This document shows, piece by piece, positions 1-40,231 of a stretch of DNA of 40,231 nucleotides. A program made the translations under genes and the position numbers. The stretch covers positions 1 through 40,231 of the IMG/VR virus record IMGVR_UViG_3300034104_002741; one strand, given 5' to 3'. Within the stretch, counting starts at the first letter, position 1. Each line of letters opens with the position of its first letter. Source of the stretch: a virus. The notes below the pieces were generated by a model. That model was given only the letters and a program-made list of their open reading frames with translations, was not told where the DNA came from and searched no databases.

Positions 1-306
1 CAAGCGCAGGAGCTGGGCCTTAACTTTGAAAAGTTGTCTGTAGAAGACAGGAAATCTGCGCGTGACATGCAAGCCGCCACGAGGTCAATTGTTCCCCCGG
101 CCTTGGCCGCAATCATCACGATTGGGTTCTTTGGCATTTTGGGCATGATGCTTTTTGGCAAGGTTGACGGCAACAACCCGACGATCTTGATGATGCTGGG
201 CAGTTTGTCCACCGCTTGGACGGGCATCATTGCTTACTACTTTGGCTCAAGCGCTGGCTCACAGGCCAAGACAGACCTTCTTTCTAAGGCTCCGGCAATC
301 AAATGA
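1..306 (+). CDS. Holin-like small membrane protein, 5'-truncated by window edge
   Basis: The frame is open from base 1 (reading QAQELGLNFEK before the first TTG at 34), so the true start lies upstream. Two hydrophobic segments are visible: one from about IVPPALAAII to MMLFG, and one from about ILMMLGSL to IAYYFGS, followed by a polar tail ending in APAIK. The ending IAYYFGSSAGSQAKT is typical of small phage membrane proteins encoded beside endolysins. Together with the M15 peptidase gene at 772 this suggests a holin that permeabilises the inner membrane. The stop TGA overlaps the next ATG (ATGA), so translation is probably coupled. The holin role is inferred from topology and context only. 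Confidence 0.6.
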   Translation, partial: QAQELGLNFEKLSVEDRKSARDMQAATRSIVPPALAAIITIGFFGILGMMLFGKVDGNNPTILMMLGSLSTAWTGIIAYYFGSSAGSQAKTDLLSKAPAIK

Positions 307-770
307 CAAACCTTGAACAACGCGCACGGGTAAACGCAAATGCCCGCGCTTGGTATCAAAGGAATTCCAAAAAAGCCTGTGAGTCAACAAAAAAATGGCG
401 AGCTGAAAACCCAGAAAAAGTTAAAGCAAATAAGACCGCTTGGCTCAAAAAACCTAAAAATAGGGTTAGCCACATTCTTGGTCAAGCAAAACAAAGAGCC
501 AATAAAAACGGCATGGAATTTTCCATTACGCTAGACGATCTTTTGCCACTTCCTGATGTATGCCCAGTGCTTGGGATCAAAATCAATTATGAAGGCAACA
601 AAGGTCAACGAGGATTTGTGAATGATTCACCTTCAATTGATAGACTCGACTCATCTCTTGGCTATGTAAAAGGCAATGTAAAAATAATTTGCTGGAGAGC
701 AAATCGCGTTAAAAGCGATGCAACCGTTGAAGAATTGCGAGCAATTTTAAATTTTATGGAAGAAAAATAA
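303..770 (+). CDS. HNH-like endonuclease, probable inserted mobile gene
   Basis: This is a 155-residue protein with a very basic, Lys/Asn-rich N-terminal half, which may bind DNA. The C-terminal half carries CPVLGIKI, then SPSIDRLDSSLGYVKGNV and WRANRVKSDATVEEL. That pattern is typical of small phage HNH endonucleases whose DRxD...GYxxGNV segment forms the beta-beta-alpha metal finger. The gene sits exactly between holin-like and endolysin genes: its ATG overlaps the upstream stop (ATGA), and the endolysin ATG follows its TAA by one base. It is visibly more A/T-rich than its neighbours, with many AAA/AAT codons, which suggests recent transfer. No catalytic activity can be shown from sequence alone. 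Confidence 0.75.
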   Translation: MTNLEQRARVNANARAWYQRNSKKACESTKKWRAENPEKVKANKTAWLKKPKNRVSHILGQAKQRANKNGMEFSITLDDLLPLPDVCPVLGIKINYEGNKGQRGFVNDSPSIDRLDSSLGYVKGNVKIICWRANRVKSDATVEELRAILNFMEEK

Positions 771-771
771 A

Positions 772-1200
772 ATGCAAGTGACTACTCATTTTTCATTGGC
801 GGAACTGACCGTTACAAATCACCGCCAGTTTGACAACACGCCAAACGAAGCCGAGACTGCCAACCTGCAACGGCTTGCCGAGTTCTTGGAGCAGGTGAAG
901 ACGGCGCTGGATGGCAAACCCATCATGGTCAACAGCGCCTTCCGGTCAAAACAAGTCAACGACAGCGTTGGCTCCAAAGACACGAGTCAGCATAGAATTG
1001 GCTGCGCGGCAGACTTACGTGTCCCCGGCATGACGCCAGACCAAGTGGTACGCGCAGTGATTGCTGCGGGTTTGCCGTTCGATCAAATCATCCGTGAGTT
1101 TGATGCTTGGACACACATCAGCGTGACAAACACGCCAGACGGAACCCCGCGCAGGCAGGCGCTTATCATTGACAAAGCAGGCACTCGACCTTTTGCCTGA
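772..1200 (+). CDS. Endolysin, peptidase M15-like (L,D- or D,D-peptidase)
   Basis: The 142-residue protein is predicted to cut peptidoglycan cross-links at the end of infection. Zinc-ligand motifs of the M15/VanY-like fold are visible: NSAFRS near residues 54-59, SQHRIGCAAD with His74 and Asp81, and WTHIS with His115. The length fits single-domain M15_3 phage endolysins. There is no signal peptide, so release would depend on a holin, and the holin-like gene lies two genes upstream. The start ATG is one base after the HNH stop. The family call is strong; the exact bond cleaved is not known. Confidence 0.85.
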   Translation: MQVTTHFSLAELTVTNHRQFDNTPNEAETANLQRLAEFLEQVKTALDGKPIMVNSAFRSKQVNDSVGSKDTSQHRIGCAADLRVPGMTPDQVVRAVIAAGLPFDQIIREFDAWTHISVTNTPDGTPRRQALIIDKAGTRPFA

Positions 1201-1218
1201 TACGTGGGAAAATGAACA

Positions 1219-3150
1219 ATGCCTCTACAAAAACTCCAGTTCAGACCCGGTGTAAACCGAGAGTCCACCACGCTCGCCAATGAGGGCGGTTGGTTTGAGA
1301 GCGACAAAGTGCGCTTTCGCTCGGGCTCAGCGGAGAAGATCGGCGGCTGGGTTGCCGATACCGGCACAACTAATTCCGCGCTAACACCACCTGCGGGTTC
1401 GTTCTGGGGCGTCTGCCGCTCTCTGTTTAACTGGATCACGCTGTCTAGCTACAACCTGCTAGGCGTTGGCACAAACCTCAAGTTCTATATTCAGAACAGC
1501 ACGGGCGGCACCTTCCACGACGTCACTCCTATCCGCAGCACCACTTCTGCCGGGGATGTAACTTTTGCAGCCGTGAATGGTTCAACCACCCTAACGGTTA
1601 CCGACGCCGCGCACGGAGCGCAAGCTGGAGACTTTGTTACATACAGCGGCGCGGCCAGCCTCGGCGGGGCAATTACCGCTACCGTGCTTAATAAAGAGTA
1701 TCAAGTAGTGGCCGTCACCAGCAACAACGTCTACACAATCACCTCTACCGTTGCAGCAAACGCTTCGGATGTTGGTAATGGCGGCGGTTCTACCGTTGGT
1801 GCATACCAAATTACAACCGGCTCCGCCACATCTACAGTCAGTGTGGGCTGGGGCGCTGGCGGCTGGGGTGGCATTACCACTGGGTACTCAAGCACGGGCT
1901 GGGGTTCACCTGCACCCGCTGGTGTCGGTTTTGGCTCTCAACTTCGTCTGTGGAGTCAAGCCAATTTTGGTGAGGATTTAATTTTTAATCCCCGTGGCGG
2001 TGGGCTTTATCTTTGGGAGGTTAACGCCAACCCAAACATTTTTGACCGTGGCACTCTGCTTACTACCGGGGACACCCCAGATTTCTGCAACATAGTTATG
2101 GTGTCGGACGCCTCACGCTTTGTCATTGGTTTTGGGGTAAACGACTACGGCTCTGTCGTACAGAACCCTATGCTGATACGCTGGTCAGACCAAGAAGATT
2201 ACACACAATGGACACCTGCTATTACCAATCAAGCTGGCAGCTTTACACTTAGTGACGGTTCGCAGATTGTTACTGCCATGCAGGCTCGGCAAGAGATTCT
2301 GGTCTGGACAGACTCCGCGCTGTATTCCATGCAGTATTTGGGTGCTCCCTACGTCTGGGGGTTCCAGATTCTTGCCGACAATATATCTATTGCTAGCCAG
2401 AACGCAGTGGCTACGGCTAACAACGTGACTTACTGGATGGGGGTGGACAAGTTCTACATGTACTCCGGTCGCGTTGAAACGCTGCCCTGCACGTTGCGCT
2501 CCTATGTTTACAACGACATCAACATAGCGCAGGCGTCTCAGTTCTTTGCTGGAACAAACGAGGGGTTTAATGAGATTTGGTGGTACTACTGCTCGGCTAG
2601 CTCCGACACAATTGACAAGTATGTGGTGTACAACTACCTTGAGCGTGTCTGGTACTACGGTACGTTAAACCGCACGGCTTGGCTGGACAGCCCCCTGCGC
2701 GTGGAGCCTATGGCGACCACCTATGGCAATCAGCTTGTGTACCACGAGACTGGCGTGGATGACGGCACGACCAACCCACCTTCGCCTATTACGTGTTTTG
2801 TGCAGTCTTCGGACTTTGACATCGGTGACGGGCACAACTTTGGCTTTGTCTGGAGGCTCATTCCTGACGTGACCTTTGACGGCTCCACGGTTAACGCCCC
2901 TGCGCTGGACTTCACAGTTCGGCCTCGGCAGTTCCCCGGTTCCAACTACGGCAACTCAAACAATCCCGAAGTAGTGAGTACCGTGAGCTACGCCGGACAA
3001 CGTACGTACAACGTACAGCAGTTTACTGAGCAGGTCTATGTCAGGATTCGCGGGCGTCAGATGGCGTTTAAAGTTGGCTCTGACACGCTTGGTACGGCTT
3101 GGCAGCTTGGTGTTCCCCGTATTGAAGTCCGACCAGACGGCAGAAGGTAA
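1219..3150 (+). CDS. Virion structural protein, tail/DNA-stabilisation type
   Basis: The 643-residue protein begins LQFRPGVNRESTTLANEGGW followed by FESDKVRFRSG. I recognise this opening from podovirus-like tail or head-completion proteins. The body is beta-rich, with many Ser/Thr/Gly residues and a Trp/Gly-rich loop (SVGWGAGGWGG, STGWGSP) near the first third. There is no enzyme motif. It is the first of a run of late virion genes (1219-16075) with gaps of 0-34 bases. A role as a tail tube or packaged-DNA stabilisation protein is likely by analogy, but the precise position in the virion is inference. The ATG at 1219 follows GTGGGAAAATGAACA, a weak ribosome binding site. Confidence 0.65.
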   Translation: MPLQKLQFRPGVNRESTTLANEGGWFESDKVRFRSGSAEKIGGWVADTGTTNSALTPPAGSFWGVCRSLFNWITLSSYNLLGVGTNLKFYIQNSTGGTFHDVTPIRSTTSAGDVTFAAVNGSTTLTVTDAAHGAQAGDFVTYSGAASLGGAITATVLNKEYQVVAVTSNNVYTITSTVAANASDVGNGGGSTVGAYQITTGSATSTVSVGWGAGGWGGITTGYSSTGWGSPAPAGVGFGSQLRLWSQANFGEDLIFNPRGGGLYLWEVNANPNIFDRGTLLTTGDTPDFCNIVMVSDASRFVIGFGVNDYGSVVQNPMLIRWSDQEDYTQWTPAITNQAGSFTLSDGSQIVTAMQARQEILVWTDSALYSMQYLGAPYVWGFQILADNISIASQNAVATANNVTYWMGVDKFYMYSGRVETLPCTLRSYVYNDINIAQASQFFAGTNEGFNEIWWYYCSASSDTIDKYVVYNYLERVWYYGTLNRTAWLDSPLRVEPMATTYGNQLVYHETGVDDGTTNPPSPITCFVQSSDFDIGDGHNFGFVWRLIPDVTFDGSTVNAPALDFTVRPRQFPGSNYGNSNNPEVVSTVSYAGQRTYNVQQFTEQVYVRIRGRQMAFKVGSDTLGTAWQLGVPRIEVRPDGRR

Positions 3151-3152
3151 GC

Positions 3153-3425
3153 ATGAGCAACCCTTTAGTCCGCGCCCCGCGCCTACCGACTGCCCCGGTT
3201 GAGTACGATGCTCAATTTATGGCGGCGTTGCTTAGCGCTTTACGTCTGTACTTTAACCAGTTGGATAACCCCGGAGACATAGCTGGGGCCGCGTTAAACT
3301 TAAACCTTGACACGCTTCCAACTGACGCCGATCTCGCTACTTTAAGGCTTGGCGATGTGTACAGAGACACGCAGGATGGTGTACAGGATACGAGTCAAAT
3401 GCTTCGCATAAAGACATCATCATGA
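3153..3425 (+). CDS. Small virion-associated protein, unknown function
   Basis: The 90-residue protein has no recognisable domain. It reads LVRAPRLPTAPVEYDAQFM at the N-terminus, then a predicted helix (AALLSALRLYFNQLD) and an acidic, Thr/Asp-rich C-terminal half. Similar short proteins often sit between tail genes in podovirus-like genomes. The start is two bases after the previous stop and is preceded by AAGGTAAGC. Close packing with structural genes on both sides suggests a minor virion or assembly protein, but no function can be assigned. Confidence 0.6.
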   Translation: MSNPLVRAPRLPTAPVEYDAQFMAALLSALRLYFNQLDNPGDIAGAALNLNLDTLPTDADLATLRLGDVYRDTQDGVQDTSQMLRIKTSS

Positions 3426-3459
3426 TAAACTCGACCCACCCCCGATTTCAGAGGCAACC

Positions 3460-5268
3460 ATGAATCAAACCGCACAGGGACTTGCTGCGCTTGGCCGAGG
3501 CCCGGACACTCAACTCGTCCACATGGCCCCGAGCGAAATTAATAGCCTCCAGCAACTGGCTATGGCGCATGGCGGGTCTCTCACTATTAACCCAGAAACA
3601 GGTCTGCCAGAGGCGGGCTTTTTGTCGTCCATCCTGCCTATGGTGCTAGGTGCCGGGGCCATGATGATTCCCGGCTTGCAAGGTTTTGGCGCTGCTGGCA
3701 TCGCCGCAGGTATCGGTGGTCTGCAAGCACTGCGTACGGGTAGCTTGAAAAAAGGTCTGATGGCCGGTCTTGGTGCTTATGGTGGTGCCGGTTTGGCAGG
3801 TGGCTTAACGGCTGCTGGCGCAGCCTCTGGGGCGGGCGCGGCTGGCGCGGGGACGCCTGAGATATTGGGTGGCTTAGGGGCACAACCTGCAACATTTTCC
3901 GGAAACCTTGCTCAAGCAGGTCAGGGTCTTACGGCGCTACCTACTTCAGAGGCGGCGCGAACCGCGTTTATGGGTAACGCAGCTTTAAAGGGCTCAGGTG
4001 TTGGTGGAGCCAAAGGTTTAATGCAGTACGGACTCGCGGCGGCATCCCCGATGCTGATGGAGACAACCACCAAACAGCCAGAGATAAAGACTGACAAAGA
4101 TATGGGTCAGCGGTATAGGTTTGACGCCGGAGCACTGACGCCCACACCTGTTGCTGACACCCCCGGGTATAACAATCAAGGCTTAAACTTTGGCAAAGAA
4201 CGGCAGTATTTCAACCCAATGTACAGGCCAATTGACAACGATGCCGCTAGAAAACTGTACGGTTTTGCTTCTGGTGGGCCCGTTGAAGACATGTCAAACG
4301 CCAACTCAATCGGCATGAACACAGGCTATCCACAGGCAGATATTCGCACAGGTGCGTACGCAACTCCGTACCAGCAGCCAATCAGCCGCAATGTAGTGAG
4401 CGGTGCTCAAGGTGCTGCCGTCAACCCCTACACGGGTCAAGCACAGTTTGCCGAAGGCGGTGCGGTTGATAGCTACACATACGACCCTACTACGCAAATG
4501 TACGTCAAGAAAAGCGGCGAGGGAGCCACAGTGGTTTCGCCTACCGGCGGTATTTCTGGTGCCAGTGGTTCAAGCGGAAGCGGCATTCCAAGTGGGCCAC
4601 CCCCTACTACCACACCCGAAGAATTTGCAGCGCAAAGTGAGCGTAATCAGAAGATCAACGACTTCTTGACAAACATATCAGCAGTGCTTAGCCCCGGCGC
4701 CACGATTGCTCGCGGCCTTTTGGATACGCCTTTTGCGGGCGGAATTGCAAACGCTTTTGGCGGAAGACAAGACCCCTCACTTGCAACCGTGGAAAATATG
4801 GGAACGTATGCTGTAGGTCCCGCCATGCAGTCAATGCAAGATGCGTACAACGCGGATATGTCGGCAGCACAAAGCGGCGTAAGTGGCGCCAACAGTCCGG
4901 GAGCAGATGCAGCCTCAGCAGCCAACGCAGGTGAAAATCTAGCTAAAGGCGGCATAGCTGCTCTAGCCCAAGGCGGCATCTCCAATCTCGGGGACTACTC
5001 CGATGGCGGCAGACTTCTGCGCGGCCCCGGCGATGGCATCTCTGACTCTATCCCCGCAGTGATTGGCAAGAAGCGCCCAGCGCGGCTCGCCGACGGAGAA
5101 TTTGTGGTTCCCGCACGGATTGTGTCTGAGCTAGGTAATGGCTCGACTGAGGCCGGTGCCCGTAAACTGTACGCCATGATGGACAGGGTTCAAAAAGCTC
5201 GTAAGAAGACAGTGGGTAAAGGCAAAGTAGCAGCTAACAGCCGTTCGGCTAAGTACCTACCTGCATGA
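3460..5268 (+). CDS. Tail or DNA-ejection structural protein, Gly/Ala-rich
   Basis: The 602-residue protein has a strongly hydrophobic Gly/Ala-rich region at about residues 50-130 (LPMVLGAGAMMIPGLQGFGA and following), suited to membrane insertion. Low-complexity Gly/Ser/Pro stretches lie in the middle. The C-terminal part contains FASGGPVEDM, AEGGAVD, GGIAALAQGGI and IPAVIGKKRPARLADGEFVV. These GG-x-V and DGEFV motifs recur in phage tail and ejection proteins. It shares the AxGG motif style with the 951-residue protein at 5690. The start follows AGAGGCAACC. Its role in DNA delivery across the envelope is inferred from composition and position. Confidence 0.6.
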   Translation: MNQTAQGLAALGRGPDTQLVHMAPSEINSLQQLAMAHGGSLTINPETGLPEAGFLSSILPMVLGAGAMMIPGLQGFGAAGIAAGIGGLQALRTGSLKKGLMAGLGAYGGAGLAGGLTAAGAASGAGAAGAGTPEILGGLGAQPATFSGNLAQAGQGLTALPTSEAARTAFMGNAALKGSGVGGAKGLMQYGLAAASPMLMETTTKQPEIKTDKDMGQRYRFDAGALTPTPVADTPGYNNQGLNFGKERQYFNPMYRPIDNDAARKLYGFASGGPVEDMSNANSIGMNTGYPQADIRTGAYATPYQQPISRNVVSGAQGAAVNPYTGQAQFAEGGAVDSYTYDPTTQMYVKKSGEGATVVSPTGGISGASGSSGSGIPSGPPPTTTPEEFAAQSERNQKINDFLTNISAVLSPGATIARGLLDTPFAGGIANAFGGRQDPSLATVENMGTYAVGPAMQSMQDAYNADMSAAQSGVSGANSPGADAASAANAGENLAKGGIAALAQGGISNLGDYSDGGRLLRGPGDGISDSIPAVIGKKRPARLADGEFVVPARIVSELGNGSTEAGARKLYAMMDRVQKARKKTVGKGKVAANSRSAKYLPA

Positions 5269-5693
5269 ACATGTTTCTAGTCCCGATGGGACAGGTGTAT
5301 GCAACGCTACCTGCGCTGATGCCCCACTTAGAAACTTCGGCAGAATGGACAAAAGGCCGCGCCGGGGTTGATGATCTTGTAAGGTTTATCGTCAACGGTC
5401 AGATGCAGTTATGGGTGGTTGTAGACGAGGACAAAATCCTTGGTCACACCATCACGGAGATTAAGCAGTACCCACAGTGCAAGATGCTGGTTGTCCAGTA
5501 CTGCGCTATGGAGCCGGGGACTTTGGAGAAGGTAGAAGATCACATGCAGGACTTGGCCGCAAGATTCGCCAAGGATGCAGGTTGCACTGGGATTGAATTT
5601 ATTGGGCGTCCGGGATGGCGCAACACGGCAAATAAGTACGGGTACACAACGCAGAGCGTAACGTACCAGAAGTTTTTTAAGGATGAGCTATGA
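5265..5693 (+). CDS. GNAT-like protein encoded among tail genes
   Basis: The 142-residue protein has an alternating beta/alpha pattern like the GNAT N-acetyltransferase fold: LWVVVDEDKILGHTITEI, then MLVVQYCAMEPG, a long helix (EKVEDHMQDLAARFAKDAGC), and IEFIGRPGWRNTANKYGY. The last segment matches the usual end of small phage GNAT-like proteins. No clear acetyl-CoA loop (R/Q-x-x-G-x-G/A) is visible, so it may be non-catalytic. It is coupled on both sides by ATGA overlaps (5265 and 5690), placing it firmly in the virion operon. An alternative start at 5271 is possible. Confidence 0.55.
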   Translation: MNMFLVPMGQVYATLPALMPHLETSAEWTKGRAGVDDLVRFIVNGQMQLWVVVDEDKILGHTITEIKQYPQCKMLVVQYCAMEPGTLEKVEDHMQDLAARFAKDAGCTGIEFIGRPGWRNTANKYGYTTQSVTYQKFFKDEL

Positions 5694-8545
5694 GCTATTC
5701 ACGTCGGCAACTTTACGCATTTGGCGAACCACTGGGCGATTCCGTCACTCGCAAAGAGGGTGGCCGGGTTGTTTACGGTGACGGCGGTGGTGGCGGCAGT
5801 CCATCTCAAACACAGACTCAAATTTCTGAACTTCCAGATTGGGCCAAAGGCTACGCTAAAGACACGCTGGCCAAAACCGGTGCTCTGACAGACATAAGCC
5901 AGAATCCATATCAGGCTTACGGGGGCAACCGTATCGCGGGCTTCAGCCCTTTGCAGCAGCAAGCTCAACAGCAAGCCGCCAATATGCAGACATCTGGTGC
6001 TACTGGCTTCGGTACTCAACTCGCTGGCGCAGCGGGCTTGGGCGCTCTTGGTGCTCGTTATGACCCAACACAGTTCCAAGCAGACCAGTTTGGTGGGGAC
6101 TCTGCTCAGCAGTACATGTCTCCGTACATGCAGAACGTCGTTGATATCCAGCAGCGTGAGGCTCAGCGCCAAGGCGACATTGCCGGTACACAGCTGGCCA
6201 GCCAAGCAACCAAGTCCGGTGCTTTTGGTGGTGGTCGTCAGGCCATCATGCAGGCCGAGGCAGCAAGAAATCTTGCCCAACAAAAGGGTGATATTCAGGC
6301 TCGGGGTCTTCAGTCTTCGTATGAGCAGGCGCAAAATCAATTTAACGCCGATCAAGCTCGCCGTATGCAAGCGCAGCAGCTTGCAGAGCAGTCCAAACAA
6401 TACGGCGCGGGCTACGGCATGCAGGGTCTCCAGACTGCGTTGCAGGGTGCTGGTCAACTTGGCACGCTCGGCGGGCAGGAATTTGCTCAAGGCATGGACA
6501 TCAACAAGCTGCAAAATGCTTATGGTGGTCAGCAGCAGGCGTTGCAGCAACAGGGTCTGTCGCAAGCCTATCAAGACTTCCAGAACCAGCAGAACTATCC
6601 GTACAAACAGTTGGGCTTCATGTCCGACATGATCCGTGGTTTGCCGCTTGGCCAGCAGACCACCAGACAAGTGTACGAGCCCGAGCCCGGCTTGGGTTCG
6701 CAACTCTTAGGCGCAGGCACTGCTGCTTATGGCTTGTCCAAGTTTATGGCCGAGGGTGGTATCACGGGCGACGCGAACGTGTCCAACATCCTGAGCAAAT
6801 TGAGCGACGCCCAGCTGGAGCAGGCCAAGCAGTCTGCTATGGAGCGCGAAGACATAAATCAAGTCAACATGATTGTGGCTGAGCAGCAAGAGCGAGCACA
6901 GACACGTAGCGGCATCTCCGCCGCTGCACCCGGGCAAGGTGGTATCGCCAGTGCAGCTTCTGACGAAATGATGGACCGCATGCTACCGACTGAAGCAAGC
7001 ATGGCCCGTGGCGGCATCGTGGCGTTTGCCGGTGGTGGTGCACCCGATATTACGACCATGACCCCAGCAGAAGCTAAAGAGTACGCTCAGCGACTGTTGC
7101 AACGACGTAACGCTACGGAGGCATTTTCAGGAGCGGCTCCAGAAACCTCATCGTCTTCAAAGACCCCAGCGGGCCGTAGCTACACTAGCGGTCTAAGAGG
7201 TGCCGCGCTAAAAGGTGCTGGCCCACTTGCGCTGTTGGCCACTCAACTGTTTGGTATCTCTGATCAAGAGAAGCAAACACTGGCTAAAAACGACCCCGAG
7301 TACGCAGCGGAGCTAGAAGCCGAGGCTGAAAGAGAACGTGCAAAATCAGCCAAAACTGAAGTAGCCCCGGCTCCAAAAGGTGGGGGCTTGGCAGACACCC
7401 CCGAAGCTAAACAGCCAGCGGTCATGCCACCCGATATTGGTGCCAGACGCGAGAGGCCAGCAGCGGCTACAGCAGGCGCACCCACAGGTGGCAGAGACCT
7501 CATGCAGCTGTATGAGGATACCCTTAACCGGGTGAAAAAGTCAGATAAGGGTGACCCGTACGCAGCGCAGACCAAAGAGATAGGCGATTTACTCATCAAG
7601 CAAACAGAAGACGATAAAGCAGCAATTTTGGAAAATCAGGCTAAGTCCGCTAAGGTTTATGACGAGCGCGACAAACGCCTTGTTGCGCGGAAAGCCGACA
7701 TCGCCAAGCGCGAAGACAAGAATCTTGGTCTAGCTCTTTTTGCGGGGGGTATGACCGCTTTCTCTACACCCGGCAGTTTTGCTAAAGCAATCGGTAAAGG
7801 CGCACTTGTAGGCACTGAGAAATTTGCTTCGGGTTTTGAGAAAATTCAAACCGCCAAAGACCTTCTTGACAAGGCAATGGATGACCTTGAGGATTTGCGC
7901 CTAAACCGCAGCGATATGTCTGCCAAAGAAATACGATTAGCCAACAGCAACATATCCGCTGCTAAGATAAAAGCCAAAGAGCTCACGATTGCGGGCCTCA
8001 AAGAAGCTGGTGCTAAGACTGACGCAAAAGCCAAAACAATTTACGACGCTACGATTAGGCAAGATGCGGCTCGTGAAGCTAGCGCCGCTGCTGATCGCCG
8101 TGCTGATATTGCAGCAAACAGGCTGGACGCGACAGAGCGTTCAATGAAAGAACTTGGAGATATTGGCTCTGGCAAAGCTTCGTATATGGGCAAAACTGGC
8201 GCAGCGGGTGTGCAGGCGTACAGAGAAAACCGGGCCGCAGCCCTTGGCGCTCGTTACGAAGGCCCGAAAAAGGCAGCTGCATACAGCCCGGGCGATAAAA
8301 AACTTCATGAAAGTTTAGGGGAACAAATAGCTATGCAGGTGCAACAGGGGGGCACTGACGCAGCAAGTGTGGCTAGGTTAAACCGCTTGCGGGCTGAGAA
8401 AGACGCTATTGAGCGAAAGTACGCCGGGGCTGCTTCAGGGAGCAAATTACCTACGTCTGTTTCTGTGGGTGAGCAAACTTATGCGCGACCTGCTAACTTT
8501 ACTGATGCACAATGGAGTGAATACGTACAATCCGTAGGAGCCTAA
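5690..8545 (+). CDS. Large Gln-rich virion protein, probable DNA-ejection component
   Basis: The 951-residue protein has a Gln-rich N-terminal half with the recognisable phrase IAGFSPLQQQAQQQAANMQ, then long Ala/Gln helices (YMSPYMQNVVDIQQREAQRQ and following). This half ends at YEPEPGLGSQLLGAGTAAYG. The middle repeats the motif ARGGIVAFAGGG seen in related tail proteins. The C-terminal half is Lys/Glu/Ala-rich and probably coiled coil (about residues 640-870). There is no enzyme motif. Gln/Ala-rich helical virion proteins of this type are commonly ejected with DNA or form the tail hub. The start overlaps the previous stop as ATGA. Confidence 0.65.
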   Translation: MSYSRRQLYAFGEPLGDSVTRKEGGRVVYGDGGGGGSPSQTQTQISELPDWAKGYAKDTLAKTGALTDISQNPYQAYGGNRIAGFSPLQQQAQQQAANMQTSGATGFGTQLAGAAGLGALGARYDPTQFQADQFGGDSAQQYMSPYMQNVVDIQQREAQRQGDIAGTQLASQATKSGAFGGGRQAIMQAEAARNLAQQKGDIQARGLQSSYEQAQNQFNADQARRMQAQQLAEQSKQYGAGYGMQGLQTALQGAGQLGTLGGQEFAQGMDINKLQNAYGGQQQALQQQGLSQAYQDFQNQQNYPYKQLGFMSDMIRGLPLGQQTTRQVYEPEPGLGSQLLGAGTAAYGLSKFMAEGGITGDANVSNILSKLSDAQLEQAKQSAMEREDINQVNMIVAEQQERAQTRSGISAAAPGQGGIASAASDEMMDRMLPTEASMARGGIVAFAGGGAPDITTMTPAEAKEYAQRLLQRRNATEAFSGAAPETSSSSKTPAGRSYTSGLRGAALKGAGPLALLATQLFGISDQEKQTLAKNDPEYAAELEAEAERERAKSAKTEVAPAPKGGGLADTPEAKQPAVMPPDIGARRERPAAATAGAPTGGRDLMQLYEDTLNRVKKSDKGDPYAAQTKEIGDLLIKQTEDDKAAILENQAKSAKVYDERDKRLVARKADIAKREDKNLGLALFAGGMTAFSTPGSFAKAIGKGALVGTEKFASGFEKIQTAKDLLDKAMDDLEDLRLNRSDMSAKEIRLANSNISAAKIKAKELTIAGLKEAGAKTDAKAKTIYDATIRQDAAREASAAADRRADIAANRLDATERSMKELGDIGSGKASYMGKTGAAGVQAYRENRAAALGARYEGPKKAAAYSPGDKKLHESLGEQIAMQVQQGGTDAASVARLNRLRAEKDAIERKYAGAASGSKLPTSVSVGEQTYARPANFTDAQWSEYVQSVGA

Positions 8546-8548
8546 ATA

Positions 8549-11500
8549 ATGAGTCCTGAAGAGTGGCTAGCCAAACAACCGGCGGGGAAAAAAGCCCCTC
8601 TTGCTCTAAGCCCCGAAGAATGGCTCGCTCAACAGAATGAGGAGCCAAAAGGCGAGTCCGGGTTCATTCCGTCCATCAAACGTGGCGCACGCGGCGTCGC
8701 GTCCCTTGCCACCGACATTCTCCCTGCTATGGTGGGCAAAGCCACCGGGAATGAAGAGTACGCCCAGAAACAGCTGAAAGAAGCTGCTGCGTACCAGAAA
8801 GAAACTGCACGCCTGTACCCCGCCGAGATTGAATCCTACAAGGACATCAAGGGTGTTGGCGATGCGCTGACCTACGTTAAAGAGGCCATCGGCGAGGCGA
8901 TCCCTTCGCTTATCCCAAGTTTGGTTACGGGTGGAGCTGCCGGTATCGCCGCACGCGGGGCTACAGCCGCAGCTATGCAAGCCGCCGAACGAGTGGCCGC
9001 GCAAGAAATAGCACGCGCTTCCGCCCAAAGAGTGCTTACCAAGGAAGCCTTGGACGGTATCAGAGATACAGCCATCAGCGCCGGTGCCAGAGAAGCCCAG
9101 AAGATCGCGCTCAAGTACCAAGCCGTTGGCGCAGTGGCGGGTTCCGCCGCGCAGAACATTCCTGACGTTTATCAGAACATCTACGAAGCCACGGGTCAGG
9201 AAGACCTTGGCGCAGCGATTGCGTTTGGTGGATTCAATGCTGCGCTGGACGCAATCCTGCCTGTCAATCTGCTACGTAAATTTACCAAGACAGGTATCAG
9301 CCCCGAAGAAGTGGCCGCTGCTTGGTACAAACGCGCTGGCAAGGGAGCCGCAAAAGGGTTTGTAACCGAGGGTGGTACTGAAGCGTTGCAGGAAGTTTCA
9401 TCCGCCGCCGCTGAAAAGTTTGTGGACGAGAACCAAGAGTTTTTCTCCGAGAAGAACTTTGAGCGGTTCATCAACAGTGGCTTGAAGGGTGGCTTTGGTG
9501 GCGCAGGTATAACCGCTGCCACCGACGTGGCGTTTGGCAAAGGACCAGTGGCGCGACCAAGAGCCACGGGTCAAACAACCTCAGACACGCTTGCAGGAGA
9601 CGAAGATGTTGCAGGAATTAACGAACCAGCAGGTGGAGAAAGCACTGGAGTGGCTGGCGAGCCCGGAGCTGAACGGCCCCCCGGAGGACTTGGTGGCGCT
9701 AAATCAGATAGAGTGGTACCTACTGAACAGGCTGCTGGACGACTTGATGACAGAGAAGAGCAGTCTGCCGCTGCACTGACAGCGTTTGACGATTTTAATC
9801 GTCAGTACAACGACCTCAGACAAGAGGCTAACGAGATATACACCTCGCCTACCCGGACGCCGGGTGACGTGAATCGCTTGCGGATGATAAACCGCGACCT
9901 AGCCAGTGTTATCGACGCCAACACCAATCTCATTGGCGACGCTGAACTTGCAAGAAGAATGAAGAACTCAAGCTTCGATGCAAGCCGAGAGCTAAGTGCC
10001 ATTCGGTTCTCGATGGACGTTGGGTCCGCCTCACAGCCACGCGCTATGCAGAGCACTTTGTTTGGTGCGGACCCTGTAGCGGTCAGCGATATGCTGCGTA
10101 TTAGCTTGGACAAGACCCGCCAAGACCCAGCGGCGGCGATCAAAATACTTGAAACTGATCTTGCCAACAGAGCCGCAGAACAAGCAAAGGGGCTGCACGA
10201 TTCTACGTGGGCAACTAAAGTTTCCAAGCGTTTTGGCTTACGGCTTGGCGACGTAAACACACCAGAGAAAATTAAAGCGCTGTCAGAGTTGTTCATGGAC
10301 AACGAGGTCCGAAACACCAAGGCTGCTATAGCCAAACTCCAAGATCGAGTGAGCCAGCCTCGTGCTATGCAGAGTAGGATGTTTGACGATAAGTCCTCCC
10401 AAGAGTCACAGGTAGGCACTGACAAACCGGAAAGTCTGACGGACGTTTTTAGAACTACGAACGATGTAGAGCGGAGTGAACTTAGCTTAGAAAACCAAGC
10501 TAAGTTTGATGCGTATCGTGAACGGCAAGCAAGAAGCGCCGAGATTGAGTCGCGCCAGTCTAAAGACAAATCGGTGGCAGGGGCTTCAATCACACCTGAA
10601 GAGTTTGTCAACATAGCCACCGCAAAAAAACAGGAATTGGAAAAACAACTTGCTGAGTCGCAACAAGAAGTGGCAAGGCTCCAAGAACTCTTTACCTACG
10701 TACGTGCTCAGGGTCCTAATTACCCTCTTACCCTAGTAACCAGACGTACGGCTCGCGGCCCGGAAAGAGTGGATTTGGTCAAGGCAATTGACGAAGAAAC
10801 CAAAATCCTCAAGCGTATTGAGACTGACATAGCGGGCGTGAATCAACAGATTTCCGACGCTCAATCTAGGTTGGGTACACCACAGATTCAGCCTGTACAG
10901 CGTACCACTCCGGTAGCCCAAGACCTGCCCGGCATGGAAACTGGCGAGCGTAGACGCAGAAAAGCGTTGCCCGTTTCCACAGAAACCGAAACAGCTCTAA
11001 ACGAAGAAAAGCTCGCCGAGAGACTACAACTTTTACAAAACCGCAGAGCCGAACGAGACGCCAAGCGAGAAGAGTTTGGTGCGGCCTTTGAAGATGAAAC
11101 TGCTGCCGACGAAGCTGAGCTTTCTGTTGAGCCTTTCACAGACAAAAAAGTTGAGCCTGTTACAGACGAAGCAGTTGAGGCCAGCGAGAAAGAAGAATTA
11201 GCAAATCTGCAAGCGGAGCGCATTGCCAAAACAGTAGAGGGTAGGCAGATAGTCGATTTCTTTGACGCTATTAAGTCATCGTCTACCAAAGAATCTGAAC
11301 AGGAAAAGCACGGCCAACCAAAAAGGTCCGCGCTGCGAAAATTGTTGTCGTTCGATATCGTCAAACCCGGCGAGACAACTACACCCGCCGTGCAAGCTGC
11401 GTTACGCTTTCTGGCTAACCGCATGGGTGGTGTGGAGTCTTTTGAAGAACTACTATCAAAATTAAAAACGACGCCCGCCGAACTTCAACCGGGCGTGTTT

Positions 11501-14500
11501 AAGCGTGATGGTTTACCAGACCTGACCACGCGCCGGGGCATGGAGGACCTTAGCTCCCAAATAGACGACTACATCAGCAGCCTGACCGGAAAAGGTACAG
11601 GCATCCGTATGTCTACGAAGTCAATGGCGGCTTCGGTCACGGGTGAATTTAGAGGTGTAATGCCCTACACCGAAGAAATAAAACAGTTTGCAGATGAGGC
11701 TCTTGAGTACGCGCCGTTTCAGCAAACCGGCGAGCCTCGCCAGCCAGACCAGCGCCAGACAGAAACAGTATATGCGTTATCTGACACCAAAATAAGGTCG
11801 GCTAGACGTATTTTGTTAGAGCTAATCCGCGAAAAAGTAAAGCTGTCTCGCGGCGCTAAAGCCGCCGCTGCGTACATATTTAACCCCAATCGCGACTCTT
11901 TTGGAGAAGCGCTACGCGACGTGGCTTTTGACGTCGCCATGTTTGAAGTTAACCCCAAAGCTTACCCGGCTAATGGGGTATATAGTGGTGAAGGCGGCGC
12001 GTACGCAAAAGATTTTCAAGCTTGGATTGTGCAGAACTTAGACGTTGGCACAGCTGGGATTTTGGACGACATGATCAAAGTCTACAAAAACAACGTCGCA
12101 AGCAGCACTAAAGCTAAACAATTTGAAAAAGCCTACACAGCTGCTAATAAACAGGCGGAGGAGCGCCGCCAGAAAGCGGAAAAATTCTACGGTAGGAATA
12201 TCCCGGCTGCGCCAAAGAAATCTCGTGAGAAACTTGGAGAGACAGAAACTACTGAACAGAGTGGATACGAAGAGCCAAAGATTCCTGCAAAGAACCTGCC
12301 GCGTGAGCAGGTGTTGTACGACGTGTACCCATCAATTGCTGACGCAATCAAGGCGGGCGACACGCGACGTGCACTGGAGTTGATGGCACAGTCAAAAACT
12401 GACAAGTACTACGCTCTGCTGGCGCAACGTCTACTTGACGCCAACATCACCGCCAAGATAGAGATGATCGGCACAGACGAGATGTCTCCGTTGTCTCCTG
12501 AGCCCGGCATTTCCGACACACTGGATGGTTACCTGACCGCGCTCCGAGATGTGGTGATCACCACTCTGCCGAAGGGTAAGCAAGCTAAGCTGGTGCGTCA
12601 GTTGGAGTCTAAGAAACTGCGCGACGTCATAGATGCGTTTGAGGAACTGAGCAGCAGCTCTGGCAATTTTACGGATGGGCAACACCAACTGTTGGCCGAC
12701 ACAACAAAGTTTTTCAACGAGCAGTACTTCTGGGACGGCAAGTACAACCCTGCCACAGACAAAATCTCTGTGCGTATTGGGCGACTGACCAACCACATGT
12801 TCATGCACGAAGCTCTGCATGCAGCAACGGATCACTTGATCTCACGCCCAGACGAGTTAACAGGTGTCCGTCGGCAGGGGTACGACCGGCTCGTTGAATT
12901 GTTTGAGTACTCTAAGGGCACGTTGGCTCTTAAAGGGCTGACAGACTCCACCATTTATGGCCTGAAAAACTTGCATGAGTTTGTGTCTGAAGCAATGACC
13001 AACCCGGAGTTTCAGGCTACGCTGCGGGCCATTCGGTACAAAGCTTCACCGTACTCGTTAATGAGCCGGTTTGCAGACGGCATACGCAAGCTTTTCAATA
13101 TTGTGGACCCCACTGAAAGCAACGTCCTCAACGAAGTTATCTTCTCTACTGACATCATGATGATGGGCGGAAGCGCGGGTAGGGAGTCGCTGACCAGTAC
13201 GCCAAGAGCGATGGCAGGTAAACGTAAACCTATACTGCCACAAGGCAAGCGGGCGCTGCCCGTAGGTCGGCCAGACTCTAAGACCGCCATCAGCAACATG
13301 ATGTCGTCTCGCTCGTGGGGCGAAGTGAAATCGCAGTGGCCAGTTTTTTACTCTAACCTAGCGGCCAAGCTACGACCAATTGCTCTAGGCGGGTTGACGT
13401 TGCGCCAACTTGGTGATCTGGTTGACAACCGTATTCCACAAGTTGATAACTTCATCAGAGTTTCCGATGAGTATTTGTCCCGCAAAAACCAAATGCTCAA
13501 TGAGTCTGGTGACATAACCAAGCGTTGGACACGCTTGCAAGTAGCAAACCCCGACATGTCACGCAAGCTAGGCGCAGTCATGTTTCGGGCTACGTTAGCC
13601 GAACTTGACCCGGACAGAGCCACGATACAGCAGGGCAAAGAAAACGTAGAGCTGATGACGCAGTGGAACCAGCTTGACGACAAGGCTAAGGGAATTTATC
13701 GCGAAGTGCGTAATTACTACGAGAAGCGTTTTAGTGAGTACAAGCGCACGCTGAACAATCGCGTCGAACTGATGAAGAAGTACGGTGTTTCTGAAGCAAC
13801 GATTAGCAAAATTCGTAAAGAATTTGAGCAAGACATTCGTAAAGGACCCTACTTCCCGCTCATGCGCTATGGGCGGTTCTGGTATCAGGTTGGCAAGGGG
13901 AACAACCGCGAATATTACATGTTTGAGACACTTGGTGAAAAACAAGCGCACTTAACGGAGCGGCTTGAGCGTAACCCAGAATTAAACAACGACGACTTTT
14001 TAGACGGTAGCCAATACCAAACTCAGATGGACTCGCACGCTAGAGAATCAACGTTCCTCAAGGCTGCGTTTGATGCTATAGATTCCACGGACAACATGGG
14101 CGACAAGCAAAGTTTGAAAGACGAGTTGTATCAAACGTGGTTAGCCAACCTACCGGAGACAAGTTTCCGTAACAGGTTCATTCACCGTAAAGCTGTTGAG
14201 GGTTTTTCGCAAGACGCACTGCGTAATTTCTCGTCATCGTCATTCCACATGGCGTACCAGATGTCGCGCTTTGAGCATTCGCCTGAGTTGTTTTCGCAAA
14301 TTACTGCCGCTCGCTCTCAGCTAAAAGAACGTAGGGACGACGAAGATAGAGCCAACTTGGAAGTTATGCGAGAGAACAACGAGCTGAGCGACTACGTTCA
14401 AGAACTTAATGGGCGTATGGAAAAAATCCTCAACCCCGAGGATGTTGGTCCAGTTGTGTCTCTGCTGTCAAATGTTGGATTTATCTACTACCTCACGTCT

Positions 14501-16075
14501 GTTGCATCTGCTGCAACCAACGTATTGGGCGGTATGATTATCGGTCTACCAACATTGATTAGCCACCAGATACGCATGAACCCAAACATGTCGTACACCG
14601 CCGCAACAATGGCGTCGCTAGGGCAGATGAAAAACGCAGCTATGCAAATTATGGCGACGGGATTCTCAGTAGACCGAGGCCCACGCTTGCGTGACAGCTA
14701 CGTCCTGTTCCCATCGCTTGACCGTTCCAGCAGTTTGAGCAAGATAGAACGCGACGCATATAACAAATTTGTAGCCGACGGTGTCATAGATATCACTGCC
14801 GCCTATGACCAGTCCGGACTTGCGTCTGCTCCGACCGCAAATTACGGTGGCACAGGCCATAGGGCCATGCAAGCTGTAGCCGCGTTGTTTCACAACGCTG
14901 AGCGGTTTAACCGAGAAGTGGTTGCCATGTCTGCGTTCCGTGCGGGTATGGCAAAACGCGCTGGGGAGAAAGACCAGAAGCAAGCATTTATAGACTCAAT
15001 TGCCGATGCAAAAAATGTAACCACCCAGTCGATGTTTGACTACTCGTCGGTTAACAAGCCCCGCTATATGCAGTCTCCTGCGGCCCGTGTGATCTTGCAA
15101 TTTAAGCAGTTCCCCCAGCAGATGACCTTCTATTTGGTTCGTAACTTACAGCATTCGCTGGTTGGCGCAACACCGGAAGTCAAGCGCGAGGCACGAGCCC
15201 GGTTCGTAGGAACGATGGGCATGACCGCCATATTTGCTGGCTCAACAGGTTTGTGGGGATTCTCCACAGTCGCCGCAATTGTCAACGCCGTGATAAACGG
15301 TCTTGGGGATGACGACGAAGAACCGTTTGACTTTGAGCTTGAGTACATGAACTGGGCGTCTGAGACGTTTGGTAAAAACCTTGGTATGTTTTTGACACGC
15401 GGAGCGGGCAACGCTGCCGGTGCTGACTTACACAGCCGGGTTTCTCTTGACGACATGTGGTTCCGTGACGGTCGTAAAAACACCGACGAAGCCGAAGCCC
15501 TGCAAGAATTCTTGGTCAGCATGCTTGGCCCTACTGTTGGCATCGCGGTCAATGCGGCTCGTGCAGTTGACCTGTTCAACCAAGGCCACGCAGATCGGGC
15601 AATAGAAACGGTATCGCCCGGCTTTATCAAGCAGCCGTTGGTTGCCGCCCGTTACGCCCGCGAAGGTGCAAACACGCTGAAAGGTGATCCACTGGTGCAG
15701 GATGTTGGCCCTATGGACTTGCTCATGCAGTCTCTTGGGTTCCGACCCACTGAAATCGCTGAGCTTCAGTATTACAACATTACGAAGAAGGGTCAGGAGC
15801 AGGCGATCTTGAAGGAGCGCCAGAACCTGTTAAACCTCTTTGGCATATCGTTCATGGCGAATGATGCGGACGCCAACGAAAAAGCGTTTGAGAAGATCAT
15901 GAAGTTCAACGCCAAGTACCCGTCAAAAAATATCCCCATGAAGAGCCTTACAAAGTCTATCAAGGAGCGGGCAACAAAATCAGCTATGGCACGACATGGT
16001 CTGCACATTGATAAGAAGCTGCAAGGTCTTATCAACGAGACCTACATCGACAGGTTGACCGAGGACGAGGAATAA
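8549..16075 (+). CDS. Giant polyvalent virion protein with HEXXH metallopeptidase-like motif
   Basis: This 2508-residue protein is the largest in the window. The N-terminus carries a duplicated motif, SPEEWLAKQ at residues 2-10 and LSPEEWLAQQ soon after. A hydrophobic Ala/Gly stretch lies near residues 110-140. Long charged helices fill roughly 400-1000. FMHEALHAATDH gives an HEXXH at His1420-His1424, followed about 55 residues later by LHEFVSEAMTNPEFQ, whose Glu could be the third zinc ligand. Two hydrophobic stretches lie near residues 1968-2007 and 2220-2250. The segment around 2157-2200 (SMFDYSSVNKPRYMQSPAAR, then FKQFPQQ) resembles the C-terminal LPD38-type domain of large polyvalent phage proteins. 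It is probably injected with DNA. The start follows AGGAGCCTAAATA. Confidence 0.7.
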   Translation: MSPEEWLAKQPAGKKAPLALSPEEWLAQQNEEPKGESGFIPSIKRGARGVASLATDILPAMVGKATGNEEYAQKQLKEAAAYQKETARLYPAEIESYKDIKGVGDALTYVKEAIGEAIPSLIPSLVTGGAAGIAARGATAAAMQAAERVAAQEIARASAQRVLTKEALDGIRDTAISAGAREAQKIALKYQAVGAVAGSAAQNIPDVYQNIYEATGQEDLGAAIAFGGFNAALDAILPVNLLRKFTKTGISPEEVAAAWYKRAGKGAAKGFVTEGGTEALQEVSSAAAEKFVDENQEFFSEKNFERFINSGLKGGFGGAGITAATDVAFGKGPVARPRATGQTTSDTLAGDEDVAGINEPAGGESTGVAGEPGAERPPGGLGGAKSDRVVPTEQAAGRLDDREEQSAAALTAFDDFNRQYNDLRQEANEIYTSPTRTPGDVNRLRMINRDLASVIDANTNLIGDAELARRMKNSSFDASRELSAIRFSMDVGSASQPRAMQSTLFGADPVAVSDMLRISLDKTRQDPAAAIKILETDLANRAAEQAKGLHDSTWATKVSKRFGLRLGDVNTPEKIKALSELFMDNEVRNTKAAIAKLQDRVSQPRAMQSRMFDDKSSQESQVGTDKPESLTDVFRTTNDVERSELSLENQAKFDAYRERQARSAEIESRQSKDKSVAGASITPEEFVNIATAKKQELEKQLAESQQEVARLQELFTYVRAQGPNYPLTLVTRRTARGPERVDLVKAIDEETKILKRIETDIAGVNQQISDAQSRLGTPQIQPVQRTTPVAQDLPGMETGERRRRKALPVSTETETALNEEKLAERLQLLQNRRAERDAKREEFGAAFEDETAADEAELSVEPFTDKKVEPVTDEAVEASEKEELANLQAERIAKTVEGRQIVDFFDAIKSSSTKESEQEKHGQPKRSALRKLLSFDIVKPGETTTPAVQAALRFLANRMGGVESFEELLSKLKTTPAELQPGVFKRDGLPDLTTRRGMEDLSSQIDDYISSLTGKGTGIRMSTKSMAASVTGEFRGVMPYTEEIKQFADEALEYAPFQQTGEPRQPDQRQTETVYALSDTKIRSARRILLELIREKVKLSRGAKAAAAYIFNPNRDSFGEALRDVAFDVAMFEVNPKAYPANGVYSGEGGAYAKDFQAWIVQNLDVGTAGILDDMIKVYKNNVASSTKAKQFEKAYTAANKQAEERRQKAEKFYGRNIPAAPKKSREKLGETETTEQSGYEEPKIPAKNLPREQVLYDVYPSIADAIKAGDTRRALELMAQSKTDKYYALLAQRLLDANITAKIEMIGTDEMSPLSPEPGISDTLDGYLTALRDVVITTLPKGKQAKLVRQLESKKLRDVIDAFEELSSSSGNFTDGQHQLLADTTKFFNEQYFWDGKYNPATDKISVRIGRLTNHMFMHEALHAATDHLISRPDELTGVRRQGYDRLVELFEYSKGTLALKGLTDSTIYGLKNLHEFVSEAMTNPEFQATLRAIRYKASPYSLMSRFADGIRKLFNIVDPTESNVLNEVIFSTDIMMMGGSAGRESLTSTPRAMAGKRKPILPQGKRALPVGRPDSKTAISNMMSSRSWGEVKSQWPVFYSNLAAKLRPIALGGLTLRQLGDLVDNRIPQVDNFIRVSDEYLSRKNQMLNESGDITKRWTRLQVANPDMSRKLGAVMFRATLAELDPDRATIQQGKENVELMTQWNQLDDKAKGIYREVRNYYEKRFSEYKRTLNNRVELMKKYGVSEATISKIRKEFEQDIRKGPYFPLMRYGRFWYQVGKGNNREYYMFETLGEKQAHLTERLERNPELNNDDFLDGSQYQTQMDSHARESTFLKAAFDAIDSTDNMGDKQSLKDELYQTWLANLPETSFRNRFIHRKAVEGFSQDALRNFSSSSFHMAYQMSRFEHSPELFSQITAARSQLKERRDDEDRANLEVMRENNELSDYVQELNGRMEKILNPEDVGPVVSLLSNVGFIYYLTSVASAATNVLGGMIIGLPTLISHQIRMNPNMSYTAATMASLGQMKNAAMQIMATGFSVDRGPRLRDSYVLFPSLDRSSSLSKIERDAYNKFVADGVIDITAAYDQSGLASAPTANYGGTGHRAMQAVAALFHNAERFNREVVAMSAFRAGMAKRAGEKDQKQAFIDSIADAKNVTTQSMFDYSSVNKPRYMQSPAARVILQFKQFPQQMTFYLVRNLQHSLVGATPEVKREARARFVGTMGMTAIFAGSTGLWGFSTVAAIVNAVINGLGDDDEEPFDFELEYMNWASETFGKNLGMFLTRGAGNAAGADLHSRVSLDDMWFRDGRKNTDEAEALQEFLVSMLGPTVGIAVNAARAVDLFNQGHADRAIETVSPGFIKQPLVAARYAREGANTLKGDPLVQDVGPMDLLMQSLGFRPTEIAELQYYNITKKGQEQAILKERQNLLNLFGISFMANDADANEKAFEKIMKFNAKYPSKNIPMKSLTKSIKERATKSAMARHGLHIDKKLQGLINETYIDRLTEDEE

Positions 16076-16104
16076 AAGAAGCCCCGCTTTTTAGGGCGGG
16101 GCTT
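16071..16104 (-). terminator. Rho-independent terminator for the early (- strand) operon
   Basis: A perfect 9-bp stem (AAGCCCCGC / GCGGGGCTT, 16079-16087 and 16096-16104) encloses an 8-base loop. On the minus strand it is followed by TTCTTTTATT, a usable U-tract, about 20 bases after the stop of the 16125 gene. On the plus strand no T-run follows, so it should mainly stop leftward early transcription, although the hairpin may also slow rightward late transcripts. It marks the convergent boundary of the two gene blocks. Confidence 0.8.
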
Positions 16105-16124
16105 GAAGTTCCAACCAAGGAGGA

Positions 16125-16355
16125 CTACAACAACTGCGAAGTTGCGCCTGAATTGTACTTGCGAATTCGCCAGACGCGCAAGCCCCGTATCCCATCCTCG
16201 ATTACGACTTTTATCGTAACGGCGTACCCAAGCCGGGCCATTTTCCGTTCCAAGTATTCCCGTGCCGCAGCATCACGCAGACACGGGACAAAGAAGGAAC
16301 TCCCCACGGTGAATTCCATCCAGTTGACTGAATAGTAGACCCCGTCAACGAGCAT
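16125..16355 (-). CDS. Small protein downstream of primase, unknown function
   Basis: The 76-residue protein starts MLVDGVYYSVNWMEFTVGSS at the ATG ending at 16355. The longer upstream frame runs inside the primase gene and is a shadow. This start overlaps the primase stop by 11 bases, implying coupling. The sequence has a hydrophobic/aromatic N-terminus and a basic helix (DAAAREYLERKMARLGY), then beta-like TIKVVIEDGIRGLRVWRI. No domain is recognised. As the last gene of the leftward early block it lies just before the terminator. Confidence 0.6.
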   Translation of the reverse strand: MLVDGVYYSVNWMEFTVGSSFFVPCLRDAAAREYLERKMARLGYAVTIKVVIEDGIRGLRVWRIRKYNSGATSQLL

Positions 16356-19209
16356 TGCGCGGAGTAGGCGCGGGTGGGGTGGGGGCGCTGATACCCAACA
16401 AGTCCGCATCAAACTCAAGTGCAACGACCGGCGGCGCGTTGATCTCCGTGCCCACATCCAGCTTGGCGCGAACCTCGCCAATAAACGCACCCGTATTGTT
16501 GAGTGCAGCGAGCAGTTCGGTGAAGGTGACTTGCTTCTCAACGCAGTACTGTTTGAGTTCTTGCCGGATGATGAACATGCGCTTGGTATCGGGCTCGTAC
16601 CGGATAACGAGTGGGCCACGCGGCAGCAAGATCGGGGCAGCTGCAATGTTGTTGCGGCTCGTGCTGTGCTTATTGACCACCAGAATGTTGGTGTTGTGCT
16701 TGAGCATGAACTCGCCCAAGACGGTAGCGTAGTCGTCGAAGGTCAAGCGCACGGTGTCCTGCATTACCTTGACTTCTTCCACAGCCCAATCAAACACCCG
16801 CTTGCAGTCGATGTTGTGTATCCCCAGCCTGTGAGCAACCATGCCGCCATAGATGTTGGACCCAACCATAGCCGACCAGAACCGCTCACGGCTTTCAATC
16901 TTCACGGCGCTGTCAAACCTGTTCTGCACTTTCAGGGTCTGGTCGATGATCTCTTCCAAGTTGTTCACCATAAACTGAGCGTAGGGTAAACCCGCGTGGC
17001 CATAGTTGCTCTGCAACCTGCCGAAAATACGCTTGGCCTCGTTCTTGTCTAGGTTGTTGGTCGGTTCAATCTTGTACTGCATCAGCCGCATGAGCTCGCC
17101 CTCAGAGGTGGACTTCATGGCTTCCAGCTTATCGGTCATGCTGGCGTTGGAAGTGCAGACCATCATGGTGGCCCAGAATCCTTGAGACTCACGCTCCTCA
17201 TTGACAGAGGCTTTCATGCGCCGACGGGGCGCACCTTGGGTAACGCTGTAGGCCAGATCGGAGAAGTCATCGCCGCTCATCTTGGTGATCTCGTCCACAC
17301 CCAACGCCAAGTTGTTCATCACAGCCATGCGGTGCAGCTTCACGTTGAGCGTGTCGCGCCATTGGAGCATCAACTCATCGGGGTGACCCCAGACGCTGTT
17401 CATGACTTGCAGGATTGTGGACTTGCCAGTGCCCGATCTATTGTTGATCAGGTTGATAATACCGCCCTTGACGCCCGTGAACTTGAGCAACGGCGCACCA
17501 AACGCGGAGAACACCGCGAACGCATGCGGCTCAAAGCCCGGTTTGTTGTACACGTTGATGATCTCTTTCCACTCGTCCAGCGTACCTATCGGGTGCATCG
17601 CAGAAGCCACCTCACGGGTAGCCTTGGACGGCGGGCTGTATCGAACAAAACTAGGACCGACTTCTTTGTCCCCCACAATAAACCGACTGTCACCATCGGC
17701 CCAACCAAATTGCACTCGCATCATCTCTAACTCCTGTGTAACCTGCATGCCCTTGGCGCACGCAACCAAATAGGCCAAAATTAAAAACATCTGATTAGGA
17801 AGGGCTATCACGCCGTGGAAGGACAGAACTTTGCGTAGCTCCTCCTTGCTCAGTGCGTCTACCAGTGTCAGCGCAAACTCTTTGACGTCGTCGCGTGGTA
17901 GAGCCAGCCGAATCAAAACAGTCTCACCATTAGATGGGTCGTACAAACGCTTCATCAAGAACAGGTCGTACTCGTATACGGTTAGCACCTTGTTGTCTTC
18001 GTCGTCTTCTAGCTCTTTGCCGTTTTCATCCTTGTCGCCCTTCTTGGTTGTTTTGTAGATACCGCCGTTCTTGCCACGGAAGTAACCATACGGTAGCGTT
18101 GGAACTACAAAAGCAGGCTCGGCTACCGCGAATTCAGCCTGCTCGATGACCTCCCCCGGCTCGGACCTCGCGATCTCGTGACCAAGCACTATGGGTGATT
18201 TGATCTTGCCGTTGTGCGGGCAGTTGCCACATACCCCCGGCGCGAAGTTGTCAAACGTCTCGCAGGTGTACGGCCCTTTGATCGTTGCGGCCTTGCGCTC
18301 GGTGTCACCGGCGTCGTACTTTGGGTGCTTGCTGGAGATGAAGTGAATGGCCTTCTCTCGGTCAACGCAGTGCTGAGCAATAGATAGCCCCGCCCGCCAA
18401 AGAGGTTCTTCGGCCACAGCTTGATTGGTGATGATGAGCTTCAACTGCTCGCAGCCGGTACCTTTGACGGTTCTCTCAACGATGGTCTTGAACCGCGACT
18501 GCTTGTTGCCCATCAGAGCTTTGGTGAAGCCGTCGAGTGGACGCGGTGTAAAGGTCGGCTTCCTAGGAACCAGTGGGCCAAGGTGTGAAACGAACTCGTC
18601 GTAGCTTATAGGTTCAGCCGTATGCAGGAGGACCACATCGTGCGCTGGCTCGTCTTTAAAATTCTTGGTGCCCGGAATCCGCAGCACTCGTGCGGCATCG
18701 GCAGGGACGTTCTGGTCTATGTGAAAGCCACTGCTCAGACAGACGGTCTTGAAAGTAACGGCAGCGTCGAGCCACTTCTCTCTATCAACCGGCTCGGTCA
18801 GCGGCCAGTAGACATGCCAGCCACGGCCAGAGTTGACGATGGTCGGCTTGGGTAGGCTCAGTGTTTTGCACAGCTGCTTGAGCGCCGCCATGCCCGCTGG
18901 TTGGTCTATGTATCCGTTAACGCGACCTGCCGCGTCAGGAATAACTTTCGATTCGCCGCAGTCGATGTCCAGAAAGAACGCTTGCATCTCGCCGCAGTTG
19001 AGTGCGGTGCGGTCTTCGTCTGTCTTGAACTTACCCAGTGCAAAGAAAGCATCGCAGCCCCTTGCAACCAAAGACTCTGCGTGTTCTTGTACTTCGTCCA
19101 GAGTCTTGAAAAAGAGTTGGGACTTTGATTTGCCCAACCCGAGAACGCAGTACCAACCATCTGTATGGGGTACTACGCTTCGCAATAGTGAGATGTCCGC
19201 CATAACCAT
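16345..19209 (-). CDS. Primase-helicase (AEP primase fused to DUF927-like ATPase)
   Basis: The protein is about 954 residues from the ATG at 19209 (an ATG at 19203 and a TTG at 19224 are alternatives; none has a clear ribosome binding site). The N-terminal part matches an archaeo-eukaryotic-type primase: AFFLDIDCGE with Asp81/Asp83, SGRGWHVYW with the catalytic-type His132, and RVLRIPGTKNFK. A possible zinc-binding CGNCPHNG follows near residues 330-340. The C-terminal half is a P-loop ATPase: NRSGTGKST (Lys596), Walker B LALGVDEI (Asp639-Glu640), then VTQGAPRRRMKAS, resembling DUF927-type helicases. It would prime and unwind DNA at the phage fork. Polymerase and SSB-like genes lie in the same strand block. 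Confidence 0.85.
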   Translation of the reverse strand: MVMADISLLRSVVPHTDGWYCVLGLGKSKSQLFFKTLDEVQEHAESLVARGCDAFFALGKFKTDEDRTALNCGEMQAFFLDIDCGESKVIPDAAGRVNGYIDQPAGMAALKQLCKTLSLPKPTIVNSGRGWHVYWPLTEPVDREKWLDAAVTFKTVCLSSGFHIDQNVPADAARVLRIPGTKNFKDEPAHDVVLLHTAEPISYDEFVSHLGPLVPRKPTFTPRPLDGFTKALMGNKQSRFKTIVERTVKGTGCEQLKLIITNQAVAEEPLWRAGLSIAQHCVDREKAIHFISSKHPKYDAGDTERKAATIKGPYTCETFDNFAPGVCGNCPHNGKIKSPIVLGHEIARSEPGEVIEQAEFAVAEPAFVVPTLPYGYFRGKNGGIYKTTKKGDKDENGKELEDDEDNKVLTVYEYDLFLMKRLYDPSNGETVLIRLALPRDDVKEFALTLVDALSKEELRKVLSFHGVIALPNQMFLILAYLVACAKGMQVTQELEMMRVQFGWADGDSRFIVGDKEVGPSFVRYSPPSKATREVASAMHPIGTLDEWKEIINVYNKPGFEPHAFAVFSAFGAPLLKFTGVKGGIINLINNRSGTGKSTILQVMNSVWGHPDELMLQWRDTLNVKLHRMAVMNNLALGVDEITKMSGDDFSDLAYSVTQGAPRRRMKASVNEERESQGFWATMMVCTSNASMTDKLEAMKSTSEGELMRLMQYKIEPTNNLDKNEAKRIFGRLQSNYGHAGLPYAQFMVNNLEEIIDQTLKVQNRFDSAVKIESRERFWSAMVGSNIYGGMVAHRLGIHNIDCKRVFDWAVEEVKVMQDTVRLTFDDYATVLGEFMLKHNTNILVVNKHSTSRNNIAAAPILLPRGPLVIRYEPDTKRMFIIRQELKQYCVEKQVTFTELLAALNNTGAFIGEVRAKLDVGTEINAPPVVALEFDADLLGISAPTPPAPTPRNAR

Positions 19210-19231
19210 CCAATAGCACGTCAATAAAATG

Positions 19232-19286
19232 GGGGGTGACGGGGGCTGACGGATACCCCGTTCGCTCCGTCGAGCTAGTCACCCCC
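19232..19286 (-). promoter_or_regulatory. Nested stem-loop in the leader of the primase gene
   Basis: A 9-bp perfect outer stem (GGGGGTGAC at 19232-19240 with GTCACCCCC at 19278-19286) encloses a 6-bp inner stem (GACGGA at 19248-19253 with TCCGTC at 19266-19271). It fills the gap between the stop of the Cro-like gene (19293) and the primase start. On the minus strand only ATTTTATTG follows, so it could be a partial terminator (attenuator), a translational control structure or a protein-binding site. Its function is inference; the pairing is direct. Confidence 0.5.
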
Positions 19287-19292
19287 AAACCG

Positions 19293-19517
19293 TTACAAAA
19301 CAGAGAACAGCTGGCTGATCTTTGCGGCCTGTGTTGGGCTTGGCTCGTGCTTGCCAAGGAACCAGTTGTAGACCGACTGCCGACTGACGCCCAACTTCTC
19401 TACGACCTCGATCACAGAGATGTTGGAGTCAATACAGTACCGCCCAAACCGTACGCCGAACCTCTTTTTAGAGGCTTTGCGGTTCCCGTGCAGCAGCCGT
19501 AGTGAATATCCGACCAT
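19293..19517 (-). CDS. Cro/CI-like helix-turn-helix regulator
   Basis: The 74-residue basic protein has a clear HTH: VIEVVEKLGVSRQSVYNWF, followed by LGKHEPSPTQAAKISQLFSV as in XRE/Cro-type domains. It has no extra dimerisation or ligand domain, so it is the size of a Cro-like protein. Its ATG overlaps the stop of the SSB-like gene as TAATG, and a nested stem-loop follows it before the primase gene. It may control early transcription; the operator is unknown, but the dispersed palindromes on the right side of the window are candidates. A role in lysogeny cannot be inferred because no integrase or CI-sized repressor is seen. Confidence 0.75.
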   Translation of the reverse strand: MVGYSLRLLHGNRKASKKRFGVRFGRYCIDSNISVIEVVEKLGVSRQSVYNWFLGKHEPSPTQAAKISQLFSVL

Positions 19518-20404
19518 TAGTCGTCACCCCATTCATCAACCAGAGTGCCCAGACCAGAGTCCTTCTTGGGCGCTGGCTCTGGCGCAGCCTTGGCCTTGGT
19601 GGCAGGTGCAGGCGCATCAGCTTTGATCTTCGCGGCGGCAGAACCAGCAGGCGCTACGAGCCGTGGCATTGCAGGCACAGCCGTTGCGGCGGTGTCACGC
19701 TTCTTGAAGTTGAGCTTGCCTGCTGCGACTGCGGCAGGTGCTGCACCCTGCTCAACGATTGTGTCGTAGGTGTCAGAGTCAAGGAACTCCACGTTGCTGA
19801 AGAACAGCTTGGGCACATCTGCGTCAGAGTCCAGTGTCAGGCGGGTGGTCAACATGTTGAGGTTGAACCCAGAGCTACCGACAAAACGGGCGTATTGCAG
19901 GAAAGGCATGTGCTCCATGTCGCCAGAGCCAAACAAAGACATCGCTGGAATCACCAGTTGGAAGATGTCGCCAGACGGATTGTTGGCCAACACAACAGCA
20001 ACGCGCTGAGAGAACCGGCACTTGGTCTTGGTGCCGCCCGCTGAACCCTTGACAGCGTTCGGGCACTCCTTGCAGTTACCGTGCTGTGGGTTTTCTACTT
20101 CGGCGTCGGGGCGCTCACCATCGCTGGACCAGCAATCAGGTGGCGCGGTTTCTTCTGCGCTGTATGTACCAGCGTGGAAAGTTTTCTGCACGGTGGTGGA
20201 GCCATTCACAATCACCACATCGAGATGCGGGTCAGTGTTCTTGGCAATCTCCTTGCCGCCGTCAACCAGCCGGAAGACTTTGCCTCGCAGGGAGATGCGC
20301 TTAGTGCTGCTACCAGACGCGGTAAATGCTTGGGTGAAGTTATCAAGCTTCACGTTCTGCAAGTGGGAGGGCATGTTGCCCTTAAAAGTTTGAATATTCG
20401 CCAT
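19517..20404 (-). CDS. Single-stranded DNA-binding-like protein with acidic C-terminal tip
   Basis: The protein is 295 residues from the ATG at 20404, which lies 7 bases after AAGGAGA. The ATG at 20410 overlaps the upstream stop but touches the ribosome binding site. The N-terminal two thirds are beta-rich, with a probable zinc site (HGNCKECPNAVKG then KCRF). A Pro/Ala/Lys linker leads to an acidic tail, LVDEWGDD. A flexible linker plus acidic tip is the hallmark of phage SSBs such as T7 gp2.5, where the tip contacts polymerase and primase-helicase. It lies next to the primase-helicase and SNF2 helicase genes. The family is inferred from layout rather than a confirmed OB-fold match. Confidence 0.65.
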   Translation of the reverse strand: MANIQTFKGNMPSHLQNVKLDNFTQAFTASGSSTKRISLRGKVFRLVDGGKEIAKNTDPHLDVVIVNGSTTVQKTFHAGTYSAEETAPPDCWSSDGERPDAEVENPQHGNCKECPNAVKGSAGGTKTKCRFSQRVAVVLANNPSGDIFQLVIPAMSLFGSGDMEHMPFLQYARFVGSSGFNLNMLTTRLTLDSDADVPKLFFSNVEFLDSDTYDTIVEQGAAPAAVAAGKLNFKKRDTAATAVPAMPRLVAPAGSAAAKIKADAPAPATKAKAAPEPAPKKDSGLGTLVDEWGDD

Positions 20405-20406
20405 CG

Positions 20407-20805
20407 TCATTCTCCTTGGTTTTTGCGGCGTACCGTCACCGCATATTTGCTATCAACATTCATCCCGGCAGGGTACTCGTCGGGGTGTTCTTCTAAAAAG
20501 TCTTTCATGTTTCCGTTGTGGACGCGCTTCTCAAGCAAACCATAAGCATCGTGCTTCTTGATAAGCTCATAGACTGCGGGCCAGTTGGATGGCATGTAGC
20601 GTTTGCGAACAGTGCGAATGATCACCGCTGAATTGGTGCTCATGCTGTTGCTGTTTGAGGCGTTAAGTGTGTCGAGCAGTTGTGTCTCGACCTCTGCCAT
20701 AGCTTTCTCAAGCTCTGCGTCTTCAGCGGTAAACCGCTCTTTAAGAAGCTCGCGCTTCTGGCGAAGGCGTAAATACTGCTGGGACAGTTCGTCCATATCG
20801 TTCAT
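20407..20805 (-). CDS. Coiled-coil early protein upstream of SSB-like gene
   Basis: The 132-residue protein has an N-terminal coiled coil (LRLRQKRELLKERFTAEDAE, continuing to about residue 45). An Asn/Ser linker and a compact C-terminal part (SNWPAVYELIKKHDAYGLLE, VHNGNMKDFLEEHPDEYP) follow. Similar proteins with a WxAVYxxI...LLExRV pattern occur beside phage SSB or recombination genes, but their function is not known to me. It has a good ribosome binding site (AAGGAGATGCG) and its own sigma70-like promoter at 20833-20860. It shares its end with the SSB-like gene, so the two are co-expressed. Confidence 0.65.
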   Translation of the reverse strand: MNDMDELSQQYLRLRQKRELLKERFTAEDAELEKAMAEVETQLLDTLNASNSNSMSTNSAVIIRTVRKRYMPSNWPAVYELIKKHDAYGLLEKRVHNGNMKDFLEEHPDEYPAGMNVDSKYAVTVRRKNQGE

Positions 20806-20832
20806 CGCATCTCCTTGGTTGAGAGGGTTCTT

Positions 20833-20860
20833 ATTGTAGTGGTATTTTAGACTTTGTCAA
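20833..20860 (-). promoter_or_regulatory. Sigma70-like promoter for SSB-like/HTH/primase genes
   Basis: On the minus strand TTGACA (20855-20860) and TACAAT (20833-20838) are separated by 16 bases. The -35 box is perfect and the -10 box matches five of six. The -35 box overlaps the stop codon of the helicase gene. Transcription would start near 20826, just before the ribosome binding site of the 20805 gene. This makes a sub-operon running to the terminator at 16071. Confidence 0.7.
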
Positions 20861-22425
20861 GTCTCTACCAACTCTTTTTTGTAGAGATCAATCAACTTTT
20901 CGTGGTTGTTGATGTTGCCTTGCAGCATGCTGTATAGACGGTTCTCGACTGGACTGCCTTGGATATGCACAATCGTCATCGGGTTGCGTTGGCCGGGCCG
21001 ATCAATACGAGCGTTGGCTTGCAAGTACGTCTCTGTGGACGTAACAGGAGAGTACCAGATGATCACGTTCGCGGCTGTTAGGGTAACCCCGTGGGCCGCA
21101 GCAGATGGCTGCACTACAAGCACTCGCGGGTTCGGCTGCTCTTGGAACCGCTTGAAAATCTCCGTGCGATTACGCACAGACACGTCCCCGTGAATGACTT
21201 CGTTCGTGATGCCCGCCTTGGTCAGATGATTGTGCAGCATCTCAATCGTATGACGAAACGGTACAAACACAATCACTTTGTGGCTGGCTTCGTCAATGAC
21301 TTCCTCCACCACCTTCAGCCGTGACGACACATCAAAGTGAACCACGGTGCCGGTGTCAGCGTACACTGCGCCACCAGAAATCTGGAGCAGCTTGCTCATC
21401 TTGGCCGCTGCGTTCACTGCGCTGACCTCCTCGCCGTTGCTCTCCAGCAGCAGTTGGTCCTTGAGCTCCTTGTAATACTTGCGCTGGTCTGCTGACAAGG
21501 GGGCCATGCGTGTGACGTGCGTTACAGCTGGTAAGTCCAAGCACTCGGCCTTGGTGAACCGAATCGCTGGCTGCAACATCTCAAACACAATCTTCTCGGC
21601 TTCGGGGCGCGGCTCCCAACGATACATGCCGAACTGCTGCATGACAGACTCGCGGTAGTCCCCGTAGAAACGCGGTGCCCGCGACGGTACGCACAGCTTG
21701 CCAAGCCCGTAGGCGTCGAGCGGCGACTGAGCGGCGGGTGTACCAGTTAGCAGCCACAGCCACGAGTCTTCACGCACGAGCTTACGCATCAACTTCCAGC
21801 GCTGTGTCTGCACGTTCTTGTAGGCGTTGGCCTCGTCTATCACCACAAGGTCGAACATGTTCTTGTCGAGCATGGACGCCGCGATAGCCGGGATGCCGTC
21901 ATAGTTGATGACCACAAACTCTGCCGCGCTGCGAGCGATCTTGTTACGCTTGTCAGCGGAACCGTACGCTACGTCCACGGTACGATGCACTGCGAACTTG
22001 AACAAGTCCTGCTGCCATGCCGACTGCATGATCGACAACGGACACACAATCAGAACCCGCTTGATAGCGCCGATGCTCATCAGGTAGTCTGCCGCCCAAA
22101 TAACTGACGCGGTCTTGCCCGTGCCCTGTTCGTTAAAACAGAACGCCCGCTTACGCAGTGAAAGAAAAGAGGCCGTTTCTTTCTGGTGATCGAACGGGGT
22201 AAGCGCCATAGGTCGCGGCCACTTGTAGTCGCGGATGATAGGTGACGGGACGTTCTTGACATTGAGCTTGCTCAGCGTCAGGGCTTCCTTAAAACCCCAG
22301 TTCACAGACACCTCGTACCGGCCATCCCCGTAGTTGTTGACTATCTTGCTCTCAGGGATGGTCTCGGTGATACGGGCGGGGAACTTGGTCTTGATGACCA
22401 GCGTACGACCTGCTAGGACTTGCAT
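20857..22425 (-). CDS. SNF2-family DNA helicase/translocase
   Basis: The 522-residue protein has the superfamily 2 motifs in order: Walker A EQGTGKT (101-105), IVCPLSIMQSAW (Ia), VVIDEAN (Asp197-Glu198, an unusual DEAN in place of DEAH), LLTGTP (227-230) and HGDVSVRNR. ARIDRPGQRN (about 472-481) is a typical SNF2 motif VI. The N-terminal 70 residues lack a known domain. Short phage SNF2 proteins act as branch-migrating or remodelling translocases in replication and recombination. The start overlaps the upstream stop as TAATG. It lies between small early genes and the SSB/primase group. Confidence 0.9.
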   Translation of the reverse strand: MQVLAGRTLVIKTKFPARITETIPESKIVNNYGDGRYEVSVNWGFKEALTLSKLNVKNVPSPIIRDYKWPRPMALTPFDHQKETASFLSLRKRAFCFNEQGTGKTASVIWAADYLMSIGAIKRVLIVCPLSIMQSAWQQDLFKFAVHRTVDVAYGSADKRNKIARSAAEFVVINYDGIPAIAASMLDKNMFDLVVIDEANAYKNVQTQRWKLMRKLVREDSWLWLLTGTPAAQSPLDAYGLGKLCVPSRAPRFYGDYRESVMQQFGMYRWEPRPEAEKIVFEMLQPAIRFTKAECLDLPAVTHVTRMAPLSADQRKYYKELKDQLLLESNGEEVSAVNAAAKMSKLLQISGGAVYADTGTVVHFDVSSRLKVVEEVIDEASHKVIVFVPFRHTIEMLHNHLTKAGITNEVIHGDVSVRNRTEIFKRFQEQPNPRVLVVQPSAAAHGVTLTAANVIIWYSPVTSTETYLQANARIDRPGQRNPMTIVHIQGSPVENRLYSMLQGNINNHEKLIDLYKKELVET

Positions 22426-22679
22426 TACTTCATCGACCCATCTGAGTTGCGTTTGAACGAACGGTTTTTAGACGGTGACTCAAGCCGCACTCCGTCAGCA
22501 TTGCTGCCGCCCTTGCTGAGAGCTTTAACGTGTGCGACATCCTTGCCCGCCCGGTCTACACCCTTGGCGTCCAGCTTGCGCCGCGCCTTCTGGCGCTCCA
22601 GCTTGTTGGGGATGTCCCCACGGTCAAGCTGCTGCTGGTACTCTTTTTTGTAGGGGCGGGGTTTATTTACGTATGCCAT
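22425..22679 (-). CDS. Small basic protein, possible degenerate HNH-like fold
   Basis: The 84-residue, very Lys/Arg-rich protein has DVAHVKALSKGGSNADGVRL followed by NRSFKR. This resembles the His-...GGSN-...-N core of HNH-type phage proteins, but the last metal-binding His is not obvious. It probably binds nucleic acid; nuclease activity is doubtful. The gene is coupled to the helicase by TAATG and overlaps the upstream 67-residue gene by 17 bases. The start has a GAAAAATG context with a weak ribosome binding site inside the upstream gene. Confidence 0.55.
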   Translation of the reverse strand: MAYVNKPRPYKKEYQQQLDRGDIPNKLERQKARRKLDAKGVDRAGKDVAHVKALSKGGSNADGVRLESPSKNRSFKRNSDGSMK

Positions 22680-22866
22680 TTTTCTGCTCCTTCATGAGTA
22701 GGATTACATTGGTGAGAATGCGGGCCTCCGCTACCAGCGCAACAGCCTTGACTAAGGCGGCGTCATAGTCGTTTTCCAACAGGTCATTGTGCATGTGTTG
22801 AAGACATTTTTCAACCCGCATCATAGGCAGCGCGTAGTCATCAATGTCAGTTTTTTCGGTGGTCAT
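22663..22866 (-). CDS. Small acidic helical protein, unknown
   Basis: The 67-residue protein, mostly helical (LQHMHNDLLENDYDAALVKA, LVAEARILTNVILLMKEQ), has no known domain. The ATG at 22866 follows AAAGGATAACCT, an acceptable ribosome binding site, four bases after the previous gene. The end overlaps the next gene by 17 bases. It is part of the chain of small early genes, whose members are often host-takeover or regulatory factors. No specific role is supported. Confidence 0.55.
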   Translation of the reverse strand: MTTEKTDIDDYALPMMRVEKCLQHMHNDLLENDYDAALVKAVALVAEARILTNVILLMKEQKNGIRK

Positions 22867-22869
22867 AGG

Positions 22870-23175
22870 TTATCCTTTTGCTTTACTGTAAACGGTGAAT
22901 TGCTTGGGCTTCAGTGCGATCAGGGCTTCTGTCTTGTTGGTGAACGCCAGAGTTCCATAGAGTGGGTCTCGTTCACGCACCCGCTCAACGGTCTTGGTTG
23001 ACATTGTGCTGCGCTCGTAGCTAGCATCGTACGGTGATGGCTTCTCGCCTCTGCGTGTGGCCTCTTCTACGACGTAGCGTTTCCACTCAAATGCGTTGGC
23101 GGGTGATTTAGGTTTAAGGTCTTTCAAAACAAAACATCCTTTGGTGGGGTCATAACGGGATAGGGCTGCTGTCAT
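22870..23175 (-). CDS. Basic early protein, unknown
   Basis: The 101-residue protein has a central segment AFEWKRYVVEEATRRGEKPS and a C-terminal half with YGTLAFTNKTEALIALKPKQ. No family is recognised. The start has a good ribosome binding site (AACCAAGGAAACAA) and lies inside the last codons of the upstream zinc-ribbon gene (26-base overlap). It appears to be a genuine member of the early array because of coding continuity and spacing. Confidence 0.55.
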   Translation of the reverse strand: MTAALSRYDPTKGCFVLKDLKPKSPANAFEWKRYVVEEATRRGEKPSPYDASYERSTMSTKTVERVRERDPLYGTLAFTNKTEALIALKPKQFTVYSKAKG

Positions 23176-23341
23176 TTGTTTCCTTGGTTTTAAATGGGCG
23201 TCCGCGCTTCTTTGGTGGCGCGACTCGCTCCTCAGTTGTAAATGTGTGGTTGTTGGCGCATCTCCTTCTGCGCTCTACAAAGCCACCCAAGTTCTTTGTC
23301 TGTTCGACTGTCGTCCACTCGTTACAGGTTGGGCATTTCAA
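23150..23341 (-). CDS. Zinc-ribbon protein (CPTC...C-H type)
   Basis: The 63-residue protein starts at a TTG ending at 23341, chosen because AAGGAGAAG precedes it with correct spacing and no ATG exists in frame nearby. It begins LKCPTCNEWTTVEQTKN, followed by VERRRRCANNHTFTTEERV, a zinc ribbon (Cys-x2-Cys ... Cys-x3-His) like the N-terminus of NrdR or Ogr-type phage proteins. The C-terminus is basic and Pro/Lys-rich. It probably binds DNA or RNA and may act as a transcription factor. The longer upstream frame is a shadow of the next gene. Confidence 0.65.
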   Translation of the reverse strand: MKCPTCNEWTTVEQTKNLGGFVERRRRCANNHTFTTEERVAPPKKRGRPFKTKETNDSSPIPL

Positions 23342-23513
23342 GTGTTCTTCTCCTTGGTTCAGGGTCACGCCAGATGTCCGGTGTTGCCCATGCAAACAGG
23401 CAGTGCCACATAGTTGCGGATTTATTCCCAAATAGGTCGTAAAACCGTTTGGCCATGTCAAGCTGGTTCTCACGCTCTTGCAGCCACCATTCATGTGCGG
23501 TTGTTGGCCTCAT
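23322..23513 (-). CDS. Small early protein with Trp-rich N-terminus
   Basis: The 63-residue protein starts at the ATG ending at 23513, which overlaps the stop of the upstream 51-residue gene as ATGA and follows GGAGGAACAAGGA. It reads TAHEWWLQERENQLDMAKRF, then Trp/Cys residues and a basic, Pro/Arg-rich end. No family is recognised. The longer frame starting at 23558 lies mostly in the upstream gene and was rejected. Confidence 0.55.
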   Translation of the reverse strand: MRPTTAHEWWLQERENQLDMAKRFYDLFGNKSATMWHCLFAWATPDIWRDPEPRRRTLEMPNL

Positions 23514-23665
23514 TCCTTGTTCCTCCAGATGCGGACGGCTCGTATGATTGAGTACCACAGACTCCGCTGCATAAGCTGCTGTTTTAAACGCTCGTTCTCC
23601 AGCATCAACTCACTGTTATGCGTGGACATCAGGTTCCATGCTTTTTGTATGTCTTCCTGTTTCAT
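23510..23665 (-). CDS. 51-residue coiled-coil early protein
   Basis: This small gene reads MKQEDIQKAWNLMSTHNSEL, then MLENERLKQQLMQRSLWYS and a basic end (RAVRIWRNKE). The middle has heptad-like Leu spacing, suggesting a short coiled coil. The ATG overlaps the upstream stop (ATGA) and is preceded by AAAGAGAAGAACAC; its own stop TGA overlaps the next ATG (ATGA). Coupling at both ends makes it convincing although it is very short. No function is known. Confidence 0.6.
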   Translation of the reverse strand: MKQEDIQKAWNLMSTHNSELMLENERLKQQLMQRSLWYSIIRAVRIWRNKE

Positions 23666-23853
23666 GTGTTCTTCTCTTTGAGTTTGGCTTCAATGGCTCG
23701 GGCAAAGTCAATGCGGTGTTGTTCAAACATTAGATGCGGTAATGGATCTAAGTTGTGAATTTCACCAATCGTCAGCCCTACCCACTTCTCGCAGTTGTTT
23801 ACGCTTTTAAGCCCCATCGCGTTGGCTACGGCTCGGTCAAGTGCGGCGGTCAT
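23662..23853 (-). CDS. WVGLT / FARAIEAKLKEKNT family small protein, paralogue A
   Basis: The 63-residue protein contains CEKWVGLTIGEIHNL and ends IDFARAIEAKLKEKNT. The same two motifs occur in the genes at 23850 and 24420, so this is a paralogous family within the array. The last five codons (AAAGAGAAGAACACATGA region) also serve as the ribosome binding site and start of the next gene. Start and stop both overlap neighbours as ATGA. Function is unknown; I associate such proteins with Burkholderiales phages from memory only. Confidence 0.6.
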   Translation of the reverse strand: MTAALDRAVANAMGLKSVNNCEKWVGLTIGEIHNLDPLPHLMFEQHRIDFARAIEAKLKEKNT

Positions 23854-24038
23854 GTGTTCTTCTCCTTGAGTTTGGCTTCGATGGCTCGGGCAAAGTCATC
23901 AATCTCCCCGCCATAGCAGTTTTGAATTTCATCCTCCGTCAGCCCTACCCACTCTTTGCGTATGAACACTACGCCCTTGGTCTCACGCTCATCATGCATC
24001 GGGCATCCGCGCTCGGCGCATCCTTCGTCTAATATCAT
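23850..24038 (-). CDS. WVGLT / FARAIEAKLKEKNT family small protein, paralogue B
   Basis: The 62-residue protein from the ATG ending at 24038 overlaps the upstream stop (ATGA) after GGAGAAGAACAC. It has an N-terminal Cys/His cluster (EGCAERGCPMHDERE) not seen in its two paralogues, then EWVGLTEDEIQNCYGGEIDD and the shared ending FARAIEAKLKEKNT. The Cys/His residues could bind a metal. A longer frame upstream runs through the previous gene and was rejected. Confidence 0.6.
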   Translation of the reverse strand: MILDEGCAERGCPMHDERETKGVVFIRKEWVGLTEDEIQNCYGGEIDDFARAIEAKLKEKNT

Positions 24039-24217
24039 GTGTTCTTCTCCTCTTCGGGCCACGAGTTGGCATGCAAGACCGCCTCAAGGTGTTTCAGGTT
24101 CAGAGGTTCGCCAAACTCCTCTTTGTGCTTGTGCATGATTTGGCCAAGCCAGATTAAACGGTTGAGCGTTTCCTCTACGGACAGACCAAGCATTTCATGC
24201 AGCTTCTGTTTGCTCAT
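24035..24217 (-). CDS. Small early protein with EEKNT ending, unknown
   Basis: The 60-residue helical protein (MSKQKLHEMLGLSVEETLNR, then LIWLGQIMHKHKEEFGEPLN) has no known domain. Its C-terminal residues EEEKNT are encoded by the same junction sequence that starts the next gene (GGAGAAGAACACATGA). Its ATG overlaps the previous stop. The shared ending with otherwise unrelated neighbours suggests that the junction, not the protein tail, is conserved. Confidence 0.55.
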   Translation of the reverse strand: MSKQKLHEMLGLSVEETLNRLIWLGQIMHKHKEEFGEPLNLKHLEAVLHANSWPEEEKNT

Positions 24218-24423
24218 GTGTTCACCTTTGGGCCGTACGGCGTGTTCAAATTCTCCGCAGAGAACTTTTGTTCCGCAGTCTTGAACGTAAACGTCCAGTC
24301 GTTTGCGATTAACTCAAGCCGTTTAATCCCTGCGGCTGCGCCAGCACCCCAAGAGAGAGCAAACCAGTCAGGCCGCTCGCTCCACACACCGCCTACGTTT
24401 TGAACCAGTATTCTGTTAGTCAC
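24214..24423 (-). CDS. Small early protein, GTG start, unknown
   Basis: The 69-residue protein begins at a GTG (24421-24423) that overlaps the upstream stop as GTGA and follows AAGGAGAAGAACAC. It reads ILVQNVGGVWSERPDWFALS, then a Gly/Ala turn (GAGAAAGIKRLE) and a beta-like end (NDWTFTFKTAEQKFSAEN), suggesting a small beta-rich fold. No family is recognised. It ends KVNT with the AACACATGA junction. Confidence 0.55.
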   Translation of the reverse strand: MTNRILVQNVGGVWSERPDWFALSWGAGAAAGIKRLELIANDWTFTFKTAEQKFSAENLNTPYGPKVNT

Positions 24424-24659
24424 GTGTTCTTCTCCTTGAGCTTGGCTTCAATTGCTTTGCCAAACTCAATCGCACTGTGCGTTATCGTCAGGTGCAATAG
24501 CGCGTTGCGCTCCTCATCCGTCAGCCCTACCCACGGCTGCTCAAGATACAAGCCCACGGGCGGACCCAGATCGGCTACTGTCGGCGTTTTAAAAATGGTA
24601 TGCGGGGCAAGCTCTACATAACGAGCAGCCACATCGAGATACGCTATAGGCATTTTCAT
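24420..24659 (-). CDS. WVGLT / AIEAKLKEKNT family small protein, paralogue C
   Basis: The 79-residue protein has EQPWVGLTDEERNALLHLTI and ends FGKAIEAKLKEKNT, the third copy of the family seen at 23662 and 23850. The N-terminal half differs completely from its paralogues. The ATG at 24659 overlaps the upstream stop and is preceded by AAGGAGTTGAACGC. The N-terminal divergence with a conserved C-terminus suggests domain swapping at the shared DNA repeat. Confidence 0.6.
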   Translation of the reverse strand: MKMPIAYLDVAARYVELAPHTIFKTPTVADLGPPVGLYLEQPWVGLTDEERNALLHLTITHSAIEFGKAIEAKLKEKNT

Positions 24660-24898
24660 GCGTTCAACTCCTTGCTAGGCCACTGCGCCCAAAAAACAGG
24701 CACGCCAATAATTTCCTCTTTGCCCGTAACCCGTGTCACAAACTCAAGTGGCGACACCTGAACAGTGTCTGGCTGTGCCAAGGCTTCTTTGATGGCATCA
24801 ATTGCAACAAAGCCCGCTTCACGCTCGGGGTCAGTCCAGACAAACTTCATGCCGTTTTCCAGCGCCTCCAGCGCCAGCTTCAGTGCTTCTTGTGTCAT
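24656..24898 (-). CDS. ALEALE / IKEALAQP family small protein, paralogue 1
   Basis: The 80-residue protein starts MTQEALKLALEALENGMKF at the ATG ending at 24898 (ATGA overlap, GGAGAACAC upstream). It continues to AIDAIKEALAQPDTVQVSPL. The LALEALE plus AIKEALAQP pair recurs at 24895 and 35625. The C-terminal half (FVTRVTGKEEIIGVPVFWAQ) is unique. The family is common as hypothetical proteins in proteobacterial phages; no function is known. Confidence 0.6.
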   Translation of the reverse strand: MTQEALKLALEALENGMKFVWTDPEREAGFVAIDAIKEALAQPDTVQVSPLEFVTRVTGKEEIIGVPVFWAQWPSKELNA

Positions 24899-25317
24899 GT
24901 GTTCTCCTGTGGTGGTGTGCATGTGTGAATCGTGGTCAGGTCAGCAGTGCGCTTGCCGCACCTCGGGCAGAAGTTGCGTTCCTCTGGCTGTGCCAAGGCG
25001 TCTATCCATTCGCGCACCTGTGCATCGTCAAGCGACAAGCCTCGTTTAGTTGCAAAGTCTTTGATTGCATCTGCTGCTGGCGCTGCGTCATCAGCAGCCG
25101 ACAAAACAATACGATCTTTGCGCGAGGTAAGGTAGCCCATAAAGTCAAACAATGCACCAGCAATAACAGTGTGCGCCACCGGCTCCTGCTCTGGCTGTGC
25201 CAAGGCTTCTTTGATAGCGGCGATTTCTTCGTCAAACTCACCAGCAAACATGGAGTCCTCGTGGTTCATACTTTCAAACCTTTCCAGCGCCTGCTTCAGT
25301 GCTTCGTCTTTAGTCAT
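24895..25317 (-). CDS. ALERFE / IKEALAQPEQEPVA family protein with C-terminal zinc-like motif, paralogue 2
   Basis: The 140-residue protein starts MTKDEALKQALERFESMNHE, then EEIAAIKEALAQPEQEPVAH. A second ALAQPEERNF precedes NFCPRCGKRTADLTTIHTCT, which looks like a Cys-x2-Cys ... His-x-Cys zinc site. The doubled ALAQPE suggests internal duplication or fusion of two family modules. Start and stop overlap neighbours as ATGA. Function is unknown. Confidence 0.6.
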   Translation of the reverse strand: MTKDEALKQALERFESMNHEDSMFAGEFDEEIAAIKEALAQPEQEPVAHTVIAGALFDFMGYLTSRKDRIVLSAADDAAPAADAIKDFATKRGLSLDDAQVREWIDALAQPEERNFCPRCGKRTADLTTIHTCTPPQENT

Positions 25318-25544
25318 GCTTGTCCCCTTGCTCGGATAACACGGGCAAGAACGTCAACGCCGTACAGGCCGCGCTTTTCGTACCACTCATCACACACCTT
25401 CGCACAAGCCTCACGCTCATCAGCACGGGCAAGCTCAGCAAAGCGTTCAAGCTGCTCCTCCTTGTCAAACAACCAAGCATCACCCATAGGTAGTTCGCTA
25501 AGAAAGCCACCCGCTTCACACGCCATCTCAATGTTTGTTTTCAT
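25314..25544 (-). CDS. EREACAKVC / IRARG family small protein, paralogue 1
   Basis: The 76-residue protein from the ATG ending at 25544 overlaps the stop of the membrane protein at 25541 (ATGA). It reads MKTNIEMACEAGGF, then LERFAELARADEREACAKVC and ends VIRARGQA. The gene at 35413 has the same layout (MTQEDIIRMAREAG ... FAALVAAEERKACAQLI ... AIRARGNT). The longer frame to 25649 passes through the upstream gene and was rejected. It is helical, of unknown function. Confidence 0.65.
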   Translation of the reverse strand: MKTNIEMACEAGGFLSELPMGDAWLFDKEEQLERFAELARADEREACAKVCDEWYEKRGLYGVDVLARVIRARGQA

Positions 25545-25720
25545 ATCAGTAAGCTCCAAATCCAAACGCCAGTAAAGAACAGCCCAAGGCAGATCACTGC
25601 CAGCACTGTAAAAATAGACCAAAGCATGAATGCTCCAATCCTGTGCCATGTTTCCGGCACGGGGTCGATGTCATCAGGCACTGCCGGATACGGCTTGACC
25701 TTGCGGGTTTCTTCGTTCAT
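25541..25720 (-). CDS. 59-residue single-span membrane protein
   Basis: The protein reads MNEETRKVKPYPAVPDDIDP, then one strongly hydrophobic segment from about residue 29 to 59 (AFMLWSIFTVLAVICLGLFF and beyond). The N-terminus would be cytoplasmic or periplasmic depending on charge; it carries Lys/Arg and Asp/Glu in equal measure. Start and stop both overlap neighbours as ATGA. Small inner-membrane proteins of this kind can inhibit superinfection or host functions, but nothing here proves that. Confidence 0.65.
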   Translation of the reverse strand: MNEETRKVKPYPAVPDDIDPVPETWHRIGAFMLWSIFTVLAVICLGLFFTGVWIWSLLI

Positions 25721-25956
25721 GCTTTCCTCGCTTTCAGCATTGCGTCTGCCAGTGCGTATGCTTCTTGAGCAATGATTGGGAAATATTCATCCCAGTCCAT
25801 TTCGTCGCTAACAGTGCCAAACTGGGTTCTTCGATAGGAAATAATAGTTTGCATCGCCTTGGCCGCAAAGTAATCGCGCAGGGTCATGCCGTCATAGAGC
25901 GAATTTTCAACGCCGGGATGGCATGGAAACGCTGGCCAACCTGTTTCTGCTGTCAT
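25717..25956 (-). CDS. GMTLRDYFAAKAM family small protein
   Basis: The 79-residue protein has the recognisable phrase LYDGMTLRDYFAAKAMQTII and ends EAYALADAMLKARKA. This layout is widespread in hypothetical proteins of proteobacterial phages and prophages, where length is usually 70-110 residues. No catalytic motif is visible. The gene is coupled on both sides by ATGA overlaps. Confidence 0.7.
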   Translation of the reverse strand: MTAETGWPAFPCHPGVENSLYDGMTLRDYFAAKAMQTIISYRRTQFGTVSDEMDWDEYFPIIAQEAYALADAMLKARKA

Positions 25957-26159
25957 GCTGCCTCCTCAGTCTTGCCCAAGTACGCCTTCAGCCGCTTAAC
26001 TCGTTGCTTGTTGTAAGTCACCAGCGCTTGGGCGTACTCGACCCCTGATTCAGCCTTCAACAATTCATGCTCGGCGTGCATCAACTCGTGCGTAACGGCT
26101 TGTGTCGGCGTCACGGTCTTGAGCATTAACCTCAATTCAGTCCACAGATATTTCCACAT
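25953..26159 (-). CDS. Small helical early protein, unknown
   Basis: The 68-residue protein, almost entirely helical with alternating charges (THELMHAEHELLKAESGVEY, then AQALVTYNKQRVKRLKAYLG), is probably a coiled coil. The ATG at 26159 follows AGGGGGCACC. The stop overlaps the next ATG. No family is recognised. Confidence 0.55.
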   Translation of the reverse strand: MWKYLWTELRLMLKTVTPTQAVTHELMHAEHELLKAESGVEYAQALVTYNKQRVKRLKAYLGKTEEAA

Positions 26160-26171
26160 GGTGCCCCCTAA

Positions 26172-26414
26172 TCAACTGCGGCTTATGCCCGGCGGGAACG
26201 GCATCACGTACCCTGCGTTGGGTAAGAGTTGGCGCGGCTCATTGAAGAACCTACGCTCGGAGACCGTCTTCTCGGTGTGAAACTTCTGCGGAATCGCGTC
26301 GTACACATCTTTGATTGTTCGATCTAAAAATTCCATACGCCCCGACGTTGCCGCAGACATCAGCGCGTTTTGCAGATGTATAGGCAGCAGGGTGTGATGT
26401 GGGTGTTTTGTCAT
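26172..26414 (-). CDS. Small early protein, unknown; first gene of the leftward array
   Basis: The 80-residue protein begins MTKHPHHTLLPIHLQNALMS and contains MEFLDRTIKDVYDAIPQKFH; the C-terminus is Pro/Gly-rich. The ribosome binding site is CCAAGGACACAAC. It follows a 142-base gap, so it is the likely first gene of a transcript covering the small-gene array. An overlapping minus frame at 26251-26499 was rejected as a shadow. Confidence 0.55.
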   Translation of the reverse strand: MTKHPHHTLLPIHLQNALMSAATSGRMEFLDRTIKDVYDAIPQKFHTEKTVSERRFFNEPRQLLPNAGYVMPFPPGISRS

Positions 26415-26556
26415 GTTGTGTCCTTGGTTGGGGGAGGGGGTGGGGGTACTCGCTGCACGGGATTTTGTTTTCTATGTCAAGCGCATACACACACCACATT
26501 TTCTGCGCTCAACATAATCCATTAACCTAATCCAGCATCCGCTTTCCCCCCGAAAC
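26415..26556 (-). promoter_or_regulatory. Intergenic gap with TTGACA box upstream of the small-gene array
   Basis: The gap is the longest within the central early block. On the minus strand a perfect TTGACA (26475-26480) is followed by A-rich sequence but no good TATAAT-like box at 16-18 bases, so a promoter is possible but weak. A C-rich tract (CCCCCACCCCCTCCCCC) lies between it and the start of the 26414 gene. No terminator hairpin was seen after the 26557 gene. Confidence 0.3.
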
Positions 26557-27054
26557 TTAAACTCTTTTGCCTGTCTGGAGTCTGTCGGCGACCAGCTTGG
26601 CGTAGCCCGCGATGTCAACCCAACTATCAGCGTGGTCAGGGTCACCGTTCACGATACGGCCTAGCTTGGCGCAGATCATGTCCAGCGCCTCGGCTTGGTC
26701 GTACGCGTACGACTTACCGTGGACGCCAGAGTGCTCACGCAACACATTCTTGAGTTTGTAGGTAACGGCGGCTTGGTCTGCGAACCTGCCGTACGTACTG
26801 CCCCGCTGTGCCAGCGTTGCATCAATGCCTACAGGTGTGGCGGCACTGGGTATAGGAGGAATCTCAGGCGGTTTGCGAAGTTCGGCTTCAATGCGGTTAA
26901 CTGTTTTTTCAATCGCCTTGTTCATGCTTCGCTTGGCCATGTACGCAGTCTGATACGGAACGCCAAACTCGGTGGCGACTTGCGCCACAGTTTGCTCGGG
27001 GTTGGCTACCATGTAGCGGCGCATCTTTTCAACGCGGGTAAGTTTCTTAGCCAT
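26557..27054 (-). CDS. HTH domain fused to DUF6378-like domain
   Basis: The 165-residue protein has an N-terminal helix-turn-helix (QTVAQVATEFGVPYQTAYMA, about residues 21-40), a Pro-rich linker, then a C-terminal domain. That domain reads DATLAQRGSTYGRFADQAAV, EALDMICAKLGRIVNGDPDH and ADSWVDIAGYAKLVADRL. It matches the phage domain I know as DUF6378, of unknown biochemical role, usually found without the HTH. The start overlaps the nuclease stop as TAATG. It may be a DNA-binding regulator or nucleotide-metabolism factor. Confidence 0.75.
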   Translation of the reverse strand: MAKKLTRVEKMRRYMVANPEQTVAQVATEFGVPYQTAYMAKRSMNKAIEKTVNRIEAELRKPPEIPPIPSAATPVGIDATLAQRGSTYGRFADQAAVTYKLKNVLREHSGVHGKSYAYDQAEALDMICAKLGRIVNGDPDHADSWVDIAGYAKLVADRLQTGKRV

Positions 27055-27728
27055 TATTTAACTCCTTGGTTGTGATCACAGGTTGAAACCGGGCAGTAGC
27101 CACGGCAGGTAAAGTTGGGTTTGGGGTTCCATACTTTGTTCTGTACGGACGCCTCCAGCTGCCCAACGTCAGACACCCACGAGACCCACAGATCACTCTG
27201 CTGGTCGGCGAGGTATTCGGTCTTCACGAAGTCTTCAGCGAACAGGAACATGAGTCCTGCCTTGACCTTCTTGATGTGAGGAAAATGTTTAAAGATCGCA
27301 AGCGACAAAATCTCCAGCTGCTTGAGGTCAGCGTACTTGCTACTCTTGCCGGTCTTGTAGTCAACGGTTAACGCCTTGTCGTCTTGCAGGATGATCAAGT
27401 CAGCGATGCCACGCCACCACACGTTCTTGTCAAAGAATCCGCACGGCTCTAAGTTCACAGTCAGGCCAAGCTTGTTCTCGCACAGCTTCTGGCCGGGGAT
27501 TGCGTTGAGGCTATCGAGTGCGGGTTGTATATCTTTCGCGTATTTCGCTGGAATCGGTTTGCCGGACTCGATGTACTCCTGCGCGATCTTGTGAATCTCG
27601 TTGCCGAACGTGAGTGCGTCACTCGGTGCTTCCTTCACATCCTTGGCGATGCGGAGATGGAAGTATTTCTTGGGGCACTGCTGGTACAGCGACAGGTTGC
27701 TATAAGACCACGTTACAGGCTTTTCCAT
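27054..27728 (-). CDS. Cas4/RecB-like PD-(D/E)XK exonuclease with probable Fe-S cluster
   Basis: The protein is 224 residues from the ATG at 27728, which overlaps the polymerase stop as TAATG and follows GGAGATTGTTA. PD-(D/E)XK motifs are in order: LTFGNEIHKIAQEY (His46), GIADLIIL (Asp110), LTVDYKTGK (Asp123, Lys125) and LKQLEILSLAIF (Gln motif). One Cys near the N-terminus (QQCPKKY) and three at the end (CRGYCPVSTCDH) give the one-plus-three cysteine pattern of Cas4/AddB-type 4Fe-4S nucleases. It would process DNA ends in replication or recombination. There is no CRISPR context, so Cas4 here means fold only. Confidence 0.85.
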   Translation of the reverse strand: MEKPVTWSYSNLSLYQQCPKKYFHLRIAKDVKEAPSDALTFGNEIHKIAQEYIESGKPIPAKYAKDIQPALDSLNAIPGQKLCENKLGLTVNLEPCGFFDKNVWWRGIADLIILQDDKALTVDYKTGKSSKYADLKQLEILSLAIFKHFPHIKKVKAGLMFLFAEDFVKTEYLADQQSDLWVSWVSDVGQLEASVQNKVWNPKPNFTCRGYCPVSTCDHNQGVK

Positions 27729-29545
27729 TAACAATCTCCATAAGTTAGAGCCATTCCGGACTCACAGTTGAGGGGTAGGCCGGTGGCCCACGAGGGGGAA
27801 GTACGCATACAGTTCTCGATGTAGGCTTGCGCCTCCTTACCTTCTTCGATGGGGACCACGCAAGCAATCGCATCGTGCACAGTCAGCACCACACGATAGC
27901 GCTTCTCGATCTCAATCATCTGCTCACCGATGATGCAGCGGGCCACGGCTTGGCAAAGGTTCTCGGCTACCTTGCCGCCGTAGATACGGTTAGTCCCGTA
28001 CCGCGCCTCGTAAGAGTACTGCCCATCATTCGTGCGCTGAAGTCCGGGGTAGTTCAGGTACAAGTTGTTGGGCAGCTTGATGCCCGTGAACGGAGACATC
28101 TCCAACAGCTTGACGGCGTCCACATCACCGAGGTCTTTCTGCGTAGCCATAGCAGCGAGCACAAGGTTGAGGTGGTTCCACCATTGGGCGATGCGGACAT
28201 TGTTCTGGCGATACTGCTTGATGATGTGCTTGCAAGTGTCGAGGTCTACATCCTTGCCCATACCCCGCAGCTGTAGCTGAAACTTAACCGCGCCCATGCC
28301 ATAGCCCGCACCAAGCACTGTGGTCTTGCCGATGAATCGCTCGGCGTCTGTAATCTCCCCGAACTCCTTGTTGTATATACGCGAGGCCATGTACTTGTAC
28401 ACATCCTGCTTGTCGGCGAACAAATGCAGCACATCATCCTGCCCCGCCAGCCACGCCAGCACACGGGCTTCGATCTGTGACGAGTCGCAGTCAATGATGA
28501 CATGACCCTTGGGTGCAACGATACAGCGCTTGAGTTTGTTGCCCTGAGCCCCACGGCTCGGCAGGTTTTGCAGGTTGACCGAATCAGCACCACCCCAACG
28601 TCCTGTATGTGCAGCATAGAACTTCAGTGGGATGGGTAACTTGTGCTCATGAGTACGGCCCGCGATCTCAATGAACCTTTGCGTCCGTGTCTGCTCCAGC
28701 GTTGACTTAGCCCCAAGTCGTGCGGCCACAACCGCTTGTACCCGATCATCCTCATGGTCTAGCAGTGCAGTGAACTCCTCGTCGCTCTTGGCGAACGCGT
28801 AGGTTTCTTTCTGCGTAGTTGGGCTGATCTTCATGGGTGGGTACACCCCCATAGACTCCAGCAGTGCGGCGAACTTCTTGTTGCTGTTGAGAACTTCCGG
28901 CGTGATGTTGGCCTCGACAAATAGTTTCTGCTTGCGCTCATGCACCTCGACCAAGTGCGAGTTGAGATGGGCCACATCGAGCTCCAGCACAGGGTCGCTG
29001 AACATGCGTATGGTGATATCAATGAGCCGCTTCTCCTTGGTAGGGAAGCTGGTGTTTAGTTCCTTGTACAGCGCATAGGTCAAGTCCACATCGTTCTTGC
29101 AGTATTCGGCGTATGCCTCCAACAGGGGCGGTGTAAAGTCTGCGCGGCGCAGACCACGAGCGTTCGTTACTTCCGTTCCTTTTTGGCCTAACCCGAAGTG
29201 CAACGCCAGCTTCGCCAGCCCGACACTCGCATTGGGGCCAAGCAACGCACGAGCCATAGACAGCGTATCAAGCCACGCTTTTGGGCGGATGCCGTAGCGC
29301 CAAGTCAAGATGGCCGCGTCAAACATTGCGTTATGGGCTAACGCGAAGTGGTTGGCCCAATCAAACTGATGCAGCCAGAAAGCTGTGTCCGCGTCACTGC
29401 CACTGAACCACTGCGTAGGCTCATCGTTCACCTTGACGGCTACCCCGATGGTCTCAAACTGCTCACCCCGCACATATTCCTCAGTCGTCAGCTTTGACAG
29501 ACTGAAGTCCTTGTCGTAGTAGGACTCAAAATCCAGAGTGATCAT
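27728..29545 (-). CDS. Family A DNA polymerase with 3'-5' exonuclease
   Basis: The 605-residue protein lacks a 5' nuclease domain, as usual for phage enzymes. Exonuclease motifs: DFESYYD (Asp5, Glu7), HNAMFD (Asp76) and YCKND (Tyr148, Asp152). Polymerase motifs: HTGRWGG (313-319), motif A DCDSSQIEAR (Asp354), O-helix RFIGKTTVLGAGYGMG (Arg403, Lys407, Leu411, Tyr415) and motif C TVHDAIACV (His557, Asp558). Leu411 takes the place of E. coli Phe762. Ala559 replaces the usual Glu of the HDE triad. The start ATG overlaps the upstream stop. It is the replicative polymerase, next to two nucleases. Confidence 0.95.
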   Translation of the reverse strand: MITLDFESYYDKDFSLSKLTTEEYVRGEQFETIGVAVKVNDEPTQWFSGSDADTAFWLHQFDWANHFALAHNAMFDAAILTWRYGIRPKAWLDTLSMARALLGPNASVGLAKLALHFGLGQKGTEVTNARGLRRADFTPPLLEAYAEYCKNDVDLTYALYKELNTSFPTKEKRLIDITIRMFSDPVLELDVAHLNSHLVEVHERKQKLFVEANITPEVLNSNKKFAALLESMGVYPPMKISPTTQKETYAFAKSDEEFTALLDHEDDRVQAVVAARLGAKSTLEQTRTQRFIEIAGRTHEHKLPIPLKFYAAHTGRWGGADSVNLQNLPSRGAQGNKLKRCIVAPKGHVIIDCDSSQIEARVLAWLAGQDDVLHLFADKQDVYKYMASRIYNKEFGEITDAERFIGKTTVLGAGYGMGAVKFQLQLRGMGKDVDLDTCKHIIKQYRQNNVRIAQWWNHLNLVLAAMATQKDLGDVDAVKLLEMSPFTGIKLPNNLYLNYPGLQRTNDGQYSYEARYGTNRIYGGKVAENLCQAVARCIIGEQMIEIEKRYRVVLTVHDAIACVVPIEEGKEAQAYIENCMRTSPSWATGLPLNCESGMALTYGDC

Positions 29546-29985
29546 TGGTGCGGATTAAAATTGGCCCGCTGCGCATCATCAGCAGAAGCTGTCAAGACAC
29601 CGTACTGGTTAAGTGCGTTCTGCAAAGAAGTCGAGTTAAGTTGACGCTCCCACGCATTCTGAGCGGCAGACTGCAAGATGCCGCCTTGCAAAGCGGCGTT
29701 TTGTGGGGTGTTGTATATGTTTTGTTTTGCATGGCTGTAGTGGGCCTCCCCATCGACGTTGTTATACACAACAACATTCATAGCGCCTACCAAAGTCTCA
29801 CGCCTTGCCACCTTCTTGAGAGCTTTGGCTAAAAGTTTGCGCTCGGCAAAATTAAATTTACCGCGATCAAGTAGCCGGTCAGCGGCTTGGTAACTACTAT
29901 CGTATGTAGAGTCCATCGCGTTAATCTTCTCCAGCAAAGCAAGAGTCTCCTGCGCTGCGAAAGCATATAGAAGTTTCTGTATCAT
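29542..29985 (-). CDS. Unknown protein coupled to DNA polymerase
   Basis: The 147-residue protein has a helical N-terminal half (LLYAFAAQETLALLEKINAM, then KFNFAERKLLAKALKKVARR). The C-terminal half is Asn/Gln/Ala-rich (KQNIYNTPQNAALQGGILQS). No known domain is visible. The start follows AAGGGCACTAC and overlaps the VRR-NUC gene by 65 bases; the stop overlaps the polymerase start (ATGA). Tight coupling to the polymerase suggests a replication accessory factor, but that is inference from position. Confidence 0.6.
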   Translation of the reverse strand: MIQKLLYAFAAQETLALLEKINAMDSTYDSSYQAADRLLDRGKFNFAERKLLAKALKKVARRETLVGAMNVVVYNNVDGEAHYSHAKQNIYNTPQNAALQGGILQSAAQNAWERQLNSTSLQNALNQYGVLTASADDAQRANFNPHQ

Positions 29986-30283
29986 GTAGTGCCCTTAGTA
30001 GGTTGAGTGTTGAAGTGACCAATGCAATGTCGTCTTCCCGAATGACTAAAGCAGTGCCGCCCGCTTCGCTGATGCGTTTGAGTTCCCGCTCTTGCAATGC
30101 CGTGGTCTGTCCCTTGCCCGCCTTGCACTCTATGCCTACGAACCGGCCTCGATAGCAGACGATGATGTCGGGAATTCCAGAGCGGCCTAAGCCGTTGGCA
30201 GAGGGGAAGAAGTAGTACGCACCGGCTTCTTTGAGCAGCGCGACTACTTGCTGTTTGACTTTGCGTTCAGGTGTAAGTGCCAC
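29921..30283 (-). CDS. VRR-NUC domain nuclease
   Basis: The 120-residue protein starts at a GTG (30281-30283) after AAGGACATAAAA. It has the PD-(D/E)XK-type VRR-NUC signature: FPSANGLGRSGIPDIIV (Asp39), VGIECKAGKGQ (Glu52, Lys54), then a Gln-containing helix (TALQERELKRI, Gln64). Stand-alone phage VRR-NUC proteins are structure-selective or resolvase-like nucleases. The C-terminal 20 residues overlap the next gene in another frame. A promoter at 30305-30333 lies directly upstream, so it heads the polymerase operon. Confidence 0.9.
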   Translation of the reverse strand: MALTPERKVKQQVVALLKEAGAYYFFPSANGLGRSGIPDIIVCYRGRFVGIECKAGKGQTTALQERELKRISEAGGTALVIREDDIALVTSTLNLLRALHDTETSICFRSAGDSCFAGED

Positions 30284-30304
30284 TTTTATGTCCTTGGAGA
30301 GTCT

Positions 30305-30333
30305 ACTGTATAGACCCCGTTGGACTGTGTCAA
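30305..30333 (-). promoter_or_regulatory. Sigma70-like promoter for VRR-NUC/polymerase operon
   Basis: On the minus strand TTGACA (30328-30333) and TACAGT (30305-30310) are spaced 17 bases apart. An overlapping TATACA gives a 15-base alternative. It lies downstream of a terminator (30409-30433) and of one copy of the dispersed palindrome (30366-30395), and just upstream of the ribosome binding site of the 30283 gene. Confidence 0.6.
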
Positions 30334-30365
30334 GTTATTTTTTATGAGGGGAAACACCTAGTCCC

Positions 30366-30395
30366 GAACAAAGCGACACGCAGTCGGATTGTCCA
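30366..30395. repeat. Dispersed 30-bp palindromic element, copy 1
   Basis: The arms ACAAAGCGACA and AGTCGGATTGT flank a three-base centre. This copy sits between the terminator at 30409 and the promoter at 30305, about 33 bases upstream of the -35 box, so it is probably outside the transcript it would control. It has the ACAAA...ATTGT polarity on the plus strand. Confidence 0.75.
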
Positions 30396-30408
30396 AAAAG
30401 TATAGACG

Positions 30409-30433
30409 AAAAAAGACCCGCACAAGGCGGGCC
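30409..30433 (-). terminator. Rho-independent terminator after the 30454 gene
   Basis: On the minus strand GGCCCGC and GCGGGTC form a 7-bp stem with one G-T pair and a CTTGT loop, followed by TTTTTT. It lies 21 bases after the stop of the 293-residue gene and ends the MoxR/VWA block before the polymerase operon starts with its own promoter. Confidence 0.75.
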
Positions 30434-30453
30434 AAAAACCACAGGGGGGTTGT

Positions 30454-31335
30454 TTATCTGACTATGAGGAAGTTGTCTGCATCAACTCGGTAGCCAACAT
30501 CTTTTACCACCTCGTTGTCCTCCATCAGCTGAAGCACAGCCAACTTGTTCTGCCACTCCAATGGCAATGCTTCAAACGGTAGAAGGTCAGGTTGAGACTT
30601 TTCCGCTTCTTCCTTTGAGTCAAGCAAAGTGTTGTCAGTAAAGAACGCATACAAACCATCCATCAAGTGGATGGGTATCGTGCCCTGCGGTAACATCCTC
30701 ATGTGCTGAGCAAGCATGTACTCTGACAGTGCATTCTCAAACTTGCTACTGTGCATCACCTCAGAGAACGATGATAGAAGCCTAGTGTCAGGCGGCTGGT
30801 TCCGCAAAAACGCGTTGAGCAGAATCTGTGTGCCTTCCATGCTAGGCAAGAAGTGACCGCGTTGGATAGAGACCTCCAACCTATTGAGAGCGTTTGAGTA
30901 ACGGTTCTGCACATCCGTAACCGCCTCATACACAACCTTACCCAGCGAGGGACACTTCAGGTAGTTCTTGGCGTGGCGTACCGCTGTGTCCATGTTGGTG
31001 GTCTTCGTGATGTTCCCTCGGCGGCTCCTGATATTCTCCGAAGACACCGTCAAGCACCACTTCTTAGTGGGGTCACGCGATACATTACGCTGGATAGACA
31101 CGACGCCAAGGTGTCTACTGTTCTGCGTAACGCTCATGCGTAAAGCGTACTCGGTATCCTTCGGTGCTTGGCTGTTGTTCTGCATACACCTCGTCGTTGT
31201 GTGGTACTGGTCTTTGGCGGGGTCGAATGTGAAAGTCCACTCAGGCCTAGCCAGCGCCACCTTGTCTACGAATTGTTTGAGGGTAGGTTCTAGCAAGATA
31301 CCTTCGCCTCGTACATCAACATTTGCTAATTGCAT
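30454..31335 (-). CDS. Unknown protein at the end of the MoxR/VWA block
   Basis: The 293-residue protein begins MQLANVDVRGEGILLEPTLK. Its N-terminal half looks alpha/beta (ALRMSVTQNSRHLGVVSIQR, WCLTVSSENI). The C-terminal half is helical (ENALSEYMLAQHMRMLPQGT, EWQNKLAVLQLMEDN) and ends VDADNFLIVR. No family is recognised. The ribosome binding site AAGGAACCAAT lies nine bases after the DUF3150-like stop, so the two are co-transcribed. A terminator follows. It may be a partner or substrate of the ATPase/VWA module by position only. Confidence 0.6.
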   Translation of the reverse strand: MQLANVDVRGEGILLEPTLKQFVDKVALARPEWTFTFDPAKDQYHTTTRCMQNNSQAPKDTEYALRMSVTQNSRHLGVVSIQRNVSRDPTKKWCLTVSSENIRSRRGNITKTTNMDTAVRHAKNYLKCPSLGKVVYEAVTDVQNRYSNALNRLEVSIQRGHFLPSMEGTQILLNAFLRNQPPDTRLLSSFSEVMHSSKFENALSEYMLAQHMRMLPQGTIPIHLMDGLYAFFTDNTLLDSKEEAEKSQPDLLPFEALPLEWQNKLAVLQLMEDNEVVKDVGYRVDADNFLIVR

Positions 31336-31344
31336 ATTGGTTCC

Positions 31345-32220
31345 TTACCAGTTAAATTTGCCAATGATTTCTTGCACACTTGACTTGAGTTCTGCCCGCG
31401 CACTGGACAGGTCGCGCAAGTCTTGAGCGTCCACACCCGACAACGCCTTCTCTAGCATGCGTCTTGCTTCTTCGAGCTGGGGGTCATTGGTAACATTGAG
31501 TTTGCTCAGCAGCCCGCACAACTCCAACGGCTTGTTGACAATCGAGTCGCGGAAAATGTTGCGATCACCCTTGTCGGTATCCGTCAGGCGATCACTCATG
31601 TGAGTCAGCACCGCATGCAGTCTCTCCCACGGTTCACGCATGGCCTCGGCCAGCTTCTCGTTGAACATCTTGTCGTACTGCTCGGCCAAGTCTTCGCGCA
31701 CCCTGTCCTCACACTGGATACGGAAGTCCCCCTTCTCTGGAACAGGGAGAAAGTTGAACCCGAACTTAAACCGTTTCGGTAAAGACTCAGCATCAGGGAA
31801 CTCGGTGGCATCGAAGTAGTCGCCCAGCTTGAACGCCTGTGCGCTCACCAGTGTGGGGTATACCTTGACGAAGTCCTCGACCAGCGCATTGAAGTTGGCC
31901 TCCATCGTGCCCAGCTGTTCTCGGTACGCAAAGAAGTTAGCCATAGGCAGCAAGCCCACGCCCTTCATCCAAGGCAGAGTCTGCTGTGCATTCCACGCCC
32001 TGCACTTGGCCGCATACTTCTCGATCTTCTTGAGATGATCGCTGCCCGCCATGAGGTACTTGTAGACGCTGCCCGCATCGCTGTCTGCTTGCTTGGCTTT
32101 GTTGAGGTCAGCCGTTGTCTCGTTGTCACGCTTACGCGCTGTCCATGTGCTGATACGCAACTCAACGAGCATAGCCATTGAGGACAAAGAAACCGGAGGT
32201 GCTACTAGATTGGTAGTCAT
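31345..32220 (-). CDS. DUF3150-like protein
   Basis: The 291-residue protein starts at the ATG ending at 32220 (AAAGGATTTATC upstream); the longer frame passes through the palindromic element. The N-terminus reads LVELRISTWTARKRDN, then a helical region (YAAKCRAWNAQQTLPWMKGV, LLPMANFFAYREQLGTMEAN), a short beta part (RFKFGFNFLPVPEKGDFRI) and a long helical end. This plan resembles DUF3150 proteins, which I know as neighbours of MoxR/CobS-like ATPases and VWA proteins in phages and mobile elements. Those partners are present here. The assignment rests on layout and context. Confidence 0.6.
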   Translation of the reverse strand: MTTNLVAPPVSLSSMAMLVELRISTWTARKRDNETTADLNKAKQADSDAGSVYKYLMAGSDHLKKIEKYAAKCRAWNAQQTLPWMKGVGLLPMANFFAYREQLGTMEANFNALVEDFVKVYPTLVSAQAFKLGDYFDATEFPDAESLPKRFKFGFNFLPVPEKGDFRIQCEDRVREDLAEQYDKMFNEKLAEAMREPWERLHAVLTHMSDRLTDTDKGDRNIFRDSIVNKPLELCGLLSKLNVTNDPQLEEARRMLEKALSGVDAQDLRDLSSARAELKSSVQEIIGKFNW

Positions 32221-32230
32221 GATAAATCCT

Positions 32231-33295
32231 TTAAGTTGGTGAACATTCCGACACTGAGTCGGTTTGTCTGAAGTCGATATGAATTTCGCGGAAGTACTCC
32301 GCATTGCATTTGGACGGCACTGTGCCCGCCGGTATGGTGATCACCTTGAACGCCTCATCACGGTGCAGGAACGCAGTGATGGTCTTGACATAGTCATACA
32401 CGCGCTTCGGGGTAACATGCTCCTGTTTGGCGTGGTAGTTATGTGTCCAGCCTGTCCCGACATGCTCCTGTATCACATTCAACGCATCGAGCCAGCGGTC
32501 CGGGTTGTTGCCGCTCATCCACGCAGCCAGCAACTCCGAAGACGCCCTGTGAAAAGTCGCGCCTCTCCTGTTCGGTGAGTACGGTAAGTAGTCCACATCA
32601 GCTAGCGCTTGCATGACATACCCGCGCCTACCACCATCTTCATCCCATGCTAGGCCACTGACAGCGTTTCTCTGAGCATCGCAGAACTCATTGCTGTAGC
32701 CCAACTCCGTTCTGAACTTCCTGAAGGACAGACTTAGTTCCTCATGGCTACCGCTAGGCGCAATAGTCGAAGTCAACATCACCCATTCAAGGAACGCGCC
32801 AAACCGCCGCTGGACTATGGCGTCAGCCACCCCACGCCTGACCCTGTACACCTCTGCGTCCGGTGCATTCTCCACCTCAAAGATAGGGCGGCCTTGGTGT
32901 ACCCTTGCAACAGGTACAAACTTGAGGGACTGACGCCTCGACACTTCTATGCTCTTGCCGTCAGTCTGCACAAACAAACGCCCCTTGTTCCATTCAAACG
33001 ACATGCTACGCGGCACAAACCCGATGATCTGATCACCGCTGTACGCAGAATAGTACTTGGGTGCATGCAGTATGAATGTGTTATTGCTATGCCATTCAAC
33101 AAGCTTGTGCCCGTAGTATTTCAGCACCACTGTGAGGGGGTCGGGCATGGTGATGCTGGCCGCATGGTGGTAACGCCGCTCACCGAGTGGGCGCACCCCA
33201 TCCTTGTTACCGCGTATGGGCTTGACTTTGCCGTACCACTCCCTCGCTTCATCAAATGAACTAAGGCGAGGCGCACCTATTGAGTTGTATCCCAT
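32231..33295 (-). CDS. Unknown protein in the MoxR/VWA block
   Basis: The protein is 354 residues from the ATG ending at 33295, one base after the upstream stop and preceded by AAAGGAAGATTGAT. It has beta-rich segments (DPLTVVLKYYGHKLVEWHSN, FILHAPKYYSAYSGDQIIGF) and a basic centre (RRQSLKFVPVARVHQGRPIF). No domain is recognised; similar length proteins with a GxxxxGAPRLSSFDEA start occur in phages next to VWA genes to my recollection, without known function. Its last 13 codons contain copy 2 of the dispersed palindrome. Confidence 0.6.
   Translation of the reverse strand: MGYNSIGAPRLSSFDEAREWYGKVKPIRGNKDGVRPLGERRYHHAASITMPDPLTVVLKYYGHKLVEWHSNNTFILHAPKYYSAYSGDQIIGFVPRSMSFEWNKGRLFVQTDGKSIEVSRRQSLKFVPVARVHQGRPIFEVENAPDAEVYRVRRGVADAIVQRRFGAFLEWVMLTSTIAPSGSHEELSLSFRKFRTELGYSNEFCDAQRNAVSGLAWDEDGGRRGYVMQALADVDYLPYSPNRRGATFHRASSELLAAWMSGNNPDRWLDALNVIQEHVGTGWTHNYHAKQEHVTPKRVYDYVKTITAFLHRDEAFKVITIPAGTVPSKCNAEYFREIHIDFRQTDSVSECSPT
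32241..32270. repeat. Dispersed 30-bp palindromic element, copy 2
   Basis: The arms ACATTCCGACA and AGTCGGTTTGT surround a three-base centre. It lies inside the last codons of the 32231 gene and ends 21 bases before the start codon of the DUF3150-like gene, directly upstream of its ribosome binding site. Polarity is opposite to copies 1, 5 and 6. Confidence 0.8.
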
Positions 33296-33296
33296 A

Positions 33297-33458
33297 TCAA
33301 TCTTCCTTTCTTTCAAAGTAGATAGTCGCCAAGTGGCGCACTACCTGTCCGTTGGTTGGTTCAAAGCCTAGGTTCAGCATCAGGTCGTTCTTCACATCCT
33401 GTAGCAGATCGTAGGTCTCCTTGTTAAGCGTCACGCTGTACGCCGGTGGGTTTTTCAT
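33297..33458 (-). CDS. Ribbon-helix-helix-like small DNA-binding protein
   Basis: The 53-residue protein begins MKNPPAYSVTLNKETYDLLQ and continues NGQVVRHLATIYFERKED. The strand-helix-helix pattern (YSVTL, then two helices) fits the Arc/MetJ ribbon-helix-helix fold, which binds palindromic operators as a dimer. The start at 33458 is supported by an ATGA overlap with the upstream stop and a GGAGG ribosome binding site; the longer frame is a shadow. It is a candidate regulator for the dispersed palindromes nearby, but this is a hypothesis. Confidence 0.6.
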   Translation of the reverse strand: MKNPPAYSVTLNKETYDLLQDVKNDLMLNLGFEPTNGQVVRHLATIYFERKED

Positions 33459-33700
33459 TTCGTGGCCTCCATCTGTTTCATGTTCGCTGCAATCTCCATC
33501 TGCAATATCGCAGTCATCGGTGTGACCCATGTCGCAAACCCCGGCGGCTTGATGACATTGGACTTATCCGACTCCACACCCTTAATCCATGCGTGTTCTA
33601 CGCGACTCGCTGAGTTGAGCGTGTTGCATATCGACATGGCCTCCTCCGGTGTCAAGAGAAACTTCGTACTGTTGATGTGTAAAATTACGCTGTCGTCCAT
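33455..33700 (-). CDS. Small protein next to VWA gene, unknown
   Basis: The 81-residue protein begins MDDSVILHINSTKFLLTPEE and contains AMSICNTLNSASRVEHAWIK. The N-terminal strand-helix looks like a small alpha/beta fold. The ATG at 33700 follows AAGGATTGATC and lies two bases after the VWA stop. The last bases give the start of the next gene (ATGA). No family is recognised. Confidence 0.55.
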   Translation of the reverse strand: MDDSVILHINSTKFLLTPEEAMSICNTLNSASRVEHAWIKGVESDKSNVIKPPGFATWVTPMTAILQMEIAANMKQMEATK

Positions 33701-33702
33701 GA

Positions 33703-34971
33703 TCAATCCTTGGTTACGCAGACGACTTGCCCGCGTGGTATCTTGAATGAGTCGCTACCTATGATGCACCACAGGATGGGTAATCCCAATCCGGCCCACT
33801 TGCGCGGGTCGCTGGTCATGTATCCATCAGTCAGCACCACGAGAGCGTCAGCTTTCTCAAGCTTCTTATCAAGCATGAACGCGGGTACGCAGTCAGGGTC
33901 AGTACCGCCACCGCCCTTGGGCTTAGTCTTGGATACGATTGACTTGGCCGCACCCTTGTGCGTCTCATGTCCAGCCACCTCGGTGTCCCAATACAGCACA
34001 TCAACGCGATCAGGGTTGGTTGTTGTGACCACCTTGTTGAGTTCTCCCATAAACAGAGAAAGCATTTCGCCTTGTATCGAGCCCGATGTATCCATCGCAA
34101 TCACGAGGTGCTTCATGCGTTTACCCACGATGCTCGGTAGGATGATGTCTTGCCACAAGTAATTCTTGTGTGCCTTACGCCAGCTTGGAGAGTCGCGGTC
34201 TTTGAGCGATGTACGCACAAACCTACGCAGCACTTCACGCCAGTCAACCTTCGGCTCAAGCATCTCTTGGACTGAGCGCAGCATGTTGCCGCCCACCTTG
34301 CCCGCGTAGATGCCACCTTGACGAAGCGCACTCTCAATTTCTTGAGTCAACTCTTTGATCGTCTCGGCTGTCATCTCTTTAGCGCCTTGCCAGTCATGCT
34401 CATCGAGCCCCGAACTATCCGACCCACTGTCGGTTTGTTCTCCGTCCTCGCCGCCACCACCGGGCTCATCGCCTTCCTCGCCACCGCCGCCTTTCTCTTT
34501 CTCTTTCATGAGAATGTCGAAGACCTGCTTGGTGTCCATGCCACGGAACCTTTCGTCGATCAGGCCGATGTTCTTGCGCGTCTGCTTGTCACGCGGCATA
34601 GCGATCATGGTCTCGCCTGTGTCCATGTCACGCAGCTGTATGTTGATGACATAGTCACACGCTTGGTTGGCAATGCTCCGGTCTACCTCATACAACGCCC
34701 GCCATGTGGTCAGGTGGCGGTAGCACTTGTGCATGTTTTCGTGCAGCACAAGGAAAGCAAGTTCTTTGTCTGACAACATGTCAACGAATGTGCGGCCATA
34801 GAATGCGTCACGCCCGTTGGTCTTGGCCGTTATCGTCTCCTCGGTGATAGTAGTCACCCCCACCATAAATAAGCCCGCGAAAAAAGCGAACCGCTTGTCC
34901 CGCATCAGACTCACATGGACGAGCTCAAGCCTACGCTCGGCTGGCAACCTATTCTTTAGAACCATATTCAT
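33703..34971 (-). CDS. VWA-domain protein with DUF2201-type metallopeptidase-like N-terminus
   Basis: The 422-residue protein has an N-terminal zinc-peptidase-like motif LVLHENMHKCYRH (His77, Glu78, His81) followed by ANQACDYVIN (Asp108), as in DUF2201_N proteins. An acidic Gly/Glu linker spans about residues 155-190. The C-terminal VWA domain has an intact MIDAS motif, IAMDTSGSI (Asp294, Ser296, Ser298), and VVLTDGY. Such proteins pair with MoxR-type AAA+ ATPases, here encoded at 36396. The gene is coupled to the upstream 65-residue gene (ATGA). Possible roles are a metal-insertion or protein-remodelling adaptor, or attack on a host target. Confidence 0.85.
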   Translation of the reverse strand: MNMVLKNRLPAERRLELVHVSLMRDKRFAFFAGLFMVGVTTITEETITAKTNGRDAFYGRTFVDMLSDKELAFLVLHENMHKCYRHLTTWRALYEVDRSIANQACDYVINIQLRDMDTGETMIAMPRDKQTRKNIGLIDERFRGMDTKQVFDILMKEKEKGGGGEEGDEPGGGGEDGEQTDSGSDSSGLDEHDWQGAKEMTAETIKELTQEIESALRQGGIYAGKVGGNMLRSVQEMLEPKVDWREVLRRFVRTSLKDRDSPSWRKAHKNYLWQDIILPSIVGKRMKHLVIAMDTSGSIQGEMLSLFMGELNKVVTTTNPDRVDVLYWDTEVAGHETHKGAAKSIVSKTKPKGGGGTDPDCVPAFMLDKKLEKADALVVLTDGYMTSDPRKWAGLGLPILWCIIGSDSFKIPRGQVVCVTKD

Positions 34972-35165
34972 AAAATTCTCCCGGTTTCGTTACAAATAAA
35001 TGTCTTCATAGCGGCTAGCGCCTGTTCATCCTTGCCCATGTGCAGCAAGTCGTAAATCTCACGGATAGATCGGTCGTACGATGTACGCCCCCGTAGCTCC
35101 GCTATCAGCTCCTCGTCCGAAAACTCGTCAAGTTCTACCTCAACATCAACAGTTACATAGGGCAT
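34968..35165 (-). CDS. Small acidic protein upstream of VWA gene
   Basis: The 65-residue acidic protein reads MPYVTVDVEVELDEFSDEEL, then IAELRGRTSYDRSIREIYDL. The VxVxLDEFSDEELIxEL pattern is common in small phage proteins. It has a strong ribosome binding site (AAGGAGATGAGCG) and overlaps the upstream gene by 13 bases and the VWA start by ATGA. Strong coupling may set the amount of VWA protein made. Function is unknown. Confidence 0.65.
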   Translation of the reverse strand: MPYVTVDVEVELDEFSDEELIAELRGRTSYDRSIREIYDLLHMGKDEQALAAMKTFICNETGRIL

Positions 35166-35416
35166 CGCTCATCTCCTTGTTGAAACAACAGGTCACTCAA
35201 CTCTGTTATCAGCGCAGCAAACAATGCTGCTTTGGTTTTCTGTTCGGGGATAGTCGCGGTTATCCCGTTGACCTCCAATCGTTGCACCCACAACCCGAAA
35301 GCTTTGATGCCTACATTGAATGTCTTCTTCTCGTACTGCACAGGTGCAGTGCAGCTAAGCCACTGTCCGGAGTTGGAATTCTCCAAAACCATCTTGCAGA
35401 AATCACTGACTGTCAT
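35153..35416 (-). CDS. Small early protein, unknown
   Basis: The 87-residue protein starts MTVSDFCKMVLENSNSGQWL and has beta-like segments (KKTFNVGIKAFGLWVQRLEV). A helical end (LFAALITELSDLLFQ) follows. No domain is recognised. The ATG overlaps the upstream stop (ATGA) through the AACACATGA junction. Confidence 0.55.
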   Translation of the reverse strand: MTVSDFCKMVLENSNSGQWLSCTAPVQYEKKTFNVGIKAFGLWVQRLEVNGITATIPEQKTKAALFAALITELSDLLFQQGDERCPM

Positions 35417-35628
35417 GTGTTCCCCCTTGCTCGGATTGCTTCGGCAATGAACTCGCTCACGGCATCGTCAGGGATAAACAAACTCTCAATTAACTGAGCA
35501 CACGCCTTACGCTCTTCTGCTGCGACAAGCGCGGCGAAGCGTTTGAGGAATTCTTTGTCAGTTGACAGGGTTGAATCCCAATCGTCACCAGCTTCACGCG
35601 CCATGCGGATGATGTCTTCTTGTGTCAT
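35413..35628 (-). CDS. EERKACAQLI / IRARG family small protein, paralogue 2
   Basis: The 71-residue protein starts at the ATG ending at 35628 after GGAGAAGAACAC. It reads MTQEDIIRMAREAGDDWDST, then LKRFAALVAAEERKACAQLI and ends IAEAIRARGNT, parallel to the gene at 25314. Related small proteins are frequent in proteobacterial phages. Its presence 10 kb from its paralogue shows that family members are scattered in the early region. Function is unknown. Confidence 0.65.
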   Translation of the reverse strand: MTQEDIIRMAREAGDDWDSTLSTDKEFLKRFAALVAAEERKACAQLIESLFIPDDAVSEFIAEAIRARGNT

Positions 35629-35924
35629 GTGTTCTTCTCCCCGGCAAAGCGTGGTATAGCCTCGCACTCAAACCCATTTTTGTTCCATCTTTCAACACAT
35701 TGATAGGTCATGCCCGCTTCTTCCCATCCAAAGTATTGCCAACTGCCCCCGACTTCCCGTCTTCTCCACGCAACAGGCTCCTGCGCTGGCTGTGCCAAGG
35801 CTTCTTTTATGGTGTTCATAACATCACCAACATCAATCGTTACGCACTCTGTTTCAGTGTCTATACCGTCCAATTGTTCCAGCGCCTCCAGCGCCAGCTT
35901 CAATGCTTCTAGTTTTTTAGTCAT
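35625..35924 (-). CDS. LALEALE / IKEALAQPAQEPVA family protein, paralogue 3
   Basis: The 99-residue protein starts MTKKLEALKLALEALEQLDG, continues VMNTIKEALAQPAQEPVAWR and ends with a Trp/Tyr-rich segment and FAGEKNT. The N-terminal module is shared with genes at 24656 and 24895; the C-terminal part is unique. The end again encodes the GGAGAAGAACACATGA junction. Function is unknown. Confidence 0.65.
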   Translation of the reverse strand: MTKKLEALKLALEALEQLDGIDTETECVTIDVGDVMNTIKEALAQPAQEPVAWRRREVGGSWQYFGWEEAGMTYQCVERWNKNGFECEAIPRFAGEKNT

Positions 35925-36100
35925 GCTCGCTCCACCGAATCATGTGCCTGCTTTACTTGTTTCAGCACAGCATCGTCTTTGCACATGGCATCGACAAGGT
36001 GACACATTGACCGCGCTCTGTTGGCGTGGTGCATGTTGCGAAAGAACAGGATGACACACAGCGCTAGCAGTGTCAGTTCCAATACAGTGAATTCAATCAT
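35921..36100 (-). CDS. 59-residue N-terminally anchored membrane protein
   Basis: The protein begins MIEFTVLELTLLALCVILFF, a single hydrophobic segment of about 18 residues, followed by a basic/polar cytoplasmic-type tail (RNMHHANRARSMCHLVDAMC and on). Both ends overlap neighbours as ATGA. Its small size and membrane anchor resemble phage superinfection-exclusion or host-inhibitory proteins, but that is speculation. Confidence 0.65.
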   Translation of the reverse strand: MIEFTVLELTLLALCVILFFRNMHHANRARSMCHLVDAMCKDDAVLKQVKQAHDSVERA

Positions 36101-36351
36101 GCCGTCACCTCCTGCACTGGTGCTGGCGTATCCTTGATGTTCAAGCCCGCCTTGGTGCGGCGCATGATGCTCAGCACTTCACGCGAACCGCGATCTGCGA
36201 CAATCGCCAACCCATACTGGCCTAGCACGATACGCACTGCCATGTTGCGCCTCGCTCCCTTGACGCTGGCGGCGTACCCCATAGCTACGGGGCGTTTGCC
36301 AGATGCATCTGGCTCGGTGAAATACTGCGTTACGAATGGTCGTTTAGACAT
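36097..36351 (-). CDS. Small basic early protein, unknown
   Basis: The 84-residue protein starts at the ATG ending at 36351 (AAGGAAACCAAA upstream). It reads MSKRPFVTQYFTEPDASGKR, then SVKGARRNMAVRIVLGQYGL and RGSREVLSIMRRTKAGLNI. It is a basic alpha/beta protein without a recognised domain. It is the first gene after copy 3 of the dispersed palindrome and heads the run leading to the VWA gene. Confidence 0.6.
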   Translation of the reverse strand: MSKRPFVTQYFTEPDASGKRPVAMGYAASVKGARRNMAVRIVLGQYGLAIVADRGSREVLSIMRRTKAGLNIKDTPAPVQEVTA

Positions 36352-36372
36352 TTTGGTTTCCTTGGTTGATAC

Positions 36373-36402
36373 AAACAATCCGACACCGTGTCGGTTTATC
36401 CC
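36373..36402. repeat. Dispersed 30-bp palindromic element, copy 3
   Basis: The arms ACAATCCGACA and TGTCGGTTTAT enclose the centre CCG. It overlaps the stop codon of the MoxR gene and ends 21 bases before the start codon of the 36351 gene. It has the same polarity as copies 2 and 4. Confidence 0.85.
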
Positions 36403-37475
36403 TTGAGACCAGCAAACATGTACTGGTTCTCGCGAGCCCATGTGACGAACGATGGATGCACCATCGCCCACGCTTTCTTATCCTTGAGTTCCAACAGGGA
36501 GTTGATGAACACAGCCTGAGTCTCTTTGGGCATGCGGCGTACATACCGCATCCAAGTGGCGAAGTTCTCCCGTGTCGCAGCTGCCGTCGCTTTGAACATC
36601 AAGATGCACTGAGCAGAGGGTGAGGTCGGTACAAGCGCCGTGTCGGGCGAGTTTTCAATGGATTCACGCGTTGGCAGTTGGTCTGCCAGTTGGATGAATA
36701 CCTGAAGGTCACGCGATGCAGAGAAGCCGATAGTCCCATCGAGACAAGCAATGAACGCGTTATCGGTTAGCGATGCCCGCTTGGCCACCCAGTGCGATGC
36801 TTTGAACATCGAGCGTGGTGACACGAACGCAAGCTGAGATGCGTCCTTGGGGTTAAAGATATACGGGTTCTTGTCCTGCCCGCCATCCATGTAGCTGAGC
36901 ATGCAGTGTTCGTACTCGTGTACCCAAGCGGTCACCTCTGGCTCTACGCCATTCTTTACCGCCCAAGCACACCATTCTTTAGCAGTGGGTTTCATGTAAG
37001 TCATCCATGTCTGTCTGTTGCGTGTATGCGCCTTGGCTGAGTCGCCGACACCATCGGCATCCATGTTGCCAGTGGTGAAAACGATAGAGTCAGGGTGCAA
37101 GTTGAAGTTGCCCAAGCGCCGCTCGTGCAGCAGTGGGTGCAGCGTGTTCCGCACATAGTCATCGGTCTTGGTCCACTCATCAATCATGATGCACAGCGGT
37201 TCGTTGGTGTGCAGCCCGAAGTAATCAGCAGGGTAAAAATCCAGCGTCCGCGAGGTGTGGTTGGGTATCGGCATGCCCGCCTGACCCACATCGGTGTTGG
37301 GTCCGTCGATATACACTTTCCTGTAACCCGTTTTCTCCACGATCACATCTTGAATCGCTGTCTTCCCAACGCCCGGTTCGCCCGTCAGGTGAACTGAGTT
37401 GTGCCCAGAGTTGAGCAGGATATCCACGGTCTCCGCGAAGTTGACGCGGCGTGATAGATTCATTTCGTTAGCCAT
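36396..37475 (-). CDS. MoxR/CobS-type AAA+ ATPase
   Basis: The 359-residue protein has Walker A TGEPGVGKT (about 31-39), Walker B LCIMIDEW (Asp99-Glu100), a sensor-1-like VFTTGN and an arginine-rich segment AHTRNRQ. This is the MoxR/CobS-like AAA+ layout of remodelling ATPases that work with VWA partners. A VWA-DUF2201 protein is encoded 1.4 kb downstream. The start ATG at 37475 follows AAGGAAAATGTAA. Copy 4 of the palindrome lies 31 bases upstream and copy 3 lies at its end. It may load or activate a metal enzyme or dismantle a host complex; the target is unknown. Confidence 0.85.
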   Translation of the reverse strand: MANEMNLSRRVNFAETVDILLNSGHNSVHLTGEPGVGKTAIQDVIVEKTGYRKVYIDGPNTDVGQAGMPIPNHTSRTLDFYPADYFGLHTNEPLCIMIDEWTKTDDYVRNTLHPLLHERRLGNFNLHPDSIVFTTGNMDADGVGDSAKAHTRNRQTWMTYMKPTAKEWCAWAVKNGVEPEVTAWVHEYEHCMLSYMDGGQDKNPYIFNPKDASQLAFVSPRSMFKASHWVAKRASLTDNAFIACLDGTIGFSASRDLQVFIQLADQLPTRESIENSPDTALVPTSPSAQCILMFKATAAATRENFATWMRYVRRMPKETQAVFINSLLELKDKKAWAMVHPSFVTWARENQYMFAGLKG

Positions 37476-37506
37476 TTACATTTTCCTTAATAGAACAGGT
37501 TGGTTG

Positions 37507-37536
37507 GAACAATCCGACACCATGTCGGTTTGTCAT
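37507..37536. repeat. Dispersed 30-bp palindromic element, copy 4
   Basis: The arms ACAATCCGACA and TGTCGGTTTGT surround the centre CCA. This is the best-conserved copy: only one position in each arm breaks perfect symmetry. It overlaps the stop of the 37533 gene and lies 31 bases upstream of the MoxR start codon. Confidence 0.85.
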
Positions 37537-37805
37537 GAACGAGGGGACTTTTGATTAGTGTCTTTCAGAGTCTTTGGTGCAGACGCTTGAGTCACTAATG
37601 TGTACGGCCCTTTCCCGTACTCTTGCACGATGCACCACACACGGCGGGCATCAGCTGCAATCTGGTCGCCACAGGCGTGGCATGTGTGATAACCAAGTTG
37701 CCATCGGGCGATGTGAACATCGTCCCCGCACAACTCGCAGTCACGGAAGTCGAAGTCGCGATCCGTGCTGTCATCGGCATCGTATTCTCTAGCTAGGTAT
37801 CTCAT
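37533..37805 (-). CDS. Zinc-ribbon-like protein
   Basis: The 90-residue protein begins MRYLAREYDADDSTDRDFDF, then DCELCGDDVHIARW and YHTCHACGDQIAAD. Two CxxC knuckles (with a nearby His) form a likely zinc ribbon. The C-terminus is Lys/Pro-rich. The ATG at 37805 overlaps the upstream stop (ATGA) after GGAGAATCGG. It may bind nucleic acid or protein. Confidence 0.65.
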   Translation of the reverse strand: MRYLAREYDADDSTDRDFDFRDCELCGDDVHIARWQLGYHTCHACGDQIAADARRVWCIVQEYGKGPYTLVTQASAPKTLKDTNQKSPRS

Positions 37806-38086
37806 CCGATTCTCCAAAGAGTAAGTACAGGCTGAGCACCGGCCTCGGATGCTGTCCAGAACACAGGCGTGAACGGACGGCCTTCTTTCTCGGCCTCGTT
37901 CTTGGCTTGGACTTGCGTGCGGTAGATTTCCTCTGGCGTGCCGAAGAGCAAGCCGTACATCATGGCGTCGAGCCAGTCTTCACGGTTATCGCCGAGGAAG
38001 TATGCTTTGCTCTGCCGCCGCTCTGTCCTGATATTTTCAATAGACTTGAGCAGTTGACGGTCAATGGCGGGCCAGTTGCTACTCAT
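37802..38086 (-). CDS. Early protein, unknown
   Basis: The 94-residue protein reads MSSNWPAIDRQLLKSIENIR, then AYFLGDNREDWLDAMMYGLL and EIYRTQVQAKNEAEKEGRPF, mostly helical. No domain is recognised. The ATG overlaps the stop of the 31-residue membrane protein gene, and its stop overlaps the zinc-ribbon start, both as ATGA. Confidence 0.55.
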   Translation of the reverse strand: MSSNWPAIDRQLLKSIENIRTERRQSKAYFLGDNREDWLDAMMYGLLFGTPEEIYRTQVQAKNEAEKEGRPFTPVFWTASEAGAQPVLTLWRIG

Positions 38087-38178
38087 AGCGGCCTCCAGAC
38101 GAACAGGTCCAGCAGCACAACAATGATCGCGATCACTATCACAGTGACACGGGCAAGGCGTTCGTTATGGGTAAACAT
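38083..38178 (-). CDS. 31-residue membrane microprotein
   Basis: The protein reads MFTHNERLARVTVIVIAIIV, then VLLDLFVWRPL. It has a short basic N-terminus and one hydrophobic helix of about 18 residues. A strong ribosome binding site (AAGGAGCATCAC) begins at the stop of the preceding gene, and its own stop overlaps the next ATG. Coding evidence is therefore good for so short a gene. Function is unknown. Confidence 0.65.
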   Translation of the reverse strand: MFTHNERLARVTVIVIAIIVVLLDLFVWRPL

Positions 38179-38188
38179 GTGATGCTCC

Positions 38189-38377
38189 TTACTCGGTTGG
38201 GTAACGCAGACCAGTGTTGGGGTCGAGCAGACCGGCGGGGTATTCATCGGCTGGCAGGGCGCTTCGGTCTTCGGCCATAAGCGTAGCCAACTCAAGATCG
38301 GTGATGAGGCCATCGGCCCACAGTTGCACCGCGTAACTTACATTTTCGTGGTGGCGGTCAAGGTCGCTTTGAGTCAT
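38189..38377 (-). CDS. Small acidic early protein, unknown
   Basis: The 62-residue protein starts MTQSDLDRHHENVSYAVQLW at the ATG ending at 38377 (TTGGAGCAACCT upstream). It contains GLITDLELATLMAEDRSALP and ends GLLDPNTGLRYPTE. It is acidic, with no known domain. It is the first gene after the operator-rich promoter at 38482-38510, whose leader carries copy 5 of the palindrome 20 bases before this start. Longer upstream frames run through the promoter and were rejected. Confidence 0.6.
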   Translation of the reverse strand: MTQSDLDRHHENVSYAVQLWADGLITDLELATLMAEDRSALPADEYPAGLLDPNTGLRYPTE

Positions 38378-38397
38378 AGGTTGCTCCAATAAAGGTT

Positions 38398-38427
38398 GAA
38401 CAAACCGACAGCATGACGGAATGTCTG
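38398..38427. repeat. Dispersed 30-bp palindromic element, copy 5
   Basis: The arms ACAAACCGACA and TGACGGAATGT surround the centre GCA. It lies in the 5' leader between the promoter at 38482-38510 and the start at 38377, ending 20 bases before the ATG. Its polarity is opposite to copies 2-4. Confidence 0.8.
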
Positions 38428-38481
38428 CTGCCGTGGAATACAGTGAGATTGTTGTCAATTCATTCACTGTACCCAAGGTAC

Positions 38482-38510
38482 ATTGTACCATACAAACTTG
38501 ACAATGTCAA
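38482..38510 (-). promoter_or_regulatory. Sigma70-like promoter with overlapping palindromes
   Basis: On the minus strand TTGACA (38505-38510) and TACAAT (38482-38487) are spaced 17 bases apart, a near-consensus promoter. The -35 box lies in a perfect 17-bp palindrome ACTTGACA-A-TGTCAAGT (38496-38512). The -10 box lies in GGTACA-T-TGTACC (38477-38489), and a further GTACC/GGTAC pair spans 38469-38481. These look like operator half-sites covering -35, -10 and +1, so the promoter is probably repressible. The regulator is unknown. Confidence 0.75.
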
Positions 38511-38525
38511 GTGCCTGTTCGCGTT

Positions 38526-39305
38526 TTAGCCGCCGTGTTCGGCTTTGCGTTGCTGTGCCCGCAGGTACTCATCCCTGCGCCGGATGGCCGCAAAGATGCT
38601 GTCATCCTTAGAGTCCACATGCTGAACTTCAGGCTCTTTGGACTTTTGGACAGGCGTCTGGGCAACCAGACCGTCCAGCTTGGCCTCGATATCGTCAAAC
38701 GAAAACTCTTCAAGGTTGGCGGGCTCGGCGTCTCGGACAGGAGTCATGCTTCGCATCACCAGCACAGGAACAGTCGGGTCGGCGTAGATCGTCTCGGCGT
38801 TGATCATGTGCTTCGGCTTGAACGCGTTGGTATGGCGATGGTCGGGTATACCCTTGCAGTCGAACCCTGCCCGCGCTGCTGTCTCTGCCAGATGACGCAG
38901 GATTACGGGGTCTGATGGTTTCAGGGTTTCCAGCACATCGTCTGGTGGTGCAACCAGATGACGGCTTTCCAGCTGGCTTGGCAAAAGCGCGGTGGGCAAG
39001 TCCGATGCTCGGCGCTCTTTCACGAATGCGCCCGCCTCGGTGTGATGGTACGGATTGACGCAGAACCGTGTGTTGCACCAGCGCACGATTCTGGTGCTGG
39101 CTGGTGGGAACCGGCAAATGGTGAATAGGATGCGGGCAACGCTGGTCGTGCCGAACAATTTGGACAGCGGCGAGGCTGGCGCGAGCATGGGCATGGTCAT
39201 TGTGACCTTGTCAGGCCAGATGTAGCAGTCATCGCGGCGGGCACAGTTGTGGAACAGGTCATCGGCAGTCTTGTACTTCTGAGGGCGTCCGTTGGGTTTG
39301 AGCAT
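38526..39305 (-). CDS. HNH/His-Me-finger-like DNA-binding protein
   Basis: The 259-residue protein has an N-terminal domain with CYIWPDKV, a helix (SVARILFTICRFPP) and RWCNTRFCVNPYHHTEA (Cys77, Cys82, His87, His88). The C-x4-C-V-N-P-x-H string is typical of HNH-type phage proteins; full catalytic residues are uncertain. The C-terminal part is acidic and linker-like, ending in a charged helix (FAAIRRRDEYLRAQQRKAEH). It is the first gene of the leftward block. A weak promoter at 39358-39384 and AAAGGACAAAACC precede it. It may regulate early transcription. Confidence 0.6.
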   Translation of the reverse strand: MLKPNGRPQKYKTADDLFHNCARRDDCYIWPDKVTMTMPMLAPASPLSKLFGTTSVARILFTICRFPPASTRIVRWCNTRFCVNPYHHTEAGAFVKERRASDLPTALLPSQLESRHLVAPPDDVLETLKPSDPVILRHLAETAARAGFDCKGIPDHRHTNAFKPKHMINAETIYADPTVPVLVMRSMTPVRDAEPANLEEFSFDDIEAKLDGLVAQTPVQKSKEPEVQHVDSKDDSIFAAIRRRDEYLRAQQRKAEHGG

Positions 39306-39357
39306 GGTTTTGTCCTTTGGTTGAAAAACTCGGGCTGTTAATAAAAGGCATCGACAT

Positions 39358-39384
39358 AGTATATCAAAGTGGGGTGTTTGACAA
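39358..39384 (-). promoter_or_regulatory. Possible promoter for the 38526 gene
   Basis: On the minus strand TTGTCA (39379-39384) and TATACT (39358-39363) are 15 bases apart; TACTAT offers a 17-base alternative. Both boxes are near consensus but spacing is not ideal. It lies about 50 bases upstream of the start codon at 39305. Confidence 0.4.
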
Positions 39385-39422
39385 GACCTGTACGATTTTT
39401 TAGGGGTTTTATCTACAATATT

Positions 39423-39563
39423 TTATAAGAGTGCTCATACGGTGGAACAGGGAGAGAGGGCGCGGGAGGAATTGAGCAATCATCCTATTCTCAACTTTTT
39501 CTGTGTTCAAATTTTAGTTGGGGTACCTTCTCTCTCTGGTAAACAGTTTAAGCACTCTTATAA
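39423..39563. repeat. Long inverted repeat, 38-bp arms with 65-bp spacer
   Basis: The left arm 39423-39460 and right arm 39526-39563 are inverted copies with 30 of 38 matching positions. The outer 13 bases (TTATAAGAGTGCT and its complement) match perfectly. A perfect TATAAT lies at the outer edge of the right arm. Such arms could form a cruciform origin, flank a small inserted element, or hold paired regulator sites. Confidence 0.7.
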
Positions 39564-39902
39564 TATTTTATTTATAAAAGTAAGTAAGTAAGAGAGAAAA
39601 AATGAAAAGAACCTGTGCAAAATCAACGACTTAGCGAAAATTTCCGGTTTCGTATGTATAAAGAACGAAGGGGTACTTTTATAGCATTGGGCCAAAAACG
39701 AGGTCCGAGATTGATATAACTAGGTGGGATTGTTGGTGCGTACTTGGCCGCGAGGCCGCGTGAATGCTGGCGAGGTGGCTGCGCCCGTTGTGGGCTTTGA
39801 TAAAAGAGGGGTCTTTTTTGCTTGTTTTTTAAGCTATATCGCGCTTGGTGAGAGCCTTTGCCTATGACCGAGCCCAAAGTCATAACTAAAAACTATAAGC
39901 CC

Positions 39903-39932
39903 GAACAAACCGACAGCCTGTCGCATTGTCCG
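39903..39932. repeat. Dispersed 30-bp palindromic element, copy 6
   Basis: The arms ACAAACCGACA and TGTCGCATTGT surround the centre GCC. It lies in the non-coding right region, far from any called start codon on the minus strand, so it may act on genes beyond the right edge or on the region itself. It has the polarity of copies 1 and 5. Confidence 0.8.
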
Positions 39933-39936
39933 AACG

Positions 39937-40061
39937 CTACCCCGATGCTCCCTGCAACTACTATCATACGAATCTGGCGGGCGCTACCCTGCCTTGCCCG
40001 CCGCGCAGAGCAGGACTATCCCGATGCTCGCCACGCCAGCCAAGACTACCCCGATGCTCGC
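39937..40061 (+). repeat. Three 16-bp direct repeats
   Basis: CTACCCCGATGCTCCC (39937-39952), CTATCCCGATGCTCGC (40016-40031) and CTACCCCGATGCTCGC (40046-40061) are near-identical. The first and third are also followed by CAACTACTATCA within 20 bases. Iteron-like repeats of this kind occur at origins and regulator sites; no function is proven. Confidence 0.65.
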
Positions 40062-40210
40062 TACCAACAACTACTATCAAGCCCGCCCCGACTTTGTCGG
40101 GGCCAAAAAAAACCGGCCCCGAACGCCGAAGCGCCCGAGGCCGGACACGGCCCGAAGGCCGCAGGATTTACAGAAAGTAGGGAAGACACAGCGCCGCGAG
40201 AGCGCAGACT

Positions 40211-40224
40211 TTGATCGTGATCAA
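40211..40224. promoter_or_regulatory. FNR/ANR-like palindrome
   Basis: TTGATCGTGATCAA matches the FNR/ANR consensus TTGAT-N4-ATCAA exactly. Flanking bases extend the symmetry to TTT...AAA. It lies seven bases from the window edge, so any promoter it serves is not visible. It could be chance. Confidence 0.35.
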
Positions 40225-40231
40225 AAGACAG

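Follow-up and report, generated by a model that had tools for sequence, protein, structure and literature searches.

Operators of the lambda repressor type combine one consensus half-site with one variant half-site. To our knowledge, operators dispersed within transcripts have been documented mainly in temperate mycobacteriophages. The L5-type (cluster A) mycobacteriophages carry many copies of one phage-specific site, the stoperator, both in short intergenic spaces and inside transcripts; this asymmetric 13-bp site binds a monomer, takes the orientation of transcription and has been proposed to block elongation (PMC9283540). The cognate repressor comprises an HTH and a Stoperator domain, and the diversity of the protein goes with that of the sites (PMC9283540). 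A roadblock is also exemplified by C.Kpn2I, where one site within the protein's own coding sequence stalls RNA polymerase in that one gene (PMC6237814). Our survey of the literature on an element such as the one described here, or on an early module with palindromes, found nothing relevant.

The window considered here is the whole 40,231-nt stretch of viral DNA, for which an initial annotation had reported six copies of a 30-bp interrupted palindrome in the early region. All six were recovered at their positions, along with a seventh that had been missed; the palindrome and its 3-base centre stand, and the length is revised to 29 bp, GAACAAWCCGACA-N3-TGTCGGWTTGTTC, with arms of 13 bases. The seven sites are real. 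The window contains 7 matches to ACAAWCCGACANNNTGTCGGWTTGT at ≤3 mismatches, as against 0 in 100 dinucleotide shuffles, and a profile trained solely on distant lineage-A relatives, from which the window and its closest relatives were excluded, retrieves out of sample exactly the seven sites at 31.1-37.3 bits. The runner-up in the 40 kb reaches 0.8 bits, leaving a gap of about 30 bits, and the top score in simulated controls (n=20 sequences) was 11.8 bits; shuffles and profile scan together rule out chance or a repeat artefact. The same scan bears out the earlier observation that the left 30 kb is free of copies. The W letter is identical in both arms at 7/7 window sites and at 40 of the 45 lineage-A sites, so that each site consists of one ..AAACCGACA half and one ..ATCCGACA half; in lineage A this asymmetry occurs in both orientations (A/A 25, T/T 15).

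In the following, all genes, promoters and terminators are on the minus strand and the sites are given without strand. The early region begins just past the right end of the window with the gene for an all-helical early protein of about 220 aa, P218, which by comparison with the relative L009 is followed by an intrinsic terminator with a long T run (40113..40144). The P218 gene is at L009:6100-6771 for the lineage of the window and at L022:5045-5698 for a lineage with the B motif. Site 7 (39903..39931, 35.3 bits) is non-coding, lies near the right end of the window and has an equivalent in this relative (L009:7230). The operon's first sizeable gene within the window encodes a 259-aa protein with weak HNH similarity (38526..39305). 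An early promoter, TTGACA-17-TACAAT (38482..38510), shows 11 of 12 consensus matches, is conserved in relatives and has its -10 element covered by an inverted repeat (GTACAATGTAC..GTACA); site 6 (38398..38426, 31.1 bits) lies about 60-70 nt downstream of its predicted start and 34 nt before the next ATG. The gene for a MoxR-type ATPase (36396..37475; PHROG 1297, N4 gp24-like) has site 5 in its leader (37507..37535, 34.6 bits; centre 46 nt before the ATG), where relatives also have a palindrome, and site 4 across its stop codon (36373..36401, 31.5 bits), 36 nt before the next start. Site 3 (34412..34440), the previously missed copy and with 37.3 bits the highest-scoring of all, is inside the gene for a DUF2201 metallopeptidase-like/vWA protein (33703..34971; N4 gp25-like), in the linker before the vWA domain; the claim that all copies lie at gene boundaries or in non-coding DNA thus applies to the six listed originally and fails for this one. 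Site 2 (32241..32269, 32.9 bits) overlaps the 3' end of the gene for a 354-aa protein, its centre 34 nt before the start of the DUF3150 protein gene (31345..32221), a place conserved in relatives. Site 1 (30366..30394, 31.9 bits) is situated between the intrinsic terminator that closes the early operon (30415..30433, long T run) and the TTGACA-17-TACAGT promoter of the nuclease/replication operon (30305..30333), itself conserved in relatives; the site has the same place in lineages A, B and C, and relatives show the same terminator-site-promoter order. The copies are spaced about 0.9-2.2 kb apart within one 10-kb block, mostly inside transcripts, either downstream of a promoter or in the gaps between genes. 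In the window no copy overlaps a predicted sigma-70 promoter, and no promoter conserved in relatives was found at a fixed offset from them. Some copies pass a loose terminator scan on one or the other strand; a role as intrinsic terminators was rejected on account of the weak tails, the position of copies ahead of genes and the one copy in mid-gene.

Relatives of the phage possess 4-11 copies each at matching gene boundaries; the kept positions flank MoxR on both sides, precede DUF3150, follow the operon terminator and fall inside vWA. Relatives whose MoxR is 76-96% identical share these boundaries, yet in each genome the motif has drifted as a set, with outer GAAC, GGAA or GGAC and inner CCGACA, TCGACA or TCGAAT as lineage variants; no conserved sequence flanks the palindrome. 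The copy within vWA is present in 16/16 vWA genes examined and matches the motif variant of its own lineage. It occurs in two reading frames, encoding EQTDSGSDSS in one and GNDRQDVGNS or GTKRKGFGKF in the other, which shows that selection acts on the nucleic acid. The original proposal, a phage-specific element that controls several early transcripts, is well supported. Relatives have the element at these same boundaries and nowhere else; the scans revealed neither copies strewn at random within genes nor a loss of the element from these boundaries. As to the host, genome contigs gave one match, to an Armatimonadetes MAG contig that is possibly a stray viral contig.

P218 emerges from sequence comparisons as the well-supported candidate reader of the sites. 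Of 40 loci, at least 17 have a site 43-57 nt upstream of the P218 start; none is found within 200 nt upstream in G006, G017/L080 and some other loci. The motif follows the P218 tree and not the phage backbone. Thus, G017 has a lineage-A P218 (clade support 99/98) together with the A motif, whereas MoxR assigns it to lineage D (100/99); G008 belongs to the A clade on the MoxR tree but not on that of P218, and its motif is its own; and G022 combines a divergent P218 with the C motif, whereas MoxR places it with B. We counted changes of motif class on the trees of P218, MoxR, Zn90, the vWA protein, the 354-aa protein and the 259-aa protein. The P218 tree requires 5, as against 7 for MoxR (23 phages), 8 for Zn90 and 10 for the 259-aa HNH-like protein (26 phages), which was on this ground rejected as the reader; the vWA and 354-aa trees need only 0-1 more than P218. 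Distances between P218 proteins and between motifs show a partial correlation of 0.77 or 0.66, depending on the background. When MoxR is the sole background, correlation with the motif is seen for DUF3150 and the portal region as well (0.56-0.72). Searches of P218 at the family and fold levels returned no recognisable DNA-binding domain, repressor family, fold match or known relatives.

The two proteins originally put forward as binders fit poorly; the motif follows a third protein, P218. The 74-aa HTH_3 protein (19293..19517) was rejected because it is near-identical in G015 and G022, whose motifs differ, and because a homologue exists in G023, where no copies of the motif were found. The other, a 53-aa ribbon-helix-helix-like protein (33297..33458; true start 33458, all orthologues beginning MK), is modelled with two helices (pLDDT 86), and a fold search with this model gave no significant PDB match. 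A sequence search against solved structures returned nothing of relevance. That it reads the sites, alone or with P218, is improbable in our estimate. Every complete operon retains it, the motif contains GACA-like quarter sites at an 8-bp pitch, and two of its residues seem to go with the motif: strand residue 8 is S/N with outer GAAC and V/A with outer GGA, and residue 17 is D with C at arm position -11 and E with A. However, this pattern involves few independent events, G017 and lineage D, with different inner motifs, have versions of the protein that are only two residues apart, and the divergence of the protein does not track that of the motif (partial r 0.02-0.10). An unlikely but somewhat weightier alternative places the element at the RNA level, as a hairpin in leaders and between genes to which P218 or some other protein binds, or as an element for processing, pausing or antitermination. 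The sites do lie inside transcripts, in many cases 34-60 nt ahead of a start codon, and every copy can fold into a short stem with a 3-nt loop; moreover, transcript-strand mismatches show a G-U to A-C ratio of 76:38 inside the arms and 214:199 outside, an excess that hints at transcript polarity or RNA structure. Yet the loop lacks conservation, most mismatches fall outside both Watson-Crick and G-U pairing (241 of 1417 pairs belong to none of these classes or A-C), and one copy is in the middle of the vWA coding sequence. Arm-arm mismatches are frequent and lack compensatory changes, and position -7 avoids pairing in lineage A (3/45 complementary), its A/A and T/T forms occurring in mixed orientation to transcription; such features are expected of a DNA dimer site rather than of a stem.

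Two further explanations were weighed. Sites for genome organisation, such as partition, looping, compaction or replication control, would accord with several copies 0.9-2.2 kb apart in one 10-kb block, but we regard this as distinctly improbable: nearly all copies are at gene starts or ends, one is between a terminator and the next promoter, the P218 leader often has its own site, and no ParA/ParB-like gene was identified among the proteins examined. Early promoters of phage N4 resemble a 6-bp stem with a 3-nt loop, and it is conceivable, if highly improbable, that the sites are hairpin promoters of this type for a virion RNA polymerase. The stem of 6 bp and loop of 3 nt agree with this, as does the resemblance of the MoxR and vWA genes to N4 gp24 and gp25. 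Against it, the 2508-aa protein matches LPD39 and DarB-like families and not RNA polymerase, the large virion proteins gave no RNA polymerase match in a search that may miss divergent ones, good sigma-70 promoters are present, the palindrome has no conserved flanks and one copy is in mid-gene.

We therefore favour, with a probability of roughly 0.55, the reading of the seven copies as double-stranded DNA operators for one phage-encoded early regulator, likeliest P218, that damps its own and other early transcripts. As P218 accumulates, it would occupy the sites, the two 13-bp half-sites probably being bound by a dimer, and would reduce transcription of the MoxR/vWA/DUF3150 operon as well as of its own gene. 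This would occur mainly by obstruction of RNA polymerase within transcripts, in leaders, at gene ends, inside vWA and behind the terminator, rather than by covering promoters; direct binding, dimerisation on the site, repression and the roadblock step are all inferred. We give about even odds to the broader proposal that P218 represents an undescribed regulator family, devoid of a known DNA-binding fold, which governs an entire early operon by way of dispersed palindromes, including one in coding sequence, and that from lineage to lineage the regulator is replaced along with its operator set, so that the pair forms a swappable specificity system. Joint exchange of motif and P218 seems to have happened more than once, providing a natural data set on how a regulator and its set of sites change specificity in step. 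The evidence points to a self-made early-gene master switch of a kind apparently undescribed, and supplies a testable function for an otherwise unannotated early protein.

Comparable themes recur in other systems. The sequenced, cultured Planktothrix phage Pag-Yong1 (OL906435) shares the layout of a MoxR/vWA/DUF3150 early module with dispersed palindromes; 26 places match GGTTCAG-N-CTGAACC at ≤2 mismatches, and the commonest position is 25-36 nt ahead of a start codon. Its palindrome differs in being 15 bp long, unrelated in sequence and present in the late region too, and no P218 homologue was detected among its early proteins. As with C.Kpn2I, a putative protein-binding site lies inside a coding region, but here a set of sites extends over an operon, and P218 is not a C-protein. 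Like lambda operators, the sites join two half-site types, whereas lambda operators overlap promoters and those of the window mostly do not. The sites resemble L5-type stoperators in their many copies, in their placement within transcripts and short intergenic spaces, and in varying together with a phage-encoded protein, here a candidate; a block of elongation would be a further parallel. The genes examined gave no indication of lysogeny. Unlike stoperators, the sites described here are palindromes of 29 bp whose asymmetry is mixed; they are confined to the early block, with one conserved inside a gene, and P218 is a helical protein unrelated to the stoperator repressor. A layout similar to that of the mycobacteriophages is thereby encountered in an uncultured podovirus-like phage group, with a regulator of unknown fold.

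The window carries seven copies of a 29-bp interrupted palindrome, built of two 13-base arms around a 3-base centre. All six positions reported in the initial annotation (30366, 32241, 36373, 37507, 38398 and 39903) were correct on re-examination, as was the absence of copies from the left 30 kb, but its count had overlooked a seventh copy within the vWA gene (element 34412-34440), recovered at 34414-34438 by a search with up to 3 mismatches that gave no matches in shuffled sequences. A scoring profile trained only on the relatives G006, L015, G017 and L012, none a near copy of the window phage, gave 31.1-37.3 bits at the seven sites and at most 0.8 bits in the rest of the window; the element is therefore genuine and restricted to 30.3-40.0 kb.

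In this linear virus record of 40,231 bp the + strand encodes virion genes (0-16 kb) and the - strand the early ones. Among the early operon's products are a MoxR-type ATPase and a DUF2201/vWA protein, both distantly related to N4 gp24/gp25, together with a DUF3150 protein. From the non-coding right end, which holds site 39903, the sites fall ~60-70 nt past the point where transcription from the 38510 promoter is predicted to begin (38398), 46 nt ahead of MoxR (37507), over the MoxR stop codon (36373), within the vWA gene (34412), 34 nt ahead of DUF3150 (32241), and between the early-operon terminator (30415-30433) and the promoter that follows (30333-30305), in the case of site 30366. Other signals were also seen. 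At 38460-38512 and the equivalent place in relatives, another conserved inverted repeat, ATAATGTAC-N3-GTACATT (window form GTACAATGTAC..), overlaps the early promoter's -10 across the lineages compared, with TATAATCTACTTTAGTAGATT instead in G017, and looks like an operator for a different regulator. A conserved AGGTGTTTCCCCTA / TAGTGTTAACACCTA stretch (30330-30362, and in relatives) separates site 30366 from the 30333 promoter and is possibly an additional operator, of the replication operon. The non-coding right end (39937-40059) has three exact copies of CTAYCCCGATGCTC, against 0.4 expected allowing up to 2 mismatches, and L009, a sister of the window phage, also has three. Phage DSL-LC05 matches the window exactly over 45 bp (23850-23894), and MW202879 over 41 bp (25850-25890), in DNA otherwise without megablast matches.

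A MoxR protein scan retrieved 23 IMG/VR loci, and the core was sought in 24 whole records. Relatives keep the element at the same places, with a sequence that differs by lineage: GAACAAWCCGACA in A, which includes the window phage, GGAATNATCGACA in B, GGACWNATCGACA in C, GAACAAATCGAAT in D and GAAGAAACCGACA in E, the centre being 3 bases in every one. All copies of one genome have their lineage's form, as would be expected if one reader protein per phage sees them all; outside the palindrome, the relatives compared share no conserved sequence at a fixed distance.

Every one of the 16 vWA genes examined has the internal copy, close to the start of the vWA domain in each case. Among relatives this copy is read in two frames, giving unrelated peptides, and has its own lineage's form, which argues that selection acts on DNA or RNA and not on protein. 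We consider it unlikely that the element acts as RNA. In favour of an RNA role, arm mismatches on the transcript strand are twice as often of the G-U as of the A-C type (76 vs 38, counted over related, non-independent sites), with a balanced 214:199 outside the arms, though such an excess could also come from transcript polarity of a DNA site or from C-to-T bias. Speaking against it, the W position (arm position -7) is complementary in just 3 of 45 distinct lineage-A sites; both arms have the same base in 40 of these, and in 7/7 window sites. As a rule, then, a site combines an A-type half with a T-type half, whichever way it faces relative to transcription; this is more readily explained by a dimer on DNA that meets one consensus and one variant half than by an RNA stem.

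Candidate readers were sought as proteins present wherever sites occur and changing whenever the motif changes. Two binders had been proposed earlier. The 74-aa HTH product of 19293 was rejected, being near-identical in G015 and G022, whose motifs differ. For the 33297 product, a 53-aa ribbon-helix-helix-like protein with its true start at 33458, the residue pattern is suggestive of a link to the motif, but G017 and lineage D, with their different inner motifs, have near-identical versions of the protein. Residues 8 and 10 of this protein (33297-33458), the expected DNA-contact positions, vary, and in several relatives, though not in the window, a palindrome lies on the end of its gene.

The evidence points instead to P218, an early protein of ~220 aa, as the probable reader. 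Genes of G017 with matches in both G019/G021 and G006 are all nearer their D-lineage sisters except P218 (46% to G019, 63% to G006), and the G017 motif is A, not D. In the P218 tree the A-motif phages, including G017, form one clade (99/98); the MoxR tree groups G017 with lineage D (100/99). In G008 and G022, too, motif and P218 jointly depart from MoxR. A P218 alignment scan gave 47 loci. Over 23 shared phages, motif class changes 5 times on the P218 tree vs 7 on that of MoxR, the five-class minimum being 4; Zn90 required 8 vs 5, and the 259-aa, weakly HNH-like product of 38526-39305 (-) required 10 vs 5 over 26 phages, while vWA (5 vs 4) and a 354-aa protein (4 vs 4) offered little discrimination. 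Partial correlation with motif distance against a MoxR+Pol+vWA background was highest for P218 (0.77; next 0.40). With MoxR alone as background, P218 reached 0.66, DUF3150 0.72 (in fewer phages) and portal-side genes ~0.56, so that the argument for P218 draws chiefly on the discordant phages.

P218 is encoded by the first gene of the early region; by comparison with L009, the window ends ~90 nt past the terminator following this gene. In L009 (P218 at 6100-6771) a site is centred 50 nt before the start, and at least 17 of 40 loci have one 43-57 nt upstream, a position without a site in G006 and G017/L080. Searches with P218 against Pfam, PHROG and cultured phage proteins gave no match; its AlphaFold model (pLDDT 82) is almost all helix, with a long helix near the C-terminus, and had no significant match in a structure search.

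The presence of a site in the leader of the putative regulator P218 suggests that this protein would limit itself. Because a site that lies past a promoter, at the end of a gene or in vWA cannot occlude a promoter, obstruction of elongating RNA polymerase at bound sites is the simplest reading, with precedents in the L5 stoperators (PMC9283540) and C.Kpn2I (PMC6237814); for the copy ahead of the 30333 promoter, capture of read-through or regulation of that promoter are alternative roles. We infer both direct binding and the oligomeric state, and likewise the sign of regulation.

In its presumed working the system would resemble the L5 stoperators, but it departs from them in properties that define that family: the asymmetry of the site, its orientation and the type of repressor. 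The cultured Planktothrix phage Pag-Yong1 (L076, OL906435) shares the MoxR/vWA/DUF3150 gene module with the window phage, but its palindrome, GGTTCAGNCTGAACC, is unrelated to the window motif; it matches 26 places at up to 2 mismatches, most commonly 25-36 nt ahead of start codons. OL906435, OQ594354 and PP438419 have equal lengths (65,014 bp), identical GGTTCAGNCTGAACC matches and three different host names. With the module shared and the palindrome different, dispersed palindromes may be an arrangement that phages of this kind commonly use.

Follow-up and report, generated by a model that had tools for sequence, protein, structure and literature searches.

The promoters of the N4 virion RNA polymerase are DNA hairpins of 5–7 bp with 3-nt loops, found at podovirus early promoters. 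Hairpins of another kind serve plasmid pBAA1 and ICEBs1, where the available portions of one study (PMC4595007) describe single-strand origins (sso) as stem-loops whose structure matters more than their sequence. In phage T4, as covered by the available portions of a review (PMC3016281), replication origins consist of a promoter and an A+T-rich unwinding element (oriF and oriG), with iterons at oriE, and lie near transcription switches. Here, we describe a long inverted repeat in the IMG/VR virus record IMGVR_UViG_3300034104_002741; the whole stretch analyzed, hereafter the window, spans 40,231 nt.

How does this locus compare with these systems? Like an N4 virion RNA polymerase promoter, it would place a DNA hairpin at an early promoter, and the MoxR-ATPase relatives of the window phage presumably include N4-like phages. 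Unlike the N4 hairpins, however, its counterparts across relatives have arms of 14–54 nt and loops of 56–119 nt—dimensions that fall outside the N4 type. Like the sso of rolling-circle plasmids and ICEBs1, as the accessible text presents them (PMC4595007), the hairpin is a noncoding stem-loop conserved by structure over sequence. It differs from them in having a single, very long stem where they have three stem-loops, and in belonging to a tailed, double-stranded DNA phage with a DNA polymerase A; no rolling-circle initiator or relaxase was seen among the window proteins scanned, which were part of the ORFs of a partial record. With the T4 origins, as the review describes them, it shares a promoter in the early region, a tract rich in A+T, and short direct repeats close to where transcription changes direction, but here the hairpin is the conserved feature, and the word “hairpin” is absent from the text of the review (PMC3016281). 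The records that we examined for these phages and their cultured relatives carry no origin annotation, and the accessible text of PMC13340246 makes no mention of a hairpin or an origin. The literature searched, in which subscription journals are thinly covered, does not describe the element, which is weak evidence of novelty. Judged by sequence searches, the hairpin appears to be without match in cultured phages or Rfam families.

The preliminary description had reported two 38-nt arms (Table 1), and we confirm them: the outer 13 bases match perfectly, 30 of 38 positions pair, and 65 bases lie between. Our search extends both arms to 54 nt, at 76% complementarity. The best inverted-repeat score in the 926-nt noncoding stretch is 24.1; among 300 first-order resamplings of that stretch, none scored above 13. 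Folded as RNA, positions 39400–39590 reach −59.7 kcal/mol on the + strand (z −5.4, with 0 of 200 shuffles as good) and z −7.0 on the − strand; folded as DNA, they reach z −4.6. The inverted repeat, single-copy within the record, is real, larger than first noted, and beyond chance. Its A/T-rich, gene-free setting is likewise borne out. GC falls to 0.33–0.41 at 39300–39700 in a window mostly at 0.50–0.57 (about 0.53), relatives show a similar dip at this region, and, mechanical ORFs aside, no genes occur from 39306 to the window end.

Table 1. Positions of the hairpin and its neighbors in the window
Feature	Positions	Strand	Details and basis
Early gene (259 aa) downstream of the hairpin, conserved Cys/His motif	38526–39305	−	Alignment; weak fold match to homing endonuclease I-PpoI
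Sigma70-like early promoter P2, between hairpin and gene	39356–39384	−	TTGTCA-17-TACTAT or TTGTCA-15-TATACT; promoter scan
Left (outer) arm	39407–39460		39423–39460 (38 nt) in the preliminary description; inverted-repeat search, resampling control, orthologous repeats in relatives
Covariance-model match	39417–39569	+	38.4 bits, E 1.7e-7; model from seven relatives only
Loop, 65 nt	39461–39525		Loops of relatives, 56–119 nt
Conserved loop block, ~30 nt, gene-sense	39478–39507	−	Common to part of the family
Right arm	39526–39579		39526–39563 (38 nt) in the preliminary description; inverted-repeat search, arm co-variation across relatives
Conserved YAAGTCNTTGATTTT-type element; in gene sense it precedes the hairpin and leads into a pyrimidine/AT tract	39613–39634	−	Variant in 25/32 loci
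Three 17-nt direct repeats, iteron-like	39937–40062		Starts at 39937, 40016, and 40046; repeat search
Intrinsic terminator closing the upstream transcription unit	40113–40144	−	14 pairs, 8 T

Is the repeat retained in other phages? A search with the 259-aa protein gave three close relatives, in one of which (L003) the arms are quite different yet 86% complementary over 51 nt. An 18-member protein alignment then yielded 39 loci, or 40 sequences with the window. We scored 38 of these, dropping L053 and L072 (<200 nt upstream), and removal of six near-duplicates (L058, L061, L065, L080, L090, and L091) left 32 sequences. In all 38 scorable sequences, the best inverted repeat lies at nearly the same place upstream of the early gene, with its median center at −192 from the gene; L042 and L071 have the hairpin farther upstream, at about −440 to −340 (L071 center, −389). 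As controls we took 228 random 500-nt regions from these loci, without matching their A+T content; among the 32 nonduplicates, 29 score above the control 99th percentile and 25 above the highest control score, 13.5. The inverted-repeat scores of L059, L062, and L067 are within the control range. Conservation of the arms in relatives, which had been proposed as a check, is thus found for their complementarity and not for their letters.

We next asked whether the two arms of a locus belong together. With each 5′ arm set against every 3′ arm, the own partner scored a median of 21.4, compared with 6.0 for swapped partners (95th percentile, 13.0), and ranked first in 26 of the 32 rows, as it did in 26 of the 32 columns. 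The six rows in which it was not best are L067 and five (L066, L070, L076, L083, and L088) in which the better partner is similar in sequence. Arms differ between subclades, yet each pairs with its own partner, indicating that the stem is maintained by compensatory change. Within a seven-member subclade, seven pairs have changed on both sides (15 cells versus a shuffled mean of 6.7, with 0 of 500 shuffles as high), and sliding the partner by 1–3 columns leaves at most 3 doubly changed pairs; a three-member subclade has six pairs changed on both sides. A covariance model trained on the seven-member subclade finds the window and six further, nontraining sources at E < 0.001 and three more at E 0.14–0.77. 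It reports nothing outside hairpins in 414 kb of 38 sources and misses 15 other hairpin-bearing sources. A long complementary stem therefore occurs at one place throughout the group and is kept by coordinated change in both arms. Because the letters change and the pairing is kept, the hairpin itself is doing something. The compensatory signal fits a structured RNA and would look no different if the arms paired as a DNA hairpin.

What surrounds the hairpin? It lies in a gene-free stretch of ~930 nt, flanked by an intrinsic terminator and, toward the early gene, by the sigma70-like promoter of that gene. Read in gene sense (minus strand), the order is terminator, 17-nt direct repeats, a TTGATTTT-type element with a pyrimidine/AT tract, hairpin, P2, and the 259-aa gene. 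The terminator, found at about −650 to −1190 in 28 of 32 loci, insulates the region. P2 is strong (at least the 95th percentile) in 29 of 32 loci, making it the most constant neighbor of the hairpin, which ends ~20–45 nt upstream of the P2 −35 box in the loci measured by eye. The idea that the hairpin is a leader of P2 transcripts was rejected, as P2 lies downstream of it. Boxes of the form AACCCCTTGA / AACCCGCAT stand between hairpin and P2 in 17 of 32 loci, variants counted together. Other sigma70 promoters adjoining the hairpin at the 95th percentile or above are nearly absent (antisense, 1/32; upstream P1, 3/32 only). The direct repeats, which are weak, vary from subclade to subclade: L068, L083, and L057 have other ones, and none is clear in L073 or L106. 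Near-matches to DnaA boxes show no consistent pattern (12 scattered in 28.8 kb versus 37 in 207 kb); phage origins need not carry such boxes. In L013, a 266-aa gene precedes the region on the early-gene strand, and a 289-aa ORF, TerL, and portal lie beyond on the other strand; thus, the hairpin lies outside the divergent gap, with one gene between the two. Direct copies of 28 nt with 86% identity occur at 38398–38425, near the next early-gene start, and at 39903–39930 in the noncoding DNA; a 25-nt early-region stretch has a second match in L002 and L003.

A change in GC skew had been suggested as a sign of an origin. The change is present (+0.15 to +0.29 over 39100–39899, negative after) but without diagnostic value: cumulative skew, with its maximum near 16 kb, where operons converge, and its minimum at 36–37 kb, tracks gene direction in the window, and the skew at the hairpin therefore does not discriminate.

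The loop folds no better than chance on average over the 32 loci (shuffle z). The conserved block within it recurs in many relatives and is absent from other members of the family. It is inverted in L067 and present twice in L042 and L071, with an inverted second copy in the interval from hairpin to gene. A block found in both orientations would fit recognition as duplex DNA, or a hairpin whose function does not depend on direction. A degenerate 21-mer from the block had 12 matches in 2.9 million viral contigs, 12/12 in contigs of the family list. Two matches to the loop motif in metagenome-assembled genomes, from a scan of bacterial and archaeal genomes, were read as chance, and only L012 and L013 among the 16 stretches from an earlier 16-mer motif scan show such a hairpin.

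What, then, might the hairpin do? The preliminary description had offered an origin or an inserted element, and of the two a putative origin is plausible and leads. At somewhat less than even odds (a probability of about 0.45), comparative sequence evidence points to the repeat as the stem of a cis-acting DNA hairpin in the replication-initiation region of this phage group. That region would run from the terminator to P2 and include the direct repeats, the TTGATTTT-type element, the A+T-rich tract, and the hairpin. Its A+T-rich flanks would melt through negative supercoiling or transcription from P2, one strand could then fold into the hairpin, and the folded strand may be the point from which an initiation factor, primase, or RNA polymerase of the phage or the host begins DNA synthesis early in infection. 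We favor an origin because the stem is retained despite diverging arms (25 of 32 loci beat all 228 controls, and own arms beat swapped ones), because no sigma70 promoter would transcribe the hairpin either way and P2 lies just beyond it, and because the upstream terminator insulates an A+T-rich region with short direct repeats nearby. The T4 and sso parallels drawn above, and a distant record with a 75-nt-arm repeat (L047, below), add to this case. Against an origin stand the missing DnaA-box pattern, the weak and subclade-specific direct repeats, and a skew confounded by gene direction. A covariance-model search also gave no orthologous hairpin in the cultured relatives KPP25, Rollin, and RHph_TM3_14A (first 48 kb), and there is a modest strand bias, discussed next, that also suits RNA.

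Could the functional molecule be RNA? A phage noncoding RNA might be made from the window + strand, opposite the early gene, its long stem closing on two inner hairpins in a three-way junction. Such an RNA would have a protein of the phage or the host as its binding partner, or serve as a leader or antisense RNA. Arm mismatches read in gene sense comprise 53 A·C versus 22 G·T (P = 0.0004 against equality, 0.014 after composition correction); such an A·C excess would be expected if the opposite strand folds with G·U or G·T wobbles, and it equals a G·U excess on that strand. In the seven-member subclade, + sense surpasses the mirrored gene sense in cells paired (92.7% versus 82.1%), in the inner helices (88% and 97% versus 78% and 64%), and in consensus energy (−49.5 versus −33.8), a comparison that favors + in that the structure itself was predicted on the + strand. 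The covariance model matches the window on +, and the three-member subclade folds into a similar three-way shape. Across the family, however, shuffle-corrected z over the 32 loci has no strand preference (loop, −0.34 versus −0.42; whole, −5.76 versus −5.68; + lower in 16 loci for the loop and 13 for the whole), and the loops fold at chance level. A strand call from folding energy was accordingly rejected: + is deeper in raw energy at most loci, and the z-scores show no preference. Moreover, L056 and L067 score better with the covariance model on the opposite strand, a sigma70 promoter on the + strand lies beside the hairpin in only 1 of 32 loci, and Rfam over the hairpin returns nothing at threshold or at a relaxed threshold. 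Given the mixed strand evidence, the want of an adjoining sigma70 promoter, and a clear P2 in 29 of 32 loci, we favor a DNA-level element and take RNA from the + strand to be its main rival, possible but doubtful. Somewhat unlikely, too, is a new class of phage structured RNA of ~150–175 nt, with a fast-evolving stem, co-evolving arms, and a 30-nt signature closing it in part of the family; a phage-modified or non-sigma70 polymerase would make it from the strand complementary to that of the first early gene, and its role would be that of a primer or regulator of early replication.

The remaining alternatives have less in their favor. Regulation of P2 by a cruciform or hairpin with no replication role—a supercoiling-sensitive switch or a structure recognized by a phage regulator—would fit the closeness of the hairpin to the P2 −35 box (~20–45 nt), the constancy of P2 (29/32), and the intervening boxes (17/32). 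We consider it improbable: a duplex-binding regulator would conserve arm sequence, whereas the arms are free to change, and the hairpin of L042 and L071 is displaced (about −440 to −340). Very unlikely is a packaging or genome-end site (cos- or pac-like), for which one could cite an inverted repeat with direct repeats toward the terminase genes, of which L013, with one same-strand gene before its 289-aa ORF, TerL, and portal, is an example. L053 and L072 begin inside the hairpin, and so do both ends of G016 (63,605 nt) fall within it, overlapping by ~46 bases in its 3′ arm with three differences by eye. These mismatches (3/46), however, are more readily explained by variation among strains than by a fixed end; in most contigs the sequence continues across the site, and a cutting site would conserve sequence. 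The overlap in G016 points to a circular map of ~63.5 kb with arm variation within one population, and the window record is therefore partial. As for the small inserted element first proposed, a mobile miniature element or chance palindrome has only the bare shape to recommend it, two inverted arms around a spacer in noncoding DNA, and is refuted for practical purposes. The repeat is single-copy, precedes one and the same gene at an orthologous site across the group, and has arms that have diverged along with the genomes; we found neither the several copies nor the presence/absence at orthologous sites that mark a MITE; the resampling score, the orthologous position, and the co-varying arms rule out a chance palindrome.

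If the favored origin reading is true, a double-stranded DNA phage lineage would depend on a long hairpin; if RNA is the answer, the element would be a new phage RNA class. Either way, a cis element is selected for shape over letters across an uncultivated group of ~60-kb phages, at the position expected of an origin or a master early switch. The hairpin gives a precise 150-nt target, and natural arm variation supplies ready matched pairs.

Does the hairpin go with the gene or with the region? A distant record without a match to the 259-aa gene (G007, locus L047) has an inverted repeat just before its early-gene ORF, at 4120–4409, with 75-nt arms that are 72% complementary and a very A+T-rich spacer; thus, the hairpin may belong to the region and not to any single gene. 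The early blocks of KPP25 and RHph_TM3_14A contain A+T-rich, repeat-bearing noncoding stretches, and the KPP25 repeats are iteron-like. In the noncoding early region of KPP25 (L051, 26618–26833), three near-identical 49-nt repeats carry AAACCCGCGTGG, which resembles AACCCGCATGG, the box that adjoins P2 in L060, L063, and L067; this is possibly a shared origin motif. In Rollin (L048), an unannotated stretch at ~1850–2050 ends in a tRNA-like 3′ sequence, by eye only; a Rollin repeat that was considered and set aside looks tRNA-like by eye.

The protein encoded downstream of the hairpin has invariant C, H, and CVNPxH residues in the 18-member alignment, which we take to resemble those of a His-Cys-box/HNH nuclease. 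Its predicted fold is confident at about residues 11–150, and the best match, I-PpoI (Z 2.9; Foldseek E 3.4), is too weak for an assignment; a search of viral models with the fold gave nothing below E 2. No relatives of the protein were found in the bacterial and archaeal genomes searched or in the annotated phage collection. Three homologs (G021:C1:37094-37765, G022:C1:30519-31193, and G026:C1:13377-14051) each cross one in-frame TAG, for which TAG recoding or gene decay is possible.

Elsewhere, the window encodes a DNA polymerase A, an SNF2 helicase, a DUF927 protein, a MoxR-type ATPase, and a DUF2201 protein. Within the annotated phage collection, the polymerase is closest to those of Rhizobium phage RHph_TM3_14A and Pseudomonas phage KPP25, at <36% identity, and the DUF927 protein is closest to that of Pseudomonas phage Rollin. 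At the DNA level, the hairpin region has no similarity to cultured phages, and matches elsewhere are tiny. A 2508-aa protein (8549–16075, +) matches, over its C-terminal ~900 residues, very large phage proteins in PHROG, one of them DarB-like; it had no polymerase match in PHROGs or PDB sequences. The sole Rfam match in the window, away from the hairpin, is an int-alpA RNA at 19219–19285 (−), which scores 40.8 bits, above the gathering score, and immediately precedes the DUF927 gene start.
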